Below, piece after piece: positions 1 to 64,000 of a stretch of 64,000 bases of DNA. This DNA comes from Prevotella sp. (GTDB lineage: Bacteria > Bacteroidota > Bacteroidia > Bacteroidales > Bacteroidaceae): assembly GCA_017619755.1 (NCBI GenBank), contig JAFZRU010000048.1, positions 1-64,000 of the forward strand, read 5' to 3'. The notes under the pieces were generated by a model. The model saw only the letters and a list, made by a program, of their open reading frames with translations. It was not told the DNA's origin and did not search any database. Position numbers and translations under genes: made by a program. Positions within the stretch are counted from its first letter, which is position 1; each line of letters opens with the position of its first letter.

Positions 1-6
1 GCGGTT

Positions 7-48
7 CGGAAATGCAAACAAAAACTTTGTTTTTTGTTTTGCATTCCG
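7..48. repeat. imperfect inverted repeat at left edge
   Basis: Two arms of 18 nt (7-24 and 31-48) are nearly reverse complementary. Their outer ends are CGGAAATGC and GCATTCCG and their inner parts are A-rich and T-rich. The right arm contains the -33 element of the next promoter. It may be the terminator of a gene outside the window or an operator for the gene at 95; the sequence does not decide between them. Confidence 0.5.
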
Positions 49-68
49 CCCAGCATTTGTTATCTTTG
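37..68 (+). promoter_or_regulatory. Bacteroidota-type promoter for the AAA-ATPase gene
   Basis: TTTTG (37-41) is followed after 19 nt by TATCTTTG (61-68), an exact fit to the TAnnTTTG -7 box of Bacteroidota primary-sigma promoters. The start codon at 95 lies 26 nt after the box. Confidence 0.75.
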
Positions 69-94
69 CAACACCTTACCAAACCATCACAGCT

Positions 95-1675
95 ATGGGA
101 ATGTTCATCAACAAGGGAAGTAAAGCTTTCCAAATGAGTCGCAACGACGAATATGTGGATAAGTCAGGGCTGATAGCCGTTGTCAACGACACACTGTTCA
201 AAGAACGTCGTTTCACCTGTGTGAGTCGCTGCCGCCGCTTCGGAAAGTCGATGGCAGCACGGATGCTTTGTGCCTACTATGACAAGTCGTGCAGCTCACG
301 GGAGCTTTTCGCCGACTTGGAGACAGCCAACCACCCGTCGTTTGAAACGCATTTGAACAAATACCCGGTCATCTACCTCGATATGACCGACTTCGTGGAG
401 ACTTACAAGGATGACAGCATCGTGGCTCACATCAAGGAGGAACTGCGAACGGAAATACTTGAGGCCTACCCTCAGGTGGAGGTTCGCGAGACTGACGACT
501 TGATGCGCTGCCTTTTCCGCATCGCCCAAGCCACGGGCGAGCAGTTCATCTTCATCATTGACGAGTGGGATGCCATTTGCCGTGAGTTCCCTAAAGGCAC
601 CCAAGCGATGGATGACTATGTGGGTTGGCTTCGTAGTATGTTCAAGAGCGGCAACGCCCTCAATGTTTTCGCAGGAGTGTATATGACCGGTATCCTGCCC
701 ATCAAGAAATACCAGACGGAGTCGGCCTTGAACAATTTCCAAGAGTATTCCATGGTGAAGCCCGGCGGTATGGCCGGCTATTTCGGTTTCACCAAGGAAG
801 AGGTGAGGTCACTGGCCGACAAGCACGGCATGGACTTCGACGAGTTGGAAAAATGGTACGACGGCTATCAGATAGGCGACGAACTGTCGATATTCAACCC
901 CAATTCGGTGATGACTGCCATACGTGAGCATAGATGTAGAAGCTATTGGGGCGCCACCGGTGCCTTTGGCAGGGTGTCCGACTACATCCAGATGAATTTC
1001 GAGGGTCTAAAGGATGACATCATCGCTATGCTCGCCGGGGAGCGATGCGCCGTGGACCCCACCAGTTTCCAAAACGACATGTCGGTCGTCAACGGTCGAG
1101 ACGACGTGCTCACCGTGCTCATCCACTTGGGCTATCTCTCTTACGACTGGAATAGGGAGGAATGCTACATCCCCAACCGCGAGGTGGCCGGAGAAATGGT
1201 TAATGCAGTGAAGGTCACCAAGTGGAAAAATGTCGCTAACGCCTTGCAAAAATCCGAGAGGTTGCTCCGAGCCACCCTCGACGGCGACGCGGAGGCAGTG
1301 GCGCGAGGGGTGGAGGCCGCGCACGATGAGGAGACAAGCATCCTCTCCTACAACAATGAGAACTCCATGGCGTGTGTGCTAAGCATCGCATATTACTATG
1401 CCAAAAACGATTATATCATCCACAGGGAATTGGCGTCTGGCAAGGGCTTCGCCGACCTTGTGTTCATCCCGAGGAAAAACGTCGATTCCCCCGCCCTCGT
1501 CGTGGAGTTGAAATACGACAAGGACGCCGACACCGCCATCGACCAAATCAAGAGGAAGAAATACCCGGCCAAGGTGGCACAATACACCGAAAACTTGCTC
1601 CTCGTGGGCATCAACTACGACAAGGAGACAAAGACCCATTCGTGCGTCATCGAAAGGTGGAACGGCGGTGACTGA
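95..1675 (+). CDS. predicted AAA-ATPase with PD-(D/E)XK nuclease-like C-terminus
   Basis: The 526-residue protein resembles the large, often multicopy Bacteroidota family that joins an AAA-ATPase-like domain to a PD-(D/E)XK nuclease-like domain. A P-loop-like RRFGKS lies at residues 47-52 and a Walker B-like FIFIIDEWD at 151-159. The last 80 residues hold a nuclease-like pattern: an Asp in GFADLVF, then VVELKYD (ExK) and a downstream Gln. No signal peptide or membrane segment is visible, so it should be cytoplasmic. It has its own promoter and is convergent with the DUF3943 gene, the two stop codons lying 4 bp apart. The molecular function of the family is not established; a role in defence or mobile-element biology is possible but unproven. 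Confidence 0.8.
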   Translation: MGMFINKGSKAFQMSRNDEYVDKSGLIAVVNDTLFKERRFTCVSRCRRFGKSMAARMLCAYYDKSCSSRELFADLETANHPSFETHLNKYPVIYLDMTDFVETYKDDSIVAHIKEELRTEILEAYPQVEVRETDDLMRCLFRIAQATGEQFIFIIDEWDAICREFPKGTQAMDDYVGWLRSMFKSGNALNVFAGVYMTGILPIKKYQTESALNNFQEYSMVKPGGMAGYFGFTKEEVRSLADKHGMDFDELEKWYDGYQIGDELSIFNPNSVMTAIREHRCRSYWGATGAFGRVSDYIQMNFEGLKDDIIAMLAGERCAVDPTSFQNDMSVVNGRDDVLTVLIHLGYLSYDWNREECYIPNREVAGEMVNAVKVTKWKNVANALQKSERLLRATLDGDAEAVARGVEAAHDEETSILSYNNENSMACVLSIAYYYAKNDYIIHRELASGKGFADLVFIPRKNVDSPALVVELKYDKDADTAIDQIKRKKYPAKVAQYTENLLLVGINYDKETKTHSCVIERWNGGD

Positions 1676-1679
1676 GAGA

Positions 1680-4049
1680 CTACAATCTGCACGTGATACC
1701 AATCTTGGTTTCAAAGGTTCTGGCATGCACCGTACTGTTCTCACGCAAGATCAGGTCTTTGTCATAGTAATAGTTGTAGTGCGTACGACGACCATAATAA
1801 GAACCTGAGAGGGTGAGAGACCACTGACGGGTGAGGTGCATCTCAATGACGGGATTGATAACCAACAGTGCTGCATTGCCGTTGTCGCCCTGCACGCTCA
1901 GGTAGCGCAAGTCCTTGGTGCCATCGACGTAGGCCTGCAGGTCTCTGTCTTCGTAGCCTTTCCAAGTCCAAAGTCGGAAGTACTTGGCATTGAGCATAAT
2001 ACGTCCGTACCTGCCGAAGTCGAGCTGGGTCTTCGACTTGATGCTGAATCCGCTACCCATGTTATAGTCGCGATCAATGACGTTGAAGTAGTCACTTTTG
2101 GTACCACCCAGCAGAATACCACTCACGAAGAAGCGCTGCTCCATCTTCGACAGGTATCCCATTTGTGGCAATGAGAAGATGAAGCCAGGACCGAAACCGG
2201 CAGCCTCGCTGATGCGGTAAGGTGTAAGGCTGGAACCGTCTTCGATTGGCTTGGCATCGTAGTAGTTATAGTGTTGGTAGATACCGAACTCGCCTGCCAT
2301 ATCCTTCTTGTCCAGAATAGGTGTACTCCAAAGACGTCCCACAATGTTCAGCGTATTCAATATAGGCTGTCCGCCACCAAAGGCGGAATTTGCCTCTAAG
2401 TCAAAGAAGTCGTAAGGGGTGGTATGCTTGTCACCATCTACTGCCGTACCATACGTCAGCGTCATGTTGATATAAGGCGCATGAATCCCACGGAACAATG
2501 CGCCATTATCGGCCAGATAGCGCCAACCGACGGAGAAAGAAACGTCAACGGGAGTCTCATTGAAGTCATGGTAGCGATAATGCTTGCTCTTTACACGCCA
2601 GGCATCACCGCTGATGATACGGTGCAACCCCTGAATGGGATTGATGATGGCAGCAGCAGCCTCACGCAAGAAGCGGGGGAAGCCACGGTCGCGATCATCA
2701 AGGATGGTCAGACTTAGGCGATGAGACATTTCACCGATGGCCACACCGCCACAGGTGGTGGCAAAAATATCGTTGATGGCCGGCGGATCCTTTTCACCCA
2801 AGAACTCCCACATTGCCGAGCCGAACAGCGAGAAGGGTGCCGACTCCCAGAACGTCATCCCATTGGTGCGGGCTGCGTTGAAGTACAGGTTGCCATGAAA
2901 CGGGTGGGCAAACATATTGGTGTGGAAAAAGTCGTTATCCCACACCATGCCGTCGGTGAAGTTATGTTTCAGCGTATTCAGGGTGGTCTGAGCGAAGTCC
3001 TCATTCAATGCCCATCGGTCGAACAGTTGTACTCCAATGTTGATGCCCGTCACCTCGGCAAGAGCCTGCCAAGGCCGTTTGGGTGTGGGGAGTGCCATCG
3101 TAGAATCGGCAAACACCAACTTCGAACGCTTCTCCTCCCAAGCCCGTTTCCAGGAGTCGTGCTGATTGCGAGGTTGGCGGTAAGTCAAGCCAAGCTCTAC
3201 CAATGGTCGGTTGCGGTAGGTCTCGTTGCGGTCGTAGTAGCGAGTCAGTCCCCAGCCCACTGATGCAAAGGCACCATATTTCTTACTAAATTGGTAGTCG
3301 GCATTCAGTCGGGCCTGCAACGAGTACAGACGTTCGGGCTTGTCGTTGCTATTTTTCGAGAATGTCTCCACATGATAGTAACCTACATCGCCACTCAGGC
3401 TCCATTTTGGCGACAGTTTTTTATAAAGGCCTATGCGATAAAAAACAGCACCCGAGAACTTCGAGTCGAGTCCCATGAAGTGTGTGCCTACACCCATGAT
3501 GCTATAATTGCTCTTGTTGCGATAGCGTACAGCGAGGTTCGCCTTAGTTGAAGAACCGGCATAGAGCATGTAGTCGATGTCGGTCTTTGGGTCGATGTTC
3601 ACCAAGCCTATCTTATGGCCAATACTGTCGTAAGACAGGTTGACGAGTCCAACTTGCCAGCCCTTTGGATGCTTGCGTGCAATGTTGAATACGCCAATCT
3701 GAGCACCGTTGAGTGAATCGCTAAAGTTGATGGTACCCAACTGCAAACCACGCTGCATGGCCGAAGAGACATTCAAAATACCCGACAGCTGCATGCCCTT
3801 GTCCATGCCTGCTGTGATATTACTGATACCGCTCAACTGCAATCCATTTAACTTATGTGCCGTTGTGTTTGAGAGACCGGACAACTGCAAACCGTGGCCG
3901 CCATCAGCAGCAACGGATGAAATGACGCCAAACTGAACACCCTTTACCGAGTCTTGTACACTGACGATGCCTACAGGAGAGTTTTGTGCCTGTACGTTTA
4001 TTAATGTTGTGAATACAGCAGCAGTAACTAATGTTGTTATTTTTTTCAT
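1680..4049 (-). CDS. DUF3943 outer-membrane-type protein with N-terminal surface repeats
   Basis: The 789-residue protein has a signal peptide (residues 1-21, ending VQAQ). Residues about 28-150 are a run of degenerate 20-25-residue repeats built on GLQLSGLSN, GMQLSGILN, GLQLGTINF and GWQVGLVNL, typical of LA_2272-type surface repeats. Residues about 330-470 match the DUF3943 style (FFHTNMFAHPFHG, FGSAMWEFLGE). The rest alternates aromatic strands and ends in TCRL, consistent with an outer-membrane barrel. The substrate or partner is unknown. Between its start codon and the hydrolase pseudogene upstream on the same strand lie only 188 bp, which hold a decayed coding remnant. I see no clear promoter directly ahead of it. 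Confidence 0.75.
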   Translation of the reverse strand: MKKITTLVTAAVFTTLINVQAQNSPVGIVSVQDSVKGVQFGVISSVAADGGHGLQLSGLSNTTAHKLNGLQLSGISNITAGMDKGMQLSGILNVSSAMQRGLQLGTINFSDSLNGAQIGVFNIARKHPKGWQVGLVNLSYDSIGHKIGLVNIDPKTDIDYMLYAGSSTKANLAVRYRNKSNYSIMGVGTHFMGLDSKFSGAVFYRIGLYKKLSPKWSLSGDVGYYHVETFSKNSNDKPERLYSLQARLNADYQFSKKYGAFASVGWGLTRYYDRNETYRNRPLVELGLTYRQPRNQHDSWKRAWEEKRSKLVFADSTMALPTPKRPWQALAEVTGINIGVQLFDRWALNEDFAQTTLNTLKHNFTDGMVWDNDFFHTNMFAHPFHGNLYFNAARTNGMTFWESAPFSLFGSAMWEFLGEKDPPAINDIFATTCGGVAIGEMSHRLSLTILDDRDRGFPRFLREAAAAIINPIQGLHRIISGDAWRVKSKHYRYHDFNETPVDVSFSVGWRYLADNGALFRGIHAPYINMTLTYGTAVDGDKHTTPYDFFDLEANSAFGGGQPILNTLNIVGRLWSTPILDKKDMAGEFGIYQHYNYYDAKPIEDGSSLTPYRISEAAGFGPGFIFSLPQMGYLSKMEQRFFVSGILLGGTKSDYFNVIDRDYNMGSGFSIKSKTQLDFGRYGRIMLNAKYFRLWTWKGYEDRDLQAYVDGTKDLRYLSVQGDNGNAALLVINPVIEMHLTRQWSLTLSGSYYGRRTHYNYYYDKDLILRENSTVHARTFETKIGITCRL

Positions 4050-4066
4050 AAACGATGGAATTTTTC

Positions 4067-4237
4067 TTAAATACTCAACTCGTCTATCACCGTGATGAGA
4101 CGCTTGTCGAAACGTTTGTCAGTACGGATTCACTCCGAGAAGGACACGTGGACGATGTCGTTGTTGCGTAAGCATGCCATCACGCACCGCTGACCCTGCA
4201 AGATAGCCTCATGAAGAAGATGCGCTTTGTCTTTTTT
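4067..4237 (-). pseudogene. decayed coding remnant of unknown origin
   Basis: Reading on in frame after the hydrolase stop (4238-4240) gives about 35 protein-like codons (including ILQGQRCVMACLRNNDIVH), a TGA stop at 4130-4132, then about 20 more protein-like codons ending DELSI and a TAA at 4067-4069. The stretch looks like the C-terminus of a lost gene with a nonsense change. I cannot assign the family. It could also be chance open sequence. Confidence 0.35.
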
Positions 4238-5212
4238 TCAAGTTCCGCATGCTCCACATTCTTTAATTATTTCTGCAATCTCGCGGTGGGCTTTGCGACC
4301 CTCGGGGCCGGGCCAGAGGGGATAGACGTGCCCCATCTTCTCCGCGACGTGCAGGCGGGCATCGACACCAGCGTTCTTCATCTTGTCGTAGGTATTGCAG
4401 ACATCTGTGTAGAACACTTCCCATGTACCCGTAAAGAGGTCGGTAGGCGGCAGACCTTCCATGTCACCATATAGGGGCGAGATAATAGGGTTGGAAACAT
4501 CCATCTCTCCTGCCCAAGCGGTGCCATACTTCTGCAACACGTCAATGGTGAGCCAGTTGTCGCGTTCCTGTATAGAAGGATCGCCGCCCATGACATCGAC
4601 CCAGGGCGAGATGAGCACCAGGTGGCGAGGCAGGTCGAGCGAGTCATTGCGTATCTGCTGTGCCAGAGCCAGTGTAAAGCCGCCCCCTGCGGAGTCGCCC
4701 ATGATGAGAATACGACTGGCAGGAATACTCTTCAAAAGTTTACAATAGAGTTACATGATGAGCGGATGAGCCTCGGCGGCAGTATGGAGGGGCAGAAGGG
4801 GGTAGTTTGGAGCCACGATGCCACAGCCTGTGGTCTTGGCCCACTTGGCCATTGCCTTCCAGTGTTGAGACATAAAGTTATGGACGTAGGCACCGCCATG
4901 AAGATAGATTACTACGGGTTTCGTGTCATTCTCAGCAGGCACCTCAAACACTTGCATGTTTCCGATGGTATATTGAACGACCTCACGAGGAAAGACCACG
5001 TTGGCTGGAATTTCCGTTTTACTCTTGTCGGTCTTGTCGGCCATGGCCTTGTCATACGACTTCGTGTCCATTTGGTGCATTACACTCTTCACAATGATGG
5101 CCATTGGTGAGCGCCCGGTAATCAGCCAGGCACCCCCACCGCCGACTATGAGGGCAATGATGACCACTGCCACTATACGTAGCATTTTCTTCATTTTCTT
5201 GTCCATAACCAT
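4238..5212 (-). pseudogene. alpha/beta hydrolase (HSL-type esterase) interrupted by an in-frame TAA
   Basis: The upstream half (4751-5212, 153 codons) has an N-terminal membrane anchor (residues about 10-31) and the oxyanion-hole motif HGGAY. The downstream half (from about 4750 to 4238) has the nucleophile elbow GDSAGG and the C-terminal His region GHVYP of the hormone-sensitive-lipase family. The halves are in the same frame and separated only by TAA at 4751-4753; five codons later a TTG precedes AAGAGT. An AAA (Lys) to TAA change would explain it. Joined, the protein would have about 325 residues, normal for a membrane-anchored esterase. The start codon is 6 bp after the DUF3089 stop, so this is the last gene of the operon. 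Unless the stop is read through or is a sequencing error, no complete catalytic triad is made. Confidence 0.8.
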
Positions 5213-5218
5213 GTTTTT

Positions 5219-6316
5219 TTATTCTTGCTTTTCCACGAACGCCTTGATGCGGTCGGCGACGTTCTGTTTGATGTTGTTGAAGAAGAAGCCGTAATCGTGC
5301 ATATGGTAGCTCTCGGGGCCGAACATTTGTGCACCGTCGGCGGGGATGGCGTAGAGCTTGGCGTCGGCGGTGGTGACAACGACGGAGCCGCGAGCGGTGT
5401 CAACGCGGGCATCAGCAATGCCTGGAGCAACGAGCTTCCCTTCGACGGTCAGCGAACCGATGTTTTCCTTGACATTGGCATAGGTGTCATCACGCTTCCA
5501 GTTGATGGGGTTGATGCTGATGCCGCCCGGGGCAAGAGTCATGTTCTTTTCCTTCAGGTTGGAGAGACCTTCGGTGTTCCACGAGACGATGACGCCCGTA
5601 TCGGTGGCACCCTCGGCGAACTTCAAGCCGGTCTTCGCGAGCCAGTCTTTGGTCACGGCAAAGCCTATCGGGTAGGCGGCGACCATGCGATTGAGGGCCT
5701 CGGGATGCTTCGTCATGTAGTTTTCGAGCAAGGCTATCAGAACTGATGCTCCCTGCGAGTGTCCGGCGAGTATGAACGGGCGGCCTTGGTTCAGCTTCGT
5801 GAGGTAATAGTCGAGCGCGTCGGTAGCGTCGAAGCGGGAGATGTAGTCGATGATGGCGCGGTAGTCCGAGCCGGGCTTCGGCATGGATATCTGACGGTAG
5901 ATGGGCATGAAGACGTTGCAACTCTCGTCGAACACGGCGGTCTGTGTCCGCCGTACCATCTGCGCGCCGGAAATCATCATCGTGTCGGTCATTTCGCACA
6001 CTTCGGTCTCGGGGCGGAAACCGGTCACGGTGGGATAGATATAGAATACATCGACAGTCTTGAGACCGTCGGCAGCGGTGGCGTCGAGCACACCGTCCTT
6101 GACCATCGCGGTGGGTACGTCGAGCCAGTTCTCTGCCTGGCTGTAGTCAATCACCGAGTCGTACTTCTCGATGCCGACGATGTACTGCACGGCCTCAGGG
6201 ATTTCGCCAATCCTCGAAGTCTCGGCGGATTGTTTATTACTACTCTTGCATGAAGCAAACACGATGACTGCGAGCATCACCGATGCCAAAAGTGAATAAT
6301 AGTTAAGTTTTTTCAT
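5219..6316 (-). CDS. DUF3089 family lipoprotein, alpha/beta hydrolase
   Basis: The start is placed at 6316 because MKKLNYYSLL begins a lipoprotein signal with lipobox VFASC (Cys near residue 23). Extending the frame upstream to 6562 would run into the preceding permease gene. The 365-residue protein shows DVFYIYPTV and the nucleophile elbow GHSQGAS typical of DUF3089, a family of alpha/beta hydrolases related to lysophospholipases. It is expected to be anchored to the outer or inner membrane and to cleave an ester, substrate unknown. It lies 17 bp after the permease gene and 6 bp before the broken esterase gene, so it belongs to the exporter/lipase operon. Confidence 0.85.
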   Translation of the reverse strand: MKKLNYYSLLASVMLAVIVFASCKSSNKQSAETSRIGEIPEAVQYIVGIEKYDSVIDYSQAENWLDVPTAMVKDGVLDATAADGLKTVDVFYIYPTVTGFRPETEVCEMTDTMMISGAQMVRRTQTAVFDESCNVFMPIYRQISMPKPGSDYRAIIDYISRFDATDALDYYLTKLNQGRPFILAGHSQGASVLIALLENYMTKHPEALNRMVAAYPIGFAVTKDWLAKTGLKFAEGATDTGVIVSWNTEGLSNLKEKNMTLAPGGISINPINWKRDDTYANVKENIGSLTVEGKLVAPGIADARVDTARGSVVVTTADAKLYAIPADGAQMFGPESYHMHDYGFFFNNIKQNVADRIKAFVEKQE

Positions 6317-6333
6317 TTTTTTATTTGGTTTTG

Positions 6334-7542
6334 TTATTCTTTGTTTGCATATTTCTTCATTAACCGGAACTGATAACGGAAGACGAGGCAGGCCATACCG
6401 AGATAGGCGGCTGCCTGAATCCAGAGAATGCGGATCTCGGGCAGTATCTGGCTGACGCTGGCACCCATGCTGTTCACTCGGATAAAGGCGCGCACACCGA
6501 AGGTGCTGGGGAACAACCAGGATACACCTTGCCAATAGCCAGGGATGCTGGATTGAGGCCACGACACACCTGTCATGAACAGAAGGGGTACTGATACGAA
6601 GACCATGAGCAGCATGACGTTTTCACGGTAGCGCACCAGACACGACACCGTCAAACCAAAGAAGACACACGCCATCGTATATGGTAGGAGCATCCAGAAG
6701 AGCGTCCAGCCAGTGCCCAACTGTGGGAAAGAGAACATGGCAGGAACGGCCATCGAGAGATAGGCTGCTGCTACTGTGCCAATCATGCCATAGCAGAGCA
6801 CCTTGCCCCAGACGATGCGGTAGGCACCGCGGTAGTGCGGGTCGTCATCGGGAATTAGTTGGCCATTGCGGTGACGCTCACGAGCAGTACCGGCAGCCAT
6901 GCCGATGCCAAGAGCAATGGCCTGCTGCAGGATGAGCATAAGCACGGCAGGCAGCACACATGAGCCGTAGCCACCAGAAGGATTGAACATGGCTACATCG
7001 TCAACAGCCAGAGGTTGCGCAGTAATGGCGTCTTCACGCTTGGTGTAATTACCCGCTTTCTTGATGTTCAGGCCTGCACCAAGGCGTCCAGCCTCGACCA
7101 TGGCGGTCTGATAGACGGCCTTGTAGGCCAGCATCAGCGACATGTCGCAATAGACGCTCACATGAGCCTGCTCGCCACGGTTGACGCACTTGGCAAAGTC
7201 GGAAGGAATCAGGTAGATGCCACGTACCAACTGGCGACTGACAAGTGAACGTGCCTCATCGAGGTCTTCGGCATAATACTTGATGTGCACGTCGGGAGAG
7301 GCGTTGCAATCGTTGATAAACTGGCGCGAAAGTGCGCTGTGCGACTGGTCCACAACCACCACCGGCGTTTCGTGCAACGTCTCGTTGTTGTAAATCCACG
7401 AGTAGAGCAAGGGGTAGCCCAAAGGCACGATGACGAGGAACATCAGCACACCCTCATCCTTGACAACCTGTAGCAGTTCCTGCCGAAAGATATAGAGCAC
7501 ATCGGTGAAATGCTCGTGTAACCTTTTAAGGAATGTAAACAT
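6334..7542 (-). CDS. ABC-2 type transporter permease (second of two)
   Basis: The 402-residue inner-membrane protein has one N-terminal membrane segment (about residues 33-51), a long periplasmic domain with the family signature VVVVDQSHSALSR, and about five segments in the C-terminal half (residues about 190-395). This is the YhhJ/YbhR layout of ABC-2 permeases that work with HlyD-type adaptors. Its start overlaps the end of the first permease by 17 bp, suggesting translational coupling and a heterodimer. No ATP-binding subunit is encoded in the operon. Confidence 0.85.
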   Translation of the reverse strand: MFTFLKRLHEHFTDVLYIFRQELLQVVKDEGVLMFLVIVPLGYPLLYSWIYNNETLHETPVVVVDQSHSALSRQFINDCNASPDVHIKYYAEDLDEARSLVSRQLVRGIYLIPSDFAKCVNRGEQAHVSVYCDMSLMLAYKAVYQTAMVEAGRLGAGLNIKKAGNYTKREDAITAQPLAVDDVAMFNPSGGYGSCVLPAVLMLILQQAIALGIGMAAGTARERHRNGQLIPDDDPHYRGAYRIVWGKVLCYGMIGTVAAAYLSMAVPAMFSFPQLGTGWTLFWMLLPYTMACVFFGLTVSCLVRYRENVMLLMVFVSVPLLFMTGVSWPQSSIPGYWQGVSWLFPSTFGVRAFIRVNSMGASVSQILPEIRILWIQAAAYLGMACLVFRYQFRLMKKYANKE

Positions 7543-8698
7543 AATTCAGCATTGCGTTTTTTACTTTACCAAGTACGAACCAAGGCAGCAGCGTAAAAGC
7601 TACGAGTGCCACGAGATGGAACCATACATCGATGACGGGGAACCCATTGAGCACAGTGGCCTGATAGATCATCCAGTAATGACGCAGAGGGAAGAGCCAC
7701 GACATGGCTTGCAGCGGCGCGTCCATGCCCGCAATGGGGAACGCCGAACCGCACATCGAGATACTGAGCACCGACCACAGCGATGAGATACTCATCGACA
7801 TACGCAACGACGGCATCAGACCGAAGGCGAAGATGCCGAAGCCAAGACCGGCAGACACATGCAAGAGGGTAAGCCGCACGATGTTCCACACACCGCCGAG
7901 ATGGGGGAAATGGAGTACATGGAAGATGTAATATTGATAGAGGAACATCACGAGCAGGAACACCAACGCATGAACAATATACTTGCCGATAATGGCCACG
8001 ACAATATTGCCGCCGGCGACGGCAAGCCATTCCTTACCAGTATCAAACTTCATCTCCATGCCAATGGCGTAAGCTGAGAGCAATGCCATAAAGAGCATCA
8101 GGATGCCTGGCACAAAGACAGTGGTCAGCGAGTAGTTGTAACTGCCTTCGGGGTTGGCAATCATGTGAGCATCTACCGATATAGGCTGCATCGCCGCATT
8201 GATCTGTTCCTTTGATGCACCTTTGGCAAATAAGGTGGCCTGGCCGACTGCTGCCGAGCCGAGTGTGCCGATGGTCTTCATATCCTTCATGGCCATGGAG
8301 CCGGCCGTCATGCACGTCATCGTGTAATAGTACGAAATCTTCGGCTGACGACCTGCGAGCAACTTTGCCGACGTACCTTTAGGAATATAGAGGTAGGCAT
8401 ATACCTTGCCTTCCTGCATGGCGTTGCGAGCCTCGGTGACGTTGGCGAACCAATAGGCGACATGAGAGCTTTGCATGGCGTCGAGATTGCGGATGAGACT
8501 ACGAGAGGTGGCACTGTTGTCTTGGTCCACCACCCCTACGGGTAGGTCTATCGCCACACCGTCGTCAAGCATCGTGGTGAAGAAGGCCACCACCACCAGC
8601 GGGAACACAATCATGCAGAATCCGTATATGTGGTTTTTCCGTATGATAATGTTGAGTTCGCGCAGGGCTACAAGGCCGATATTTTTGAGATATTTCAT
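7526..8698 (-). CDS. ABC-2 type transporter permease (first of two)
   Basis: The 390-residue protein has the same plan as its neighbour: an N-terminal segment (GFCMIVFPLVVVAFFTTML), the periplasmic signature VGVVDQDNSATSRSL, and a C-terminal membrane block with LFPLRHYWMIYQATVLNG, a motif common in these permeases. It starts 6 bp after the HlyD-like gene and overlaps the next permease by 17 bp. It probably pairs with that permease to move a substrate from the inner membrane to the adaptor/TolC pair. The energy source is unclear because no ATPase gene is nearby. Confidence 0.85.
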   Translation of the reverse strand: MKYLKNIGLVALRELNIIIRKNHIYGFCMIVFPLVVVAFFTTMLDDGVAIDLPVGVVDQDNSATSRSLIRNLDAMQSSHVAYWFANVTEARNAMQEGKVYAYLYIPKGTSAKLLAGRQPKISYYYTMTCMTAGSMAMKDMKTIGTLGSAAVGQATLFAKGASKEQINAAMQPISVDAHMIANPEGSYNYSLTTVFVPGILMLFMALLSAYAIGMEMKFDTGKEWLAVAGGNIVVAIIGKYIVHALVFLLVMFLYQYYIFHVLHFPHLGGVWNIVRLTLLHVSAGLGFGIFAFGLMPSLRMSMSISSLWSVLSISMCGSAFPIAGMDAPLQAMSWLFPLRHYWMIYQATVLNGFPVIDVWFHLVALVAFTLLPWFVLGKVKNAMLNYVYIP

Positions 8699-8704
8699 TG
8701 AAAA

Positions 8705-9697
8705 TTATTTCCTGAGTATCACAGACATTCCTGGGCGCACACCTTTGACTTTCTCCGAGGGACGTGCCCTCACTTCGAAAGTCTTCTGGTCGTACTGGCC
8801 GCTGGCCTTCGTGGCTTTCCATACGGCAAAGGAACCTTTGTCCTTCACATAAAACACCTTCATTTTCAGTTCCTTGTCAAGCGCTGGTACGAAAACCGTC
8901 ATTTCCGACCCCACTGCCAACCCTTTCAGCTGGTCCTCTCGTATGCTGAACGTAGCCCATTGTTCGTCCATCATCGAGACGGACATGATGGGGGTGCCGG
9001 TGCCGACAAGCTCGCCCACCTTGGGATAGACCTCGCTCACCTCTCCGTCCATTTGGGCTACCTGAACGGTCTCATTGAGATAGCTGTTCACTTCCATGAT
9101 GGCTCCACTGGCTTGGCTGACTTGTGCTGAACTGGCCTTGCGCTCTTCCTGGCGCGTTCCATTTCGAGCCATGTCATACTGGCTTTGAGCGGCCATCACC
9201 TGGGCCCGGGTGGCTTCCACGGCAGCCTGAGCTTCGTCACGCCTCTGGGCGGTCACCACTCCCTCGTTGAAGAGGTTGTTGACACGCTCATAGGTCTTGC
9301 GGGCGATGTCGTTGGCAGCTTTCGCCTGTTGCAAGAGTTCGAAGGCACCGCGTATTGTCTCCTCACGTGCCCCATTGTCGGCCATCTCATGCAAGGCGGA
9401 GGCTGCATTACGGGCACTCTCGGCCTGTACCTTCTTGGCTTGCACATCCGGTGCATCGATGATTGCGAGGACATCGCCCTTATGTACGAAATCACCCTCC
9501 TTTGCACGGAGTTCAAGGATGCGACCAGGAACCTTGCTCGACACCCGGTATTCATCTACTTCCATCTGCCCTTGGATGACCTCTGGGTCACGGTCGAGTG
9601 CGAGAAAACCGATAAGGGCCACGATGATTACTACTGTTGAAAATCCTGCAACGGCGAGCAGGATGTTGTTGTGTTGTTTTTTTGCCTTGTCTGACAT
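8705..9697 (-). CDS. HlyD-family membrane-fusion (periplasmic adaptor) protein
   Basis: The 330-residue protein has an N-terminal membrane anchor (about residues 11-30), a first lipoyl half with KVPGRILELRAKEGDFVHKG, a helical hairpin rich in Ala, Glu and Gln (about residues 70-190), and the second lipoyl half (QMDGEVSEVYPKVGELVGTG) followed by a beta-barrel domain. It should bridge the two ABC-2 permeases and the TolC-like channel. It sits 9 bp after the TolC-like gene and 6 bp before the first permease gene. Confidence 0.9.
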   Translation of the reverse strand: MSDKAKKQHNNILLAVAGFSTVVIIVALIGFLALDRDPEVIQGQMEVDEYRVSSKVPGRILELRAKEGDFVHKGDVLAIIDAPDVQAKKVQAESARNAASALHEMADNGAREETIRGAFELLQQAKAANDIARKTYERVNNLFNEGVVTAQRRDEAQAAVEATRAQVMAAQSQYDMARNGTRQEERKASSAQVSQASGAIMEVNSYLNETVQVAQMDGEVSEVYPKVGELVGTGTPIMSVSMMDEQWATFSIREDQLKGLAVGSEMTVFVPALDKELKMKVFYVKDKGSFAVWKATKASGQYDQKTFEVRARPSEKVKGVRPGMSVILRK

Positions 9698-9706
9698 ATT
9701 GATTGA

Positions 9707-11218
9707 TTATAATTGTCCCATGGCTTTGCGCAAGCCTAAAAGGGAGAGTTGAACTTCTATTTCTGCATCAATTTTCTGAGTGTGGGCGGTTTCCCATGCG
9801 GTTTGGGCGGTCATCACATCGGAGAGATTCATCACCCCTTCACGGAAGCCAAGTGAGGCGCAACGGAGGTTCTCCTCAGCGCTGGCCGCATGTTTGGAAG
9901 ACAGCTCCAGACGGCGATAGGCCTCGCGAACCTTAAAACGCTCCTGCTCCACCTGAAGGTTGATTTTCTCCTCCATGTCGCTGTGCTCCAGTTTTGCTAT
10001 CGTTGTTGCGGCACGTGCGGCGGCGAGTTTGTAACGCCCGTCGTGCCAGTCCCACAAAGGCATGCGGACGAGGACACCCACGTTCCATACTCCGGAGAAT
10101 TTGCGCTCGAAGCCATTGAACGTATTGGGATTGGTCAGGAGATATCCACCTGTCAAGGCCACCTGGGGGCGGAAATGGGTGGCTGTGACGATGTGCTGGG
10201 TCTGCTCCGTAATGCCGACGGTTGTCAGCAGCATGCGTAGTTCCGGACGATCGACAGTCGCCGCGTTCAAGGTGGGCAAAGGCTCGGTGGTGGAGCTGAG
10301 CTCCCTCCCCTCGTCGGAAAGGGTGAACTCCGTATCCATCGGAAGACCACAAAGCTGACACATGAGCATCTTGGCCAAGGTGAGGTTGTCATCGACACGC
10401 ATCTTGGCCATCTCTGCCTCATTCACGCGGACGTTCATGTTCAAGCCGTCGGCCCGGATGGCAACCCCCTTGTCAATCATCTTGTACACGTCGTCATGAA
10501 GCTTGGTCACCAAGTCGAGATAGTTTTGGGCCAGTTTCTGCTTCTGTCGGAGAGACACCACAAGCCAGTAAGTGGCATCGATTTCATAGAGTACGTTCTG
10601 CTGCAACATGTCGTAGTTGTTGTCTGCCAGGGTGACATTGAGTTCGGCCACCCGATTCATTGCATTGATGCTGCCGCCCATGTACAAAGGTTGGGTCACC
10701 ATCACTGAACCAGCGAACATGTTGTGGGTGTTGGTGCGGAAGGCCTTGCGTATGGTGGATCCTAACTCATCCCCCATGGTGGCAAGCGACGAGGAGAACA
10801 CTCCCATCTGCTGGCCAAACTGCTGGGCCATCTGAGGAGTGATGATGCCATCCTGGACCATCCCGTTCATGATGTCCGTCACCTTGGCGCCCATCCCAGA
10901 CACTGCATTGGTGCCAAGATGGTTCAGCGCATTTTTTTGTGACTTTTTCAATAACGACATTTCCTTGCTCATCAGCTCATAGCCTGCCATGGCATCCACA
11001 TGGGGAAGGTATTTGGTCCGGGCAGACATCACGTTGTATGAGGCCATGTCTTTTTGAGTGCGGGCCATGCCAAGTTGCTTGTTGTTGGCGATGGCCAACT
11101 GGCGGCATGAATCGAGCGTGAGTACCCGCTGTGCCTTTCCCGTCGCAGGCAAAAGCATCAACAGCACAGGTAACGCCACTTGTGCCATCTTTGCCATTTT
11201 CTTTTTTGACTTGTTCAT
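9707..11218 (-). CDS. TolC-family outer-membrane efflux protein
   Basis: The 503-residue protein has a Sec signal (MNKSKKKMAKMAQVALPVLL, cleaved near ATGKAQ) and two outer-membrane-efflux repeats: LTLDSCRQLAIANNKQLG near the N-terminus and LRCASLGFREGVMNLSDVMTAQ near the C-terminus. It would form the outer-membrane channel of a tripartite exporter with the downstream HlyD-like and ABC-2 proteins. The gene starts 20 bp after the patatin gene. An insert of about 60 residues before position 160, rich in Met, Gly and Gln (MAQQFGQQMG), is longer than I would expect for the first repeat. Confidence 0.9.
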   Translation of the reverse strand: MNKSKKKMAKMAQVALPVLLMLLPATGKAQRVLTLDSCRQLAIANNKQLGMARTQKDMASYNVMSARTKYLPHVDAMAGYELMSKEMSLLKKSQKNALNHLGTNAVSGMGAKVTDIMNGMVQDGIITPQMAQQFGQQMGVFSSSLATMGDELGSTIRKAFRTNTHNMFAGSVMVTQPLYMGGSINAMNRVAELNVTLADNNYDMLQQNVLYEIDATYWLVVSLRQKQKLAQNYLDLVTKLHDDVYKMIDKGVAIRADGLNMNVRVNEAEMAKMRVDDNLTLAKMLMCQLCGLPMDTEFTLSDEGRELSSTTEPLPTLNAATVDRPELRMLLTTVGITEQTQHIVTATHFRPQVALTGGYLLTNPNTFNGFERKFSGVWNVGVLVRMPLWDWHDGRYKLAAARAATTIAKLEHSDMEEKINLQVEQERFKVREAYRRLELSSKHAASAEENLRCASLGFREGVMNLSDVMTAQTAWETAHTQKIDAEIEVQLSLLGLRKAMGQL

Positions 11219-11238
11219 GTTATGCTTTACTTAAAATA

Positions 11239-13488
11239 TTAGAATTCATATCCGAGATTGATGAATAAATATGCTTTCTTGGTATGGTTGCTATAGCCCA
11301 AGGTGGCGCCAACAGGGCCAAACATTGTATTGTAATAGTAGGCGCCCTGGACACCAAACAAGGTGCTGTGGTCAAAGAGTTCCTTCACCTTGTTGGTATG
11401 TTGGCCGGCGGCCACACGCAGCAGCACGTAATGGTTGTCGCCCATTCGCTGTTGGGCTTGTATCTGGGCAGCCACGAACTGCTTGTATAAGTACTCCATG
11501 TTGCCGATGCCGGCGAATGGCATCTGCTGCTCGACGTAGTGACCGAACCACTCACCACCGACGGTGTTGCCGAAGACGGCGGGAATATATGAGCCAAAGA
11601 GCAAGCGACCATAGACCATGGGCTGGAGGGTGAATCGACTGCCGAAAGTAAACGACATGCGCCAGTTGGCACTGACATCACTCATGCCCGTGGTCTTGCC
11701 CTGTTTGTTGCCCTCTGCATCAAGGATGTTGAGCCGGGCGAAGTCGTTGGTAAGATAAGCGTATTCAGCGTTAAAACGGGTTCCACGAGTGGGGAAGTTC
11801 CAGTTGTCCTCGCTATTATAGGCCACACGTGCACGGTAACTGAAGTAATGTTCGTTTTTGAGTGTCACCTGTTTGGCCGATTCTGACCCGAGTTTGTTGC
11901 GGTAGTGGAGAAAGTCCCAGCGCAGTCCCATCCGCAGGTTGAAATGGCGCAGGTTGAAATTGATAGGCAGGAATTCTGCCTGTAACTGGTTGTAACGGAT
12001 GTTATAATCCAAATCGCCTTTGGTATATACGTCAACATCATTTCTATGGAACGTATAGCTGAATGACGGGCGAGTAAAGAATTTGGGGTGGGTGGTGATT
12101 TCACCACGAGCCATCAGTCGCTTGCCGAGACGCAGCGTGAGGTCGATTTCGACCGGGATGTCCGTCTTCAGCGGTATGTCGCGTCCTAACTGCACAACGG
12201 CATGTTCTTCCGAATCGTAGCGCACACCGGCATGGAGCTGTGCAGACTTGCGGTCGCCTGCCAAGAGGACGACACGCACGCCATCGCCTTCTGGCACCAG
12301 CCGGCACTCTGCAGTCTGATAGAAGAGATCTATGCGCATGCTCGTTGTTAGTTCCTGCTCCTTTTTGGCATCGATGCTGTCAAGCTTGTTCAGATGGAAT
12401 TTTTGTCTCAAGAACCGCTCTGCCTGCGGGGTCATGTTTTCGAAAGTAAAACTGGTGACACGCAGGCGCTCTGTCATGGCGTTCGGGCGCAGGGGATGAT
12501 AGATGGTGGGGCGGAAAGAGTCGTCGATGCCTATGCGCTCCTTCAGGGCGATAATCTCGTCCCAGTGGCGCATGGCTTCTTCCTCGCCATAACGTATCAA
12601 CGAGTCAATGGCCTCTGATGTAAAGCTGGCGGTGGAGTAGCCATGGGGGTCCACATTCATGTACAAATCAGTAATGGCTTTGTTCTCTTTGTACTTGTTC
12701 ACGCAGTTCACATCAATAATCTGTCCAACGATTTTCATGGTGCCGGTGACATCCTCTGCCGTCTTCGGCTTGCCCGACAGCGTGATGCCAATCACGATTT
12801 CGGCACCCATCTCGCGGGCCACGTCAACGGGATAATTATTCTTCAAGCCGCCATCGACCAAAACCATGTCGCCAATTCTCACGGGCGAGAAAGCGGCAGG
12901 GATGGACATCGAGGCGCGTATGGCCCGCGGCAGTCTGCCACTACGGAGCACCACTTCGCTGTTGTCCATGATGTTTGTAGCCACACAGGCAAAGGGTATG
13001 CGCAGGTCTTTGGTAAAGTCGAGCGAGTCGGTGTAGCCCACAAAGAGCTTTTGGAACAGTTCGGCCAGGTTCTTGCCCTTGATGATGCCTCCAGCGTTCA
13101 GGTCACGCTTGCCGATGGTCAAGCCCGTGGTGAAAAAATAGGTGTTCTGCTTCTTTCGGTCGAGGAGGCTCTGGTTGCGCAGGTCTTCCTTGTCGGTAAT
13201 GACATAGGTCCAGTCTTGCGCCCTCACCATCGAGTCGAGCGAATGGGCATTATAGCCGATGGCATAGAGTCCGCCGACGATGCTGCCTATTGAGGTGCCG
13301 GTAATGATATCGACGGGGATGCCCGCCTTCTCCAACACCTTCAGCACACCGATATGCGCCATACCCTTTGCGCCGCCGCCACTGAGCACGACGCCTACTT
13401 TTTTCCTTTTTACTGTTGTGCTGTCTGTCTGAGCATTTGCCGCGCCAATCATCAGCACACCAACAATCATCAATAAAATCTTTTTCAT
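11239..13488 (-). CDS. patatin-like phospholipase fused to an outer-membrane beta-barrel
   Basis: The 749-residue protein has a signal peptide (about 1-19) and then a patatin domain: oxyanion loop SGGGAKG (36-42), nucleophile elbow GTSIG with Ser66, and the catalytic Asp in DGGLKNN near residue 212. A POTRA-like stretch (about 330-400, RLRVTSFTFENM) and an Omp85/surface-antigen-type barrel ending in YEF follow. This is the architecture of type Vd-like (PlpD-like) phospholipases found widely in Bacteroidota. It should sit in the outer membrane with the lipase outside or in the periplasm. Its ATG overlaps the stop codon of the AraC-type gene (ATGA). Confidence 0.9.
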   Translation of the reverse strand: MKKILLMIVGVLMIGAANAQTDSTTVKRKKVGVVLSGGGAKGMAHIGVLKVLEKAGIPVDIITGTSIGSIVGGLYAIGYNAHSLDSMVRAQDWTYVITDKEDLRNQSLLDRKKQNTYFFTTGLTIGKRDLNAGGIIKGKNLAELFQKLFVGYTDSLDFTKDLRIPFACVATNIMDNSEVVLRSGRLPRAIRASMSIPAAFSPVRIGDMVLVDGGLKNNYPVDVAREMGAEIVIGITLSGKPKTAEDVTGTMKIVGQIIDVNCVNKYKENKAITDLYMNVDPHGYSTASFTSEAIDSLIRYGEEEAMRHWDEIIALKERIGIDDSFRPTIYHPLRPNAMTERLRVTSFTFENMTPQAERFLRQKFHLNKLDSIDAKKEQELTTSMRIDLFYQTAECRLVPEGDGVRVVLLAGDRKSAQLHAGVRYDSEEHAVVQLGRDIPLKTDIPVEIDLTLRLGKRLMARGEITTHPKFFTRPSFSYTFHRNDVDVYTKGDLDYNIRYNQLQAEFLPINFNLRHFNLRMGLRWDFLHYRNKLGSESAKQVTLKNEHYFSYRARVAYNSEDNWNFPTRGTRFNAEYAYLTNDFARLNILDAEGNKQGKTTGMSDVSANWRMSFTFGSRFTLQPMVYGRLLFGSYIPAVFGNTVGGEWFGHYVEQQMPFAGIGNMEYLYKQFVAAQIQAQQRMGDNHYVLLRVAAGQHTNKVKELFDHSTLFGVQGAYYYNTMFGPVGATLGYSNHTKKAYLFINLGYEF

Positions 13489-14387
13489 TTTCCTTTATGA
13501 TATTTCATTCGATATTCCAACGGTGTCATCCCCAAGTGTTCTTTGCAGTATTTGCCAAAAAACGAGGGATTGGGGAAATTCAAGTCGTGCGAAATTTCCT
13601 GCATCGTCATATCCGTGAAACGCAGACGGTATTCAATAGCTTTCAATGTATAGAGCTGTATATAGGTACTCGGTCTGCGGTTCATCACTTCCTTGAGAAT
13701 GGTAGAGAGATACTTCGGCGTGATGTTCAGTTGGCTGGCAAATTCATCCACCCTGCGGATGCGGCCGTCGCTCTCTTCCACCAACTTCATGAAATTGTCG
13801 ATAATCCGTTTCTTATGAAGACTGGAATCGTTTTTTTCCTGCTGATCTTGCTCCGTTTTCCGCTCCGCATTACGCCGCATGATGGACAGTAATTCCAGCA
13901 TCATGGTGCCCAAGAGTGAACGTACGATATAGGTGGTAAGCACAGATGTCGATGACTTTATCCTGCTGCACAGCAACTGGAAATAAGTGTCACAAAGTAT
14001 GGCATCGTCATTGGAAAGATGGACAACAGGATGCAGTTTGAGCAACGACATATCTGCCACACTAATCATATTATAGGTTTCGATATTCCAAAGCTCACCA
14101 CGTGAAAACCAAATTTGTCGGCAATTAAAATCCGATGACGCCATAAAGTTTCTGGCCGTGCTGTGTGCCATATAGAGGAACAGGTCGTTCTTTTGTAGCT
14201 GAATCACAGCGCCATCGTATTCGAACTGTGCCCTGCCTTCAGTACAAAAGAAAATAATGCCGTGATTTTGCAAACAAATGTTACCCGAGGGTACGGAGCC
14301 AATATTCTCCATCACGACCAGCTCATCGCTATCACCTATCCTGTAAGTGTCGTCCCCCCTGCGTGGGGTTAAATCATGTATATCCAT
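13485..14387 (-). CDS. AraC-family transcriptional regulator
   Basis: The 300-residue cytoplasmic protein has an N-terminal cupin-like sensor region (about 20-110) and a C-terminal AraC/XylS double helix-turn-helix (about 195-297) with RVDEFASQLNITPKYLSTIL and the signature NFPNPSFFGKYCKEHLGMTP. It is the first gene of the lipase/exporter operon and is joined to the patatin gene by a 4-bp ATGA overlap, so it probably controls its own operon. The ligand is unknown. A -7 box lies about 45 bp upstream of the start. Confidence 0.9.
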   Translation of the reverse strand: MDIHDLTPRRGDDTYRIGDSDELVVMENIGSVPSGNICLQNHGIIFFCTEGRAQFEYDGAVIQLQKNDLFLYMAHSTARNFMASSDFNCRQIWFSRGELWNIETYNMISVADMSLLKLHPVVHLSNDDAILCDTYFQLLCSRIKSSTSVLTTYIVRSLLGTMMLELLSIMRRNAERKTEQDQQEKNDSSLHKKRIIDNFMKLVEESDGRIRRVDEFASQLNITPKYLSTILKEVMNRRPSTYIQLYTLKAIEYRLRFTDMTMQEISHDLNFPNPSFFGKYCKEHLGMTPLEYRMKYHKGK

Positions 14388-14431
14388 GATGGCAATATAT
14401 TATTAATGTTCGTTTTTTCTATTTTCGAATG

Positions 14432-14439
14432 CAAAATTA
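14432..14439 (-). promoter_or_regulatory. candidate -7 box of the AraC/exporter operon
   Basis: TAATTTTG on the minus strand fits TAnnTTTG, 45 bp upstream of the regulator start. No matching TTTG is seen at the usual 19-20 nt spacing, as may happen for an activated promoter. Confidence 0.45.
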
Positions 14440-14587
14440 AACATTAATAATCCTTTTTTGCTGTTCTATTTGTCGTTTATTCTGCTCCGTGTCATAAAAA
14501 TGCCTCAATAATACGGGAATCGGTAATAAATGAAGAAATAAAGAACATTGACCAAATGGCTGGCCGGGCGAACGGATGGACATCAAA

Positions 14588-14622
14588 ACACCAAGGAGCG
14601 GACGAATGCCGCTCCTTGGTGT
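14588..14622 (-). terminator. rho-independent terminator of the CotH-type gene
   Basis: A perfect 14-bp stem (14588-14601 with 14609-14622) has a 7-nt loop and is followed on the minus strand by TTTT. It lies 30 bp past the stop codon of the CotH-type gene. Confidence 0.85.
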
Positions 14623-14652
14623 GATAATGATTTCAGTTGTCTTTATGTCTTA

Positions 14653-17600
14653 TTATTTGATGACAAACTTGCAGGACTTGCTGTGTCCGCCCTCGTCCGT
14701 CACGCGGGCGATATAGCATCCGTCAGAGAGGTGGTTGACTGGCACTTCGGCATAACCACCTTGCAGTTGGGTCTGGAGTTGACTCACCGACTGCCCAGCC
14801 AGGTTGTACAGTTCGACGTGGACGTTGCCGGGTTGCTTGCTGCGGACGATGAGGCGTCCAAGGACATAGCGAGCTGTCAGGTCGTTGTCGGCAAGCAAGG
14901 TCGTCGTCTCGATGCCCGTGGAGAACGGCTGCTCCACGTTCACCGCATAACTGCTGGTGATGTTGGTCTTCTCGATGGTGGGGTAGTTCATCACCTGTAC
15001 CGTGTTGCTGCCATCTGGGTATCTGCCCACTGTCTCGTCCTCCTGGTGCTTGGGATAGGTGAAGATGTCGCTCCATGAGTCGTCTTGGGCGGAGAGCATC
15101 ATGTCGCCACCATCGGCGTCCAGTTTGAACGATGCGTGCAACTGGCTGACGGGGCTCAACTTGTCGCACCAAATGATGAGATGTCCGTGCGGCGGGATGA
15201 CGGTGTTGGCCGTTGTCTCGCCTTTCTGTATCTGGTATTTGTGTGGTTTGTTCAGGTTGTCGGTGAGGTACATCCCCTCCACGTCGATGGGTGCGTCGGT
15301 GGTGTTGTAGAGTTCCACCCAGTCGTTGCGCTTCCAGTATTCGTTGACATAAACATTGTTGGCGGCACTCACCTCGTTGATGCGGACGGGCGTGATGCCT
15401 TGTTCCAGTCGTTCGTCCTCCGTCATGGGAGTGAAGTAGGCTGTTAGCTTCACACTGTTGTCGCTGGGCAGGTTGATGACAGCCTCCGTGGAGTAGATGT
15501 TGCTGGCGTTGCCCTTCTTCCATCCGGCGAAGACGTAGCCGGCGGGTGCTTTCGCCTCTATCTTTACGGGGGCGAAGAGGTAGCCGTTGAAGTATGCGCA
15601 GGGCACCTCAAGACCGTTGACGTACAGGTTGGCTCCTTGAGTGTTGGTGGAAAGTTCCACTTGTTGCCTTCTCACGTTGGAGAGTTGCATGGGCTTGAAC
15701 TCCTTCATGCGTGTTGTCACCGATGCGGTGCGTGTCTTAAGTTGCGATTTGATGACGTTGGCAGAGCCGTCGGGCGTGTGCCATCCGTCGAGTTGCATCA
15801 TCGGGCGCACCCGGTCGGCCAGTTCATCGACGATGGCCGTGCCGCGCTCCGTCTCGAAGACGCTGCCGCAAATGAGGCAGTAGGTGTCGATGAATTTCTT
15901 GCGGAACTCCTCGTTCTTGAGCATATTGAGGAAGAAGGTGACAATCTTGATTTCCTCGTACCGTTGTTCTTGGGTGTCGAAGATGAGGTTGAAGGTGTGC
16001 CATTGGTCCTTGGCGAACTCGGCGAAGGGGTCGTCGTACTTGAAGGCGTAGTCAAGGTCGAAGGTGACGAAGCGGTACCTGCCGTTCTCCTGGCTTCGGA
16101 ACCCCTTGATGTTGTTGTGAGGCCAGTCGTTGGAGCCGAGGAAAAGCTCCACGGCCATGTAGTTGAGGAACTCGTCGATGTCGAGAATCTGCTTGAGCTC
16201 CTCGTAGGCTGCCGGGTCGGGAGCTGCCGCCCCAAGTTCGTAGATGCGTTCCAGCACCTCGCTGTTGCCCACCATGAAGACGACGTTGGAGTCGGCGCTC
16301 ATCTCGAACATGTCGATTCTCTCGTCGTCATAGCCCCAGTTGGACTCCACGAACTTCTTGTTGTTGGGCTCCCTCATGTTGAGCACGCCCTTCATCTGGC
16401 CATTGACATATTCGATGACGGGGACATAGGATTGCAGGTCGAGGTTGATGCCGGCTCGTTGGATGATGGTCTGCAAGGCGGGGTCCATGAAGCGGCTGCC
16501 GCCATTCTCCCACACGTCGTTGCCGCCATTGCGAAGGAGGATCACCTTGTTTTTCAAGTAAGGCTTCTGTGGGAAGAACACGTAGTTGAGGCTGTTCTTG
16601 CCGTCAAATTCCTTGCCGGACTTGAGCTTGAACGACCGTGGGTTGGCCGAGCGCGTCCATCCTCCCGAGACGGAGATTTCCACGTCCTGGTTGATGGTCA
16701 TCACGCCTTCCGGGGTGATGAAGGAGAAGTTGACGGGTCGTTCCCAGTCCATGTTGTAGTTGCGAGGCTGCGACTGTCCGTTGCCGGTTCTGCCGTTGTT
16801 GCCGTCGGTGTCGATGCCCCATTTGCTGTCGGAGAAATATCTCTTGTCGCCGACGATGGAGACGACGGGTATGGTGTATTTGTCGTTGGTTTTGATGAAG
16901 GAGCGTGTGACGGGTACGCTGGGGAGGTAGCCGTCCTGGAAGAGCCGGAAGCAATAGTTGGTGGTGTTGCTGACGGTGAACTTTCCGTCGGTGCTGATGT
17001 TGCTACTGGGGAGATCCTCACCATGGAAGGACTCCCATGAGATGTCGTCGAAATAGAAGTTGTTTTCCGAGCCTCTCATCTCGTTGAGGTTGAAGGCGAT
17101 GGTCTGCAAGGTGCTGACGTCGCCGCCGCCCCACCACCATCCACCTCCTCCGCCGCCGGTCTGCTCCTGGGAGATGGTGCCTTCATAGACGATTTCCTGC
17201 CATTCGGTGCTGATGTCGTATCCGTTGTCGAGCATCTGCCATGTGATGTAGTCGCCGGGAGTGGAGTGTGCCTGGGCGGAGATGTGCGTGGCCTTGTCGG
17301 CGCGCACCTTCATCTTGAAGCGGAATTTCTCGTTGGCCTTCCACACGTGGTCGGGGGTATAGACGAAGAATTGGGTGTCCCAATCCTGCTGGGGGTTGGC
17401 GATGGCGTGAACTTTCACCCCTCGCGTGCCATTGTAGCCCACTCCGTCGATGATTTTGGTGTTGAATACCCCATGCTCGTCGCCGTCCTTCCCCACGAGG
17501 CTGGTCACGTCGTCCCCCTCGCAGTCGCCGTTGATGACGTAGTTGGTCCATTCGTTGACTTCCTGGCCTTGCTTGGGGCGTTGTGGCAGGCTGCCGTCGG

Positions 17601-18168
17601 TGGTGTATGCCAATGTGGCGCCCTCCGGGATGGTGACTTGGAAGGAGAAGGAGTTGGTGAAGACCTTGCTGTCCATGTTGACGACGGGGGCTTCAAGCCG
17701 TTGGTTGGAAAATTCCGCCGTGGCGTTGGTCTTCCCGGGGGTGGCGTCGGCTGTCCATCCCCATTCGCCCGTGCCGTCGGTCTTGCGGGCCCATGCGGTG
17801 CGGCTCATGGCCTCCGGGTATTCCTCGTTGGTGACAAGTTGTCCGTTCTTGTCGTACAGGTAGATGGTGCCGCCGTCGCAGTCGAGTTTGAAGGGAGCCT
17901 GCGTGGTCTTGATGTTGTTGGAGCCGAGCCACACCACCTTGAAGCCTTTGGCGGGGACGCTGCCCATATCGGCGGGCATGTGCCAGAGGGTGGGGTTGGA
18001 GGCATCGTCGCTGAGGTACATGCCTCCCAGTTCGACGGCCTCGTTGCCGGGGTTGTAGATTTCAATCCAACTGTCGAAATTGGTGGCGGGACTCATGGCC
18101 GTCCCGATGTTGGAGGCCATGATTTCATTGATGACTAATACTACTTCTAATAACGTTGATAATAGCAT
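14653..18168 (-). CDS. CotH-kinase protein with lamin-tail domains and type IX sorting domain
   Basis: The 1171-residue protein has, in order: a lamin-tail domain (about 12-135), the start of a chitobiase-C-like beta-sandwich (TTDGSLPQRP), a carbohydrate-binding-like insert of about 180 residues (about 205-385) with a run of Gly and Trp, and the rest of the sandwich. A CotH kinase domain follows (about 430-800, with SNDWPHNN and FDLDYAF), then an InlB-like repeat, a second lamin-tail domain (about 950-1070) and a C-terminal type IX sorting domain ending KSCKFVIK. CotH kinases of spores phosphorylate proteins; here the protein should be exported and surface-bound. The N-terminus is odd: only about 11 residues precede the lamin-tail strand VINEIMASN, with an internal Glu and no positive charge. 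The promoter box allows about a 30-nt leader, so no longer start exists. Confidence 0.8.
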   Translation of the reverse strand: MLLSTLLEVVLVINEIMASNIGTAMSPATNFDSWIEIYNPGNEAVELGGMYLSDDASNPTLWHMPADMGSVPAKGFKVVWLGSNNIKTTQAPFKLDCDGGTIYLYDKNGQLVTNEEYPEAMSRTAWARKTDGTGEWGWTADATPGKTNATAEFSNQRLEAPVVNMDSKVFTNSFSFQVTIPEGATLAYTTDGSLPQRPKQGQEVNEWTNYVINGDCEGDDVTSLVGKDGDEHGVFNTKIIDGVGYNGTRGVKVHAIANPQQDWDTQFFVYTPDHVWKANEKFRFKMKVRADKATHISAQAHSTPGDYITWQMLDNGYDISTEWQEIVYEGTISQEQTGGGGGGWWWGGGDVSTLQTIAFNLNEMRGSENNFYFDDISWESFHGEDLPSSNISTDGKFTVSNTTNYCFRLFQDGYLPSVPVTRSFIKTNDKYTIPVVSIVGDKRYFSDSKWGIDTDGNNGRTGNGQSQPRNYNMDWERPVNFSFITPEGVMTINQDVEISVSGGWTRSANPRSFKLKSGKEFDGKNSLNYVFFPQKPYLKNKVILLRNGGNDVWENGGSRFMDPALQTIIQRAGINLDLQSYVPVIEYVNGQMKGVLNMREPNNKKFVESNWGYDDERIDMFEMSADSNVVFMVGNSEVLERIYELGAAAPDPAAYEELKQILDIDEFLNYMAVELFLGSNDWPHNNIKGFRSQENGRYRFVTFDLDYAFKYDDPFAEFAKDQWHTFNLIFDTQEQRYEEIKIVTFFLNMLKNEEFRKKFIDTYCLICGSVFETERGTAIVDELADRVRPMMQLDGWHTPDGSANVIKSQLKTRTASVTTRMKEFKPMQLSNVRRQQVELSTNTQGANLYVNGLEVPCAYFNGYLFAPVKIEAKAPAGYVFAGWKKGNASNIYSTEAVINLPSDNSVKLTAYFTPMTEDERLEQGITPVRINEVSAANNVYVNEYWKRNDWVELYNTTDAPIDVEGMYLTDNLNKPHKYQIQKGETTANTVIPPHGHLIIWCDKLSPVSQLHASFKLDADGGDMMLSAQDDSWSDIFTYPKHQEDETVGRYPDGSNTVQVMNYPTIEKTNITSSYAVNVEQPFSTGIETTTLLADNDLTARYVLGRLIVRSKQPGNVHVELYNLAGQSVSQLQTQLQGGYAEVPVNHLSDGCYIARVTDEGGHSKSCKFVIK

Positions 18169-18205
18169 GGTGGTTTTACTTTGTATTCTTTACACAAACA
18201 GGGTG

Positions 18206-18213
18206 CAAAGGTA
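18206..18213 (-). promoter_or_regulatory. -7 box for the CotH-type gene
   Basis: TACCTTTG on the minus strand, followed by CACC, fits TAnnTTTG and lies 37 bp upstream of the ATG at 18168. No clear -33 TTTG is present at 19-20 nt. Confidence 0.6.
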
Positions 18214-18361
18214 TGGAGATTTTGGGTCTTCATCCCCATGCCTTGTAACAAATGTTATAGTTCATGTATCTGACATCATTCCTTTCCAAAATATCCCCTT
18301 GGATATTGGCTACATTTCCCGGTTTTTCGCGTCTTTGAATAAATCATCCACCAAGAAACCC

Positions 18362-20107
18362 ATGAAGAAGCAAGCACTCTCCATTTGTGTGATGTTGCTC
18401 TTGGCATCCACAACTTTCGCTCAGTACCCACAGCTCACTGACGAGGCCAAACACCTTATCGACTCCCTTGAGACATGCTGGAAAGCCCATAGCGATTCCG
18501 CATGGGCCAAGGCTTTCCCCATCGTCATTGAAGAGGCGAAGGCCGGAAGGCCATACGTGCCATGGGCGGCACGACCCTACGACCTCCGACAGGCGAAAAT
18601 ACCCGCATTCCCCGGTGCCGAGGGCGGCGGCATGTACACCTTCGGCGGACGTGGGGGCAAGGTGCTCACCGTCACCAACCTCAACGACGACGGCCCCGGT
18701 TCCTTCCGGTGGGCATGCGAGCAGGGCGGGGCGCGCATCGTCGTCTTCAACGTCTCCGGCATCATTCGTCTCAAGTCGCCCATCTACGTCCGGGCGCCCT
18801 ACATCACCATTGCCGGGCAGACCGCTCCGGGGGAGGGGGTCATCATCGCCGGAGAGTCCTTCCAGGTGGACACCCACGATGTCATCGTCCGTCACATGCG
18901 TTTCCGCAGGGGGGAGACCCTCGTGTGGCACCGTGAGGACTCCTTCGGGGGAAATCCCGTGGGCAACATCATGATCGACCACTGCTCTTGCGAATGGGGG
19001 CTGGACGAGAACATCTCCTTCTACCGGCACATGTTCGACCTCGGCGACGGCAAGGACAAGCGGAAGGAGCCCACTGTCAATGTCACCATACAAAACACCA
19101 TTTCGGCGAAAGCCCTCGACACGTGGAACCACTCCTTCGGCTCCACCATCGGAGGGGAGAACACCACGTTTATGCGAAACCTCTGGGCCGACAACACCGG
19201 GCGCAACCCAAGCATAGGGTGGGGAGGCGTGTTCAACTTCATCAACAACATCGTCTATAACTGGGTGCACCGCACGGCTGACGGAGGGGAGTACACCACC
19301 ATGTCCAATTTCATCAACAACTACTACAAGCCCGGCCCCCTCACGCCCAAGGACGGAGCCGTGGGGCATCGCATCATCAAGTCGGAGAGCCGAAGCGTCA
19401 ACCTCTTCCCCTTCAAGCAGTTCGGCAGGATTTACGCCACCGGGAACGTTATGGAAGGATACCCCGAAATCACCAAAGACAATTGGAACGGAGGCATACA
19501 GACCGCTGACAAGGACGGGGAGATGGATGCCACCGAACTTGCCCTCATGCGCTCCAACGAGCCTTTTGAGATGCCTTTCGTCACCATCATGGGGGCGGAG
19601 AAAGCCTTCGAATGGGTCCTCGCCAACGCGGGAGCCACCATCCCGTGCCGCGACATCGTGGACCAGCGCATCACCGAAGAGGTGCGCACGGGAGTGGCAT
19701 ACTATGTGGACAAGTATGAGAAGAAGGTGAAGGACAATCCCTACGGCGACATGTGGGGGCTGCACAAGAAATCGCAGGACGAAGACGGCCTCTTCAAGTA
19801 CCGCCGTCTCGACAAGGACTCCTACAAACTCGGCATCATCACCGACCCCAGGCAGATGGGAGGATACCCCGTCTATGGGGAGTGGCAACCCAGGGTGGAC
19901 ACCGACGGCGACGGCATGCCCGACGAGTGGGAGAAGGACAACGGCCTCAACCCCAACGACCCTGCCGACGCCAACCAGGACTGCAACGGTGACGGTTACA
20001 CCAACATCGAGAAATACATCAACGCCATTCCCACGCAGTCGAAAGTGGACTGGCGCAACCTCAACAACAACTACGACACCCTCGCCGCCAAAGGCAAGGT
20101 GATGTGA
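18362..20107 (+). CDS. secreted pectate lyase-like protein (PL1 type)
   Basis: The start at 18362 begins a clear signal peptide (MKKQALSICVMLLLASTTFAQ); the frame is open further upstream but that part overlaps the promoter region. The 581-residue protein has the beta-helix lyase pattern of Bacteroidota PL1 enzymes: IPAFPGAEGGGMYTFGGRGG, then TVTNLNDDGPGSFRWA, IVFNVSGII, MIDHCSCEWG and NPSIGWGGVFNFINN. Residues about 505-555 hold Asp/Asn-rich calcium motifs (DTDGDGMPDEWE, DCNGDGYTN). It should cleave homogalacturonan by beta-elimination outside the cytoplasmic membrane. The stop overlaps the region of the transketolase ribosome-binding site, so it is the first gene of the sugar-catabolic operon. 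Confidence 0.85.
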   Translation: MKKQALSICVMLLLASTTFAQYPQLTDEAKHLIDSLETCWKAHSDSAWAKAFPIVIEEAKAGRPYVPWAARPYDLRQAKIPAFPGAEGGGMYTFGGRGGKVLTVTNLNDDGPGSFRWACEQGGARIVVFNVSGIIRLKSPIYVRAPYITIAGQTAPGEGVIIAGESFQVDTHDVIVRHMRFRRGETLVWHREDSFGGNPVGNIMIDHCSCEWGLDENISFYRHMFDLGDGKDKRKEPTVNVTIQNTISAKALDTWNHSFGSTIGGENTTFMRNLWADNTGRNPSIGWGGVFNFINNIVYNWVHRTADGGEYTTMSNFINNYYKPGPLTPKDGAVGHRIIKSESRSVNLFPFKQFGRIYATGNVMEGYPEITKDNWNGGIQTADKDGEMDATELALMRSNEPFEMPFVTIMGAEKAFEWVLANAGATIPCRDIVDQRITEEVRTGVAYYVDKYEKKVKDNPYGDMWGLHKKSQDEDGLFKYRRLDKDSYKLGIITDPRQMGGYPVYGEWQPRVDTDGDGMPDEWEKDNGLNPNDPADANQDCNGDGYTNIEKYINAIPTQSKVDWRNLNNNYDTLAAKGKVM

Positions 20108-20121
20108 GAAAAGGAAAGGAC

Positions 20122-20955
20122 ATGAACAACAAAGAACTTGTTTTATTGGCCGAACGCAACCGCAAGCGCTTGGTGGAGGTGGTCTTCCGAGCCAAGGCAG
20201 GACACATCGGCGGGGACCTCTCGTGCCTCAACGTCATGACGGCCCTCTATTTCCACGTCATGAGAAACCTCGACCCCGAAAACCCGAAGGCACCGGCGCG
20301 GGACCGCTTCGTACTCAGCAAGGGGCATTGCGTGGAGGCGCTGTATGTCACACTTGAAGCCAAGGGCTTCCTCAAAAGCGAGACCCTCGACACCCTCGGG
20401 AAGTTCGGCTCCATTCTCTCAGGCCACCCCACCATCGAGGTGCCGGGAATAGAGGTCAACAGCGGCGCCCTCGGGCATGGGCTGAGCATAGGGGTGGGAA
20501 TGGCCCTCGCTGCCAAGATGGACGGCAAAGACTACCGCACCTACGTCCTCATGGGCGACGGCGAGCAGGGAGAAGGGTCCGTCTATGAGGCTGCCATGGC
20601 GGCGCACAAGCACCATCTCGACAACCTCGTGGCTGTCATCGACCGTAACAGGCTGCAAATCAGTGGAGACACGGAGGACGTGATGCCCTTGGAGAACATC
20701 AAGGAGCGGTACACGGCTTTCGGATGGGAGGTTTCCGAGATGAACGGCGACGACATGGACGACATCGTGAGGACTTTCGACGCCATCGACTACCACAACG
20801 AGAGGCCACACCTCATCGTGAGCCATACCACCAAGGGCAAGGGCGTGTCTTTCATGGAAGGAGTGGCCAAATGGCACCACGGCGTGCTTGACGAGAAGCA
20901 GTGCCAACAAGCCGTGGAGGAGATAGAAAACAGAATCAAGCAGCTGATAGGCTGA
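20122..20955 (+). CDS. transketolase N-terminal subunit (split; possible apulose-4-phosphate transketolase)
   Basis: The 277-residue protein is the thiamine-diphosphate-binding half of a split transketolase: GHIGGDLSCLN, LSKGHCVEALY, GHGLSIGVGMA, the GDGEQGEG...NR diphosphate motif, and HTTKGKGVSFME. The start at 20122 is preferred over a GTG at 20104 because GGAAAGGA lies just ahead of it. It needs the next gene to make the active enzyme. With the kinase and isomerase downstream, and a pectin lyase upstream, its acceptor or donor may be apulose 4-phosphate (AptA/AptB-type enzyme) rather than the ordinary pentose phosphates. That substrate is inferred from gene order only. Confidence 0.85.
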   Translation: MNNKELVLLAERNRKRLVEVVFRAKAGHIGGDLSCLNVMTALYFHVMRNLDPENPKAPARDRFVLSKGHCVEALYVTLEAKGFLKSETLDTLGKFGSILSGHPTIEVPGIEVNSGALGHGLSIGVGMALAAKMDGKDYRTYVLMGDGEQGEGSVYEAAMAAHKHHLDNLVAVIDRNRLQISGDTEDVMPLENIKERYTAFGWEVSEMNGDDMDDIVRTFDAIDYHNERPHLIVSHTTKGKGVSFMEGVAKWHHGVLDEKQCQQAVEEIENRIKQLIG

Positions 20956-20975
20956 GAAAACACAATACCATCAAC

Positions 20976-21908
20976 ATGATTGCATGTAGGAAAATGTTCA
21001 CCGACACGCTGCTCCAATTAGCGCGGCAGGACAAGGACATCATTGCGGTGACAACAGACGCCAGGGGGTCGGTGACTTTAGGAGACTTCGCTGCACAACT
21101 GCCACGGCAGTTTGTGGAGTGCGGCATCGCGGAGCAGGATGCCGTGGGCATCGCGGCTGGTTTGGCGCACAGTGGAAAGAAAGTGTTCTGCTGCGGGCCG
21201 GCGTGCTTCTACGTCGCCAGGGCCCTCGAACAAGTGAAGGTGGATCTGGCATACAGCCAAAACCCCGTCACCATACTCGGTGTGAGCGGAGGGGTGGCCT
21301 ACGGGGCGCTCGGAGCCACGCACCACTCCTTGCACGACATCGCCGCCTTGGCTTGCTTCCCGGGGATGAACATCTGTCTTCCAAGCGACTGGAGGGTGAC
21401 TAAGAAACTGGTGGAAATGCTGGTCGATTTCCCACAACCTTGTTATGTCAGGGTGGGAAGGGCCGCCGTTCCCGATGTCTATCCCGATGACCATTTTGAC
21501 TTTCAGATAGGAAAGGCCATCCACGTCATGGACGGCGACGACCTCGCCATCGTGGCCACCGGGGAGACCGTCTATCACGCCTGGCAGGCGGCGCTCCTCC
21601 TGCGAGAGAAAGGTGTCAGCGCCAGGGTGCTCGACATGTCCTGGCTCAAGCCTTTCGACAGTGAGGCTGTCAGAAAGGCCGCGAGGGAGACCGGGAGGGT
21701 CGTCACCGTGGAGGAGCACAGCCGTCATGGAGGTCTCGGGGCTTTGGTCTGCGAGGCATTGAGCGAGCAGCCCGTGCCGGTGCGCATCATCGGAATACCC
21801 GACGAAAACGTGGTGCATGGCAGCAGTTTGGAAATATTCCACCACTACGGCCTTGATGCCGAGGGCGTGGCCAAGGCCGCCTTGGATTTCATCAACAACA
21901 AATCATAA
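20976..21908 (+). CDS. transketolase C-terminal subunit
   Basis: The 310-residue protein is the pyrimidine-binding and C-terminal half of transketolase. It has the catalytic Glu in VECGIAEQDAVGIAAGLA, the loop GVSGGVAYGALGATHHSLHD, and a C-terminal domain (HVMDGDDLAIVATG). It starts 20 bp after the partner subunit. Such split transketolases are common in catabolic operons for unusual sugars. The pair would transfer a two-carbon ketol unit in the cytoplasm. Confidence 0.87.
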   Translation: MIACRKMFTDTLLQLARQDKDIIAVTTDARGSVTLGDFAAQLPRQFVECGIAEQDAVGIAAGLAHSGKKVFCCGPACFYVARALEQVKVDLAYSQNPVTILGVSGGVAYGALGATHHSLHDIAALACFPGMNICLPSDWRVTKKLVEMLVDFPQPCYVRVGRAAVPDVYPDDHFDFQIGKAIHVMDGDDLAIVATGETVYHAWQAALLLREKGVSARVLDMSWLKPFDSEAVRKAARETGRVVTVEEHSRHGGLGALVCEALSEQPVPVRIIGIPDENVVHGSSLEIFHHYGLDAEGVAKAALDFINNKS

Positions 21909-21921
21909 GAAGGATAGTGAC

Positions 21922-23391
21922 ATGCACAAAATCATAGCCATCGACCAAAGCACTTCATCGACCAAGGCCATGCTCTTCGACGAGCAATGCCGCATGTTGC
22001 AACGGTGCCATGTGGACCACAAGCAATACTACCCCAAGGCCGGATGGGTGGAGCACGACCCGGAGGAAATATATCACAACATGGTGAAGACCATCGGGCA
22101 GCTCGTGCCAACGCCGGGGGAGGATGAATACAGTATGGCCATCACCAACCAGCTGGAGACCGTCGTCGTGTGGGAGAAGGCCACCGGGCAACCCATCTAC
22201 AACGCTCTCGTGTGGCAGGACAACCGAGGGGCGGAACTGTGTGCACAACTGCGGAGGCAGGGATGCCAGCAAATGGTTAGCGACAAGAGCGGACTGCTCA
22301 TCGACCCCAATTTCTCCGCCACTTGTGTCAGATGGGTGCTCGACAATGTGGAGGGAGCGCAGCAGGCGGCGGAGGAGGGAAAACTCGCCACAGGCACCAT
22401 CGACACCTGGCTCGTGTGGAAACTCACCGGAGGGAAGTCGTTCCTCACGGACACCACCAACGCTTCGAGGACGATGCTCTTCAACATCCACACTATGCAA
22501 TGGGACGAGGAGTTGCTGCAACTCTTCCGAATACCCCGCACCATGATGGCCGACGTGCTGCCGTGCGACGCTGTTTATGGAGAGACCACCGTGGAGGGGC
22601 TCTTCGACAAACCCATCCCCATCGCCGGCGTATTAGGCGACTCCCATGGTGCGCTTGTGGGGCAGATGTGTTTTGAGAAAGGTTCTGGAAAGGTCACCTA
22701 CGGCACCGGCTCTTCCGTCATGGTCAACATCGGGGAGCAAGCCCTGCCGGCACCGGAAGGATTGGTCACATCCGTGGGGTTCTCCGCCTTCGGCAAGCAC
22801 TTTTACGGATATGAAGGAAACATCTACAGCACCGGCGCCACCCTCAAGTGGATGGCCGACCAACTGCAATTAGTGAGCCATCCGTCGGAGATGGAGGCCA
22901 TCGCAGGAACCGTGACAACCACCGAGGGGGTGTATGTTGTTCCTGCTTTCGCAGGATTAGGCGCTCCATGGTGGAAGCCGGAGGCCAAGGCCGCCATCGT
23001 GGGCATGACATTCGCCACGACAAAGGCGCACGTCATCAGGGCCGCCTTGGAATCCATCGCCTACCAAGTGAGGGACCTCGTGGGGGTGATGGAAAAGGCC
23101 ACCGGCGGAACGCTGCGGGAAATATGCGCCGACGGAGGCCCCACAAAAAACCAGTTGCTCATGCAGTTCCAAGCCAACCAACTCGACACGCCCGTGGTGT
23201 GTACGGAGGTGGAGGATGCTTCGGCCATGGGAGCCGTCGTCATGAACGGCTTTGCCAGAGGGGTGTGGACGGACTTCTCACAAGTGGTCGGAATGAGAAG
23301 CATCACACAGGTCTTCAAGCCGGAACACTCTGCTGCTGTTGACGAGTGCTATGCGGGATGGCGGAAGGCCGTGGAAATGATAACGCGATAG
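21922..23391 (+). CDS. FGGY-family carbohydrate kinase (not a typical glycerol kinase)
   Basis: The 489-residue protein has both FGGY lobes: DQSTSSTKAMLFD (residues about 6-18), WVEHDPEEIY, GVLGDSHGALVGQ, VTYGTGSS and the C-terminal ICADGGPTKNQLLMQ. Overall it is closest in style to glycerol kinase. However, the glycerol-binding pair Arg-Glu of the NQRET motif reads NQLET here, so the Arg is replaced by Leu and glycerol is an unlikely substrate. Between split transketolase genes and an isomerase gene, a ketose kinase such as apulose kinase fits better. The gene starts 13 bp after the transketolase stop. Confidence 0.83.
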   Translation: MHKIIAIDQSTSSTKAMLFDEQCRMLQRCHVDHKQYYPKAGWVEHDPEEIYHNMVKTIGQLVPTPGEDEYSMAITNQLETVVVWEKATGQPIYNALVWQDNRGAELCAQLRRQGCQQMVSDKSGLLIDPNFSATCVRWVLDNVEGAQQAAEEGKLATGTIDTWLVWKLTGGKSFLTDTTNASRTMLFNIHTMQWDEELLQLFRIPRTMMADVLPCDAVYGETTVEGLFDKPIPIAGVLGDSHGALVGQMCFEKGSGKVTYGTGSSVMVNIGEQALPAPEGLVTSVGFSAFGKHFYGYEGNIYSTGATLKWMADQLQLVSHPSEMEAIAGTVTTTEGVYVVPAFAGLGAPWWKPEAKAAIVGMTFATTKAHVIRAALESIAYQVRDLVGVMEKATGGTLREICADGGPTKNQLLMQFQANQLDTPVVCTEVEDASAMGAVVMNGFARGVWTDFSQVVGMRSITQVFKPEHSAAVDECYAGWRKAVEMITR

Positions 23392-23416
23392 AAGAACGAA
23401 ATCAACCTATAAAGAT

Positions 23417-24838
23417 ATGAAAAACGGAAAAACTTGTTTTGGCGTGATCATCGGGACACGCGCCTATTTTAATTCGGAACTTGCGCGTGACGTGCGCAAG
23501 CAACTGCTCAAGACACTCGACAACCTCGGATATGAGTATGTCATCCTGCCGGAGGACGCCACGCCCACGGGGAGCAGCAGCATCGAGACAAGGGAGGACG
23601 GACTGAAGGTGGCAAGGCAGTTCCGCGAGCATCGCGACGAAATCGACGGCATCATCGTCTCGCTGCCCAACTTCGGTTTTGAAATCGGTATCATCAACGC
23701 CATCAGCGACGCCGACCTCAACGTGCCGGTGCTGGTGCAGGCTTGCGACGACGAGAACGACAAGGTGGACCTTGACAGCAGACGCGACGCCTTCTGCGGA
23801 AAAATATCCGTGTGCAACAACCTCTACCAGTATGGCATACCGTTCACCGACACCACGTTGCACACCTATTCCATCTACAGCCCGCTGTTGGAAAAGGACC
23901 TCGTGAAATTCGCCGCCATCTGCAGGGTGGTCAACGGGTTGCGCCACTGCCGCATCGGGCAGATCGGCACAAGGCCCTTGGGATTCAACACCTGCCGCGC
24001 CAGTGAGAAACTCTTGCAGAGGAGCGGAATCACCGTAGTGCCGGCCGACTTGTCGGAAATCCTCTTCGCTGCGCAGAAAATCAAGGACGACGACCTCGCG
24101 TTCCTCGACATGTGCAAGAAGGTGGAGGGCTATGCAGAGGTGCCTGACAACTACCGCGAGAAACTCAAACTACAGGCGAAATTCGGTGTGGCCGTGGAGC
24201 AATGGATAGAAGCCAACGACGTGCAGGCGGTGGCCATCCAGTGCTGGGACTCGTTGGAGCAGAACTATGGCTGCGCAGCATGCGTCACCATGTCCATGCT
24301 TAGCGACAAACTCATTCCGGCGGCTTGTGAGACCGACATCGCTGGGGCTGTCTCCATGTACGCCCTCGCCCTCGCATCGGAAAAGGCACCGGCCTTGCTC
24401 GACTGGAACAACAACTTTGCAGAGGAGCGCGACAAGTGCGTCTGCACACACTGCGGCAACTTCCCCAAGTCGTTCGTGAATAACAACCTCCGCCTCGGGC
24501 CGCTTGGCGTGCTTGGCCGTACGTTGGGTAAGGTGAACACCTTCGGGGCGGTGTATGCCAAGGTGACGGCTGGCGACTTCACGTTCTTCCGCATCTCCAC
24601 CGACGACCCGAAGGGGTGCATCAAGGCATATCTCGGAAAGGGGATTATCACCGACGACCCATACGGCATGGACGGGTGCATCGCCGTCACAAAGGTGGAA
24701 CGGTTGCAGCAGTTGATGAAATATATCTGCAAGAACGGTTTCGAGCATCACGTGGCCATGTGCCGCACCGATGTCGTGGAGATTGTGCAGGAGGCACTCG
24801 ACACCTATCTCGGGTGGAACCTCTATGTGCATGAGTGA
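23417..24838 (+). CDS. L-fucose/L-arabinose isomerase-family protein (possible D-apiose isomerase)
   Basis: The 473-residue cytoplasmic protein has the fold pattern of fucose/arabinose isomerases: an N-terminal GTRAYFNSELARDVR region, a middle PNFGFEIG segment, and C-terminal metal-site residues Glu in CETDIAG, Asp in LLDWNNN and His in CTHCGN. It would interconvert an aldose and a ketose using a divalent metal. As last gene of the operon it would feed the kinase and then the transketolase. D-apiose to apulose is my best guess because the operon begins with a pectin lyase and apiose occurs in rhamnogalacturonan II. Other pentoses or deoxyhexoses remain possible. Confidence 0.8.
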   Translation: MKNGKTCFGVIIGTRAYFNSELARDVRKQLLKTLDNLGYEYVILPEDATPTGSSSIETREDGLKVARQFREHRDEIDGIIVSLPNFGFEIGIINAISDADLNVPVLVQACDDENDKVDLDSRRDAFCGKISVCNNLYQYGIPFTDTTLHTYSIYSPLLEKDLVKFAAICRVVNGLRHCRIGQIGTRPLGFNTCRASEKLLQRSGITVVPADLSEILFAAQKIKDDDLAFLDMCKKVEGYAEVPDNYREKLKLQAKFGVAVEQWIEANDVQAVAIQCWDSLEQNYGCAACVTMSMLSDKLIPAACETDIAGAVSMYALALASEKAPALLDWNNNFAEERDKCVCTHCGNFPKSFVNNNLRLGPLGVLGRTLGKVNTFGAVYAKVTAGDFTFFRISTDDPKGCIKAYLGKGIITDDPYGMDGCIAVTKVERLQQLMKYICKNGFEHHVAMCRTDVVEIVQEALDTYLGWNLYVHE

Positions 24839-24860
24839 CACACCGACCATACCTTTTGAA

Positions 24861-24894
24861 AAATCGCCCCGTCCACATTCGGTCGGGGCGATTT
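24861..24894. terminator. bidirectional terminator between convergent genes
   Basis: An 11-bp perfect stem (AAATCGCCCCG, 24861-24871, with 24884-24894) and a 12-nt loop lie between the two convergent stop codons. A-rich and T-rich flanks (AAAAA before, TTT after) allow it to act in both directions. Confidence 0.85.
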
Positions 24895-24918
24895 CTGTTA
24901 TGGGTGTGATGGCTGGTG

Positions 24919-27900
24919 TCAGTTGCTGCCGGCAAGCACGATGTCCACGACGCTGGTCACGTCGCTGACGCTGATGACGTTGTCATCGTTGATGTCGGCT
25001 TGGTCGATGAAGAATATGGAGGGATTGTTGCCAAGAATGTATTCCACCAAGAGTGAGATGTCGGTGGTGGTCACTTGACCGTCATGGTTGACATCGCCCA
25101 TGAGCCAGTTCTCTTTCGAAGCCGTGGTGGCCTCGCCCAGACCACCCATCTCGTTGGCGGCGCGAACCGACCAAGTGGCGTCGGCGTCGTCCACCTCGTA
25201 GGTAGGTTCAATGGTGAAATCCACCACGCTGCCGTCTTTCACGATGGCCCAGCAGAACACGTGGTTGCTGTCGTCCCACGTCAGTGTGTTGCCGGAGAGC
25301 GTCACGTTGGTGGGGGCGCTCGCCTGCTCCGTGTAGCTGGTGGGATCCCATTCGCCATACATGTTGGTCATATCGGCGGCCTCGGCGGCTTCGGCGGCGG
25401 TCAGCACGGGGTTGTTGGTGTGGTCGCCACCAAAGACAGTTTTGCGACCGCTCAGGTCAACGCTCTGGCCGGAAGTGGTGGTGGAGTTATACTCGGCGAA
25501 GCGCTTGGGATAGCCGCCGCTCATCTCGCTCCAACCTTCGGCAGAAGGCACAATGTCCATCTTCGTGTCTATCCACAGCGCAATGGGCGTGCCTTGACCC
25601 CAAGGACGTCCCAAGGTGTATTTCCCGTTGAGTGCACTGCTCTCGCCCTTGATGGTGCAGTCCTTGAACACATAGCCATAATTGATGCTCTTCGATGGCA
25701 CGGCGATGTAGCCGCCGGTGTTCATGCACACTTGGATTTCCACGGCGTTGAAATAGGAGTCGCCTTTGCCGCAGAGGAAATCGGTGCGGCCGCGCACGAG
25801 GCCGTTCTCGAAGTAGTAGAGGCCGTTGTCGTTGTTCGAGGTCCATGTGTCCTGATAGCCCCAGAGGCAGGTGTTCTTGTAGATGGTGTTCGAACCCCTG
25901 TCTTGGACGGCGATGTTGCGGCCGCGGGCGTCTTCCATTCCGCTCTTCACGGTGAGGTCTTGGAAGTAGGTGTTCTTGACACTGTTTTGCAGTTGCAGCA
26001 CGTCGCTCTTGCTGATGCCGTCATAGACGCTCGTGGTGCCGTAGGTGCCGGCGTAGGTGGCGTCAGCAGGGATGTCGTTGGTGATGACCACGCCGTCCAT
26101 GCTCTCGCCGATGAACGAGATGTTGGAGGCGGAAATCTTGGTGATGGGGCTGGGATAGGTGTTGCCGTCATCGCTCACGATGGTCTCCGTTGCGTTTTGC
26201 GGCAGGGTGTAGGTGCCGTTGTGGAGGAAGATGCGGTAGCGGGTGGTCTTGTCGCTGCGGCTGTTGGCGGCGTTGATGGCGGCCACCAAGTCGGCGTCGC
26301 TCTTCACATAATAGTCATACAGACCCTTGGCAATTTCTGGCACGCTGCGGGTGGAGAAACTGATGGTGACGGCCTCGTCGAGGGTGTTCCCCGTGAGGTC
26401 GCTCACGCTGTTGGCTGGCAGGGTGAAGGTGTAGTTGGTGGAATAGGAGAGACCCTTGTATTCGAAGACCACCGTCTTGCCGCTGACCGTACCGGTGAGG
26501 GGTTGTCCGTTGAGGGTGGCCTCGGCACCGTCGGTAAGCATCACTTTCTCGTCGAAGGTGAGCACCACCTTGCCATTGGCGGAGGCATTGTCGGCGCCGT
26601 TCTCTGGCACGGTGCTGACGAGCACGGGTGCCGTGCCGTCGTCCTGCAGTTTTTCGGTGCCGGTGATGAACACCATGGCGATGGCGTTGCCGTCGTTCTT
26701 CGACGACGCACCTTTCACCTCCGATGTATAGTCGGGAATTATGCGCAACCATAGGTTGGCCTGATTGTTAGCTTCGGCGGTCAGCTGTCCGCTGTAGGAG
26801 CAAAGGGCCTTGGCACCGGTGAGGCTGATGCTCCCGTTGGTGACCCAGTTTTCGCCGTCGGTGGAGTATTCCACGTTGTATTTGGTGTAGGAGTTGTAGT
26901 TGTAGAGCATGTCAAACTGCACCTTGATGTCGGTGAAGGCGGTGGCGTTGACTTTCGTCTGCCAGTAGTAGTGTCCCACGTCGCCCTCTGTTTCACCTGT
27001 TTTCCAGTTGACGGCGGCGCCGGCCATTGACTCGTAGCCTCCGGCGGCCTCCGTGCTCTTGTCAAGCCAGGAGGTGGTGTTAGTGCCGTCGGTCAGGGTG
27101 AAGGCGGCTGTCTCGTTGTCTTCGGAGGCGAAGTCGGCCACGCGACCGCTGTTGCCCCGGACATAGAAGTCCCAACCGGCGATGATGTCGCTCTGCGAGA
27201 AGAAGGCGGTGAGGGTGACATCCTCCGTCATTTTCACGCGAATCTCCCGGGCGGTCTGTCCGTCGCTCCAGTTGCTGAAGTTCACCAAACCCTCGTATTG
27301 GTTGGCGGTGAGGGTGACGTAGGTGTCCTCCTCATACATGTTCTTCCCATCCACCACGGTGGGGGCGGGGTCGAGCTTCACCATGTAGTCGTTGCTCCCA
27401 TCGACGGTCAGGGCAAGCGAGTAGGTGTTCACCGCCTCGAAATTGGCGGTGAGGGCGGCCTCGCTTTCCACGGTGTAGGTGAACTTGGCGTTGGTGGAGA
27501 CCACGGAGCCGCCGGCATCGGTCCAGTTGATGAAGTGGTAGCCGAAGTTGGGGGTGGCGGTGAGGCTCACCTCGCTGCCGGCCTCGTAAACCTCGTCGTT
27601 GGGGTAGGCACTCACCGTTCCGCCCTCAGCCGGGTTGGCGGCGATGGTGAGGGGATAGGTGACGACGGCCTGAGTGATGCCGTTGAACGTGCCGCTCACC
27701 ACCACGTTGCCAATGCAGATGTTCTTGTTGTTGGCGCAGTCGGAGATGTAAATGCGGAAGGTGAACTCGTCCACGCCGCTCGCGCTGATATCGTGGCTGT
27801 GGTAGAGTTGGGCTTTATCAGCGTTTGTTCCGTTGTTGCGCAATAGGTCGTTCTTCGGGTCGTTAATCTTGGTGATTGTGCTCTCCACACCGTCGAGGGT

Positions 27901-29418
27901 GTAGCTCCAGCTGTAGGTGGCGTTGTCGGTGCCTACTTTCACGGCGGCATACGACACATTGGTGGGGGTGAATTTCACCCCTTTGGTGGCCTTCACTCGG
28001 TATTCAATCATCACGCCCTCCACGTTGCCGGCATTGCTGTTCTTCGGGGTGTAAATCACCATGGGAGTCTCAAAATAGGTGGCGTTGTCCCAGGTGAGGT
28101 CGCTGCCTATGCTCATCGACGCGCTGCTCACGGCCTCGGCGATGTTGCTGGCGATGTTGGGCGCGGCTTCGTTGCCCACCGGCCAGGTGATGGTGCCGGC
28201 CACGTTGTCGAAGGTCACGCCGCCACCTTGGATCTCCACCACAGGCAGCACGGCTTGGATATAGCGGTAATAGCTGCCCTCGCTGCCAAAGACGATGTCG
28301 ATGGTTTCCGCAGAACTGCCCACGGTGTAGGAGATGGTTTGTCCGCTTGTGTAGTCGTTTTGGCCGTCGATGGTCAGTGCCGTCAGGGCGTTGTAGGCCT
28401 CTACTGAAACGACGGCTCCCTTGCAGGAGGGGATGGTGAACGTGGTGCCTTCGTTGATCTGGCACCAGTCGGTCCAACCACCATTGTTCACCTTGCCGGG
28501 GCTTGTGGTGAAGTCGCATTTCACGTCAATGGTGCTGCCGTTGACGGTAGCTTGTGTGACATAGATGCCCGGCTTGTTTTGGTAATTGAGGGTGGGAGCG
28601 CCGTTCTTGCGCTGGAAGTCCCATTTCAGGGTGACAGCCGATGTGCGGTCGCCGAGGGCCACGCTGTTGGCAGTGAAAACGGGGGTGAGGGCCAAGTCGC
28701 TCTCAGGGGTCACTGAGGCTCCGGGTGCCCAAGTGTTGGTGCCGTCAGTCCAACCCGTGAGGGTGAAGCCGTCCTTGTAAAGCGTGCGGTTGAGAGGGAT
28801 GGTGACGCCTTCGCCGGCGGTCACCTCCACGCCGTCGGGGGCGACGCCCTCGGCACTTTCATTGCCCAAGGAATAACTCACGGCATACTTGGTGGGAGTG
28901 GTGTTCACTGCTTCCACCGCGACGTAGGGGCAGTAGCTCATACCGCTGATGGTGAGCGTGGTGGCTGGGCCGGAGTAGTAGAGTTCATCAACGTTGCTGC
29001 GGTTGTTTTTCCAGCAGGCGGGCGTAGTAGGTGTCTTCGAGGCTACTGTCTCGCCATCGCTGTTGGTCACCTTGATTTCATTCGTGCTGTAGGTGCATTG
29101 GCCCACGGTGATTTTCACTGCACCTTCTACAGGCACCACGACGCGTAAGCCCGTGCAGCCGTGGTCGCTGTGATAGGTGCCGCTGACGGTGGCCACGGAG
29201 GAAGCATCGTTGGCCTCCACGCGGCTAACGGTACCATCGGTACCGACGGTGATGCCGAAATTCACGGCAGTTCCCAGCTCTTGCTCGTTGTTGGTGAGCA
29301 ATGTGCCGCTCTGGTTGTTCACCACAACGCTGAAATCCTGAAAGGAGGCTTTCGCGTACTGCGCCATTCCTACTAATACAAGGAGGAGCAGGGTGAGGGT
29401 TTTGTAGGTTCTTGTCAT
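24919..29418 (-). CDS. multidomain secreted pectin methylesterase (CE8) with dockerin-like module
   Basis: The 1499-residue protein has a signal peptide (about 1-24) and a long array of beta domains: several carbohydrate-binding-like sandwiches (about 25-170, 250-395, 400-575, 740-910), InlB-type repeats (about 180-250 and 585-735; INWTDAGG, FSNWSDGQ), and an Ig-like Big_5 domain (about 915-1020; STVPENGADN). The CE8 esterase (about 1025-1350) keeps the motifs GYQDTW, GRTDFLCG and LGRPWG. The C-terminus is a dockerin-like pair of EF-hand loops (DVNHDGQVTTTD and DINDDNVISVSD, about 1433-1495). It should remove methyl esters from pectin at the cell surface and help lyases of the PL1 type. No type IX sorting domain is present. 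Confidence 0.85.
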   Translation of the reverse strand: MTRTYKTLTLLLLVLVGMAQYAKASFQDFSVVVNNQSGTLLTNNEQELGTAVNFGITVGTDGTVSRVEANDASSVATVSGTYHSDHGCTGLRVVVPVEGAVKITVGQCTYSTNEIKVTNSDGETVASKTPTTPACWKNNRSNVDELYYSGPATTLTISGMSYCPYVAVEAVNTTPTKYAVSYSLGNESAEGVAPDGVEVTAGEGVTIPLNRTLYKDGFTLTGWTDGTNTWAPGASVTPESDLALTPVFTANSVALGDRTSAVTLKWDFQRKNGAPTLNYQNKPGIYVTQATVNGSTIDVKCDFTTSPGKVNNGGWTDWCQINEGTTFTIPSCKGAVVSVEAYNALTALTIDGQNDYTSGQTISYTVGSSAETIDIVFGSEGSYYRYIQAVLPVVEIQGGGVTFDNVAGTITWPVGNEAAPNIASNIAEAVSSASMSIGSDLTWDNATYFETPMVIYTPKNSNAGNVEGVMIEYRVKATKGVKFTPTNVSYAAVKVGTDNATYSWSYTLDGVESTITKINDPKNDLLRNNGTNADKAQLYHSHDISASGVDEFTFRIYISDCANNKNICIGNVVVSGTFNGITQAVVTYPLTIAANPAEGGTVSAYPNDEVYEAGSEVSLTATPNFGYHFINWTDAGGSVVSTNAKFTYTVESEAALTANFEAVNTYSLALTVDGSNDYMVKLDPAPTVVDGKNMYEEDTYVTLTANQYEGLVNFSNWSDGQTAREIRVKMTEDVTLTAFFSQSDIIAGWDFYVRGNSGRVADFASEDNETAAFTLTDGTNTTSWLDKSTEAAGGYESMAGAAVNWKTGETEGDVGHYYWQTKVNATAFTDIKVQFDMLYNYNSYTKYNVEYSTDGENWVTNGSISLTGAKALCSYSGQLTAEANNQANLWLRIIPDYTSEVKGASSKNDGNAIAMVFITGTEKLQDDGTAPVLVSTVPENGADNASANGKVVLTFDEKVMLTDGAEATLNGQPLTGTVSGKTVVFEYKGLSYSTNYTFTLPANSVSDLTGNTLDEAVTISFSTRSVPEIAKGLYDYYVKSDADLVAAINAANSRSDKTTRYRIFLHNGTYTLPQNATETIVSDDGNTYPSPITKISASNISFIGESMDGVVITNDIPADATYAGTYGTTSVYDGISKSDVLQLQNSVKNTYFQDLTVKSGMEDARGRNIAVQDRGSNTIYKNTCLWGYQDTWTSNNDNGLYYFENGLVRGRTDFLCGKGDSYFNAVEIQVCMNTGGYIAVPSKSINYGYVFKDCTIKGESSALNGKYTLGRPWGQGTPIALWIDTKMDIVPSAEGWSEMSGGYPKRFAEYNSTTTSGQSVDLSGRKTVFGGDHTNNPVLTAAEAAEAADMTNMYGEWDPTSYTEQASAPTNVTLSGNTLTWDDSNHVFCWAIVKDGSVVDFTIEPTYEVDDADATWSVRAANEMGGLGEATTASKENWLMGDVNHDGQVTTTDISLLVEYILGNNPSIFFIDQADINDDNVISVSDVTSVVDIVLAGSN

Positions 29419-29570
29419 GTTTGATTTGATTTAAATAATGTGATTAAAGTAGATGTCATTGTGATTGATGTAGATGTAAGTCAGAGTGTAAAACAAGTGG
29501 GCATGCTCTTCGAAGAGGTGGAGCGCCCGAAAGAATGTTGATGTCAAGTAGTTTGATGAGATATGGGTTG

Positions 29571-29578
29571 CAAATATA
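29571..29578 (-). promoter_or_regulatory. candidate -7 box for the multidomain pectin esterase
   Basis: TATATTTG on the minus strand fits TAnnTTTG. No TTTG lies at the usual distance upstream. Confidence 0.4.
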
Positions 29579-29681
29579 CAAATTTTCCTGCAATCTGAAA
29601 AGGTTTTCCAACAAAAAATGGAGAAAATGTTGCAAAGACTTGTCCTATTGTCACTTCCCCTCATCATAAATGGAAACTTCT

Positions 29682-29712
29682 TTTGGGGTTTCATCCTTTG
29701 TTCTTACCTTTG
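29682..29712 (+). promoter_or_regulatory. Bacteroidota-type promoter of the GH5 gene
   Basis: TTTG (29682-29685), 19 nt, then TACCTTTG (29705-29712); the ATG follows 26 nt after the box. Confidence 0.8.
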
Positions 29713-29738
29713 CAGCAATAAACAACAAACTACACCCA

Positions 29739-32150
29739 ATGAGATTTTTACGCATCACCCTTCTTGTGGCTTTAACCGCGTTGCAAGCCGCCCTCGCCAC
29801 AGCGGCTGACTTTGAAACCGCCACCAGTGCAGTGGCCAGAATGAAAGTGGGATGGAACTTGGGAAACACCCTCGATGCCAACTCTGGTTCTTTGGATAAT
29901 ATGTGGATTGAGGCATGGACAGACCGCACCACCTCCGACTATGAGACGGCATGGGGACAACCCGTCGCCACACGCGAACTCATACACATGATGAAAATGG
30001 CCGGCTTCAACGCCATCAGGGTGCCTGTCACTTGGTGGCCGCACATGGAGGCTACTTTCAATTCCGTCACTTGGAACAGTCAAACTCAATCTCTGAATCT
30101 GTGGGATCCGGAGACCGACCCCATCGGCACACAGATTGATGAGGTATGGATGGCAAGGGTGCAAGAGGTCGTTGACTATGTCATCGACGAGGGCATGTAT
30201 TGCATCCTCAACGTGCATCACGACACAGGAACCTACAGCACTTCGTGGATCAAGGCTTCCATGGATAACTATTACAAGAAAAAGGACACTTTTGCAGCTA
30301 TTTGGACCCAAATCGCCAATAGGTTCAAGGACTATGGCGAGAAACTCATTTTTGAGGGGTACAACGAAGTGCTTGACCCATACGACTCCTGGTGCTACTC
30401 TTCCTTGGGGATGGGATCGTATAACGCCACTGTGGCCAATGACGCCTACAATGCCATCAACAGCTATGCACAGTTGTTTGTCAACACCGTGAGAGCAACG
30501 GGAGGAAACAACGCCCAGAGAAACCTTGCCCTCTGCACCTACGCCGCCGCACCCGGGGCTGGCACATGGAACTCACACCTCCAAGACCCGCTCAAAAACA
30601 TGGCCTTGCCCAACGACAACGTCAGTGGACATATCATGTTCGAGGTGCACAGTTATCTCGAAACAGACAATATCAATAACTGCAAGGCCACCGTGGACCA
30701 GATGCTCAGAGACATCAACACGTATCTGGCACCGAAGGGGCCCATCATCTTCGGAGAGTGGGGTACTGCTGACGGTAAGGACTATTACAACGACTACAGG
30801 AGCAACACCCTCGAATATTGCAACTATTTCGTCAAGAGGGCAACAGAGTATGGCTTCTGCACCTTGTACTGGATGGGACTTTCCGACGGTCAAGACCGCA
30901 CTGTGCCGCAGTTCACAAAGCCCGACATGGTCAGCTCCATCACAAAAGGATACTACGGTGACAACTTCGACTACACCAACTACACGCCGGTGGACAACAG
31001 TAACGTCACATACGCCTTGAAGAGTGGTGAAACCTTCACCTCCGGACAGACAGTGCCCGTCTATAACGGCGAGGATGGACAGGTGGCCACCATCACTTAC
31101 GGCGAGAGTGGAGGAGCCGATTTCAAGGCTGCCACGTCCAACGGCACTGTGAGCGGATATGTTGCGTTCACAGAGGGTAACGGCACCAACGGCAACGACG
31201 CTGGTGGCACCTTCTACACCATCACGCCGGCATACGACGGAACCATCTCCGTCGCTGTAGTGCTCAATGCCGGAAAGGCCTTCTATATCGAGGAAAATGG
31301 AGTTGCCATGGATGGCTACAATGGCATCAAAGTGAGTAGCAAGTATTATGGAACTTACACTTTCGACGTGAAGGGAGGCAGGAAATACAAAATCTATTGC
31401 AGTGGCTCCAAACTCGGCTTCTACGGCTTCAACTACACCTACGAAGTTGGCAAGGTTACCAAAATCAGGGGAGACCTCAACTATGACGGTATCATAGGCA
31501 TTGTTGATGTCACCCTCTTGGTGGACATCATCCTCAATGGAGGACAACCTGACTTGGAGGTGGCGGATGTCAACCAGGACGGCATTATCAGTATCTCTGA
31601 CGTTACCAAACTCGTCAACATTATTCTTGGCGTGGTGGAACTCACCACGGAACCCACGGCAGCACCTAACAAACCGACCACTGCCGCCTCCGACGTGCTT
31701 TTGTCTGTCTTCAGCGACACATACGGCTATCCCATCCCTAATATAGATTATATGTACCCGGGTGGATGGTATCATTGCACGGTGACGCAAAATCCCATCG
31801 ATGGCGTCAATATCGTCAAGGCCGTCTATGAAGATGCCGATGACACCTGGACAGGTCAGGCCGGCTTCTGGCAGACCAATCAAAACTCCCAGGCCGCCGG
31901 GGCGAAAAAGGTTTATCTCACTGCATTCTCCGCTGATGAGACGCAACTGACCATAGAAATCATGACACCGGATTACAATGATGGTAATCCTACTGAAGTG
32001 TTGGCCAAAATCGTCATGCCAATGGAAAAAGGCAAGTGGAATTATCTCTCCGCTTCTGTCGAGGGATACGACCTCAGTATCATCGGAAACGTCAGCGTCA
32101 GGGCCGCTACCGGCACCTTATGGTTTACTGACCTGTACTTTTCAAAGTGA
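29739..32150 (+). CDS. GH5 endo-beta-glucanase (GH5_4-like) with internal dockerin-like module
   Basis: The 803-residue protein has a signal peptide (MRFLRITLLVALTALQAALATA) and a GH5 domain (about 25-400) with VGWNLGNTLDA, GFNAIRVPVTWWP, the acid/base Glu in FEGYNEVLDP and the nucleophile Glu in IIFGEWGT. The motif style is that of subfamily 4 endoglucanases/xyloglucanases. A beta-sandwich module (about 420-570) follows, then a dockerin-like pair of EF-hand loops (DLNYDGIIGIVD and DVNQDGIISISD, about 580-635). The last 135 residues (LLSVFSDTYGYPIPN to TDLYFSK) look like another sugar-binding sandwich. The start at 29739 is fixed by the promoter, which lies between it and the earlier in-frame ATG at 29670. 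Substrate: beta-glucan or xyloglucan. Confidence 0.87.
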   Translation: MRFLRITLLVALTALQAALATAADFETATSAVARMKVGWNLGNTLDANSGSLDNMWIEAWTDRTTSDYETAWGQPVATRELIHMMKMAGFNAIRVPVTWWPHMEATFNSVTWNSQTQSLNLWDPETDPIGTQIDEVWMARVQEVVDYVIDEGMYCILNVHHDTGTYSTSWIKASMDNYYKKKDTFAAIWTQIANRFKDYGEKLIFEGYNEVLDPYDSWCYSSLGMGSYNATVANDAYNAINSYAQLFVNTVRATGGNNAQRNLALCTYAAAPGAGTWNSHLQDPLKNMALPNDNVSGHIMFEVHSYLETDNINNCKATVDQMLRDINTYLAPKGPIIFGEWGTADGKDYYNDYRSNTLEYCNYFVKRATEYGFCTLYWMGLSDGQDRTVPQFTKPDMVSSITKGYYGDNFDYTNYTPVDNSNVTYALKSGETFTSGQTVPVYNGEDGQVATITYGESGGADFKAATSNGTVSGYVAFTEGNGTNGNDAGGTFYTITPAYDGTISVAVVLNAGKAFYIEENGVAMDGYNGIKVSSKYYGTYTFDVKGGRKYKIYCSGSKLGFYGFNYTYEVGKVTKIRGDLNYDGIIGIVDVTLLVDIILNGGQPDLEVADVNQDGIISISDVTKLVNIILGVVELTTEPTAAPNKPTTAASDVLLSVFSDTYGYPIPNIDYMYPGGWYHCTVTQNPIDGVNIVKAVYEDADDTWTGQAGFWQTNQNSQAAGAKKVYLTAFSADETQLTIEIMTPDYNDGNPTEVLAKIVMPMEKGKWNYLSASVEGYDLSIIGNVSVRAATGTLWFTDLYFSK

Positions 32151-32172
32151 TTTCAAGATGATGGATATAAAG

Positions 32173-32200
32173 AGGTGCGGCAGGAATGTCGCACCTATTT
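32173..32200 (+). terminator. terminator after the GH5 gene
   Basis: A 10-bp stem (AGGTGCGGCA with TGTCGCACCT, one G-T pair) closes a GGAA loop and is followed by ATTTTG, 22 bp past the GH5 stop. Confidence 0.7.
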
Positions 32201-32273
32201 TGAAATTATTCCACTAAGAAACAAATTGTGATTGTTTTCTTGTTGAAAAGATGCGTAATTGAAAAACATATTG

Positions 32274-32281
32274 TATATTTG
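32274..32281 (+). promoter_or_regulatory. -7 box of the toxin-antitoxin pair
   Basis: TATATTTG fits TAnnTTTG, 25 bp ahead of the antitoxin ATG. A TTTG at normal spacing is missing. Confidence 0.55.
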
Positions 32282-32306
32282 CACAGTGAAATAAAAAGAG
32301 TAGGAA

Positions 32307-32546
32307 ATGGCAAACGAAACTACAATTGTACCCAAAGAGGGACAGATTTTGGTGAACATTGAAGATATGTCAATGCTCAAAGATATCAAGCGGGCTATCA
32401 GTATGCTGAAAGGCGTGGGGAAAATCACTGTGCCGAGGCGTAGAAATAATCTCTCTGGTTATGAACGTGCTTTGCGCGACATCGAAGAGGGAAGAGTGTA
32501 TGAATATGATAGGTTGGAAGATTTGATAAAAGAAATTGAAGGGTGA
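32307..32546 (+). CDS. small antitoxin-like protein paired with a YafQ-type toxin
   Basis: The 79-residue acidic protein has an N-terminal beta strand (GQILVNIEDM), a helix around KDIKRAISMLKG, and a C-terminal acidic stretch (DRLEDLIKEIEG), the usual layout of an antitoxin with a DNA-binding N-terminus and a toxin-neutralizing tail. It overlaps the toxin gene by 4 bp. I identify it mainly by its partner; the family (RelB/DinJ-like or other) cannot be fixed by eye. It probably represses its own promoter. Confidence 0.72.
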   Translation: MANETTIVPKEGQILVNIEDMSMLKDIKRAISMLKGVGKITVPRRRNNLSGYERALRDIEEGRVYEYDRLEDLIKEIEG

Positions 32547-32833
32547 AATACCGATTGAAAGTTACCGGTGAGTTCAAGAAAGACTTGAAACGCTGTCAGA
32601 AAAGAGGTTTGCCCCTCAATGAATTATGGGATGTTGTGAAAATGTTGCTCGATGGAGAAACACTTGATGCTAAATACCATGCTCACATCCTTCAAGGTAA
32701 TCGTAAAGGACAATGGGAGTGTCATATTAGGCCCAATTGGTTGCTTGTTTGGGAGCAGTATGAAACGGAACTTGTTCTAGTAATGCTAAACACTGGTTCA
32801 CATTCTGACTTATTCGGGAAAAAGAAAAATTAA
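32543..32833 (+). CDS. YafQ/RelE-family mRNA interferase toxin
   Basis: The 96-residue basic protein matches YafQ-type toxins: FKKDLKRCQKRGLPL near the N-terminus, HILQGNRKGQWECHIRPNWLLVWE in the middle and LNTGSHSDLFGK at the end, with the active-site His residues of YafQ in HILQG, WECHI and GSHSDLF. Start is a GTG that overlaps the antitoxin stop (GTGA). The toxin would cleave mRNA on the ribosome under stress. Its 3' end overlaps the stop codon of the convergent DUF4834 gene. Confidence 0.85.
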   Translation: MKYRLKVTGEFKKDLKRCQKRGLPLNELWDVVKMLLDGETLDAKYHAHILQGNRKGQWECHIRPNWLLVWEQYETELVLVMLNTGSHSDLFGKKKN

Positions 32834-33084
32834 TTCTCCTCAACGAAGTCCACGTATTCACCTTCGTCGTCGGCGATGATTTTCTTTTGCGACCGTTCAC
32901 GGGCTTTGGTGTCGGTGATGCGCTCGCCATATTCTCCTTGGGGGGCGTCGGAAAAATCTTGCTGTCGCTCGCGAAACTGCTGCTTTGCCTTGCGGATGGT
33001 GAGATAGATGCGCACGGCAAATAGAACCAGGGCGAAGACTCCGGCGAGAAAGATGAAAAGGATGAATTTCAAAAGGAACACCAT
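32830..33084 (-). CDS. DUF4834 family small membrane protein
   Basis: The 84-residue protein has one N-terminal membrane helix (LLKFILFIFLAGVFALVLFAV) and a charged cytoplasmic tail ending DDEGEYVDFVEEN, the pattern of DUF4834, a small family common next to phospholipid genes in Bacteroidota. It starts 12 bp after pssA and is the last gene of the psd-pssA operon. Function unknown. Confidence 0.8.
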   Translation of the reverse strand: MVFLLKFILFIFLAGVFALVLFAVRIYLTIRKAKQQFRERQQDFSDAPQGEYGERITDTKARERSQKKIIADDEGEYVDFVEEN

Positions 33085-33096
33085 AGGGTGGAACTT

Positions 33097-33804
33097 TTAA
33101 TGTGAACGGCTGTTGAAATACATCGAAAGCACGACATACCAGGTGATGGCAATAGCGATGCCCGATACGCCGAGGATGGCCACCAAGGGGATGCAAGAGA
33201 GGATGAACACATATTTCACTTCGTTGCCGCGCCAACCCCATTGCTTGAATTTCAAAGCAAACAGTGGCAGTTCAGCCACCAATAGCCAACAGGTGAGAGC
33301 CACCAATGCCAGCACCACCACCAAGGAATAGGAGAGTTGGGTGAGACGGCTACCGCCACCTACGATGAGCGAGCCCCAAAACAATGCGTTGGCAGGGGTG
33401 GGAAGGCCGATGAACGAGGTCGTCTGACGCTCGTCCAAGTTGAATTTCGCCAATCGAAGGGCGGAGAAAGCGGCTATCACAAATGCCACGTAGGGGAGGA
33501 TGTCACGAAGGCCGTCGAGCCAAGAAGGGTAGGGGAGTTGGTGGAGCAGCGTGAACACCATCGTGGCGGGAGCAACGCCGAAAGTCACATCGTCAGCCAA
33601 AGAGTCCAACTCCTTGCCGATGGGGGACGAGACGTGCAACAGGCGCGCACTCATGCCATCGAAAAAGTCGAAGATGGCACCCAGGATAATGAAGGTCAAA
33701 GCCAGAGGAAAGTTGCCCTCGAAGGCATACGACGTGGCAATGCATCCGCAAACAAGGTTGCAGCAAGTAATCGTGTTGGGAATCTGGCGGATGATGGCTT
33801 GCAT
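33097..33804 (-). CDS. pssA: CDP-diacylglycerol--serine O-phosphatidyltransferase
   Basis: The 235-residue integral membrane enzyme makes phosphatidylserine from CDP-diacylglycerol and serine. The CDP-alcohol phosphotransferase signature is complete: DFFDGMSAR followed by GKELDSLADD. About eight hydrophobic segments are visible. The start at 33804 (MQAIIRQIPN) is chosen because it lies 8 bp after the psd stop; an earlier in-frame start would overlap psd. Together with psd it gives phosphatidylethanolamine. Confidence 0.92.
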   Translation of the reverse strand: MQAIIRQIPNTITCCNLVCGCIATSYAFEGNFPLALTFIILGAIFDFFDGMSARLLHVSSPIGKELDSLADDVTFGVAPATMVFTLLHQLPYPSWLDGLRDILPYVAFVIAAFSALRLAKFNLDERQTTSFIGLPTPANALFWGSLIVGGGSRLTQLSYSLVVVLALVALTCWLLVAELPLFALKFKQWGWRGNEVKYVFILSCIPLVAILGVSGIAIAITWYVVLSMYFNSRSH

Positions 33805-33812
33805 GACTGCTC

Positions 33813-34505
33813 TTATTTCAAACGGGCGATGATGGTCTGGTCGCCAGTAGTAGATTGCCCCATGCGCACGCATACCTCGGTGCCCAAGGGAAGATAAACA
33901 TCCACCCGGGAGCCAAACTTGATAAAGCCGAGGTGGTCGTCGATTTCGCATTCCTCACCCTCTTTGGCGTAGGTGACGATGCGGCGAGCCACCGCACCGG
34001 CTATCTGGCGGCAAAGCACTTGCACACCCTCGGGGGTCTCTATCATCACGTCGGCATGCTCGTTCTCCTCGCTCGCCTTGGGAAGCCAGGCCTTGTGGAA
34101 ATTGCCATCTTGATGCTTCACCAGGGTCACACGTCCATCCACGGGAAACCAGTTGGCATGCACGTTGAACAAGCTCATGAAAATGGAAATCATCAAGCGG
34201 CGGTCGTGGAAATAGACATCCTCGTCCACCTCCTCCACAACCACTACACGCCCATCGGCTGGGGCTACAACAAGCCCCGTGGTGTCGTCAACGTCCAATA
34301 TGCGGACAGGGCAGCGGAAAAAATTCAGCACAATGCCGTAAATGACACCAAAGACAGCTGCAAAGCACCAAAAAGGAACCTTGCTATCGAATGAACGCCA
34401 AAGGATGACGCCTATTGCTATCAGGATGAGCATGCTGAAGAAGAGCGTGTCGTTGCCCTCGCTATGCAGACGTTGCTTCTTTAGCTTGCGGATTCTCTTT
34501 CCCAT
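33813..34505 (-). CDS. psd: phosphatidylserine decarboxylase proenzyme
   Basis: The 230-residue proenzyme decarboxylates phosphatidylserine to phosphatidylethanolamine using a pyruvoyl group. It has two N-terminal membrane segments (about residues 20-60), the conserved [10 protein letters not shown] and [11 protein letters not shown], and the self-cleavage site GS in [12 protein letters not shown], the short-form equivalent of LGST. The start at 34505 is preferred: an ATG at 34526 directly adjoins the -7 box and could not be part of the mRNA. It is the first gene of psd-pssA-DUF4834. Confidence 0.9.
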
Positions 34506-34527
34506 TCTCGCTTTCCACTTTTTCATG

Positions 34528-34559
34528 CAAAGGTAATGCTTTTTCACCATTTACACAAA
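34528..34559 (-). promoter_or_regulatory. promoter of psd-pssA-DUF4834
   Basis: On the minus strand TTTG (34559-34556), 20 nt, TACCTTTG (34535-34528). Transcription should begin near 34521, only about 15 nt before the chosen psd start. Confidence 0.8.
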
Positions 34560-34588
34560 TTTTTTGAAATTATTCTTTGGACTTTCTC

Positions 34589-34619
34589 TTTGCCGTCTCA
34601 ACTTTTCTTCGTAACTTTG
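34589..34619 (+). promoter_or_regulatory. promoter of dnaE
   Basis: TTTG (34589-34592), 19 nt, TAACTTTG (34612-34619); the dnaE ATG is 17 nt downstream of the box. It is back to back with the psd promoter. Confidence 0.8.
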
Positions 34620-34636
34620 ACGCTCAATTTGCATTT

Positions 34637-37600
34637 ATGAGAGATTTCGTACACCTCCACGTTCATACCTATTTCTCCATCCTCGACGGACAGTCAAGCA
34701 TCAACAAACTGGTGGACAAGGCCGTTGCCAACGGGATGAGAGGGATGGCCATCACCGACCATGGCAACATGTTCGGAGTAAAGGAATTGTTCAATTACTG
34801 TAACAAAGTCAACGGCAAACTCAGGAAAGAGGGGAAGCCGGAGTTCAAGCCTATCTTCGGATGCGAGATGTATGTCGCCCGAAGAACGAAGGCCGACCGA
34901 AGCAAGGACCATCACGACCAAGGTGGATGGCACCTCATCGTATTGGCGAAAAACTATACGGGGTATAAGAACCTTATCAAGCTCGTTTCCAGGGCTTGGG
35001 TCGATGGTTTCTACATGAGGCCAAGGACCGACCGCGAAGACCTTGAAAAATACCACGAGGGGCTGATCGTTTGTTCGGCGTGCATCGCGGGAGAGGTGCC
35101 TGACAAAATCCTCAAGGGAGACATCGCCGGCGCCAGGGAGGCCATCGAATGGCATCAGAGGGTCTTCGGGGAGGACTATTACCTTGAACTGCAGCGACAT
35201 GAGGTGCGCGACCCCAGCATCAGGGCCAACCGTGAAACCTTCCCGCTACAACAACAAGCCAACAAGGTGCTGATTGAACTCTCCCGGGAATATGGCATCA
35301 AACTCGTTTGCACCAACGACGCGCATTTTGTGGACAAAGACAATGCCGAGGCGCACGACCACCTGTTGTGCCTATCCACCGGCAAGGATCTCGACGACCC
35401 TTCCAGGATGCTTTACTCCAAACAGGAGTGGTTCAAGACCAAGGAGGAAATGTACGAAATATTCAGCGACATCCCCGGGGCGCTCGACAACACCTGCGAG
35501 GTGCTCGACAAGGTGGAGACCTATTCCATCGACCACGCCCCCATCATGCCCTTCTTCCCCATTCCCGAAAGTTTTGGAACGGAAGAGGACATCAGGAAGA
35601 AATACACCGAGGAACAGCTCTTCCAAGAATTCACAAGAGATGAGAACGGCAACGAAATCATGTCGCGGGAAGAGGGAGAGAAGAAAATCAAGAAACTGGG
35701 AGGAATCGACAAGCTCTACCGCATCAAGTTCGAGGCCGACTATTTGGCCAAACTCGCTTACGACGGGGCGAAAAAACTCTATGGGGAACCCATCCCCGAA
35801 GAGGTGAGGGAAAGGGTCAACTTTGAGTTGCATGTCATGAAAACCATGGGTTTCCCCGGGTACTTCCTCATTGTCCAGGATTTCATCAACGTCGCCAGAG
35901 ACCAACTCGACGTCATGGTGGGGCCGGGACGTGGGTCGGCAGCCGGTTCCGTGGTGGCATACTGCTTGGGCATCACCAGGATAGACCCCATCAAATATGA
36001 CTTGCTTTTCGAGAGATTCCTCAATCCCGACCGTATCTCACTCCCCGACATCGACACCGACTTCGACGACGACGGAAGGGGAAGGGTGCTCGAATGGGTG
36101 GAGGACAAATACGGGCACGAGAAGGTGGCACACATCATCACATACGGCAGCATGGCCACCAAAAACTCCATCAAGGACGTGGCAAGAGTGGAAAAACTGC
36201 CCCTCGACGAGAGCAACAGGCTGTGCAAGGCCATTCCCGACCGTCTGCCCGACGGCTTGAAGATGAACCTCGACAACGCCATCAAATGCGTGCCGGAACT
36301 TAGGGAGGCAGAGGTTTCCATCGATCCGAGGGAGAGAAACACCATCAAATACGCCCGCATGTTAGAGGGAACCGTCAGAAACACGGGAATCCACGCCTGC
36401 GGCACCATCATTTGCCGTGACGACATCAGCGACTGGGTGCCAGTATCCACTGCCGAGGACAAGGCTGACCCGGGACACAAACTCCTTTGCACGCAATATG
36501 ACGGGCATGTCATCGAGGAGACCGGGTTGATTAAAATGGACTTCCTTGGACTCAAGACATTGTCCATCCTCAAGGAAGCCATGGAGAACATTCGACTCTC
36601 CACCGGACAGATTGTCGATATCGACAACGTACCCATCGACGACCCGCTTACCTACAAACTCTACTGCGAGGGGAGAACCATCGGTACGTTCCAGTTTGAG
36701 TCCTCCGGCATGCAGAAATACCTGCGTGAATTGCAGCCTTCTGTCTTTGAGGACCTCATCGCCATGAACGCCCTCTACCGACCGGGGCCCATGGACTACA
36801 TACCCGACTTCATCGCGAGAAAAAAAGACCCTTCCAAAATCTCCTACGACATCCCTTGCATGGAGAAATACCTCAAGGACACCTACGGCATCACCGTCTA
36901 TCAGGAGCAGGTGATGCTCCTCTCCAGACAACTCGCCAACTTCACCAGAGGACAGTCGGACACCCTGCGAAAGGCCATGGGAAAGAAGCAGATAGAGAAG
37001 ATGAACGAGTTGGAGGAACTGTTCTACAAGGGAGGGACGAAAAACGGATATGAGCAGAAGACCCTCAATAAAATTTGGGAGGACTGGAAGAAATTCGCCT
37101 CCTACGCCTTCAACAAAAGCCACGCCACCTGCTACTCATGGGTGGCATACCAGACGGCATACCTCAAGGCCCATTTCCCGGCGGAGTACATGGCGGCTGT
37201 CATGAGCCGGAACCTCGACAACATCACGGAAATCACCAAACTGATGGACGAGTGCAAGGCCATGGGCATTCCCACTCTCGGACCCGACATCAACGAGAGT
37301 AGGCACAAGTTCAGCGTCAACAAAAACGGAGCCATTCGCTTCGGGCTCGCTGCCATCAAGGGCATGGGGGCGGCGGCTGCGGAGGCCATCATCGCAGAGA
37401 GGGATGCCAACGGCCCCTTCGCCGACATCTTCGACGTGGCCAAGAGGGTCAACCTCTCAGCCGCCAACAAGAAATCATTTGAGAGCCTTGTGCTCAGTGG
37501 CGGCTTCGACAGCTTCGGGATTGACCGAGAAAGATACATGGCTGCCAACAACAAGGGAGACGTCTTCCTCGACACACTCGTCAAGTTCGGACAGCTCTAC

Positions 37601-38335
37601 CAGGCGGAGAAGTCAAGGGCGCAGATGTCGCTCTTCGGAAGCGATATGATGGACGTGCCCAATCCTCCCATACCACAGGGAGAACCTTGGAGTAACATCG
37701 AAAAGCTCAACAAGGAGAGAGACCTCGTGGGAATTTACCTCTCGGCGCATCCCCTCGACGAATTCAGCATGATCCTCAATCACCTGTGCAACACCCATTG
37801 CTCAGAATTGGCAGACAAGGAAGCCCTGGCAAAAAAGGAAACCATCACCTTCGGGGGAGTGGTCACTGCCGTCAGGTCACGATTCTCAAAAAACGGTTCT
37901 CCTTGCGGCTTCGTCACCATAGAGGATTTCAACGGGTCGGGGGAACTCGCACTCTTTGGAGAGGAATGGGGAAAGTGGAGGTCCATGCTCAACGAGGCTT
38001 GCACCGTATATGTATCGGCCAAGGCTGTGCCGCGCTTCAGAGGTTCCAACATGCTTGAGATCAAGGTTGCAGATGTGCAATACATGCAGAGCGTCAAGGA
38101 AAAGGCCATTGAGAGCATCACCATCATCATCAACACCGACCGAGTGGACACCACCATGGTGAGCGACCTCGTTGCGGCCATCGACGATTGCCCGGGCGAC
38201 ACTTCTCTCTTCATTCAGTTGCACGATACCGCCGGAAACATTCATCTCAGAAGCAAGGCAAAAAAGGTGGAGGTGAAACACCAGCTGCTTTTGTTTGTCG
38301 AGCAGACGGAGGGCATGTCATATTACATCAACTGA
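34637..38335 (+). CDS. dnaE: DNA polymerase III alpha subunit
   Basis: The 1232-residue replicative polymerase begins with a PHP domain (HLHVHTYFSILDG, ITDHGNMFG). The polymerase core has GPGRGSAAGSVVAYCLGIT and the catalytic acidic motif PDIDTDF. Further motifs are FQFESSGMQ, YRPGPMDYIP and SYAFNKSHATCYSWVAYQTAYLKA. An OB-fold (about 1070-1150, TFGGVVTAVRSRFSKNG) precedes the C-terminus. The start at 34637 (MRDFVHLHVH) is preferred because the promoter lies between it and the earlier in-frame ATG. Length is normal for Bacteroidota. trxA follows in the same direction after 101 bp. Confidence 0.95.
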   Translation: MRDFVHLHVHTYFSILDGQSSINKLVDKAVANGMRGMAITDHGNMFGVKELFNYCNKVNGKLRKEGKPEFKPIFGCEMYVARRTKADRSKDHHDQGGWHLIVLAKNYTGYKNLIKLVSRAWVDGFYMRPRTDREDLEKYHEGLIVCSACIAGEVPDKILKGDIAGAREAIEWHQRVFGEDYYLELQRHEVRDPSIRANRETFPLQQQANKVLIELSREYGIKLVCTNDAHFVDKDNAEAHDHLLCLSTGKDLDDPSRMLYSKQEWFKTKEEMYEIFSDIPGALDNTCEVLDKVETYSIDHAPIMPFFPIPESFGTEEDIRKKYTEEQLFQEFTRDENGNEIMSREEGEKKIKKLGGIDKLYRIKFEADYLAKLAYDGAKKLYGEPIPEEVRERVNFELHVMKTMGFPGYFLIVQDFINVARDQLDVMVGPGRGSAAGSVVAYCLGITRIDPIKYDLLFERFLNPDRISLPDIDTDFDDDGRGRVLEWVEDKYGHEKVAHIITYGSMATKNSIKDVARVEKLPLDESNRLCKAIPDRLPDGLKMNLDNAIKCVPELREAEVSIDPRERNTIKYARMLEGTVRNTGIHACGTIICRDDISDWVPVSTAEDKADPGHKLLCTQYDGHVIEETGLIKMDFLGLKTLSILKEAMENIRLSTGQIVDIDNVPIDDPLTYKLYCEGRTIGTFQFESSGMQKYLRELQPSVFEDLIAMNALYRPGPMDYIPDFIARKKDPSKISYDIPCMEKYLKDTYGITVYQEQVMLLSRQLANFTRGQSDTLRKAMGKKQIEKMNELEELFYKGGTKNGYEQKTLNKIWEDWKKFASYAFNKSHATCYSWVAYQTAYLKAHFPAEYMAAVMSRNLDNITEITKLMDECKAMGIPTLGPDINESRHKFSVNKNGAIRFGLAAIKGMGAAAAEAIIAERDANGPFADIFDVAKRVNLSAANKKSFESLVLSGGFDSFGIDRERYMAANNKGDVFLDTLVKFGQLYQAEKSRAQMSLFGSDMMDVPNPPIPQGEPWSNIEKLNKERDLVGIYLSAHPLDEFSMILNHLCNTHCSELADKEALAKKETITFGGVVTAVRSRFSKNGSPCGFVTIEDFNGSGELALFGEEWGKWRSMLNEACTVYVSAKAVPRFRGSNMLEIKVADVQYMQSVKEKAIESITIIINTDRVDTTMVSDLVAAIDDCPGDTSLFIQLHDTAGNIHLRSKAKKVEVKHQLLLFVEQTEGMSYYIN

Positions 38336-38436
38336 AAAGGCTATGGCACGGTATTTGCACTATGATCCATAGACTACCATGGTCTCCATAGTTTCTATAG
38401 CCACTATCTATCATTAATCATAAAAACCAAGAAAAA

Positions 38437-38754
38437 ATGGAAGTAACAATCACAAGTGAGAATTTCGAGAGTTATTTGAAGGGTGACTTGCCACTCGTTG
38501 TTGATATTTGGGCCACTTGGTGTGGACCATGCAAGGCCATCGCACCTGTTATCTCCGAACTTGCAGAGCAATACGACGGGAAAATCGTTGTGGGAAAGTG
38601 TGACGTTGAGGAGAACGACGAGGTCGCCATGGAGTTTGGGGTGAGAAACATTCCCACCATCCTCTTCTTCAAGGACGGAAAGCTCGTTGACAAAATGGTT
38701 GGAGCAGCCGGCAAGGTCAAGTTCCAGGAAAAATTCGAGGCACTCCTCGCTTGA
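38437..38754 (+). CDS. trxA: thioredoxin
   Basis: The 105-residue protein is a complete single-domain thioredoxin with WCGPCK (Cys29 and Cys32), the buried Asp in VVDIWA and the cis-Pro in RNIPTILFF. It reduces disulfides in the cytoplasm with electrons from thioredoxin reductase. No clear promoter is seen in the 101 bp after dnaE, where TATAG-type short repeats lie, so it may be co-transcribed with dnaE. A strong terminator follows. Confidence 0.95.
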   Translation: MEVTITSENFESYLKGDLPLVVDIWATWCGPCKAIAPVISELAEQYDGKIVVGKCDVEENDEVAMEFGVRNIPTILFFKDGKLVDKMVGAAGKVKFQEKFEALLA

Positions 38755-38767
38755 GGAGTTTATTGGG

Positions 38768-38797
38768 GCTATAGGGGCGAAAGCCCCTATAGCTTTT
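38768..38797 (+). terminator. terminator after trxA
   Basis: An 11-bp perfect stem (38768-38778 with 38783-38793) closes a GAAA tetraloop and is followed by TTTT, 13 bp past the trxA stop. Confidence 0.9.
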
Positions 38798-38850
38798 ATA
38801 GCCTCTATAGTCTCTATAGCTTCTATAGCCTCTATAGCCTTTATAGCCGC
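38788..38850. repeat. seven tandem 9-bp TATAG units
   Basis: Seven consecutive 9-mers beginning TATAG (TATAGCTTT, TATAGCCTC, TATAGTCTC, TATAGCTTC, TATAGCCTC, TATAGCCTT, TATAGCCGC) run from the terminator arm to 10 bp before the convergent ATPase stop. Related CTATAG and CCATAG words also occur at 38368-38413 upstream of trxA. Confidence 0.85.
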
Positions 38851-38860
38851 TATTTCCTTT

Positions 38861-41692
38861 TTATTTTTTAGAAAGCATTCGGGCTGCCTCCACCACCCAC
38901 AAGACGGGGGAGGTGCCGAGGATGATGACTAACCAGTCACGGAGGGCAAGATGGGTCACGTTGAACATCTTGCCGCCTATTTCCACGATGATTATTTGCC
39001 CGACGATGATTACCAGGACTATCAGCAGGAAGCCACGGCATGTCTTCAGGTGAGAGAAGGCCGACTGGCCTGACATGAAAGCCTTGGCGTTGAAGATGTT
39101 CCAATACTGAAGCATCACGAAGATGGTGAAAAACATGCTCTTCTCATAGTCGTTCAAACCGTTATGATGCTTGTATTGGAAATGAAACAAGTCCCACGTG
39201 GAGGTGATGTCGGCATGTTGCATGGCGAAAAGCAACAGGAGGAGCAGGAGGGTGAACAATCCGCCCATGCCGAAAATGTTGTAGGCCATGCCGGGGGTGA
39301 TGATGGAGGAGGTGACGTTTCGAGGCTTCTCAGCCATCACTGCCGGCGATGGGGGAAGGGAAGCCAAGGCGATGGCGGCGAACGTGTCCATGATGAGGTT
39401 CACCCACAACATCTGCGTCACCGTCAAGGGAGACTCCGTGCCGGTGAACGCACCAACCAGCACGATGAGGCACGCGGCCACATTGATGGTCATCTGGTAC
39501 ATGATGAACCGCTGGATGTTCTTGTATAGGGAGCGACCCCACATCACGGCGTTGGCTATCGTGCTGAAAGAGTTGTCCAATATTGTCATGTCGCTCGCCT
39601 CTTTCGCCACTGCCGTACCGTCGCCCATCGACAGTCCCACGTCGGCGGCATTCAGGGCAGGGGCGTCGTTCGTGCCGTCACCCGTCACCGCCACTACTTG
39701 TCCTTGTTTGCGAAGCAACCTCACCAACCGCTCCTTGTCTTTCGGACGGGCGCGTGAGAGGATTTTCAACGAGGACAGGCGATTTTTCAACTCCGCATCG
39801 CTCATAGCGGAGAATTGGGTGCCGGTCATCAGGTTGGAATCGTTGTCGGCCTCCGTCCACAAGCCCGTTTGTCGGCCTATCTCCTTGGCTGTGCCAGATG
39901 TGTCGCCGGTGACGATTTTCACGTCGATGCCCGCGTCCAAGCAACTGTGGATGGCCTTGGGCACGGTAGGGCGGACTGGGTCGGAAATGGAGAAGACCCC
40001 GGCAAGGTGAAGGTGTTCGACATGCAGACGCCCACCGTCAAAGACATCGGGAGAGGGGGTGTCTGCCCATGCCAGTGCCAGTGTGCGCATGCCCCTTCCT
40101 TGTCCGGAGGTGAGTGCGTGTTCGCAGGCTGTGCGTTCCGCAGGGGAAAGGTCGCACATCGAAAGGATGATTTCAGGCGCTCCTTTCACGAAAAGGACAG
40201 GACACCCACGAGAGGGGGAGAAGGCCACGGTGGCCATGTATTTGTTCTCCGTGCTGAACGGCAGACGGTTTGTTACCTTCATTTTTTCACGCAACTCGCG
40301 GTAGTCCACATCACGTCCGAGGAGCCACAGCAGCAATGCACCCTCCGTGGGATTGCCGATGGCCTTGGGGGCATGCTTGTCGGAGAAGTCCAGGTTGGCG
40401 GTGCTGTTGGCCGCCACCATTTCCGCCACAAACGCATCGTCGTGTTCAAAAAGGAGGGTTTCTGCCACTTGCATTTGGTTCTGGGTCAGGGTGCCGGTCT
40501 TGTCTGTGCATATCACCGACGCGGCGCCCATCGTTTCACAAGAGTGCATAGTGCGGGGCAGCGTCTGCTCGCGCATCAGTTGGCGCATGCTGAAAGCCAG
40601 GCTCAGCGTCACGCTCATGGGCAAACCTTCAGGCACCGCCACCACGATGAGGGTCACGGCTACCATGATGGTCTGGAGGAAATAGGACAGGAGCGAGAGC
40701 CAGCCGTCGGTGTCGCCCAAGCCGGGGGTGTCGGAGGAGGTGGCGTACATGAACATGCGCCCTATCACTATGAGAAGGGCCACGAGGTAGCTGATGCGTG
40801 TCACGATGAGGGCCAGGGCGTCGAGCTTGCGGTTCAGCGGGGTGGGGTTGCCTTCCTTCACTTGTGCCGCCTCGAATACCTTGCCGCTCTCCGTGGCATC
40901 GCCCACGCGAAGCACACGGGCGGTGCAGTAGCCTTCCAAGAGCATCGTGCCTTTGAGGATGTGGTTGGAGGGATAGGTGGCTTCCAAGTCGAAATGGGCT
41001 TCCACGGTGGTCTTGTGGGCGTGTGGCTCGCCGGTGAGCGACGACTCGTCAACGTTCAGTTGGAGGGCCTCCAATAACTCGCAGTCGGCCGGCACTTCCT
41101 CCCCTGCTTCCAAGATGACGATGTCGCCCACCACGATGTCGCGGCGGGGCACTTGGCACACGTTGTCGTTGCGCACCACCTTCACGGGCGTGTCGTCGTC
41201 CACCTCGTTCAGGCTTTGGAAGGTTTTTTCGTTGCGCCGCTCCAAGAAAAACGAGACGCCAGTGGCCAACAGCAATGCGACGATGATGCCCACCGGTTCG
41301 AAAAAGACCGAAGGGCCGGCGTCGCGCCACTCATATTCATAGATGGAAATGCCCATCGACAGCACGAAGGCGGTGATGAGGATGCGGAAGAGAGGGTCGT
41401 GGAACGCACCGAAAAACCCCACGAGGAGGATGAGCAGCGATGAGACAAGAAGCATGGCCGGCATCATCCAGGGGGCGGCGCCTCCTTGCCATGACAGGAT
41501 GGCGGCAGCCACGAGGGATAGCACTACCAACACCGCCATGACACGCATGATCCAATGGTTGGCAGTGGAGCGAAGGCGGTCCCAGAGGGTCTCCTTTTGG
41601 GGAGGGGTGAGCACGTTGGTGCCATGGAGGCGTCGGCTCTCCAGCACCTCGGCGTCGTTGAGACCACTGTAATGTCTTGTCTGGTTCATCAC
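38861..41692 (-). CDS. calcium-translocating P-type ATPase
   Basis: The 943-residue P2-type ATPase pumps cations, probably Ca2+, out of the cytoplasm. It has the actuator loop SSLTGEP, the membrane motif VVAVPEGLPMSVTLSLA, the phosphorylation site ICTDKTGTLTQNQM, the hinge VTGDGTNDAPALNAADVGLSMG, and a C-terminal membrane block of about six helices. VPEGLP and the overall plan resemble plasma-membrane-type calcium pumps. It starts 31 bp after the GH127-type gene on the same strand and may be expressed with it. No regulatory C-terminal extension is seen. Confidence 0.9.
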   Translation of the reverse strand: MMNQTRHYSGLNDAEVLESRRLHGTNVLTPPQKETLWDRLRSTANHWIMRVMAVLVVLSLVAAAILSWQGGAAPWMMPAMLLVSSLLILLVGFFGAFHDPLFRILITAFVLSMGISIYEYEWRDAGPSVFFEPVGIIVALLLATGVSFFLERRNEKTFQSLNEVDDDTPVKVVRNDNVCQVPRRDIVVGDIVILEAGEEVPADCELLEALQLNVDESSLTGEPHAHKTTVEAHFDLEATYPSNHILKGTMLLEGYCTARVLRVGDATESGKVFEAAQVKEGNPTPLNRKLDALALIVTRISYLVALLIVIGRMFMYATSSDTPGLGDTDGWLSLLSYFLQTIMVAVTLIVVAVPEGLPMSVTLSLAFSMRQLMREQTLPRTMHSCETMGAASVICTDKTGTLTQNQMQVAETLLFEHDDAFVAEMVAANSTANLDFSDKHAPKAIGNPTEGALLLWLLGRDVDYRELREKMKVTNRLPFSTENKYMATVAFSPSRGCPVLFVKGAPEIILSMCDLSPAERTACEHALTSGQGRGMRTLALAWADTPSPDVFDGGRLHVEHLHLAGVFSISDPVRPTVPKAIHSCLDAGIDVKIVTGDTSGTAKEIGRQTGLWTEADNDSNLMTGTQFSAMSDAELKNRLSSLKILSRARPKDKERLVRLLRKQGQVVAVTGDGTNDAPALNAADVGLSMGDGTAVAKEASDMTILDNSFSTIANAVMWGRSLYKNIQRFIMYQMTINVAACLIVLVGAFTGTESPLTVTQMLWVNLIMDTFAAIALASLPPSPAVMAEKPRNVTSSIITPGMAYNIFGMGGLFTLLLLLLLFAMQHADITSTWDLFHFQYKHHNGLNDYEKSMFFTIFVMLQYWNIFNAKAFMSGQSAFSHLKTCRGFLLIVLVIIVGQIIIVEIGGKMFNVTHLALRDWLVIILGTSPVLWVVEAARMLSKK

Positions 41693-41723
41693 CTAATCAA
41701 AGGGGCATCTCACCATGAAAGGG

Positions 41724-44150
41724 TCATCTCACCGTCCACTCGAACACGCCGGAGGAGTTGTCGTCGGGAAGCGTCACCTCTAATTTCATTCCCATCGTCT
41801 CCACGGGGTCGAAGGCCACGGTGCAGGGTTCGCCCTTTGTTACAGGGTAGGTTTTCACACCCGTCACCGGCGACCACTCCCCGGAGGCGTCCTTGTAAAG
41901 GAGACGCCACGACTTGGGTACGCGGCAACCGCCCCAAGGGCCGTCGTCAAACCAATACACCGTCGCACTTTGCACATGCGACTGTCGTGGGAACTCGTAG
42001 GCGAGCCATTCCGTACTCTTGTTCTTCGGCCACCAATGGAAATAGGGGATGGAGCGGTCGTTCTCGTCCTTGGGAGTGAGACGGTCGTTGATGGCACCCA
42101 AAGAGGCCGACTCATAGGAGGTGCTGATTTTCGACTCGGACGCCAGCGTGGCCGGTTGGCCGGGGTTGGTGGCGCTCAAGTCCCAAGCCTGCCACACGCG
42201 CATCTTGCCCGAACCGCGATGGCACCAAGCGTAATAAGGAATGAGGCGCAGCTCGACATCGGTGACTGTCAGTCGGCCCGACTTGTCGAAGTCGAGCGTC
42301 TGGGCGTTGGTGGACAGCATCTTGATGGGCGTGTCGGCGATAGTGGTGTTGCTGATGGTGAATTCCGGCTTCTGGTTCATCAGCACGCTCATCACGTCGA
42401 AGTCATTGTCTGCCCACTCGGAGCAATACACCAAGGGGCCGCGCTCCACACATACCATGCCGCGGTCGGCCTCCACCTTGCGGTTGGCGCGAACCGTGCG
42501 GGGCTGCATCTCGAAATGGATGCGGACAACATCGCCCTTGCGCCATTTGCGGTCGATGGTGAGGTAGCCGTCGCCGGACATCTCGCCCGACACCTTTTTG
42601 CCGTTCACCGTCACGCGGTAGCCCGGGCGCACGTCGTCGGCATACTCGTAGAGGCTGCCGGGAGTCACCTGGCCCAGCACCCAACCGGGGATGCGTAGTT
42701 TCAAGGCGAAGGCACCCACGTTGTTTTTCTTCACGGTCAACTCGATGTCGCCGTCCCAGGGGTACTGTGTCGTTTGGGATAGTTCCACGCGCTTGCCAAG
42801 CACGTCCAACTCGCTCTCGTTGGAGAGATAGAGGTTGACATATACCGAACCGTCTTTCACTGCATACACGTAGCCGGGCAGTGAGGGGATGAAGCGGCAG
42901 ATGTTGCTGGGGCAGCAGGCGCAGCCAAACCACGGTTGGCGTTGGTGCTGGCCCATCGATTCCAACGGGTTGGGGTAGAAGAAGCCGTTGCCCTCCAAGG
43001 ACACTCCGGAGATAAGGCCGTTGTAGAGCGTGCGCTCCAACACGTCGTAATATTTCGATAAACCGTGCAGCAGGAAGAGACGGTAGTTGACATACACATT
43101 GCCGATGGCGGCGCAGGTCTCACAGTAGGCGCTCATGTTGGGCAATTCGTAGTTCTTGCCGAAAGCCTCTCCGTTGGAAGTGGCGCCGATGCCGCCGGTA
43201 ATGTATAGTTTCTTTTCCACGATGTTTTCCCAGATGCGGTCGATGGCGCGGATGTAGGCGCTGTCGCCCGTCAGGGCTGCCACGTCGGCCATGCCGGCAT
43301 ACATGTAGGCGGCGCGAACGGCGTGCCCCACGGCCTCCGACTGCTCGACCACGGGTTGGTGGGCTTGTGAGTAGTCGTGCTTGATGGTTGTCTTCCCACG
43401 GTAGTCGAGGAAGAATTTCGCCTCGTCGAGGTATTTGCGCTCGCCAGTCGCCAAGTAGAGTTTGGCAAGAGCCATCTCGGCTATCTGGTGACCTGGCACC
43501 ACGCAGGCCTGTCCGGCGTTGGGACCCACCTCGCGCACCACACAGTCGGCATAGCGGATGGCGATGTCGAGGAACTTGCGGGAGCCGGTGGCTTGGTAGT
43601 GGGCGATGGCGCCTTCCACCATGTGCCCCAAGTTGTAGAGCTCATGACTAAGGTCCTCTTCCTTCACCCAACGTTTGGGTCCCGACCATTCGTGTGGCTT
43701 GCGGGGGTTCTGCGTTCGGGAGGTGTATAGGTAGCCGTCAGGCTCCTGGGCGGCGGCGATGATGTCGAGCACGGAGTCGATGTAAGCCACCAACTTCTTG
43801 TCAGGATAGGTCTGAAGGAGATAACTCGCCCCCTCGATGGTCTTGTAGGGGTCGGTGTCGTCAAATGACAGGCCACCTACCTTGAACGTCTTTGAAGGGT
43901 CTTGTAAGTGGGCGGCGGCATTGACAAAATTGGTGTAACGACCCGTCTCCTCGCACTTGGAAAAGGCAAGGGGGATGGTGACGTTGCGGCTGGCTTCCAA
44001 ACGCTGGCCCCAGAACGTGCCGGGGGTCACTTTCACCTGGGTGAATGGAACGGGGGTGATGGGATAGCCGGCATCGGGGGCTTTCTGGCCTTGAACAGTC
44101 AAAAGGCTGAGGCAGAAAAGCACGGCGGAGGCGAAGATTAGTTTTCTCAT
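41724..44150 (-). CDS. GH127-type beta-L-arabinofuranosidase (DUF1680) with C-terminal CBM-like domain
   Basis: The 808-residue secreted protein (signal peptide about 1-21, MRKLIFASAVLFCLSLLTVQG) has the alpha/alpha-barrel of GH127/GH146 enzymes. The zinc-thiolate active site is visible as Glu and Cys in YCETCAAIGNV and the Cys cluster in GCACCPSNICR. The last 140 residues (ISTSYESASLGAIND, WPKNKSTEWLAYEFP, WFDDGPWGGCRVPKSW) look like an F5/8-type carbohydrate-binding sandwich. The start at 44150 is fixed by the promoter 45 bp upstream. It should release L-arabinofuranose from arabinan or arabinosylated pectin/glycoprotein. Confidence 0.87.
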   Translation of the reverse strand: MRKLIFASAVLFCLSLLTVQGQKAPDAGYPITPVPFTQVKVTPGTFWGQRLEASRNVTIPLAFSKCEETGRYTNFVNAAAHLQDPSKTFKVGGLSFDDTDPYKTIEGASYLLQTYPDKKLVAYIDSVLDIIAAAQEPDGYLYTSRTQNPRKPHEWSGPKRWVKEEDLSHELYNLGHMVEGAIAHYQATGSRKFLDIAIRYADCVVREVGPNAGQACVVPGHQIAEMALAKLYLATGERKYLDEAKFFLDYRGKTTIKHDYSQAHQPVVEQSEAVGHAVRAAYMYAGMADVAALTGDSAYIRAIDRIWENIVEKKLYITGGIGATSNGEAFGKNYELPNMSAYCETCAAIGNVYVNYRLFLLHGLSKYYDVLERTLYNGLISGVSLEGNGFFYPNPLESMGQHQRQPWFGCACCPSNICRFIPSLPGYVYAVKDGSVYVNLYLSNESELDVLGKRVELSQTTQYPWDGDIELTVKKNNVGAFALKLRIPGWVLGQVTPGSLYEYADDVRPGYRVTVNGKKVSGEMSGDGYLTIDRKWRKGDVVRIHFEMQPRTVRANRKVEADRGMVCVERGPLVYCSEWADNDFDVMSVLMNQKPEFTISNTTIADTPIKMLSTNAQTLDFDKSGRLTVTDVELRLIPYYAWCHRGSGKMRVWQAWDLSATNPGQPATLASESKISTSYESASLGAINDRLTPKDENDRSIPYFHWWPKNKSTEWLAYEFPRQSHVQSATVYWFDDGPWGGCRVPKSWRLLYKDASGEWSPVTGVKTYPVTKGEPCTVAFDPVETMGMKLEVTLPDDNSSGVFEWTVR

Positions 44151-44194
44151 TTTTCTTTGTTTTGGATTCTTGGGGTAAGGAGCCTTAGAGCTTA

Positions 44195-44226
44195 CAAAAG
44201 TAACGCTTTTTTCGCAAACCACCAAA
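44195..44226 (-). promoter_or_regulatory. promoter of the GH127-type gene
   Basis: On the minus strand TTTG (44226-44223), 20 nt, TACTTTTG (44202-44195). Sixteen nt ending in this box are the same as at the alaS promoter. Confidence 0.75.
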
Positions 44227-44301
44227 AAAAGATGCAAAATGTCGCCACACCCCTCCATATTGCATTCATATTGGCGTCATTTGCATTTATTGCATCCCTT
44301 T

Positions 44302-44333
44302 TTTGGTCAAGTCGTTTTTTATTGCTAATTTTG
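44302..44333 (+). promoter_or_regulatory. promoter of the MG2-type protein gene
   Basis: TTTG (44302-44305), 20 nt, TAATTTTG (44326-44333), 32 nt before the ATG at 44366. Confidence 0.75.
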
Positions 44334-44365
44334 CCTTGACTTTCATTGACCACAACAATTAGGAC

Positions 44366-47152
44366 ATGTATTTGAAACATCTGCTCACCGCATTGGTCGC
44401 CTTCTTTTTGGCAAACGGACTAAATGCTCAAAATCCTTTCGACCACATCAGGGACGTCCTTCAGGATGCTCCCGTGCAGGAGAAGGTGTATCTTCACATC
44501 GACAACAACTGCTATTTCAAGGGTGACACCATCTGGTACAAGGCATACGTGGCCAATGCCGACGACCTCAGATTCACCGACCAAAGCCGCATCGTGTATG
44601 TGGAGTTGCTGTCGCCCGACGGACTGGTGGTGGAGAGGCAGACGCTTGTCGTTTCGGAAAAGGGATATGGTGCGGGAGACTTCCTGCTCGCCGACACCCT
44701 CTTCTCTGGCTTCTATGAACTGAGGGCATACACGCGGTGGATGCTCAATTTCTGCGTCACCAAGCATCCTTATGGAAGGAAGGACAGGGAGCAGTTTTAC
44801 AATCGTAAGATGGCAGACGACTTCTTCCGGAAATACGGAACGACATACAGCCGTGTCATACCCGTGTATGAAAAACCCGAGGTGGAGGGAAATTTCGCAG
44901 CGAGATATTTCCTCAGCAGGCCAAAGACTCGATACGACAAAGAGGAAAAAGACCGCCTCGTCGTCAACTTCTTCCCGGAAGGTGGACACCTCGTGGAGGG
45001 AACGACGTGCAAGGTGGCGTTTGAGGCAAGGGATGTCGAGGGAAAGCAGGTGGAACTGGAAGGAAACTTAGGTGGGAAAACGTTGAAGACCCTCCATGAG
45101 GGAAGGGGGCTTTTCGACTTGCAGGTGGGTGAATCGACACCGAAGGCGCATTTCGAATACCATGGCAAACAATATGATTTCGACCTCCCGAAGGTGGAGA
45201 AAAGGGGATGTGCACTCGCCGTGGAGGTGGGTGAGAACATGGTGAAGGCGGACATCCACGTCAGGGGATTGGAGACAGGAAAACATTTGGCAGCGGTGGT
45301 TTTGTGCAGGGGGATGATGCAGGATATGCAGGAGTTCGTGACAAATGAACAGGGCAGGGCTGCTGTCTGCATCGACAAAGGCAAACTGACCACCGGGGTG
45401 AACAACCTTGTCATCATCGACGAGCAGGGCAGGCCCATGGCCGACAGACTATTCTTCATCAACCACCATGAACTCGACAACCTCATTATCGAGGCTGCCA
45501 CCGACAAGGAAGAGTATCTGCCATTTGAACCCATCCATCTCACCATACATGCACCAGAGGGCGCGGAACACGTTTCCATCGCCGTGAGAGACAAGGCTTC
45601 CGAGCAATACTCATACGACAATGGAAACATACTCACCGACATGCTCCTTTCCAGCGAGGTGAAGGGATTCGTGCCTTTCCCCGGACAGTATTTCATGCCC
45701 GGGGAGGAACATGAAAGACATCTTGACCTCTTGCTCAGGGTGCAGGGATGGAGGAGATACGACTACAACGAACTCACGAACGGTCAGACGTTGAGATATA
45801 CGCCGGAGCAAAACTTGTCTGTGGAGGGCGGGGTGTATAAAACCGTTGATTTTGAACCCATACGCAACTGCGAGATGAGATATTGGACCAACGGCATCTT
45901 CGGCGTTTGCGACGGAGACGAGGAATTCGCCGACCCGAACAACCCGGAAGTGACAGGACTCGTCAGTCAGGAAAACGACCTCTCGTTATCGGGGTTGGAA
46001 ATGGAAACCATCGGACAGGAGGCGGTCGAGGAGGATAAGAAAAGCGTGGACGACCCCAATTACGGTGTCAACAACAGAGGACTGGGGTACGAGGTGACCC
46101 TGGAAGGCGAACTCGTCGTGGGTAACGACATCGCAACCGTGGAGCAAGAGACAGACAACGGAGGGCATTTCAAGTTCAACCTCCCGCCTTTCTATGGTGA
46201 CGCCATCCTTTTCATGCAAGCACACAAAAGCAACCTCTCTGAGGAGAAAATGAAAAAAAGAAGGGTGGAGTGGGCCAAGGAGGATGCATGGCCAGATTAT
46301 TATGTCAAGAGAGACCTCTTCTTCCCCATCTTCGCCGACAAATATGACTTCTATCAATGCCATTTCCCTGAGCAGAGAATGGTGGCGAAAGAAGGGTATG
46401 AGGGATTGTCAAAACAGGAAAGACTGTCGTCCATGGACGCCGACCTTGATGACCTTGAGGTCAAGGGGAGGAGAAGAAGGGGGAAAAGGGGCATCGACTA
46501 CACCAAACCCGTCTTCGTCGGCGAGGCAGGAGAACTCTACAATCTTGTGACAGACTACGGCCTCTCATTTGGAAAACTCAACTTCAGGAGATTCCCACAG
46601 CAACTATGCATGCTGCTCTTCGGAAACTACAACAGCGAAAGGCCCATTCTTGTGGATGCGAAGATGAACGACTACCTGTATTTCAGAAATTACAAACCTG
46701 ACGAAGCCACCCAACTGCTGACGGAACAAAACAGGAGCGACTACGCCATTGCCAAAGACCTTGTCCTGGCAAGGCAGGACGAAATACGCTTCTTCACGGA
46801 TTTCGAAATGAGAAACGAGGACAAGGACATCGGAAGAACATCGGCCACGGCTGACGTCACACTCGATTTCGTCACCTTGCCCGACGAGGGCCGGCGTCCC
46901 ACATACCGCGACCGCAGAATCATCTTGCACGGCATCTATGTACCCGATGCCTTCTACCATCCCGACTACAGCCGGCAACTGCCGCCGGAGGATGTGAAGG
47001 ACTACCGTCGTACGCTCTATTGGAATCCCAACGCACCCATCGGGGAAGATGGCTCCTTCTCCACCACCTTCTATAACAACAGCAAGGAGACACAAATCAC
47101 TGTCGATGCCGCCGGCCTCACCGAAGCAGGTCTGCCCATCCACACAAAATGA
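44366..47152 (+). CDS. large secreted protein with MG2-type (macroglobulin-like) domain, function unknown
   Basis: The 928-residue protein has a signal peptide (MYLKHLLTALVAFFLANGLNAQ). Residues about 28-120 form an MG2-like domain (EKVYLHIDNNCYFKGDTIWYKAYV, then VVERQTLVVSEKGYGAGDFLLAD) as in alpha-2-macroglobulin-like proteins and TonB-linked surface proteins of Bacteroidota. Further beta domains follow (FFPEGGHLVEGTTCKVAFEA near 205). The second half has charged stretches and a carboxypeptidase-regulatory-like part, but no TonB-dependent barrel, so it is probably periplasmic or surface-bound. No catalytic motif was recognised. It is alone on its strand, convergent with the lipoprotein gene. 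Confidence 0.7.
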   Translation: MYLKHLLTALVAFFLANGLNAQNPFDHIRDVLQDAPVQEKVYLHIDNNCYFKGDTIWYKAYVANADDLRFTDQSRIVYVELLSPDGLVVERQTLVVSEKGYGAGDFLLADTLFSGFYELRAYTRWMLNFCVTKHPYGRKDREQFYNRKMADDFFRKYGTTYSRVIPVYEKPEVEGNFAARYFLSRPKTRYDKEEKDRLVVNFFPEGGHLVEGTTCKVAFEARDVEGKQVELEGNLGGKTLKTLHEGRGLFDLQVGESTPKAHFEYHGKQYDFDLPKVEKRGCALAVEVGENMVKADIHVRGLETGKHLAAVVLCRGMMQDMQEFVTNEQGRAAVCIDKGKLTTGVNNLVIIDEQGRPMADRLFFINHHELDNLIIEAATDKEEYLPFEPIHLTIHAPEGAEHVSIAVRDKASEQYSYDNGNILTDMLLSSEVKGFVPFPGQYFMPGEEHERHLDLLLRVQGWRRYDYNELTNGQTLRYTPEQNLSVEGGVYKTVDFEPIRNCEMRYWTNGIFGVCDGDEEFADPNNPEVTGLVSQENDLSLSGLEMETIGQEAVEEDKKSVDDPNYGVNNRGLGYEVTLEGELVVGNDIATVEQETDNGGHFKFNLPPFYGDAILFMQAHKSNLSEEKMKKRRVEWAKEDAWPDYYVKRDLFFPIFADKYDFYQCHFPEQRMVAKEGYEGLSKQERLSSMDADLDDLEVKGRRRRGKRGIDYTKPVFVGEAGELYNLVTDYGLSFGKLNFRRFPQQLCMLLFGNYNSERPILVDAKMNDYLYFRNYKPDEATQLLTEQNRSDYAIAKDLVLARQDEIRFFTDFEMRNEDKDIGRTSATADVTLDFVTLPDEGRRPTYRDRRIILHGIYVPDAFYHPDYSRQLPPEDVKDYRRTLYWNPNAPIGEDGSFSTTFYNNSKETQITVDAAGLTEAGLPIHTK

Positions 47153-47200
47153 CAGCGGAAAGTCATCCCGGGATAAAGGTATTACGAAATGACGTTATAA

Positions 47201-47259
47201 CGTTATTCCGGAATCCCGAAATAACGAAATCCCGAAATAACGAAATCCCGGAATAACGG
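47201..47259. repeat. 16-bp tandem repeats inside an 11-bp inverted repeat
   Basis: Three 16-bp units (AATCCCGAAATAACGA at 47212, the same at 47228, and a variant at 47244) are bounded by CGTTATTCCGG (47201-47211) and its reverse complement CCGGAATAACG (47248-47258). The element lies between convergent genes and may stop transcription from both sides, though it has no T-tract. Confidence 0.8.
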
Positions 47260-47277
47260 GATAACGCCCCTAAAAAA

Positions 47278-47751
47278 TCATTGCAAGCTATCAATCACCA
47301 AGCGGTCAGGCTCGACGAGGATGCGGATGCGGTGCATCCCGGACAAGCCCATGTCGTAGAAGGTGTATTTATACCAATGGTCTTCCTCCACCGTGATCTT
47401 GCCGATGCAATAAAGGTCGCCCTCGCCGTCCTTGTCGCTTCGGAAGTCCCAGTAGGCCAGGCCTTTGCCCTTGTATTTCGTGCTATAGTCGGCCTTCAGC
47501 TTCTCCATCACGGCATCGGAACAGTGGTTTGTCAGGAATGTGTCCTCCTGGAACAGCATGCGGTTGTACATATCGGAGAGAAAGTTCTTGATGCTGTCGT
47601 TCATCGCTTGCTCCTCCTCTGCGGTCAGCGTGTCGGCCTTCACCGCTACGCTGTCGGCCTTTGTCTCACTGCCGTCGCCCTTCGATCCTTGGCAACCGCC
47701 GGCGATGCCGCATAGCAGCACCGCCAGCATGAAAAACATGCTTTTTTTCAT
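47278..47751 (-). CDS. small lipoprotein of unknown function
   Basis: The 157-residue protein has a lipoprotein signal with lipobox IAGGC (Cys20), a Lys/Ser/Asp-rich linker (about 21-45) and a single domain (about 45-157) with LSDMYNRMLFQED, LAYWDFRSDKDGEGD and HRIRILVEPDRLVIDSL. The layout recalls small DUF3828-like lipoproteins, but I cannot name the family with certainty. It lies 18 bp after alaS and is likely in the same transcript. Confidence 0.7.
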   Translation of the reverse strand: MKKSMFFMLAVLLCGIAGGCQGSKGDGSETKADSVAVKADTLTAEEEQAMNDSIKNFLSDMYNRMLFQEDTFLTNHCSDAVMEKLKADYSTKYKGKGLAYWDFRSDKDGEGDLYCIGKITVEEDHWYKYTFYDMGLSGMHRIRILVEPDRLVIDSLQ

Positions 47752-47769
47752 AAGATTATGTGGTTTTGG

Positions 47770-50391
47770 TTATTTCACTGCCAAGGACACGACCTTGTCA
47801 ACAGCAGCCGACAGGCCATCGACATCCTTGCCGCCGGCGGAGGCGAAATGGGGCTGTCCGCCGCCGCCACCCTTGATGAGCTTCGCTGCCTCGCGAACCA
47901 GTTGGCCGGCATGAAGGCCTTGCTCTTTCACCAAGTCCTCGCTCACCATCACGTTGAGTATGGGCTTGCCGGCGTCCACGGCACCCAAGACACACACAAG
48001 GTGGTTGGGAAGCTCCTGATGTATCTTGAACACCAAGTCCTTCGCGCTGGCGGCGTCGATGGGTAGCACGGCCTGGATGACATTGATGCCGTTGAGCAGC
48101 ACCACCTTGTCCAACAAATGCTTCTTGGCCCGCTCCGTGGCTTGGGCGCGGAAACCCTCTATCTGCTTGCGCATGCTGTCGTGTTCGCTGATGTATTTGT
48201 TAATCACGCCGCGAAGGTCTTTGGCGTTGTTGAACAATTCGCGAATGGACTTCATCATGTCTTCCAACATGTAAATCATCTCCTCGCTTTGCTTTCCGGT
48301 CTTCGCCTCCACACGGCGGATGCCGGCGGCGACGCTGCTCTCGCTCACCAACTTGAAGAAGCCGATGCAGCCTGTGGACTTGGCATGGATGCCGCCGCAG
48401 AACTCGCAACTCGGACCAAAGCGCACCACGCGAACCTTGTCGCCGTATTTCTCGCCGAAGAGGGCGATGGCTCCCATTTTCTTCGCCTCTTCCAATGGGA
48501 GGTCGCGGCGTTCGTCAAGGGGGATGTTCTGGCGGATCATATCGTTCACCAAACGCTCCACTTGGCGCAATTCCTCGTTAGTCACTTTCTGGAAATGGGA
48601 GAAGTCGAAACGAAGGGTGTCGGGGGACACCAAGGAGCCTTTCTGCTCCACATGGTCGCCCAAGACTTGCTTCAGGGCATAGTCCAACAAGTGGGTGGCG
48701 GTGTGGTTGGCGGCACAGGCCTCACGCAGGTCGGTGTCCACGCAGGCCATGAAGTCGGCTTCTGGCACCTTGGGGAGGGCTTTTACGATGTGTATGCTCT
48801 GGTTGTTCTCGCGTTTCGTGTCTATCACCTCCACGGTCTCGTTCTCGCTCACCAGTACGCCACGGTCGCCCACCTGGCCGCCCATCTCCCCGTAGAAGGG
48901 GGTGTAGTCGAGCACCAATTCATAATAGGTGGACTTCTTCTGCGTCACCTTGCGGTAGCGAAGGATGTGACATTCGTATTCCGTATAGTCGTAGCCTACA
49001 AATTGCTGCTCGCCGGGGCGAAGTTCCACCCAGTCGGAACTCTCCACCGTGGCGGCGTTGCGGGCACGGGCCTTTTGTTTCTGCATCTCCTCGTCAAACT
49101 GCTTCTCATCCACGGTAAAGCCGTTTTCGCGAAGGATGAGTTGCGTGAGGTCGAGCGGGAATCCGTATGTGTCGAACAGACGGAAGGCTTGCTTGCCGTC
49201 GAGCACCTTTTCTCCGTTGGCGCGAAGTTCGTCCATGTTGCCGTTGAGCAGGCTGATGCCCTTGTCGAGCGTGCGCAGGAAAGCTTCTTCCTCCTCCTTC
49301 ATCACACGGCTGATGAGGGTCTGCTGGGCCACTAATTCCGGATAGGATTCGCCCATCTCCGCCACCAATGTCGGGATGAGGCGGTAGATGAAGGCTTCTT
49401 TCTGGTTGAGGAAGGTGTAGGCATAGCGCACGGCGCGGCGGAGGATGCGACGGATGACGTAGCCAGCTTTGGCATTGCCGGGAAGTTGGCCGTCGGCGAT
49501 GCTGAACGACACGGCACGGAGGTGGTCGGCGATGACGCGCATTGCTACGTCGGTATCTTCGTTGCTGCCGTATGTAAGGCCGGAGAGACGCTCGATTTCG
49601 CGGATGATGGGTTGGAAGATGTCGGTGTCATAGTTGGAGTGCTTGCCTTGCAAGGCGCGGACGAGGCGCTCAAAGCCCATGCCGGTGTCGATGACGTTCA
49701 TCGACAACTTCTCCAAACTGCCGTCGGCCTTGCGGTTGTACTGCATGAAGACGAGGTTCCATATCTCTATCACCTGGGGGTCGTCCTTGTTCACCAACTC
49801 GCGACCTGGCACAAGGGCTTTTTCCTCGGCGGAGCGGGAGTCGAGGTGTATCTCGGAGCAGGGGCCGCAGGGGCCGGTGTCGCCCATCTCCCAGAAATTG
49901 TCGTGCTTGTTGCCGTTGATGATGTGGTCGGCGGGAACATGGCGGAGCCAGAAGTCGGCGGCCTCGTCGTCGCGGGACAATCCTTCGTCGTCAGAGCCTT
50001 CGAACACGGTCACATAGAGGTCCGCAGGGTTCAGTTTCAGCACGTCCACCAGATATTCCCATGCCCAGGCGATGGCCTCGGCCTTGAAATAGTCGCCGAA
50101 ACTCCAGTTGCCCAGCATCTCGAACATCGTATGGTGGTAGGTGTCATGACCCACCTCTTCCAGGTCGTTGTGCTTGCCGCTCACACGGAGGCATTTCTGC
50201 GAGTCGGCGCGGCGACGTGGCTCCGGCGCCCGAGTGCCGAGGATAATGTCTTTCCATTGGTTCATACCGGCATTGGTGAACATCAGTGTGGGGTCATCTT
50301 TCACCACCATCGGAGCGGAGGCCACGATGGCATGGCCTTTCGACTCGAAGAATTTTTTGAAGGAGTCGCGGATTTCGTTGGCTGTCATCAT
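47770..50391 (-). CDS. alaS: alanyl-tRNA synthetase
   Basis: The 873-residue enzyme charges tRNA-Ala. The class II catalytic core begins at [10 protein letters not shown] and includes the Ala-specific [11 protein letters not shown]. The editing domain has HTATHLL and the zinc-type [13 protein letters not shown]. The C-terminal oligomerization/C-Ala part ends [28 protein letters not shown] (50391; second Met at 50388) is chosen as start because the promoter box lies 72 bp upstream, inside the longer open frame. Length is normal. Confidence 0.95.
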
Positions 50392-50462
50392 TTTTTCTTG
50401 TTTTTGTAGCTTTGGGCGTGCGCTGGCGGCTCTCGTCGCTGGCACTAATTCATAAAACGTTG

Positions 50463-50494
50463 CAAAAGTAACGCTTTTCGGACAAATACCCAAA
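50463..50494 (-). promoter_or_regulatory. promoter of alaS
   Basis: On the minus strand TTTG (50494-50491), 20 nt, TACTTTTG (50470-50463). Confidence 0.75.
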
Positions 50495-50587
50495 ACCTTT
50501 CACGCTTTTTTGAGGTTCACCATTCCTTGGCGTGGTCTTATGATGTCCAAAACAAAATCAAAAACAACAAATGATAATGTAAACATA

Positions 50588-50620
50588 CAAAAAAATCGGG
50601 CGGATATTTCATCCGCCCGA
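50588..50620 (-). terminator. terminator of the SusC/SusD operon
   Basis: A 10-bp perfect stem (50596-50605 with 50611-50620), 5-nt loop, followed on the minus strand by TTTTTTTG, 36 bp past the SusD-type stop. Confidence 0.9.
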
Positions 50621-50655
50621 AATGGTTTTTCGCGTTATGAACGCTGTTTGCTTTC

Positions 50656-52773
50656 TTAGTTGTTCACGAAGCCGTAGCCGTTGGTGAAGCCGCCCGTTGA
50701 CATCGTGTTGGGTGAGAACGGGAAGAGGTAGATGGGAGCCTTCTGGTAGTCATACTGGTAGAACATGTAGAGAGAGTACTCGTCGGCGTTGTCAACGATG
50801 CCCTTGCCCCAGTCGGTCTTCTTGTAACCGTCGGCCTCCAAGGCTGCAATCTCTTCATCGCTCAGCTTGGAGAAGAGGCCCTTGATGGCCACGTTGGTGG
50901 CGGTGTCGTTGCCATAGTTGGCACCGTAGCTCTCCCATGCGTCGTTCTGACCGCGCCAGGAAGGATAAAGCACGGGGTCGCTCTCTTGGCCCTTCGGGCA
51001 TTGTGCCGTCAGACGATGACCATAAACGGCTTTGGCATCCACCATTTTCGTCCACACGTAGAGAGAGATGGTGTTGCCGTTGGCGAAGGTGTAGTAGCCG
51101 TCGTTGGTAAGGCCATTGATCATGGCCTGGGTGAGTTCCTTGATTTCGCGTATCTTCTCGGCGATGAGGCCGGTGCGGATGAGGGTGAAGCGGCGGTCGC
51201 CTTCGCCAGCGAACTCAAAGCCGCGCTCGTCAATGACGGCTTTCAGCAGGGAACCTTCCTTTTGCACAAACTCGTCCACTCTGCCGTCTCCGCCAAAGGC
51301 ACGGTCGCGAATCACCTTCAGGTTCTGCAAGGCGGTGGCGTTGTCGCCAAGGGCGGCAGCGGCCTCGGCCAAACCAAGGTACATCTCCGACATGCGCATG
51401 TAGGGGGCGTTGATGCCCGAACGACGCTGGTTCTTCGTCCATACGGTGGCTTGGCGGTTCTCGTCAAACTTGTTGCAGGAGATGCCACCGCCGTTGGCTG
51501 TGGAACCCGGGGTGAAGGGGATCAACTTCTCATAGCCCTTGCCGGTGGAGCCGGTGACGGCGCACGACACATCGCGGCGAAGGTCGTTGGGGTCGAACTT
51601 CCCATAGTAGAAAGCTGGGTTGATGCGTCCCTGTCCGTAAGCCTTGCAGGGGTAGTTGTTGCTGCTACCGCCGGCAGAGGGACGGCCGAGGGAGTAGGAA
51701 CGTGGGTCGTTGCCTGAAGCTCCCTGCTGGAAAGGCTCCTCATAGATGGACTCGTCGGCGTAGGCGGCATCGTCGTCGTGCAGCTGCTGGAAGAAGTATT
51801 GGTATGGGTTGCCAAACTGACGGCCGTTGGCTGCGGCGCGTGGGTCGGCAGTCACCAGTTTGGCCGTTCCTGCGTGGCTGATGGCAGCCTGGAAGAAGGT
51901 TTTGGCCGTGGCGTAGAGGGTCTGCCAGTCGGTGCGGCGACCGTAGGTGGCGTCGTTGTTGGACGTGCCAATCGTTTCAAAAGACAGGGCGTTGCCCTTG
52001 CCGTCCACGTAGGTGATGTCACCGCGGCGTGTCTGGTAGCCGCCGGCCTCCAAGGCCAGTCGGCCAATCAGACCGTCCACGTAGGTCTGCGAGAAGAAGC
52101 GCTTGTCGGCACCCACCGGCTTCATCAGTGGCTCCACACGCTGGAGGTCGGATATCAGCACGTCGTAGATGGAGTCGCGAGGAGACAAACCTCCGGCGGC
52201 CTGGCCCATCACGCTCTGGTAGGGCACGTCGCCATAGTATTTGATGAGCTCACGGTAGCAGGTGGCACGAAGGGCCACGGCTTCGCCGTAGAGTTGGCTC
52301 ATGTCGGTGGCCTCGCTTCCCGACATCATTGACTCGAAGTCGGAGCGAGACTCGATGGCGGAGGTCACGGCGTTGGCCTTGCCGATGACAGAGAAGAGCA
52401 CGCTGTAAGGACTGTTGGGAGCTTCCTTTCCGTAGCCCACGGGGTCGTAGCCGCCAGCGGCGGTGCCGTTGGTATAGAAAGTCTCCGGCACATGGCGCAG
52501 AGGTTGGTTGGCGTATTTCTCCGGGTGGCGCATAATGTCGCTGCCAGCCACGTCGAGGGCGTAGAAGAGGCCGTCGCCGTAGATGTGGGAGCTTACGGCA
52601 CCGTGCCACTCGCCATAGGCGCCGTCCATGGCGGCACGGGCGGTGGTCATCGTGGAGAACACGAAGTCGGCATCGGCGTTGGAGAGGGTGTTGGTCTCAA
52701 GAAAGTCGTCGCAGGAAGTCAGGGCAAGAGACCCGCCGACGATGATGGCTATGGATAATATCTTGGTTTTCAT
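50656..52773 (-). CDS. RagB/SusD-family outer-membrane sugar-binding lipoprotein
   Basis: The 705-residue protein has a lipoprotein signal with LTSCDDFLET (Cys20), the classic SusD start, followed by TPR-like helices and the C-terminal SusD region ending FPFSPNTMSTGGFTNGYGFVNN. It should bind an oligosaccharide on the cell surface and hand it to the SusC-type channel encoded 18 bp upstream. The ligand is unknown. It is longer than many SusD proteins (500-600 residues). Confidence 0.92.
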   Translation of the reverse strand: MKTKILSIAIIVGGSLALTSCDDFLETNTLSNADADFVFSTMTTARAAMDGAYGEWHGAVSSHIYGDGLFYALDVAGSDIMRHPEKYANQPLRHVPETFYTNGTAAGGYDPVGYGKEAPNSPYSVLFSVIGKANAVTSAIESRSDFESMMSGSEATDMSQLYGEAVALRATCYRELIKYYGDVPYQSVMGQAAGGLSPRDSIYDVLISDLQRVEPLMKPVGADKRFFSQTYVDGLIGRLALEAGGYQTRRGDITYVDGKGNALSFETIGTSNNDATYGRRTDWQTLYATAKTFFQAAISHAGTAKLVTADPRAAANGRQFGNPYQYFFQQLHDDDAAYADESIYEEPFQQGASGNDPRSYSLGRPSAGGSSNNYPCKAYGQGRINPAFYYGKFDPNDLRRDVSCAVTGSTGKGYEKLIPFTPGSTANGGGISCNKFDENRQATVWTKNQRRSGINAPYMRMSEMYLGLAEAAAALGDNATALQNLKVIRDRAFGGDGRVDEFVQKEGSLLKAVIDERGFEFAGEGDRRFTLIRTGLIAEKIREIKELTQAMINGLTNDGYYTFANGNTISLYVWTKMVDAKAVYGHRLTAQCPKGQESDPVLYPSWRGQNDAWESYGANYGNDTATNVAIKGLFSKLSDEEIAALEADGYKKTDWGKGIVDNADEYSLYMFYQYDYQKAPIYLFPFSPNTMSTGGFTNGYGFVNN

Positions 52774-52791
52774 TGATTCTGTCTCCTTTTT

Positions 52792-55700
52792 TTAGAATGT
52801 TACGTTAAGACCAAAAGTGTAGGTGCGTGACTTCGGGTAGGAGCGGAAGTCGTAGTTGGGAGTGGGGAAGCCGCTGTAGCTGCTGTCGGCGCTGGGGCTT
52901 ACGTTCACGTCGGGATCCAGACCGCTGTAGCCCTTCAGGCAGAAGACGTTGCCGGCGGTGAAATAGAGGCGGGCGCGGCTGATGCCGATGGTCTTGGTCA
53001 GCGAGGTGGGGAGGGTGTAGCCCAATGTCAGCGTCTGCAAGCGCAGATAGGAGGCGTCCTCGATGAACTCAGAGTTGACAATGCCGTACTCGGAGTAGGG
53101 GAGGGCGTATTTCGCATGGGCGTTGAGGGCCTTCAAAGCGGCTGGTTCCGTCACGGCTACCAACTCACCGTTGGCATCCACGTCGAACATGCGCCAGGTC
53201 TCACCCAGTTCGGCCAGACGTCCCTGTCCAAGGGCAGTGTCCTTGTTGCCCATCATCGAGTGCATCACGTTGGCATTATACACGTCGCCGCCAATCTGGT
53301 AGGTGAAATTGAGGGCGAAATCGAAATCCTTGAAGTTGCCGTTGAAATTGAAACCGCCGGTTAGTTCGGCACGGGCGCGACCCACGATGGTGGCATCGTC
53401 GGTGGTGATTTTGCCGTCCTTGTCAGTATCCTCGAATTTGGCCATACCGGGGAAGGCCTTCTGGCCGGTGGGGATGTTGTAGTAGCTGCCGCCAACGTAG
53501 TTGCCCACTTCGCAGTCGGGCACGCCGCTCTTCAATGTCCACACACCGTTGGCTACGTCGAAGTCGTCAACCGTGTAGTAGCCTACACTCTTGAAGCCTT
53601 GGATGAGGCCGATAGGCTCGCCCTCGGTCACGAAATAGTCGTAGTTGGGGATGCGCATCGTGGAACCCCAGTTGGTGTGGGCGCTGGCAATCACGCCGTC
53701 CATCAGTTCGTCCACATTGTTGTGGTTGAAGTTCAGTGTTCCGCCAAAATTCAGGTTGAAGTCTTTTGACTTCACGATGTCGTAGGCAAGCGAGAGTTCT
53801 ATACCCTTGTTGGAGGTCTGTCCGATGTTCTGGTATTGGTAGGAGAAGCCGGTGCTCGGGTCACAAGGAACGCGCATGAGAACGTCTTTTGTGGTGTTCC
53901 AGTAGAACTCGATGCTACCGCGAACACGGCGGGCAAAGCCGAAGTCGATACCGAAGTTGCGTGATACGGTGGTCTCCCATTTCAAGTCAGGGTTGCCAAG
54001 GCATACACCGGGTTTGTAGGTGTTGACCGTCTTGCCGTTGATGGTCGTGGTGCCGGTGCCCCATGTGGTTTTGAAAAGTGCAGCGTCAATGCCGTCGTTG
54101 CCTGACGTACCGTAGGAGAGGCGAATCTTCAGGTTGTCAAGCCAGTTGCGGGTGCCTTCCATGAAGGGTTCTTCGCTCAAACGCCAAGCTGCTGCTGCGG
54201 CGGGGAAGTATCCCCAGCGGTTGCCCTCGGCGAATTTTGACGAGCCGTCGGCGCGGAAGGTGAAGGTGAGCATGTAGCGGTCATAAAGCGAGTAGTTGGC
54301 ACGACCGAACCAGGAGAGGTTGTGTGCTGGCTCGCCAATGTTGCTATATACCTCGTCGCCGGCTACTTCTGTGTTGGATGACTGGATGTTGGCAAACACG
54401 CGTGCCATGTCCCACTCCAATGGATAGCCGGTGCCTTGGATGTATTCGTAGGATGACTTGCTCGATTTCACCTCGTTGCCCACCATCACATTGAGCTTGT
54501 GGTCTTCGCCAAGACCCTGCACGTCATAGCTCAGGGTGGTGTCCCAGCGGGTGTTGTAACCGTTACCGTCTTGCAGTTTGGCCAAATTGTAACTCTGTCC
54601 GTTGGTCTTGCCGCCCTGCCAATTCTTTTGCTGGCTCCAGTTGCGACTGAGGAAGAGTTCCGTCTTGGCAGTGAGCCCCTTGATGATTTTCCAAGTCAGC
54701 GCGTTGTTCACGCCGATGCGGTTGCGACTGCGGATGTTCTCATAGTCGTTGAGCACGTTCACCGGGTTGTATTGTGCTTCTGCGCTCGCGCTTCCCATGC
54801 CAAGGTCGGCAGGGTCGCCCGTGCCAAGGGGATTGTCGATGGGGTTGAAGGTGTAGGCCTGGGTGGCATAACCATACTGGCTGCCCTTGAACTCCATCTC
54901 GGTGTAGCGGGCGTCGAGATTCCAGGTGAGGTTCTTCGTGATGTCCTGGGTCAGCTTGAAATTGCCTGACCAACGGCGGAAACCGGAGTTGATGAGGATG
55001 CCCTTGTCGTGCATGTAGCTCACACCGCCGTATATCTTCGTGTGTTCAGTGCCGCCATTGATAGACACGTCGTGGTTCCACACGTCGCCCGTGCGCATGA
55101 CGTCGTCCATCCAGTTGTGGGCCTCTTGGTTCTTGTAGTCGTTGATGTGGTTGCCGTAGGCACTGCCAAGGCCATAGAATTTGGCCACGTTGTTGGCGTA
55201 GGTGCTGCCAAGGGCGGTGGCATAGCTCCACTGGTGGAGCACATGGTCGTAGGCACTCATCACGTCGAGGTTTTCAGGATTCTTCTTCACCTGATAGTAC
55301 ATGTTGTACTTCACGGTCACTTTCCCTTCCTTGCCGCCTTTCGTGGTGATGAGGATGACACCGTTGGCACCGGCTGCACCGTAGATGGCGGTGGAGGCGG
55401 CATCTTTCAGCACGTCGATGCTCTCGATGTTGTCGGCTGGGATGTCGTCGATACTTGACACCTGCACACCGTCAACCACGAATAGTGGTTCATTGGATTG
55501 GGTGATGGAGCCACCACCGCGGACGCGGATGGAGGTGGAACCGCCGGGACGGCCGTCCTGAGAGATGACGTTCACGCCGGGCAACTGGCCCTGCAGGGCC
55601 TCGGCCACGGTGGAGACAGGGTTCGCGGCGAGTTTCTCGCCTGTCACAGAGGCAACGGCGCCGGTGAGGTCGCGGCGGCGCATTGTGCCGTAACCCACCA

Positions 55701-56019
55701 CCACCACCTCGTCGAGTGACTTGTCGTTGCTCTCAAGCACGATGTTGTAGGTGGCTTGGTTGCCCACTCTCACGGTTTTTGTCTGGTAGCCGATGTAGCT
55801 CACCGTCAACGTGGTGCTGTTGTTCACGCCGGTAAGCGTGAAATTACCGTCGATGTCGGTGATGACACCGTTGCTGCCGCCTGTGGAGACGGTGGCGCCG
55901 ATCAGCGGCTCGCCGGTCGCATCTTTCACTGTGCCAGTTATCGTCTTCTGACCAAAGGCCAAGACGCAAAACAGGCTCATGCACAGGGCCATGACGACCC
56001 TCTTGATTGGTAGATACAT
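52792..56019 (-). CDS. SusC/RagA-family TonB-linked outer-membrane transporter
   Basis: The 1075-residue protein has a signal peptide (about 1-24), a carboxypeptidase-like regulatory domain (TGTVKDATGEPLIGATV to TVSYIGYQTKTV), a TonB-box-like DEVVVVGYGT, the plug (GAVASVTGEKL, LKDAASTAIYGAAGANGVILITTKGG) and a 22-strand-type barrel ending RTYTFGLNVTF. It imports oligosaccharides with its SusD partner, energised by TonB. The nearest carbohydrate enzyme is the pectin methylesterase 223 bp upstream on the same strand, which suggests a pectic ligand. The 223-bp gap shows a weak TAATTTTG box (minus strand, 56155-56162) and no regulator gene. Confidence 0.92.
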   Translation of the reverse strand: MYLPIKRVVMALCMSLFCVLAFGQKTITGTVKDATGEPLIGATVSTGGSNGVITDIDGNFTLTGVNNSTTLTVSYIGYQTKTVRVGNQATYNIVLESNDKSLDEVVVVGYGTMRRRDLTGAVASVTGEKLAANPVSTVAEALQGQLPGVNVISQDGRPGGSTSIRVRGGGSITQSNEPLFVVDGVQVSSIDDIPADNIESIDVLKDAASTAIYGAAGANGVILITTKGGKEGKVTVKYNMYYQVKKNPENLDVMSAYDHVLHQWSYATALGSTYANNVAKFYGLGSAYGNHINDYKNQEAHNWMDDVMRTGDVWNHDVSINGGTEHTKIYGGVSYMHDKGILINSGFRRWSGNFKLTQDITKNLTWNLDARYTEMEFKGSQYGYATQAYTFNPIDNPLGTGDPADLGMGSASAEAQYNPVNVLNDYENIRSRNRIGVNNALTWKIIKGLTAKTELFLSRNWSQQKNWQGGKTNGQSYNLAKLQDGNGYNTRWDTTLSYDVQGLGEDHKLNVMVGNEVKSSKSSYEYIQGTGYPLEWDMARVFANIQSSNTEVAGDEVYSNIGEPAHNLSWFGRANYSLYDRYMLTFTFRADGSSKFAEGNRWGYFPAAAAAWRLSEEPFMEGTRNWLDNLKIRLSYGTSGNDGIDAALFKTTWGTGTTTINGKTVNTYKPGVCLGNPDLKWETTVSRNFGIDFGFARRVRGSIEFYWNTTKDVLMRVPCDPSTGFSYQYQNIGQTSNKGIELSLAYDIVKSKDFNLNFGGTLNFNHNNVDELMDGVIASAHTNWGSTMRIPNYDYFVTEGEPIGLIQGFKSVGYYTVDDFDVANGVWTLKSGVPDCEVGNYVGGSYYNIPTGQKAFPGMAKFEDTDKDGKITTDDATIVGRARAELTGGFNFNGNFKDFDFALNFTYQIGGDVYNANVMHSMMGNKDTALGQGRLAELGETWRMFDVDANGELVAVTEPAALKALNAHAKYALPYSEYGIVNSEFIEDASYLRLQTLTLGYTLPTSLTKTIGISRARLYFTAGNVFCLKGYSGLDPDVNVSPSADSSYSGFPTPNYDFRSYPKSRTYTFGLNVTF

Positions 56020-56242
56020 AAACGTTTGTTTTAGTTATAACTTATGATGTTAGGTTTTAATGGACTTTATATGATAAGGTGCAACTGTCATGCAACCATG
56101 CCTTTGTTTGCTCATCATTGATACGGTAGTCTTTTGTAGTTTGCTTTCAGGCTTCAAAATTACTCATTTTTCCTAATTCTCATTTCTCCAATGATGTAAA
56201 TTTGAAAATTTTAGGCTATTTTTTATAATTTTAACCACCCTC

Positions 56243-57211
56243 TTATGGCTTCCACGTGTTGTCGATGCTGAAGACGCGCTCCATCGTGATGCCTTGAGCC
56301 TCCTTCTTGGTGAGTTGTCGGCTCCAGGGAGCACGTTGCTCCTTGGCAGCACCTGGACCGCTGTTGTCGTATTCCTCGTAGCGGGCGGTTTTTTCGTTGG
56401 CTTCGTTTCCCCAGTTGTGCCAACCCTCGGGTCGGATGTGCGAGCCAAGTTCGCAGTGCATAAAGAGCGTATGGGCGTATGGGCGCCAGGGGCGACCCAG
56501 ATATACTTTGTCCACGCCCTCGTCGGCGATGAGGCGGCAGCGGTTGAACACATATCCGAAGGCGATGTCGGCTGGCGTGGAGGCAGCCGTGACATAGGAA
56601 TTGGCTTTGCTCTTGATGGTGCAACCTTCAAACCAGACAGTGGAGGGGCCGAAGATGAAGTCGGTGGTGCCTTCGATGTAGCAGTCGCGGAAAAGGATGC
56701 GTGTGCCGGCCTTCCCAGTGTAGATGGTGTCCTGGTGCCCTAAGAAACGGCAGCCGATGAACTGTAGGCGGTCGCCCTCGGTGTGAAGGGCCACGGCCTG
56801 CCCTAAGCGGGCGGAGTTGTTCTCTATGGTGATGTTTTTCAAGACGATGCCGTTGCCCTCTATCTTCATCGTGTAGGTACGGAAGGTGCCCATGGCGTGT
56901 TCCGTGCCTTCTAAGCGCACGTTGGCGTGGTCGTCAAAGGTGATGATGGTCTGCTCCACATCCTCACCCACGATTTCGATGTTGTCCAACCATGAGGGGA
57001 TGATGATTTTCTCCTTGTAAACGCCTTTTTTCACGAAAATCACCTTGTGGTAGTCCATAAAGGCCCGGCACACCTCCACTGCGTCGCCTACGTTGCGGAA
57101 TTCCCCTGTACCGTCGCGGGCAACAAACAGCGTGTCGGGGTTGTCATACTTGTTGGCGGAGAAGGCCGCCATGCTGCATAAAAGGGCGAGGGTGAGCAGG
57201 GTGGTGCGCAT
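56243..57211 (-). CDS. secreted pectin methylesterase (CE8)
   Basis: The 322-residue single-domain enzyme has a signal peptide (MRTTLLTLALLCSMAAFSA) and all CE8 motifs: QAVALHTEGD, the catalytic Asp in GHQDTIYTG, the second Asp in EGTTDFIFGPSTVWF, and the Arg in YLGRPWRPYA. It hydrolyses methyl esters of homogalacturonan in the periplasm or outside. Its start is 15 bp after the rsh stop, so it is at least read by transcripts coming from the rsh line. The SusC/SusD pair follows on the same strand. Confidence 0.9.
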   Translation of the reverse strand: MRTTLLTLALLCSMAAFSANKYDNPDTLFVARDGTGEFRNVGDAVEVCRAFMDYHKVIFVKKGVYKEKIIIPSWLDNIEIVGEDVEQTIITFDDHANVRLEGTEHAMGTFRTYTMKIEGNGIVLKNITIENNSARLGQAVALHTEGDRLQFIGCRFLGHQDTIYTGKAGTRILFRDCYIEGTTDFIFGPSTVWFEGCTIKSKANSYVTAASTPADIAFGYVFNRCRLIADEGVDKVYLGRPWRPYAHTLFMHCELGSHIRPEGWHNWGNEANEKTARYEEYDNSGPGAAKEQRAPWSRQLTKKEAQGITMERVFSIDNTWKP

Positions 57212-57226
57212 GGTGATGGGATGGGG

Positions 57227-59509
57227 TTATTTGATTTCCTTGATTTCTTCGAGGTCTTTGATGTTTTTCAAGGCTTCGATGATGACTTTGATATCCTTTC
57301 GGTCATAGACTTTCAGCTCAATCATGCCTTCGAAGACGCCGTCTTTTGTCGTGATGGTGATTTTCTGTATGTTCATGTTGAGTTGCTGGGAGAGAACGCC
57401 GGTCACCTCGTTGAGAAGACCGATGCGGTCTATACCGCCCAACTGGATGGTGGCGTCGAATTGTGTGCGCCGGTGGGTGTTCCATTTCACGTCGATGATG
57501 CGGTTGCCGAAACTCGACTTCAAACGGTTGGCTACGGAACATTCGCGCCGGTGAAGCTCGATGTGGTTCTTGTTGTCGATGTACCCCAAGGCGTCGTCGC
57601 CGGGGATAGGATGGCAGCAGGAGGCGAAAATCAGGCGGGACAAATTGTCGTCGTCCACGTAGAATGGCTTCTTCCGGTTGAAATCCTTGCCCACGACGAT
57701 GAGACGGGGAGTGGTCTCCTCTTCATCGGAAGGAGGAGTGTCTTCTTGGCGGCCTGTTGTTCCAAGGAAAGGCACGTATTTGAGCCAGCCTTTCTTGTCA
57801 GACTTGCGGCCCAGCAGTTCGTCGATGTCCTTGTCGCCTAAGATGATGGTCTTGTTGCCGATGGCGTGGAACAACTGGTCGGGCTTCTTGATGTCGTGGA
57901 TGCTGCAAAGGCGGTTGACGGTACTTGTGCTCATCTCCATGTCGTGCTGTTCAAGGAAGGCTTTCAGGGTGTCCTCGCCGTGTTTCTGAACCTCACGCAT
58001 CTGCTGTCGTAATAGGGCCTGGATTTTGCCCTTCGCCTTGGCCGTCGTGGCGAAATTCACCCAAGAAGGGTTGACGTGTTGGGCCTTGGAGGTGAGGATT
58101 TCCACTTGGTCGCCGCTCTGAAGGCGGTGGCTCAGCGGTACCAGCTTGTGGTTCACCTTCGCTCCGATGCAGTGGCTGCCCACGAAGGTGTGAATCTGGA
58201 ACGCGAAGTCGAGAGCCGTGCACCCGGAGGGCATCGTGCGAATTTCACCCTTGGGGGTGAAGACGAATATCTCAGAGGCAAAGAGGTTGAGTTTGATGGT
58301 GTCGAGGAAGTCCATCGCGTCGGGCTGTGGGTCGTCAAGGATCTCCTTGATGGTGTGGAGCCAGTCGTTGAGCTCCGTGTCTTCGCCCACTTCGCCCTCC
58401 TTGTATTTCCAGTGGGCGGCGAAGCCTTGCTCGGCGATCTCGTTCATCCGCTCCGAGCGGATTTGCACCTCTATCCACTGCCCGGTTTGCGACATCAGGG
58501 TGACATGCAGGGCCTGGTAGCCGTTGGCCTTCGGGTGGTTGGCCCAGTCGCGCACGCGGTCGGGATGGGATTTGTAGAGTTTGTTGATGGCCACGTAGAT
58601 TTTGAAACACTCGTCTATCTCCGTCTCGCGGCTCTCCGGGGTGAAGATGATGCGCACGGCGAGGATGTCGTATATCTCGTCAAAAGTCACGTGCTTGTTC
58701 TGCATCTTCGACCAGATGGAGTAGGGGGTCTTCACCCGTGCGCGGATCTCATAGCGCATGCCCATCTTGTCCAAGGCGGCGCGGATGGGGGCGGTGAATT
58801 GGGCGAAGAGGATGTTGCGTTTCTCCTCCGTGTTGGCCAGCTTCGTGCGGATGCTCTCATATTCCATCGGGTGCTCGTAGCTGAAGCTGAGGTTTTCCAA
58901 CTCGTTCTTGATTTTGTTCAAGCCCAGTCGGTTGGCCAAGGGGGCGTATATATATAAGGTCTCTCCTGCAATCTTGTACTGCTTGTTGGCCGGCTGGCTG
59001 CTCAGCGTGCGCATGTTGTGCAGACGGTCGCAAATCTTGATGAGAATCACGCGGATGTCATCGCTCATCGTCAAGAGCAATTTCTTGAAATTCTCCGCCT
59101 GGGCCGATGCTTGGTCACCGAAGATGCCGCCGGAAATCTTCGTCAACCCATCCACGATTTGGGCCACCTTGGAGCCGAAGATGGTCTCAATGTCCTCCAC
59201 GGTGTAGTCCGTGTCTTCCACCACGTCGTGAAGAAGGGCGGAGCAGATGCTCGTCGAACCTAAACCCATCTCGGCGGAGGCGATGAGAGCCACGGAGATG
59301 GGGTGCATGATGTAAGGCTCGCCGGAGAGGCGGCGGACACCCTTGTGAGCCTGCCGTGCGAAGTTGAACGCCTTGTTGATGATGTCCACTTTCTTGCGGT
59401 GAGGTGAAGAAAGATAGCTGGCGAGCAGCTGGTCGTATGCGGCATTCACCATCTCGTTGTCGGCGGCTTCGCGCTCGGCGTCTTTCAGGGATTGTAGATT
59501 CTCGTCCAT
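57227..59509 (-). CDS. bifunctional (p)ppGpp synthetase/hydrolase of the RelA/SpoT type
   Basis: The 760-residue protein has an N-terminal HD hydrolase domain with the metal motif LLHDVVEDTDYT, a synthetase domain (ARVKTPYSIWSKMQNKHV, IYDILAVRIIF), a TGS domain (FVFTPKGEIRTMPSGCTALDFAFQIH) and a C-terminal ACT domain (FDATIQLGGIDRIGLLNEVTGVL). It makes and degrades the stringent-response alarmone. Both catalytic domains look intact. It lies 82 bp after the lytic transglycosylase gene on the same strand. Confidence 0.93.
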   Translation of the reverse strand: MDENLQSLKDAEREAADNEMVNAAYDQLLASYLSSPHRKKVDIINKAFNFARQAHKGVRRLSGEPYIMHPISVALIASAEMGLGSTSICSALLHDVVEDTDYTVEDIETIFGSKVAQIVDGLTKISGGIFGDQASAQAENFKKLLLTMSDDIRVILIKICDRLHNMRTLSSQPANKQYKIAGETLYIYAPLANRLGLNKIKNELENLSFSYEHPMEYESIRTKLANTEEKRNILFAQFTAPIRAALDKMGMRYEIRARVKTPYSIWSKMQNKHVTFDEIYDILAVRIIFTPESRETEIDECFKIYVAINKLYKSHPDRVRDWANHPKANGYQALHVTLMSQTGQWIEVQIRSERMNEIAEQGFAAHWKYKEGEVGEDTELNDWLHTIKEILDDPQPDAMDFLDTIKLNLFASEIFVFTPKGEIRTMPSGCTALDFAFQIHTFVGSHCIGAKVNHKLVPLSHRLQSGDQVEILTSKAQHVNPSWVNFATTAKAKGKIQALLRQQMREVQKHGEDTLKAFLEQHDMEMSTSTVNRLCSIHDIKKPDQLFHAIGNKTIILGDKDIDELLGRKSDKKGWLKYVPFLGTTGRQEDTPPSDEEETTPRLIVVGKDFNRKKPFYVDDDNLSRLIFASCCHPIPGDDALGYIDNKNHIELHRRECSVANRLKSSFGNRIIDVKWNTHRRTQFDATIQLGGIDRIGLLNEVTGVLSQQLNMNIQKITITTKDGVFEGMIELKVYDRKDIKVIIEALKNIKDLEEIKEIK

Positions 59510-59591
59510 AGGATTTGCTTTCTAAAGGTGACAGCGCACCGGGATTTTCCCGGCGTATATGGGGAGAGAGTGGCCGTCAGAGGCTTATCTA

Positions 59592-60938
59592 TCAGCCTCG
59601 GCGGCTTTTTTTGCTGCGGCTATAGGAGTTGTTGCTGCGGCTGTATGAGTTGTTGCTACGGCTATAGGAATTGCCTCGACTGCTGCGACCATACCGGGAA
59701 GTGTTGGTGTTGGTGGTAGTGGAAGAGGTGGAGGTGGAAGTGGAGGCACTCTTGTAGTGGTTGTAGCGACCGGAGTTGCTGTATGAGCGATGGGAGTAGC
59801 TACGTGAGGAACTCCTTGAGGATGAATTGCTCTCGTCGCTCGCGGTGTAGGAGCGGCTGCTGTGGTGCTCCGCGTCGTAGGCAAGGATGGTGTCCTGCTG
59901 CTCCACAAAGCGGTTGATGGCGCTTAGTGGCATGCGGATGGTGGAGGGTTCCGTCAACCCGTTCACCAAGTCGCGACGGTACTGCGGGTTGAGTTCGCGC
60001 AAGAGGTTGAGGTCGATGTCGCAGAATTTCGTCAGTGTGGAGAACGACACGTTCTTGTTCACCACCACTGTGTCGGTGTGCTCGGGCAAGTCGGTCAGCA
60101 TCGGGCAGATGTTGTGTTGGCAATAGTAGGTCATCGCGTAGTTGGCGGCGATGAAAGCCGGCACGTAGCCTCGGGTCTCCGCAGGGAGGTAAGGGTAGAT
60201 GGTCCAGTAGTCGCGGCTGCCTCCACTGCGACGGATGGCCTTGTTCACATTCTCCGGGCCGCAGTTGTAGGCGGCGATGGCAAGCGTCCAGTCACCGAAG
60301 ATGTGGAAGAGGTCGCGAAGGAAGCGTGCGGCGGCGTAGGAGGCGCGGATGGGGTCTTTGCGGTCATCTACAAGGGAGTTGACACGAAGGCCATATTGCT
60401 TGCCGGTGGCGAGCATGAACTGCCACAGGCCGGTGGCACCCACGCGGGAGACGGCACGGGGATTGAGGGCCGACTCTATCACCGGGAGGTATTTCAACTC
60501 ATTGGGGACGCCGTATGACTCCAAGGCATCCTCGAAGATGGGGAGGTAGAAGTTGCTGGCACCCAGCATCACGCTCACCGACTTGCGCATGCGGTTCACA
60601 TAGCGGTCGATAAACTGCTGCACGATGGGGTTGTAGGTCATGGCGATGGTGCAGGGCATGCGGCTGAGGCGCTCGGCCACCTCCTCGTTGGTGTAATAGG
60701 GACTTTCGCTGGTTGCGTTGCAGTCCTCGTCGAGTGAGAGGTAGTTCAGGTTGTGGTAGCTGGCAAGCAGGCTGTCCAGCTCCATGTACATCGCCATGCC
60801 TGTTGGCACGTCGATGACTTGGCGGTTGTTGCCCTCGTCGGTGAACACGATTTCATAGTCTTCCATGTTTTGAGCCGTCGTTGTCAGCGACAGGCAGGCC
60901 AATAGGCCGGCGATGAGGGTCAGATACGTTTTTTTCAT
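59592..60938 (-). CDS. MltD-like lytic transglycosylase with LysM and a Ser/Arg-rich tail
   Basis: The 448-residue exported protein (signal peptide about 1-22) has an SLT domain (about 130-290) with the catalytic Glu in VIESALNPRAVSRVGATGLWQFM and AAYNCGPENV, then one LysM-like domain (about 300-350, FSTLTKFCDIDLNLLRELNP). The last 85 residues are low-complexity Ser, Arg, Tyr, Thr and Asn, ending in three SYSRSNN-type repeats. It should cleave peptidoglycan strands between N-acetylmuramic acid and N-acetylglucosamine. Most MltD-type proteins end in LysM repeats; here the tail replaces a second LysM. Confidence 0.9.
   Translation of the reverse strand: MKKTYLTLIAGLLACLSLTTTAQNMEDYEIVFTDEGNNRQVIDVPTGMAMYMELDSLLASYHNLNYLSLDEDCNATSESPYYTNEEVAERLSRMPCTIAMTYNPIVQQFIDRYVNRMRKSVSVMLGASNFYLPIFEDALESYGVPNELKYLPVIESALNPRAVSRVGATGLWQFMLATGKQYGLRVNSLVDDRKDPIRASYAAARFLRDLFHIFGDWTLAIAAYNCGPENVNKAIRRSGGSRDYWTIYPYLPAETRGYVPAFIAANYAMTYYCQHNICPMLTDLPEHTDTVVVNKNVSFSTLTKFCDIDLNLLRELNPQYRRDLVNGLTEPSTIRMPLSAINRFVEQQDTILAYDAEHHSSRSYTASDESNSSSRSSSRSYSHRSYSNSGRYNHYKSASTSTSTSSTTTNTNTSRYGRSSRGNSYSRSNNSYSRSNNSYSRSKKSRRG
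59613..59675 (-). repeat. three 21-bp tandem repeats in the transglycosylase tail
   Basis: Units at 59613-59633, 59634-59654 and 59655-59675 differ at only a few positions and code for seven residues each (Ser-Tyr-Ser-Arg-Ser-Asn-Asn type). Confidence 0.8.
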
Positions 60939-60971
60939 GCTTTTTTCTTTCCTTTTGGGGTGACAGGGGTG

Positions 60972-61772
60972 TTAGAAGTTCAAACTGCATTGCAGGCCAA
61001 CGCCACTCGAACGGAGGGGGTTGCGTTCGGCTTGCGTGGTGATGATGGTCGGAGACACCCGCATGGAGAGGTCCTTGCTGATGTCGAAGTCCGACAGGGA
61101 GGCATCGACATAGGCGTCGATGACAGAGAGGGCGTAAACGCCGATGAGGATGAAGAAGCTGAGGTCGCGGTAGCGGCGATAGTAGTCCTTTCGCTTCTTG
61201 AAGAGGTTCTTGTAGTGGTCCTCGTTGTAGCTGTTGATGGTGGTACCAAGGTGCATGAACTGGTTATAGCTCTGCGTGTTGGGGTCGTCGTCCATGATGT
61301 CGAGGTAGGCTTGGGAGTAGTCCCGGTACATCATGTTGTTCCATTGCATGGCGTATGCACAACCAACAAAGCCACCATAAACGATGGGCAGCTTCCAGTA
61401 TTTGCGGTTGTAGATCTGCCCGCCGCCGGGCAGCACGATGGCCAGCCACAATGCGCGCTTGGGGTCGGGGCGCCACGTGCTCCAGTCACGGCGCAGGCGC
61501 TTGACGGCGACACCGGTGAAAGAGTCCTCTACAAGGCTGTCCGCCTTCACCAAGAGGGCGTCCTCGTCGTCGAGGAGGATTTCGGTCAGCGTGTCGCCTG
61601 TGGCGGTGATGACAACGCCGTGAGGAAGCGTGGCCTCCGGGAGGTCCGACAACTCGGTTTTCAGGCTGTCGGTGGGCTGCTGGGCATGGCTGCCGACAAG
61701 TGGAGCCAGCAGCAGCATGGCGCACAAGGCCAGCCGGACGAGAGGTGGATGTGCCTTTGCCTGTGAAGTCAT
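60972..61772 (-). CDS. DUF5683 domain protein
   Basis: The 266-residue exported protein has an N-terminal signal (about 1-30), an acidic linker, and the DUF5683 domain (about 110-266) with RALWLAIVLPGGGQIYNRKYWKLPIVYGG, a membrane segment (FFILIGVYALSVIDAYVDA) and the terminal LQCSLNF. The family is common next to parAB in Bacteroidota and has no known function. Its ATG overlaps the parB stop by 4 bp, suggesting translational coupling. Confidence 0.85.
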   Translation of the reverse strand: MTSQAKAHPPLVRLALCAMLLLAPLVGSHAQQPTDSLKTELSDLPEATLPHGVVITATGDTLTEILLDDEDALLVKADSLVEDSFTGVAVKRLRRDWSTWRPDPKRALWLAIVLPGGGQIYNRKYWKLPIVYGGFVGCAYAMQWNNMMYRDYSQAYLDIMDDDPNTQSYNQFMHLGTTINSYNEDHYKNLFKKRKDYYRRYRDLSFFILIGVYALSVIDAYVDASLSDFDISKDLSMRVSPTIITTQAERNPLRSSGVGLQCSLNF

Positions 61773-62653
61773 TGCTTTTTCAGGTTGTCAAACAGGCTCA
61801 TGATGTGCTCCAGCTCCTCCTCGCTGTTGAAGGGGATGCTGATTTTCCCCTTGCCGTCGGGGGAGATGCTCAGCGACACCTTTGTCTGGAAGAATTGCGA
61901 CATCTGCTCGCGCAGAATGTTGAAATCCTCCGGGAGGCCGCCGCCTTTCTTCCCTCCAAGGGAGGCTTTCTCGCCGTTCTTGAGCTTCTTCACCAACTCC
62001 TCCACTTGGCGCACCGAGGCTCCCGTGCGCAGGATTTCCTCAAAGACCTGCAGCTGCTGGGTGGGGCTGTCGAGGGAGAGCAGTGCACGAGCATGGCCCA
62101 TGTCGATGGTGTGCTTCTGAAGAGCCATCTGCACCTGGGCGGGAAGCTTCAGCAGTCGCAGGTAGTTGGCTACTGCCACGCGGCTCTTCCCCACGCGCTC
62201 GGCCACCTTCTCCTGCGTCATTCCATCTTGCTCCAACAGGTGTGCGTAGGCCAGGGCGATTTCTATCGCATTGAGGTCCTCGCGCTGGATGTTCTCCACC
62301 AAGGCCATCTCCATCACACTCTCATCGTCTATCGTCCGGATGTATGCCGGGATGGTGGTCAGTCCGGCTTGCTGGGAGGCGCGCCAACGACGCTCGCCGG
62401 CCACGATCTGGTATCTCTCGCTGCCGGTCTGGCGAAGGGTGATGGGCTGGATGATGCCCAACTGCTGGATGCTCTCGGCCAACTCCTGAAGGGCGGTGGG
62501 GTCGATGGCACGACGGGGCTGGTTGGGGTTCGCCTCTATCTGCTCCAAGGGAATCTCGTTGATAGTCGAGCTGCCCTGAGGCCTCACCTCCTCCGTGGAG
62601 ATGAGTGCGTCGAGGCCGCGGCCCAGGGCGTTGTATTTCTTCTTTGCTGCCAT
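61769..62653 (-). CDS. parB: chromosome-partitioning protein ParB
   Basis: The 294-residue protein has the ParB/Spo0J CTPase motif region (IEANPNQPRRAIDPTALQELAESIQ, then IVAGERRWRASQQAG), a helix-turn-helix for parS binding (MTQEKVAERVGKSRVAVANYLRLLKLP), and a C-terminal dimerization helix. It binds parS near the origin and works with ParA in segregation. It starts 10 bp after parA. No obvious 16-bp parS palindrome was noticed nearby. Confidence 0.93.
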   Translation of the reverse strand: MAAKKKYNALGRGLDALISTEEVRPQGSSTINEIPLEQIEANPNQPRRAIDPTALQELAESIQQLGIIQPITLRQTGSERYQIVAGERRWRASQQAGLTTIPAYIRTIDDESVMEMALVENIQREDLNAIEIALAYAHLLEQDGMTQEKVAERVGKSRVAVANYLRLLKLPAQVQMALQKHTIDMGHARALLSLDSPTQQLQVFEEILRTGASVRQVEELVKKLKNGEKASLGGKKGGGLPEDFNILREQMSQFFQTKVSLSISPDGKGKISIPFNSEEELEHIMSLFDNLKKQ

Positions 62654-62663
62654 GATGTTTACA

Positions 62664-63440
62664 CTATGACTTCTTCACCTCGTTCTTGTTGATGATTTCC
62701 TTGGCCAAGGCCAAGTGGTTCTTGCTGCCGGTGCTCTCTGCGTCGTAGAGGATCACAGGGATGCCGTGGCTCGGGCTCTCGCTCAGCTTCACGTTGCGCT
62801 GGATGACCGTCTTGAACACCAGTTCCTGGAAATGGCGCTTCACCTCGTCATAAATCTGGTTGGCAAGTCTGAGGCGGCTGTCGTACATCGTCAGCAGGAA
62901 TCCCTCGATTTCCAAGCGGGGGTTCAGCTTGCTCTTGATGATTTTGATGGTGTTGAGCAGTTTTCCGATGCCCTCCAAGGCGAAATACTCGCATTGCACG
63001 GGGATGATGACCGAGTCGGCGGCGGTGAGGGCGTTCACCGTGATCAGACCCAAAGAGGGCGAGCAGTCGATGAGGATGTAGTCGTATTCTTCGCGAAGGG
63101 GGGCCACTAATCGGCTCACCACCTTCTCGCGGTTGGAGATGTTGAGCATCTCTATCTCTGCTCCCACCAGGTCGATGTGGCTGGGGATGATGTCGAGCCC
63201 CTCTATGTCGGTGGTGTAGATGGCCTCGCGGATGTCGCTCTCGCCAATGAGGCTCTCATAGAGCGAACTCTCCAGGTCGTGGATGTCCACGCCGAGACCG
63301 CTCGACGCGTTGGCCTGGGGGTCGGCGTCTATCACCAGCACGGTTTTTTCCAACGTGGCCAACGAGGCGGCAAGGTTGATGGTCGTCGTCGTCTTGCCCA
63401 CGCCGCCCTTTTGGTTGGCTAATGCTATGATTTTTCCCAT
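62664..63440 (-). CDS. parA: chromosome-partitioning ATPase ParA
   Basis: The 258-residue protein is a Soj-type ParA with the deviant Walker A motif KGGVGKTT (11-18), VLVIDADPQANAS and the Walker B-like DYILIDCSPSLG. It hydrolyses ATP on the nucleoid and moves ParB-bound origins. It is the first gene of the parA-parB-DUF5683-transglycosylase-rsh line, with its own -7 box about 100 bp upstream. Confidence 0.94.
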   Translation of the reverse strand: MGKIIALANQKGGVGKTTTTINLAASLATLEKTVLVIDADPQANASSGLGVDIHDLESSLYESLIGESDIREAIYTTDIEGLDIIPSHIDLVGAEIEMLNISNREKVVSRLVAPLREEYDYILIDCSPSLGLITVNALTAADSVIIPVQCEYFALEGIGKLLNTIKIIKSKLNPRLEIEGFLLTMYDSRLRLANQIYDEVKRHFQELVFKTVIQRNVKLSESPSHGIPVILYDAESTGSKNHLALAKEIINKNEVKKS

Positions 63441-63538
63441 GTAAGTTATTGTTACGGTGGTGCAAAGCCGTCACGGCGATATGCCGGAAAGTGATGCCTG
63501 AAGTGGCTCGGATGGCTTCGCAATGCCATTTTCGCCCA

Positions 63539-63546
63539 CAAAGGTA
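63539..63546 (-). promoter_or_regulatory. -7 box of the parA line
   Basis: TACCTTTG on the minus strand, 98 bp before the parA start; no TTTG at the usual spacing. Confidence 0.55.
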
Positions 63547-63587
63547 CATATTTTAGGCGAGAATCTCTTATTTTAAACCTTTTTTCG

Positions 63588-63595
63588 TACATTTG
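63588..63595 (+). promoter_or_regulatory. -7 box of surE
   Basis: TACATTTG followed by CACC, 22 bp before the surE ATG; no clear -33 TTTG. It is about 40 bp from the parA box, in divergent arrangement. Confidence 0.6.
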
Positions 63596-63617
63596 CACCC
63601 GAAACTAAAGATTATTT

Positions 63618-64000
63618 ATGAAATTTAAAAAACCGTTAATACTTATTTCCAATGATGACGGCTACCAGGCGAAGGGTATCAACTGCCTTGTCGACATGGT
63701 GCGCGACTTGGGCGACATCATCGTCTGCGCGCCCGACGGTCCGCGTTCGGGGTACGCCACGGCGTTCACTGCGGCCAGCCATCTCAGGCTGTGGCTCCAG
63801 AAAAAGGAAGAGGGGCTGCAAGTGTGGTCTTCCAACGGAACGCCGGTGGATTGTGTGAAACTTGCCCTCAACCAGTTTTGCAGCGACCGCAGACCCGACA
63901 TCATCATCGGAGGCATCAACCATGGCGACAACGCATCGGTCAACGCCCATTATTCCGGGACCATGGGGGTGGCTCTTGAAGGGTGTATGAAATACCTCCC
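63618..64000 (+). CDS. surE: 5'/3'-nucleotidase SurE (cut by the window end)
   Basis: The visible 127 residues start MKFKKPLILI and contain the metal-binding SNDDGYQAKG (Asp13, Asp14), CAPDGPRSGYATAFT, SSNGTPVDCVKLAL and the conserved GGINHGDNASVNAHYSGTMGVALEG. SurE dephosphorylates nucleoside monophosphates and needs a divalent metal. The gene runs off the right edge; the normal length is about 250 residues, so about half is missing. It diverges from parA, an arrangement common in Bacteroidales. Confidence 0.93.
   Translation, partial: MKFKKPLILISNDDGYQAKGINCLVDMVRDLGDIIVCAPDGPRSGYATAFTAASHLRLWLQKKEEGLQVWSSNGTPVDCVKLALNQFCSDRRPDIIIGGINHGDNASVNAHYSGTMGVALEGCMKYL

Follow-up and report, generated by a model that had tools for sequence, protein, structure and literature searches.

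The 64,000-nucleotide stretch of Prevotella sp. DNA analysed here (the window) carries a same-strand run of five genes, at positions 18362-24838, which very probably encodes the known non-oxidative route for D-apiose with a putatively secreted PL1-like lyase at its head. The pathway itself is already known, and the local novelty is the added, putatively secreted lyase; titles and abstract openings in the literature gave no account of this apiose operon in Prevotella. The observed basis of this reading consists of the gene order and spacing, the enzyme families, the clade of the kinase, the recurrence of the set and the gene neighbourhoods in relatives.

According to the ORF list and translations, the lyase is followed by the N-terminal (TKA) and C-terminal (TKB) transketolase subunits, an FGGY kinase and an isomerase (Table 1), with stop-to-next-ATG spacings of 14, 20, 13 and 25 bases; the last three of these gaps lie within the set TKA-TKB-kinase-isomerase, which forms a single cluster in the window. 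The initial annotation had described five tightly packed plus-strand genes, and its coordinates, strand and gaps were all borne out, as were its families for the split transketolase, the FGGY kinase and the Fucose_iso_C isomerase, which all score above the Pfam cut-offs. The operon is bounded by a divergent and a convergent gene. The product of the convergent gene contains what we take to be pectinesterase-like motifs; a Pfam search of this protein gave no pectinesterase match. The inverted repeat between the convergent gene ends was absent from the output of the consensus scan, in which the loop limit was 8, the loop of the repeat being 12.

Table 1. Predicted features of the operon and its flanks (window coordinates)
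Feature	Position	Strand	Basis
LTD/CotH-domain protein with T9SS sorting tail, divergent flanking gene, operon boundary	14653..18168	-	ORF list and profile matches
Secreted PL1-like pectate/pectin lyase, operon head gene	18362..20107	+	NCBIfam PelZ under cut-off; PDB 9buj; N-terminus by eye
TKA, transketolase N-terminal subunit, AptA-like (predicted apulose-4-phosphate transketolase)	20122..20955	+	PF00456; 42% identity to E. coli SE15 AptA
TKB, transketolase C-terminal subunit, AptB-like	20976..21908	+	PF02779/PF02780; 36% identity to E. coli SE15 AptB
FGGY kinase, AplK-like (predicted D-apulose kinase)	21922..23391	+	FGGY_N/FGGY_C; kinase tree; pocket residues
Fucose_iso_C isomerase, ApsI-like (predicted D-apiose isomerase)	23417..24838	+	PF02952; 46% identity to enterobacterial apiose-type-cluster isomerases
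Perfect 11-bp inverted repeat with 12-base loop, terminator-like, between convergent gene ends	24861..24894		By eye
Large secreted-looking dockerin-type protein, convergent flanking gene	24919..29418	-	ORF list and Pfam

Among the sugars of plant pectin, apiose is a rare one with a branched chain. The transketolase-type D-apiose pathway (ApsI, AplK, AptA and AptB), from which the reaction steps are taken, was reportedly described by Carter et al. 2018. In the window, the isomerase would convert D-apiose to D-apulose, the FGGY kinase would convert D-apulose to D-apulose 4-phosphate, and the two-subunit transketolase would transfer a two-carbon unit from apulose 4-phosphate to glyceraldehyde 3-phosphate, with dihydroxyacetone phosphate and xylulose 5-phosphate as products. 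Outside the cytoplasm, the putatively secreted PL1-like lyase would cleave a galacturonan backbone, and the lyase and the catabolic enzymes would be produced together, probably on rhamnogalacturonan II (RG-II). We infer the substrate of the route, the co-transcription of the genes and the secretion of the lyase, and, from the gene neighbours, that the apiose comes from RG-II.

TKA matches PF00456 (transketolase N half) with 162 bits, and TKB matches PF02779 and PF02780 (pyrimidine-binding and C-terminal halves) with 108 and 116 bits, respectively, all above the Pfam cut-offs. The best transketolase tree groups the window pair with AptAB at a support of only 75/67, and identity over the transketolase pair is 37.5% for E. 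coli AptAB, 32-36% for pairs from sugar-nucleotide clusters and 40.5% for one pair from another cluster; the tree alone does not settle whether the window subunits are AptAB orthologues. The transketolase pairs of the sugar-nucleotide clusters (L119, L122, L123, L124, L125 and L132) were rejected as members of the pathway, since their neighbours look by eye like surface-sugar genes. A TKA relative was found in 25 of 29 isomerase-bearing genomes and inside the fetched isomerase locus in four of the 29, so that TKA lies away from the fetched isomerase stretch in 21 of the 25. All of these 25 TKA matches reach E 1e-100, a level attained in 14 of 251 genomes sampled from the family.

The kinase matches FGGY_N and FGGY_C above the Pfam cut-offs (208 and 131 bits), and a kinase tree unites it at 100/96 with the kinases from the clusters of E. 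coli, Klebsiella, Rahnella, Sodalis and Monoglobus, while the 10 retained GlpK rows all fall outside; two further GlpK rows, L066 and L068, were excluded as too short or on the wrong strand. The grouping check named beforehand, run in part, sets the kinase with AplK of E. coli and of three isomerase-bearing enterobacterial clusters and not with GlpK. GDSH together with GTGSS, GTGTS or GTGAS instead of GTGCF distinguished 15 of 15 AplK-clade kinases from 10 of 10 GlpK rows. The window kinase has GDSH and GTGSS and branches outside the GlpK clade, whose pattern is GDQ[QH] plus GTGCF. The altered glycerol pocket of the initial annotation is AplK-typical in this part. The other part of the alteration was seen in the window genome only: a Leu stands at a pocket position occupied by Arg in all 82 readable homologues (duplicates kept) and in two enterobacterial AplKs. 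The change from Arg to Leu may stem from a mistake in the assembly, or it may have damaged the enzyme or altered its substrate.

The isomerase matches Fucose_iso_C (PF02952) with 113 bits, above the Pfam cut-off, and its 46% identity to the "fucose isomerase" of the Rahnella, Sodalis and Klebsiella INF102 clusters extends over 98-99% of the length. In these clusters the isomerase gene sits between AptB and AplK, whereas the E. coli cluster has none. Judged from sequence and gene position, the family of the window isomerase is the one that occupies the apsI position in Rahnella, Sodalis and Klebsiella; the same clusters speak against ApsI being a TIM-barrel protein. The motifs CGKIS[VL]CN, DWNNNF and EHHVA, together with a Glu, an Asp and a His that are presumably metal-ligand-like, are invariant in 10 aligned isomerases. 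In an isomerase tree that omits six paralogue rows (L015, L016, L017, L019, L023 and L024) as too short or on the wrong strand, the Bacteroidales and enterobacterial isomerases form one clade in 28% of bootstrap trees, and a forced clade is not rejected (p-AU 0.535); this tree alone does not settle orthology of the window isomerase to ApsI. Isomerases beside another FGGY kinase (L042 and L043) branch at the same fork, their identity to the Rahnella isomerase being lower (36-38% versus 43-47%). An aldolase-like gene (by eye) adjoins the more distant isomerase of L043.

It is highly improbable that the operon serves a glycerol or ordinary sugar route, with a glycerol kinase and an isomerase for a common aldose (fucose, arabinose or xylose, for example). 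The kinase does pass the NCBI GlpK subfamily model (590 bits versus a cut-off of 498), it shares 43-47% identity with Bacteroidales GlpKs against only 37% with E. coli AplK, and the isomerase carries Fucose_iso_C; yet both the tree and the marker residues place the kinase with AplK, and two of the separate GlpKs (L084 and L085) adjoin glpD-like and glpF-like genes (by eye). Furthermore, a glycerol route would have no use for a dedicated two-subunit transketolase and no need of an isomerase, and the aldolase of a fucose- or rhamnose-type route is absent from the window operon. That the genes serve a similar pathway for some other uncommon sugar, branched or sulfonated, is also very unlikely. 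This reading would fit the single NCBIfam hit of the isomerase, the sulfoquinovose isomerase SftI (NF048012), as well as the unsettled ApsI orthology in the isomerase tree, and split transketolases occur in sulfo-transketolase pathways too. The SftI match is, however, far below the cut-off (117 bits versus 700); the sulfo-transketolase route has no kinase, whereas the window kinase is AplK-like; and the neighbours in some relatives are pectin- or RG-II-type enzymes and an importer resembling that of the E. coli apiose cluster.

With the transketolase-type D-apiose pathway, the window operon shares the four enzyme families and the two-subunit transketolase; its isomerase belongs to the fucose-isomerase family, like those encoded in the Rahnella, Sodalis and Klebsiella clusters. 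It differs in being led by a putatively secreted PL1-like lyase, in having no adjoining ABC importer or sugar-binding regulator, and in the order kinase-isomerase instead of isomerase-kinase. The apiose cluster of E. coli and E. fergusonii (ECSF_RS02670-RS02715) encodes relatives of the window kinase (AplK, 37%) and transketolase subunits (AptA, 42%; AptB, 36%); unlike the window operon, it contains no isomerase but two SDR genes, plus genes for a solute-binding protein (SBP), DUF2291, an ABC ATPase and a permease. According to PMC13001218, D-apiose supports growth of four strains with such a cluster, three of E. coli and one of E. fergusonii, and the Escherichia cluster lacks apsI.

Named loci in relatives were the best 80 from a search of genome contigs with an isomerase alignment, and genes in them were counted by tblastn. 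Contiguous TKA-TKB-kinase-isomerase sets were found in 49 of these best 80, with largest gaps of 183, 155 and 218 bases, a recurrence beyond chance; one of the 49, L153, has its kinase gene in inverted orientation. Segatella baroniae B14 (L201) and Xylanibacter rarus 109 (L208) are isolates with the set. Bacteroidales sets such as L118 and L204, whose isomerases are 81% and 77% identical to that of the window, have the window order, but carry a Ureide_permease/Sugar_transport-type permease behind the isomerase and a DeoR regulator and no lyase, whereas the window has the lyase and no permease. A relative of this permease lies near the set in 14 of the best 80 named loci. An apiose importer usually accompanies the pathway. 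The window operon has no importer gene, and in the window genome (~86% complete) searches made without a positive control gave no relative of the L118 permease and, for the L139 SBP, only a partial match at 25%. The host is a gut bacterium near rumen Prevotella.

Kinase and isomerase share a cluster with SBP and ABC genes in L079, L081, L083 and L139. Compared with the importer encoded in the E. coli apiose cluster, and without an unrelated ribose importer as control, these SBPs show 32-35% identity, the ATPase of L139 45% and its permease 40%. Pfam detects DUF2291 in L079, L083 and E. coli, and the L139 protein is recognised through its 40% identity to that of L079; BLASTP of the E. coli DUF2291 protein against those of L079 and L139 gave no match. 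This importer bridge, along with the AplK clade of the kinase and the apsI position of the isomerase family, supports the apiose reading proposed in the initial annotation.

RG-II loci of Bacteroides thetaiotaomicron contain GH140 apiosidase, GH95, GH78, GH2 and GH141. The window genome likewise has a run of GH95, apiosidase (its one PF13204 protein, 366 bits), GH78 and GH2, but on another contig (49), the operon having the lyase only. In some relatives the apiose genes themselves stand beside such enzymes: within 4 kb of the set, GH141 lies in three, GH95 in five, a glucuronyl-esterase-like protein with GH28 in two and a GH140-like protein in one of the best 80 named loci, the families being assigned by Pfam on representatives.

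The lyase has a signal-peptide-like N-terminus (by eye). A Pfam search at E 0.001 gave no lyase model for it; it scores 134.6 bits against NCBIfam PelZ, far below the cut-off of 840, and 141.6 bits against PDB 9buj, a solved pectate lyase. It is not tied to apiose: copies of 76-85% identity occur in genomes G375, G350, G333 and G024, for which only a full-length transketolase, or none, is listed; in the first three the copy adjoins susC/D-like genes (by eye), as does a 75% copy in the window genome. Since close relatives also occur in susC/D loci, the lyase was probably recruited into the apiose operon, and the lyase as proof of an RG-II role was dropped. The same copies would fit a lyase gene that is a mere neighbour, serving general homogalacturonan use with its own expression, with the apiose genes as a separate unit; so would the lack of a leading lyase in 45 of the 49 complete sets among the best 80 named loci, eight of which end at a contig edge first. 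We nevertheless consider a mere neighbour unlikely. The 14-base gap between lyase and TKA holds a purine-rich, ribosome-site-like stretch, and the joint is kept, because it recurs in genomes G009, G031 and G035, four named loci, possibly from overlapping genomes, show it as well, and a PL1 relative precedes kinase-isomerase in three further loci among the best 80 (L141-L143). The initial annotation had called the leading lyase unusual. A PL1 relative stands in front of the complete set in four of the best 80 named loci, and a leading lyase is one among several joinings of apiose and pectin-degradation genes in relatives, which makes the point weaker than it was put.

Directly behind the isomerase, some relatives have genes for a DHDPS-type aldolase, an SSS symporter, an Fe-ADH or SDR, PdxA and a D-threonate-kinase-like protein, and the window genome has a four-gene version of this aldolase/PdxA cluster on contig 66, without the Fe-ADH gene. 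We put forward, as a tentative and rather doubtful idea, that in rumen Prevotella the lyase-apiose operon could be one half of an RG-II rare-sugar island whose other half would break down Dha, a 3-deoxy heptulosaric acid present in RG-II. In such a route, aldol cleavage of Dha would give pyruvate and D-threuronate, the latter would be reduced to D-threonate, and D-threonate would be phosphorylated and oxidised to dihydroxyacetone phosphate. Titles and abstract openings on Dha and aldolase, DUF1537/PdxA2 and D-threonate gave no Dha route.

In summary, the operon would bring the apiose route to gut bacteria of the Prevotella type and combine in a single unit the cutting of pectin and the use of its rarest sugar. 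Both the lyase and the acid cluster next to the set in relatives mark out RG-II as the substrate to test. Across genomes, the kinase, isomerase and transketolase genes pair with differing pectin enzymes and importers, and these variable joinings offer a practical handle for finding more RG-II sugar genes through their neighbours.

Five closely spaced plus-strand genes, as initially annotated, make up the operon, with intergenic gaps of 14, 20, 13 and 25 bases, opposite-strand genes on both sides and a perfect 11-bp inverted repeat, read by eye, 3' of the last gene (the isomerase gene). The families initially assigned to the transketolase halves (TKA and TKB), the FGGY kinase and the isomerase stand, whereas the lyase is weakly matched by curated models, yet its match to the pectate lyase structure 9buj (142 bits) favours a lyase. 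The best reading is that this operon encodes the known transketolase-type D-apiose pathway, co-made with a secreted lyase. Gene families, gene order, the kinase clade and the recurrence of the TKA-TKB-kinase-isomerase set are direct observations, and the enzymes are predicted to have the chemistry and substrate of that pathway.

Coordinates of the operon and of related features in fetched loci (L-numbers)
Feature	Locus	Coordinates	Remark
Operon	window	18362-24838	+ strand
Lyase	window	18362-20107	+ strand
TKA	window	20122-20955	+ strand
TKB	window	20976-21908	+ strand
Kinase	window	21922-23391	+ strand
Isomerase	window	23417-24838	+ strand
Inverted kinase gene	L037	6561-8057	
Inverted kinase gene	L153	8311-9783	
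Two-subunit transketolase	L119	9743-11445	
Sde182-type protein	L139	7263-9872	
Sde182-type protein	L081	7444-8871	
Aldolase-symporter-PdxA-kinase run, sometimes with SDR and Fe-ADH	L155	11451-18087	directly behind apiose isomerase
Same	L157	11458-17400	directly behind apiose isomerase
Same	L037	9891-15869	directly behind apiose isomerase
Same	L153		directly behind apiose isomerase
Four-gene version of run	L225 (own genome)	4376-9024	contig 66, not operon contig

The window kinase is 43-47% identical to glycerol kinase (GlpK) but 37% identical to E. coli AplK, and the NCBI GlpK subfamily model accepts it. When we checked whether it groups with the glycerol enzymes, it fell into an AplK-type clade with kinases of the E. 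coli, Klebsiella, Rahnella, Sodalis and Monoglobus clusters (branch supports 100/96); none of the 10 GlpK rows falls within it. GDSH and small residues replacing Cys-Phe of the GlpK GTGCF motif mark the AplK-side kinases in 15 of 15 rows. At another pocket position, assigned from GlpK structures, the window kinase has Asn, and the 82 readable homologues have Tyr (49), Asn (30) or Ser (3). A further pocket position is Arg in all 82 (duplicates included) and Leu in the window kinase alone, which may reflect an error in the consensus, an impaired enzyme or a shift in substrate. TKA shares 42% identity with E. coli AptA and TKB 36% with AptB, and a joint tree weakly places the pair with AptAB (75/67), pairs from sugar-nucleotide clusters being only slightly lower in identity. 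Such two-subunit transketolases were seen by eye within nucleotidyltransferase-/dehydratase-like gene clusters (L119, L122, L123, L132), possibly for making branched surface sugars.

The window isomerase contains a Fucose_iso_C domain and matched none of the solved structures searched at E up to 1. Plasmid records of Rahnella, Sodalis and Klebsiella INF102 carry, between AptB and AplK, an isomerase that shares 46% identity with the window isomerase; their clusters also encode an SBP, DUF2291, an ABC ATPase, a permease and a sugar-binding regulator, all of them present in the E. coli cluster, where the isomerase is missing. According to PMC13001218, the Escherichia cluster is without apsI, and D-apiose supports growth of tested strains carrying the cluster. 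We thus infer from gene position that this isomerase is ApsI. In the corrected isomerase tree, the Bacteroidales and enterobacterial groups form one clade in 28% of bootstrap trees, and joining them (p-AU 0.535) is neither shown nor rejected. Monoglobus and Listeria, two other lineages, each have a record in which a distant isomerase (27-29%) is grouped with a kinase, both transketolase halves and an apiosidase-like gene, the last identified by PF13204 in Monoglobus and by its DUF4038 annotation in Listeria.

Neighbourhoods were compared in the best 80 named loci by isomerase alignment, a best-matching sample and no census, with neighbour families assigned by Pfam on representatives; judged by the isomerase, the nearest named assemblies belong to Prevotella and Prevotellaceae, many of them sampled from the rumen or elsewhere in the ruminant gut. 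The four-gene set is contiguous in 49 of the 80 (kinase inverted in one), 5 have kinase and isomerase with no transketolase within reach, and 24, several ending at contig ends, have the isomerase with neither within reach. A TKA relative is present in 25 of the 29 isomerase-bearing genomes that were searched, within the fetched locus in four and elsewhere in 21; all 25 reach E 1e-100, a level that 14 of 251 genomes from the family attain. Partners within 4 kb in the 80 loci include GH95 (5), GH141 (3), glucuronyl-esterase-like plus GH28 (2), GH140-like (1), Ureide_permease/Sugar_transport-type permeases (14) and importer-type SBPs (2). SBP and ABC genes are grouped with the same kinase and isomerase in G143, G073 and G153 (loci L079, L081 and L083); DUF2291 has Pfam support in just L079 and L083. 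Sde182-type nucleoside-hydrolase-like proteins, possible apiofuranosidases, recur near apiose genes (by Pfam in L139; by 30-57% identity in L081, L198, L194, L170 and L189) and lie within 4 kb in 5 of the 80 loci, one partial. Besides an apiose-type cluster, the linear 11.6-kb record L136 (CP110761.1), titled plasmid, has a single transposase/nuclease-like gene and nothing annotated for replication; it may be a fragment of an assembly.

A DHDPS-type aldolase gene directly follows the isomerase in 7 of the 80 loci, with an SSS symporter in 6 of these. Fe-ADH, PdxA and a kinase come next in L153, L155 and L157 and also in L037, and PdxA and a kinase without Fe-ADH in L140 and L143. The best NCBIfam model for this kinase is D-threonate kinase (88 bits, far below the cut-off of 450), and the PdxA passes the cut-off of the general pdxA model and falls below the cut-off of the D-threonate 4-phosphate dehydrogenase model. 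Hypothetically, the run could be a route for Dha, the 3-deoxy heptulosaric acid of rhamnogalacturonan II (RG-II), whose cleavage would give pyruvate and a product that reduction would turn into D-threonate, the stereochemistry being derived from the structural formulas.

On contig 49 of the own genome (3.7 Mb, ~86% complete), a run of genes encodes, in this order, a GH95 protein, the genome's one PF13204 apiosidase (366 bits), a GH78 protein that includes a BNR domain and a GH2 protein; these families are those of RG-II loci. An apiose importer was not recognised in this ~86% complete genome by a search run without a positive control.

A PL1 relative (>60% identity) occurs in 7 of the 80 best-matching loci, ahead of the complete set in L152, L153, L155 and L163 and ahead of kinase-isomerase in L141-L143. 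These last three join lyase, kinase and isomerase without the transketolase pair, and their genomes have a more distant TKA (61-65%) at another site. L037 and L153 have the kinase gene in reverse orientation within a lyase-transketolase-isomerase operon that is otherwise unaltered. Lyase copies sharing 76-85% identity are present in G375, G350, G333 and G024, three of the four adjoining susC/D-like genes by eye, and a search of the family's genomes listed no separate TKA match for these four. The own genome has a second copy (75%), also adjoining susC/D-like genes. G448 has an 84% copy near genes that by eye look similar to the GH141 and rhamnosidase-like genes bordering the set in L077, and its apiose genes lie elsewhere (L130). 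Because copies stand beside susC/D-like genes and in genomes without a listed separate TKA, the lyase looks like a general pectin enzyme put ahead of the apiose set in one Prevotella group. The pathway itself is already known, and the local variant is the joining of the lyase at the operon head.
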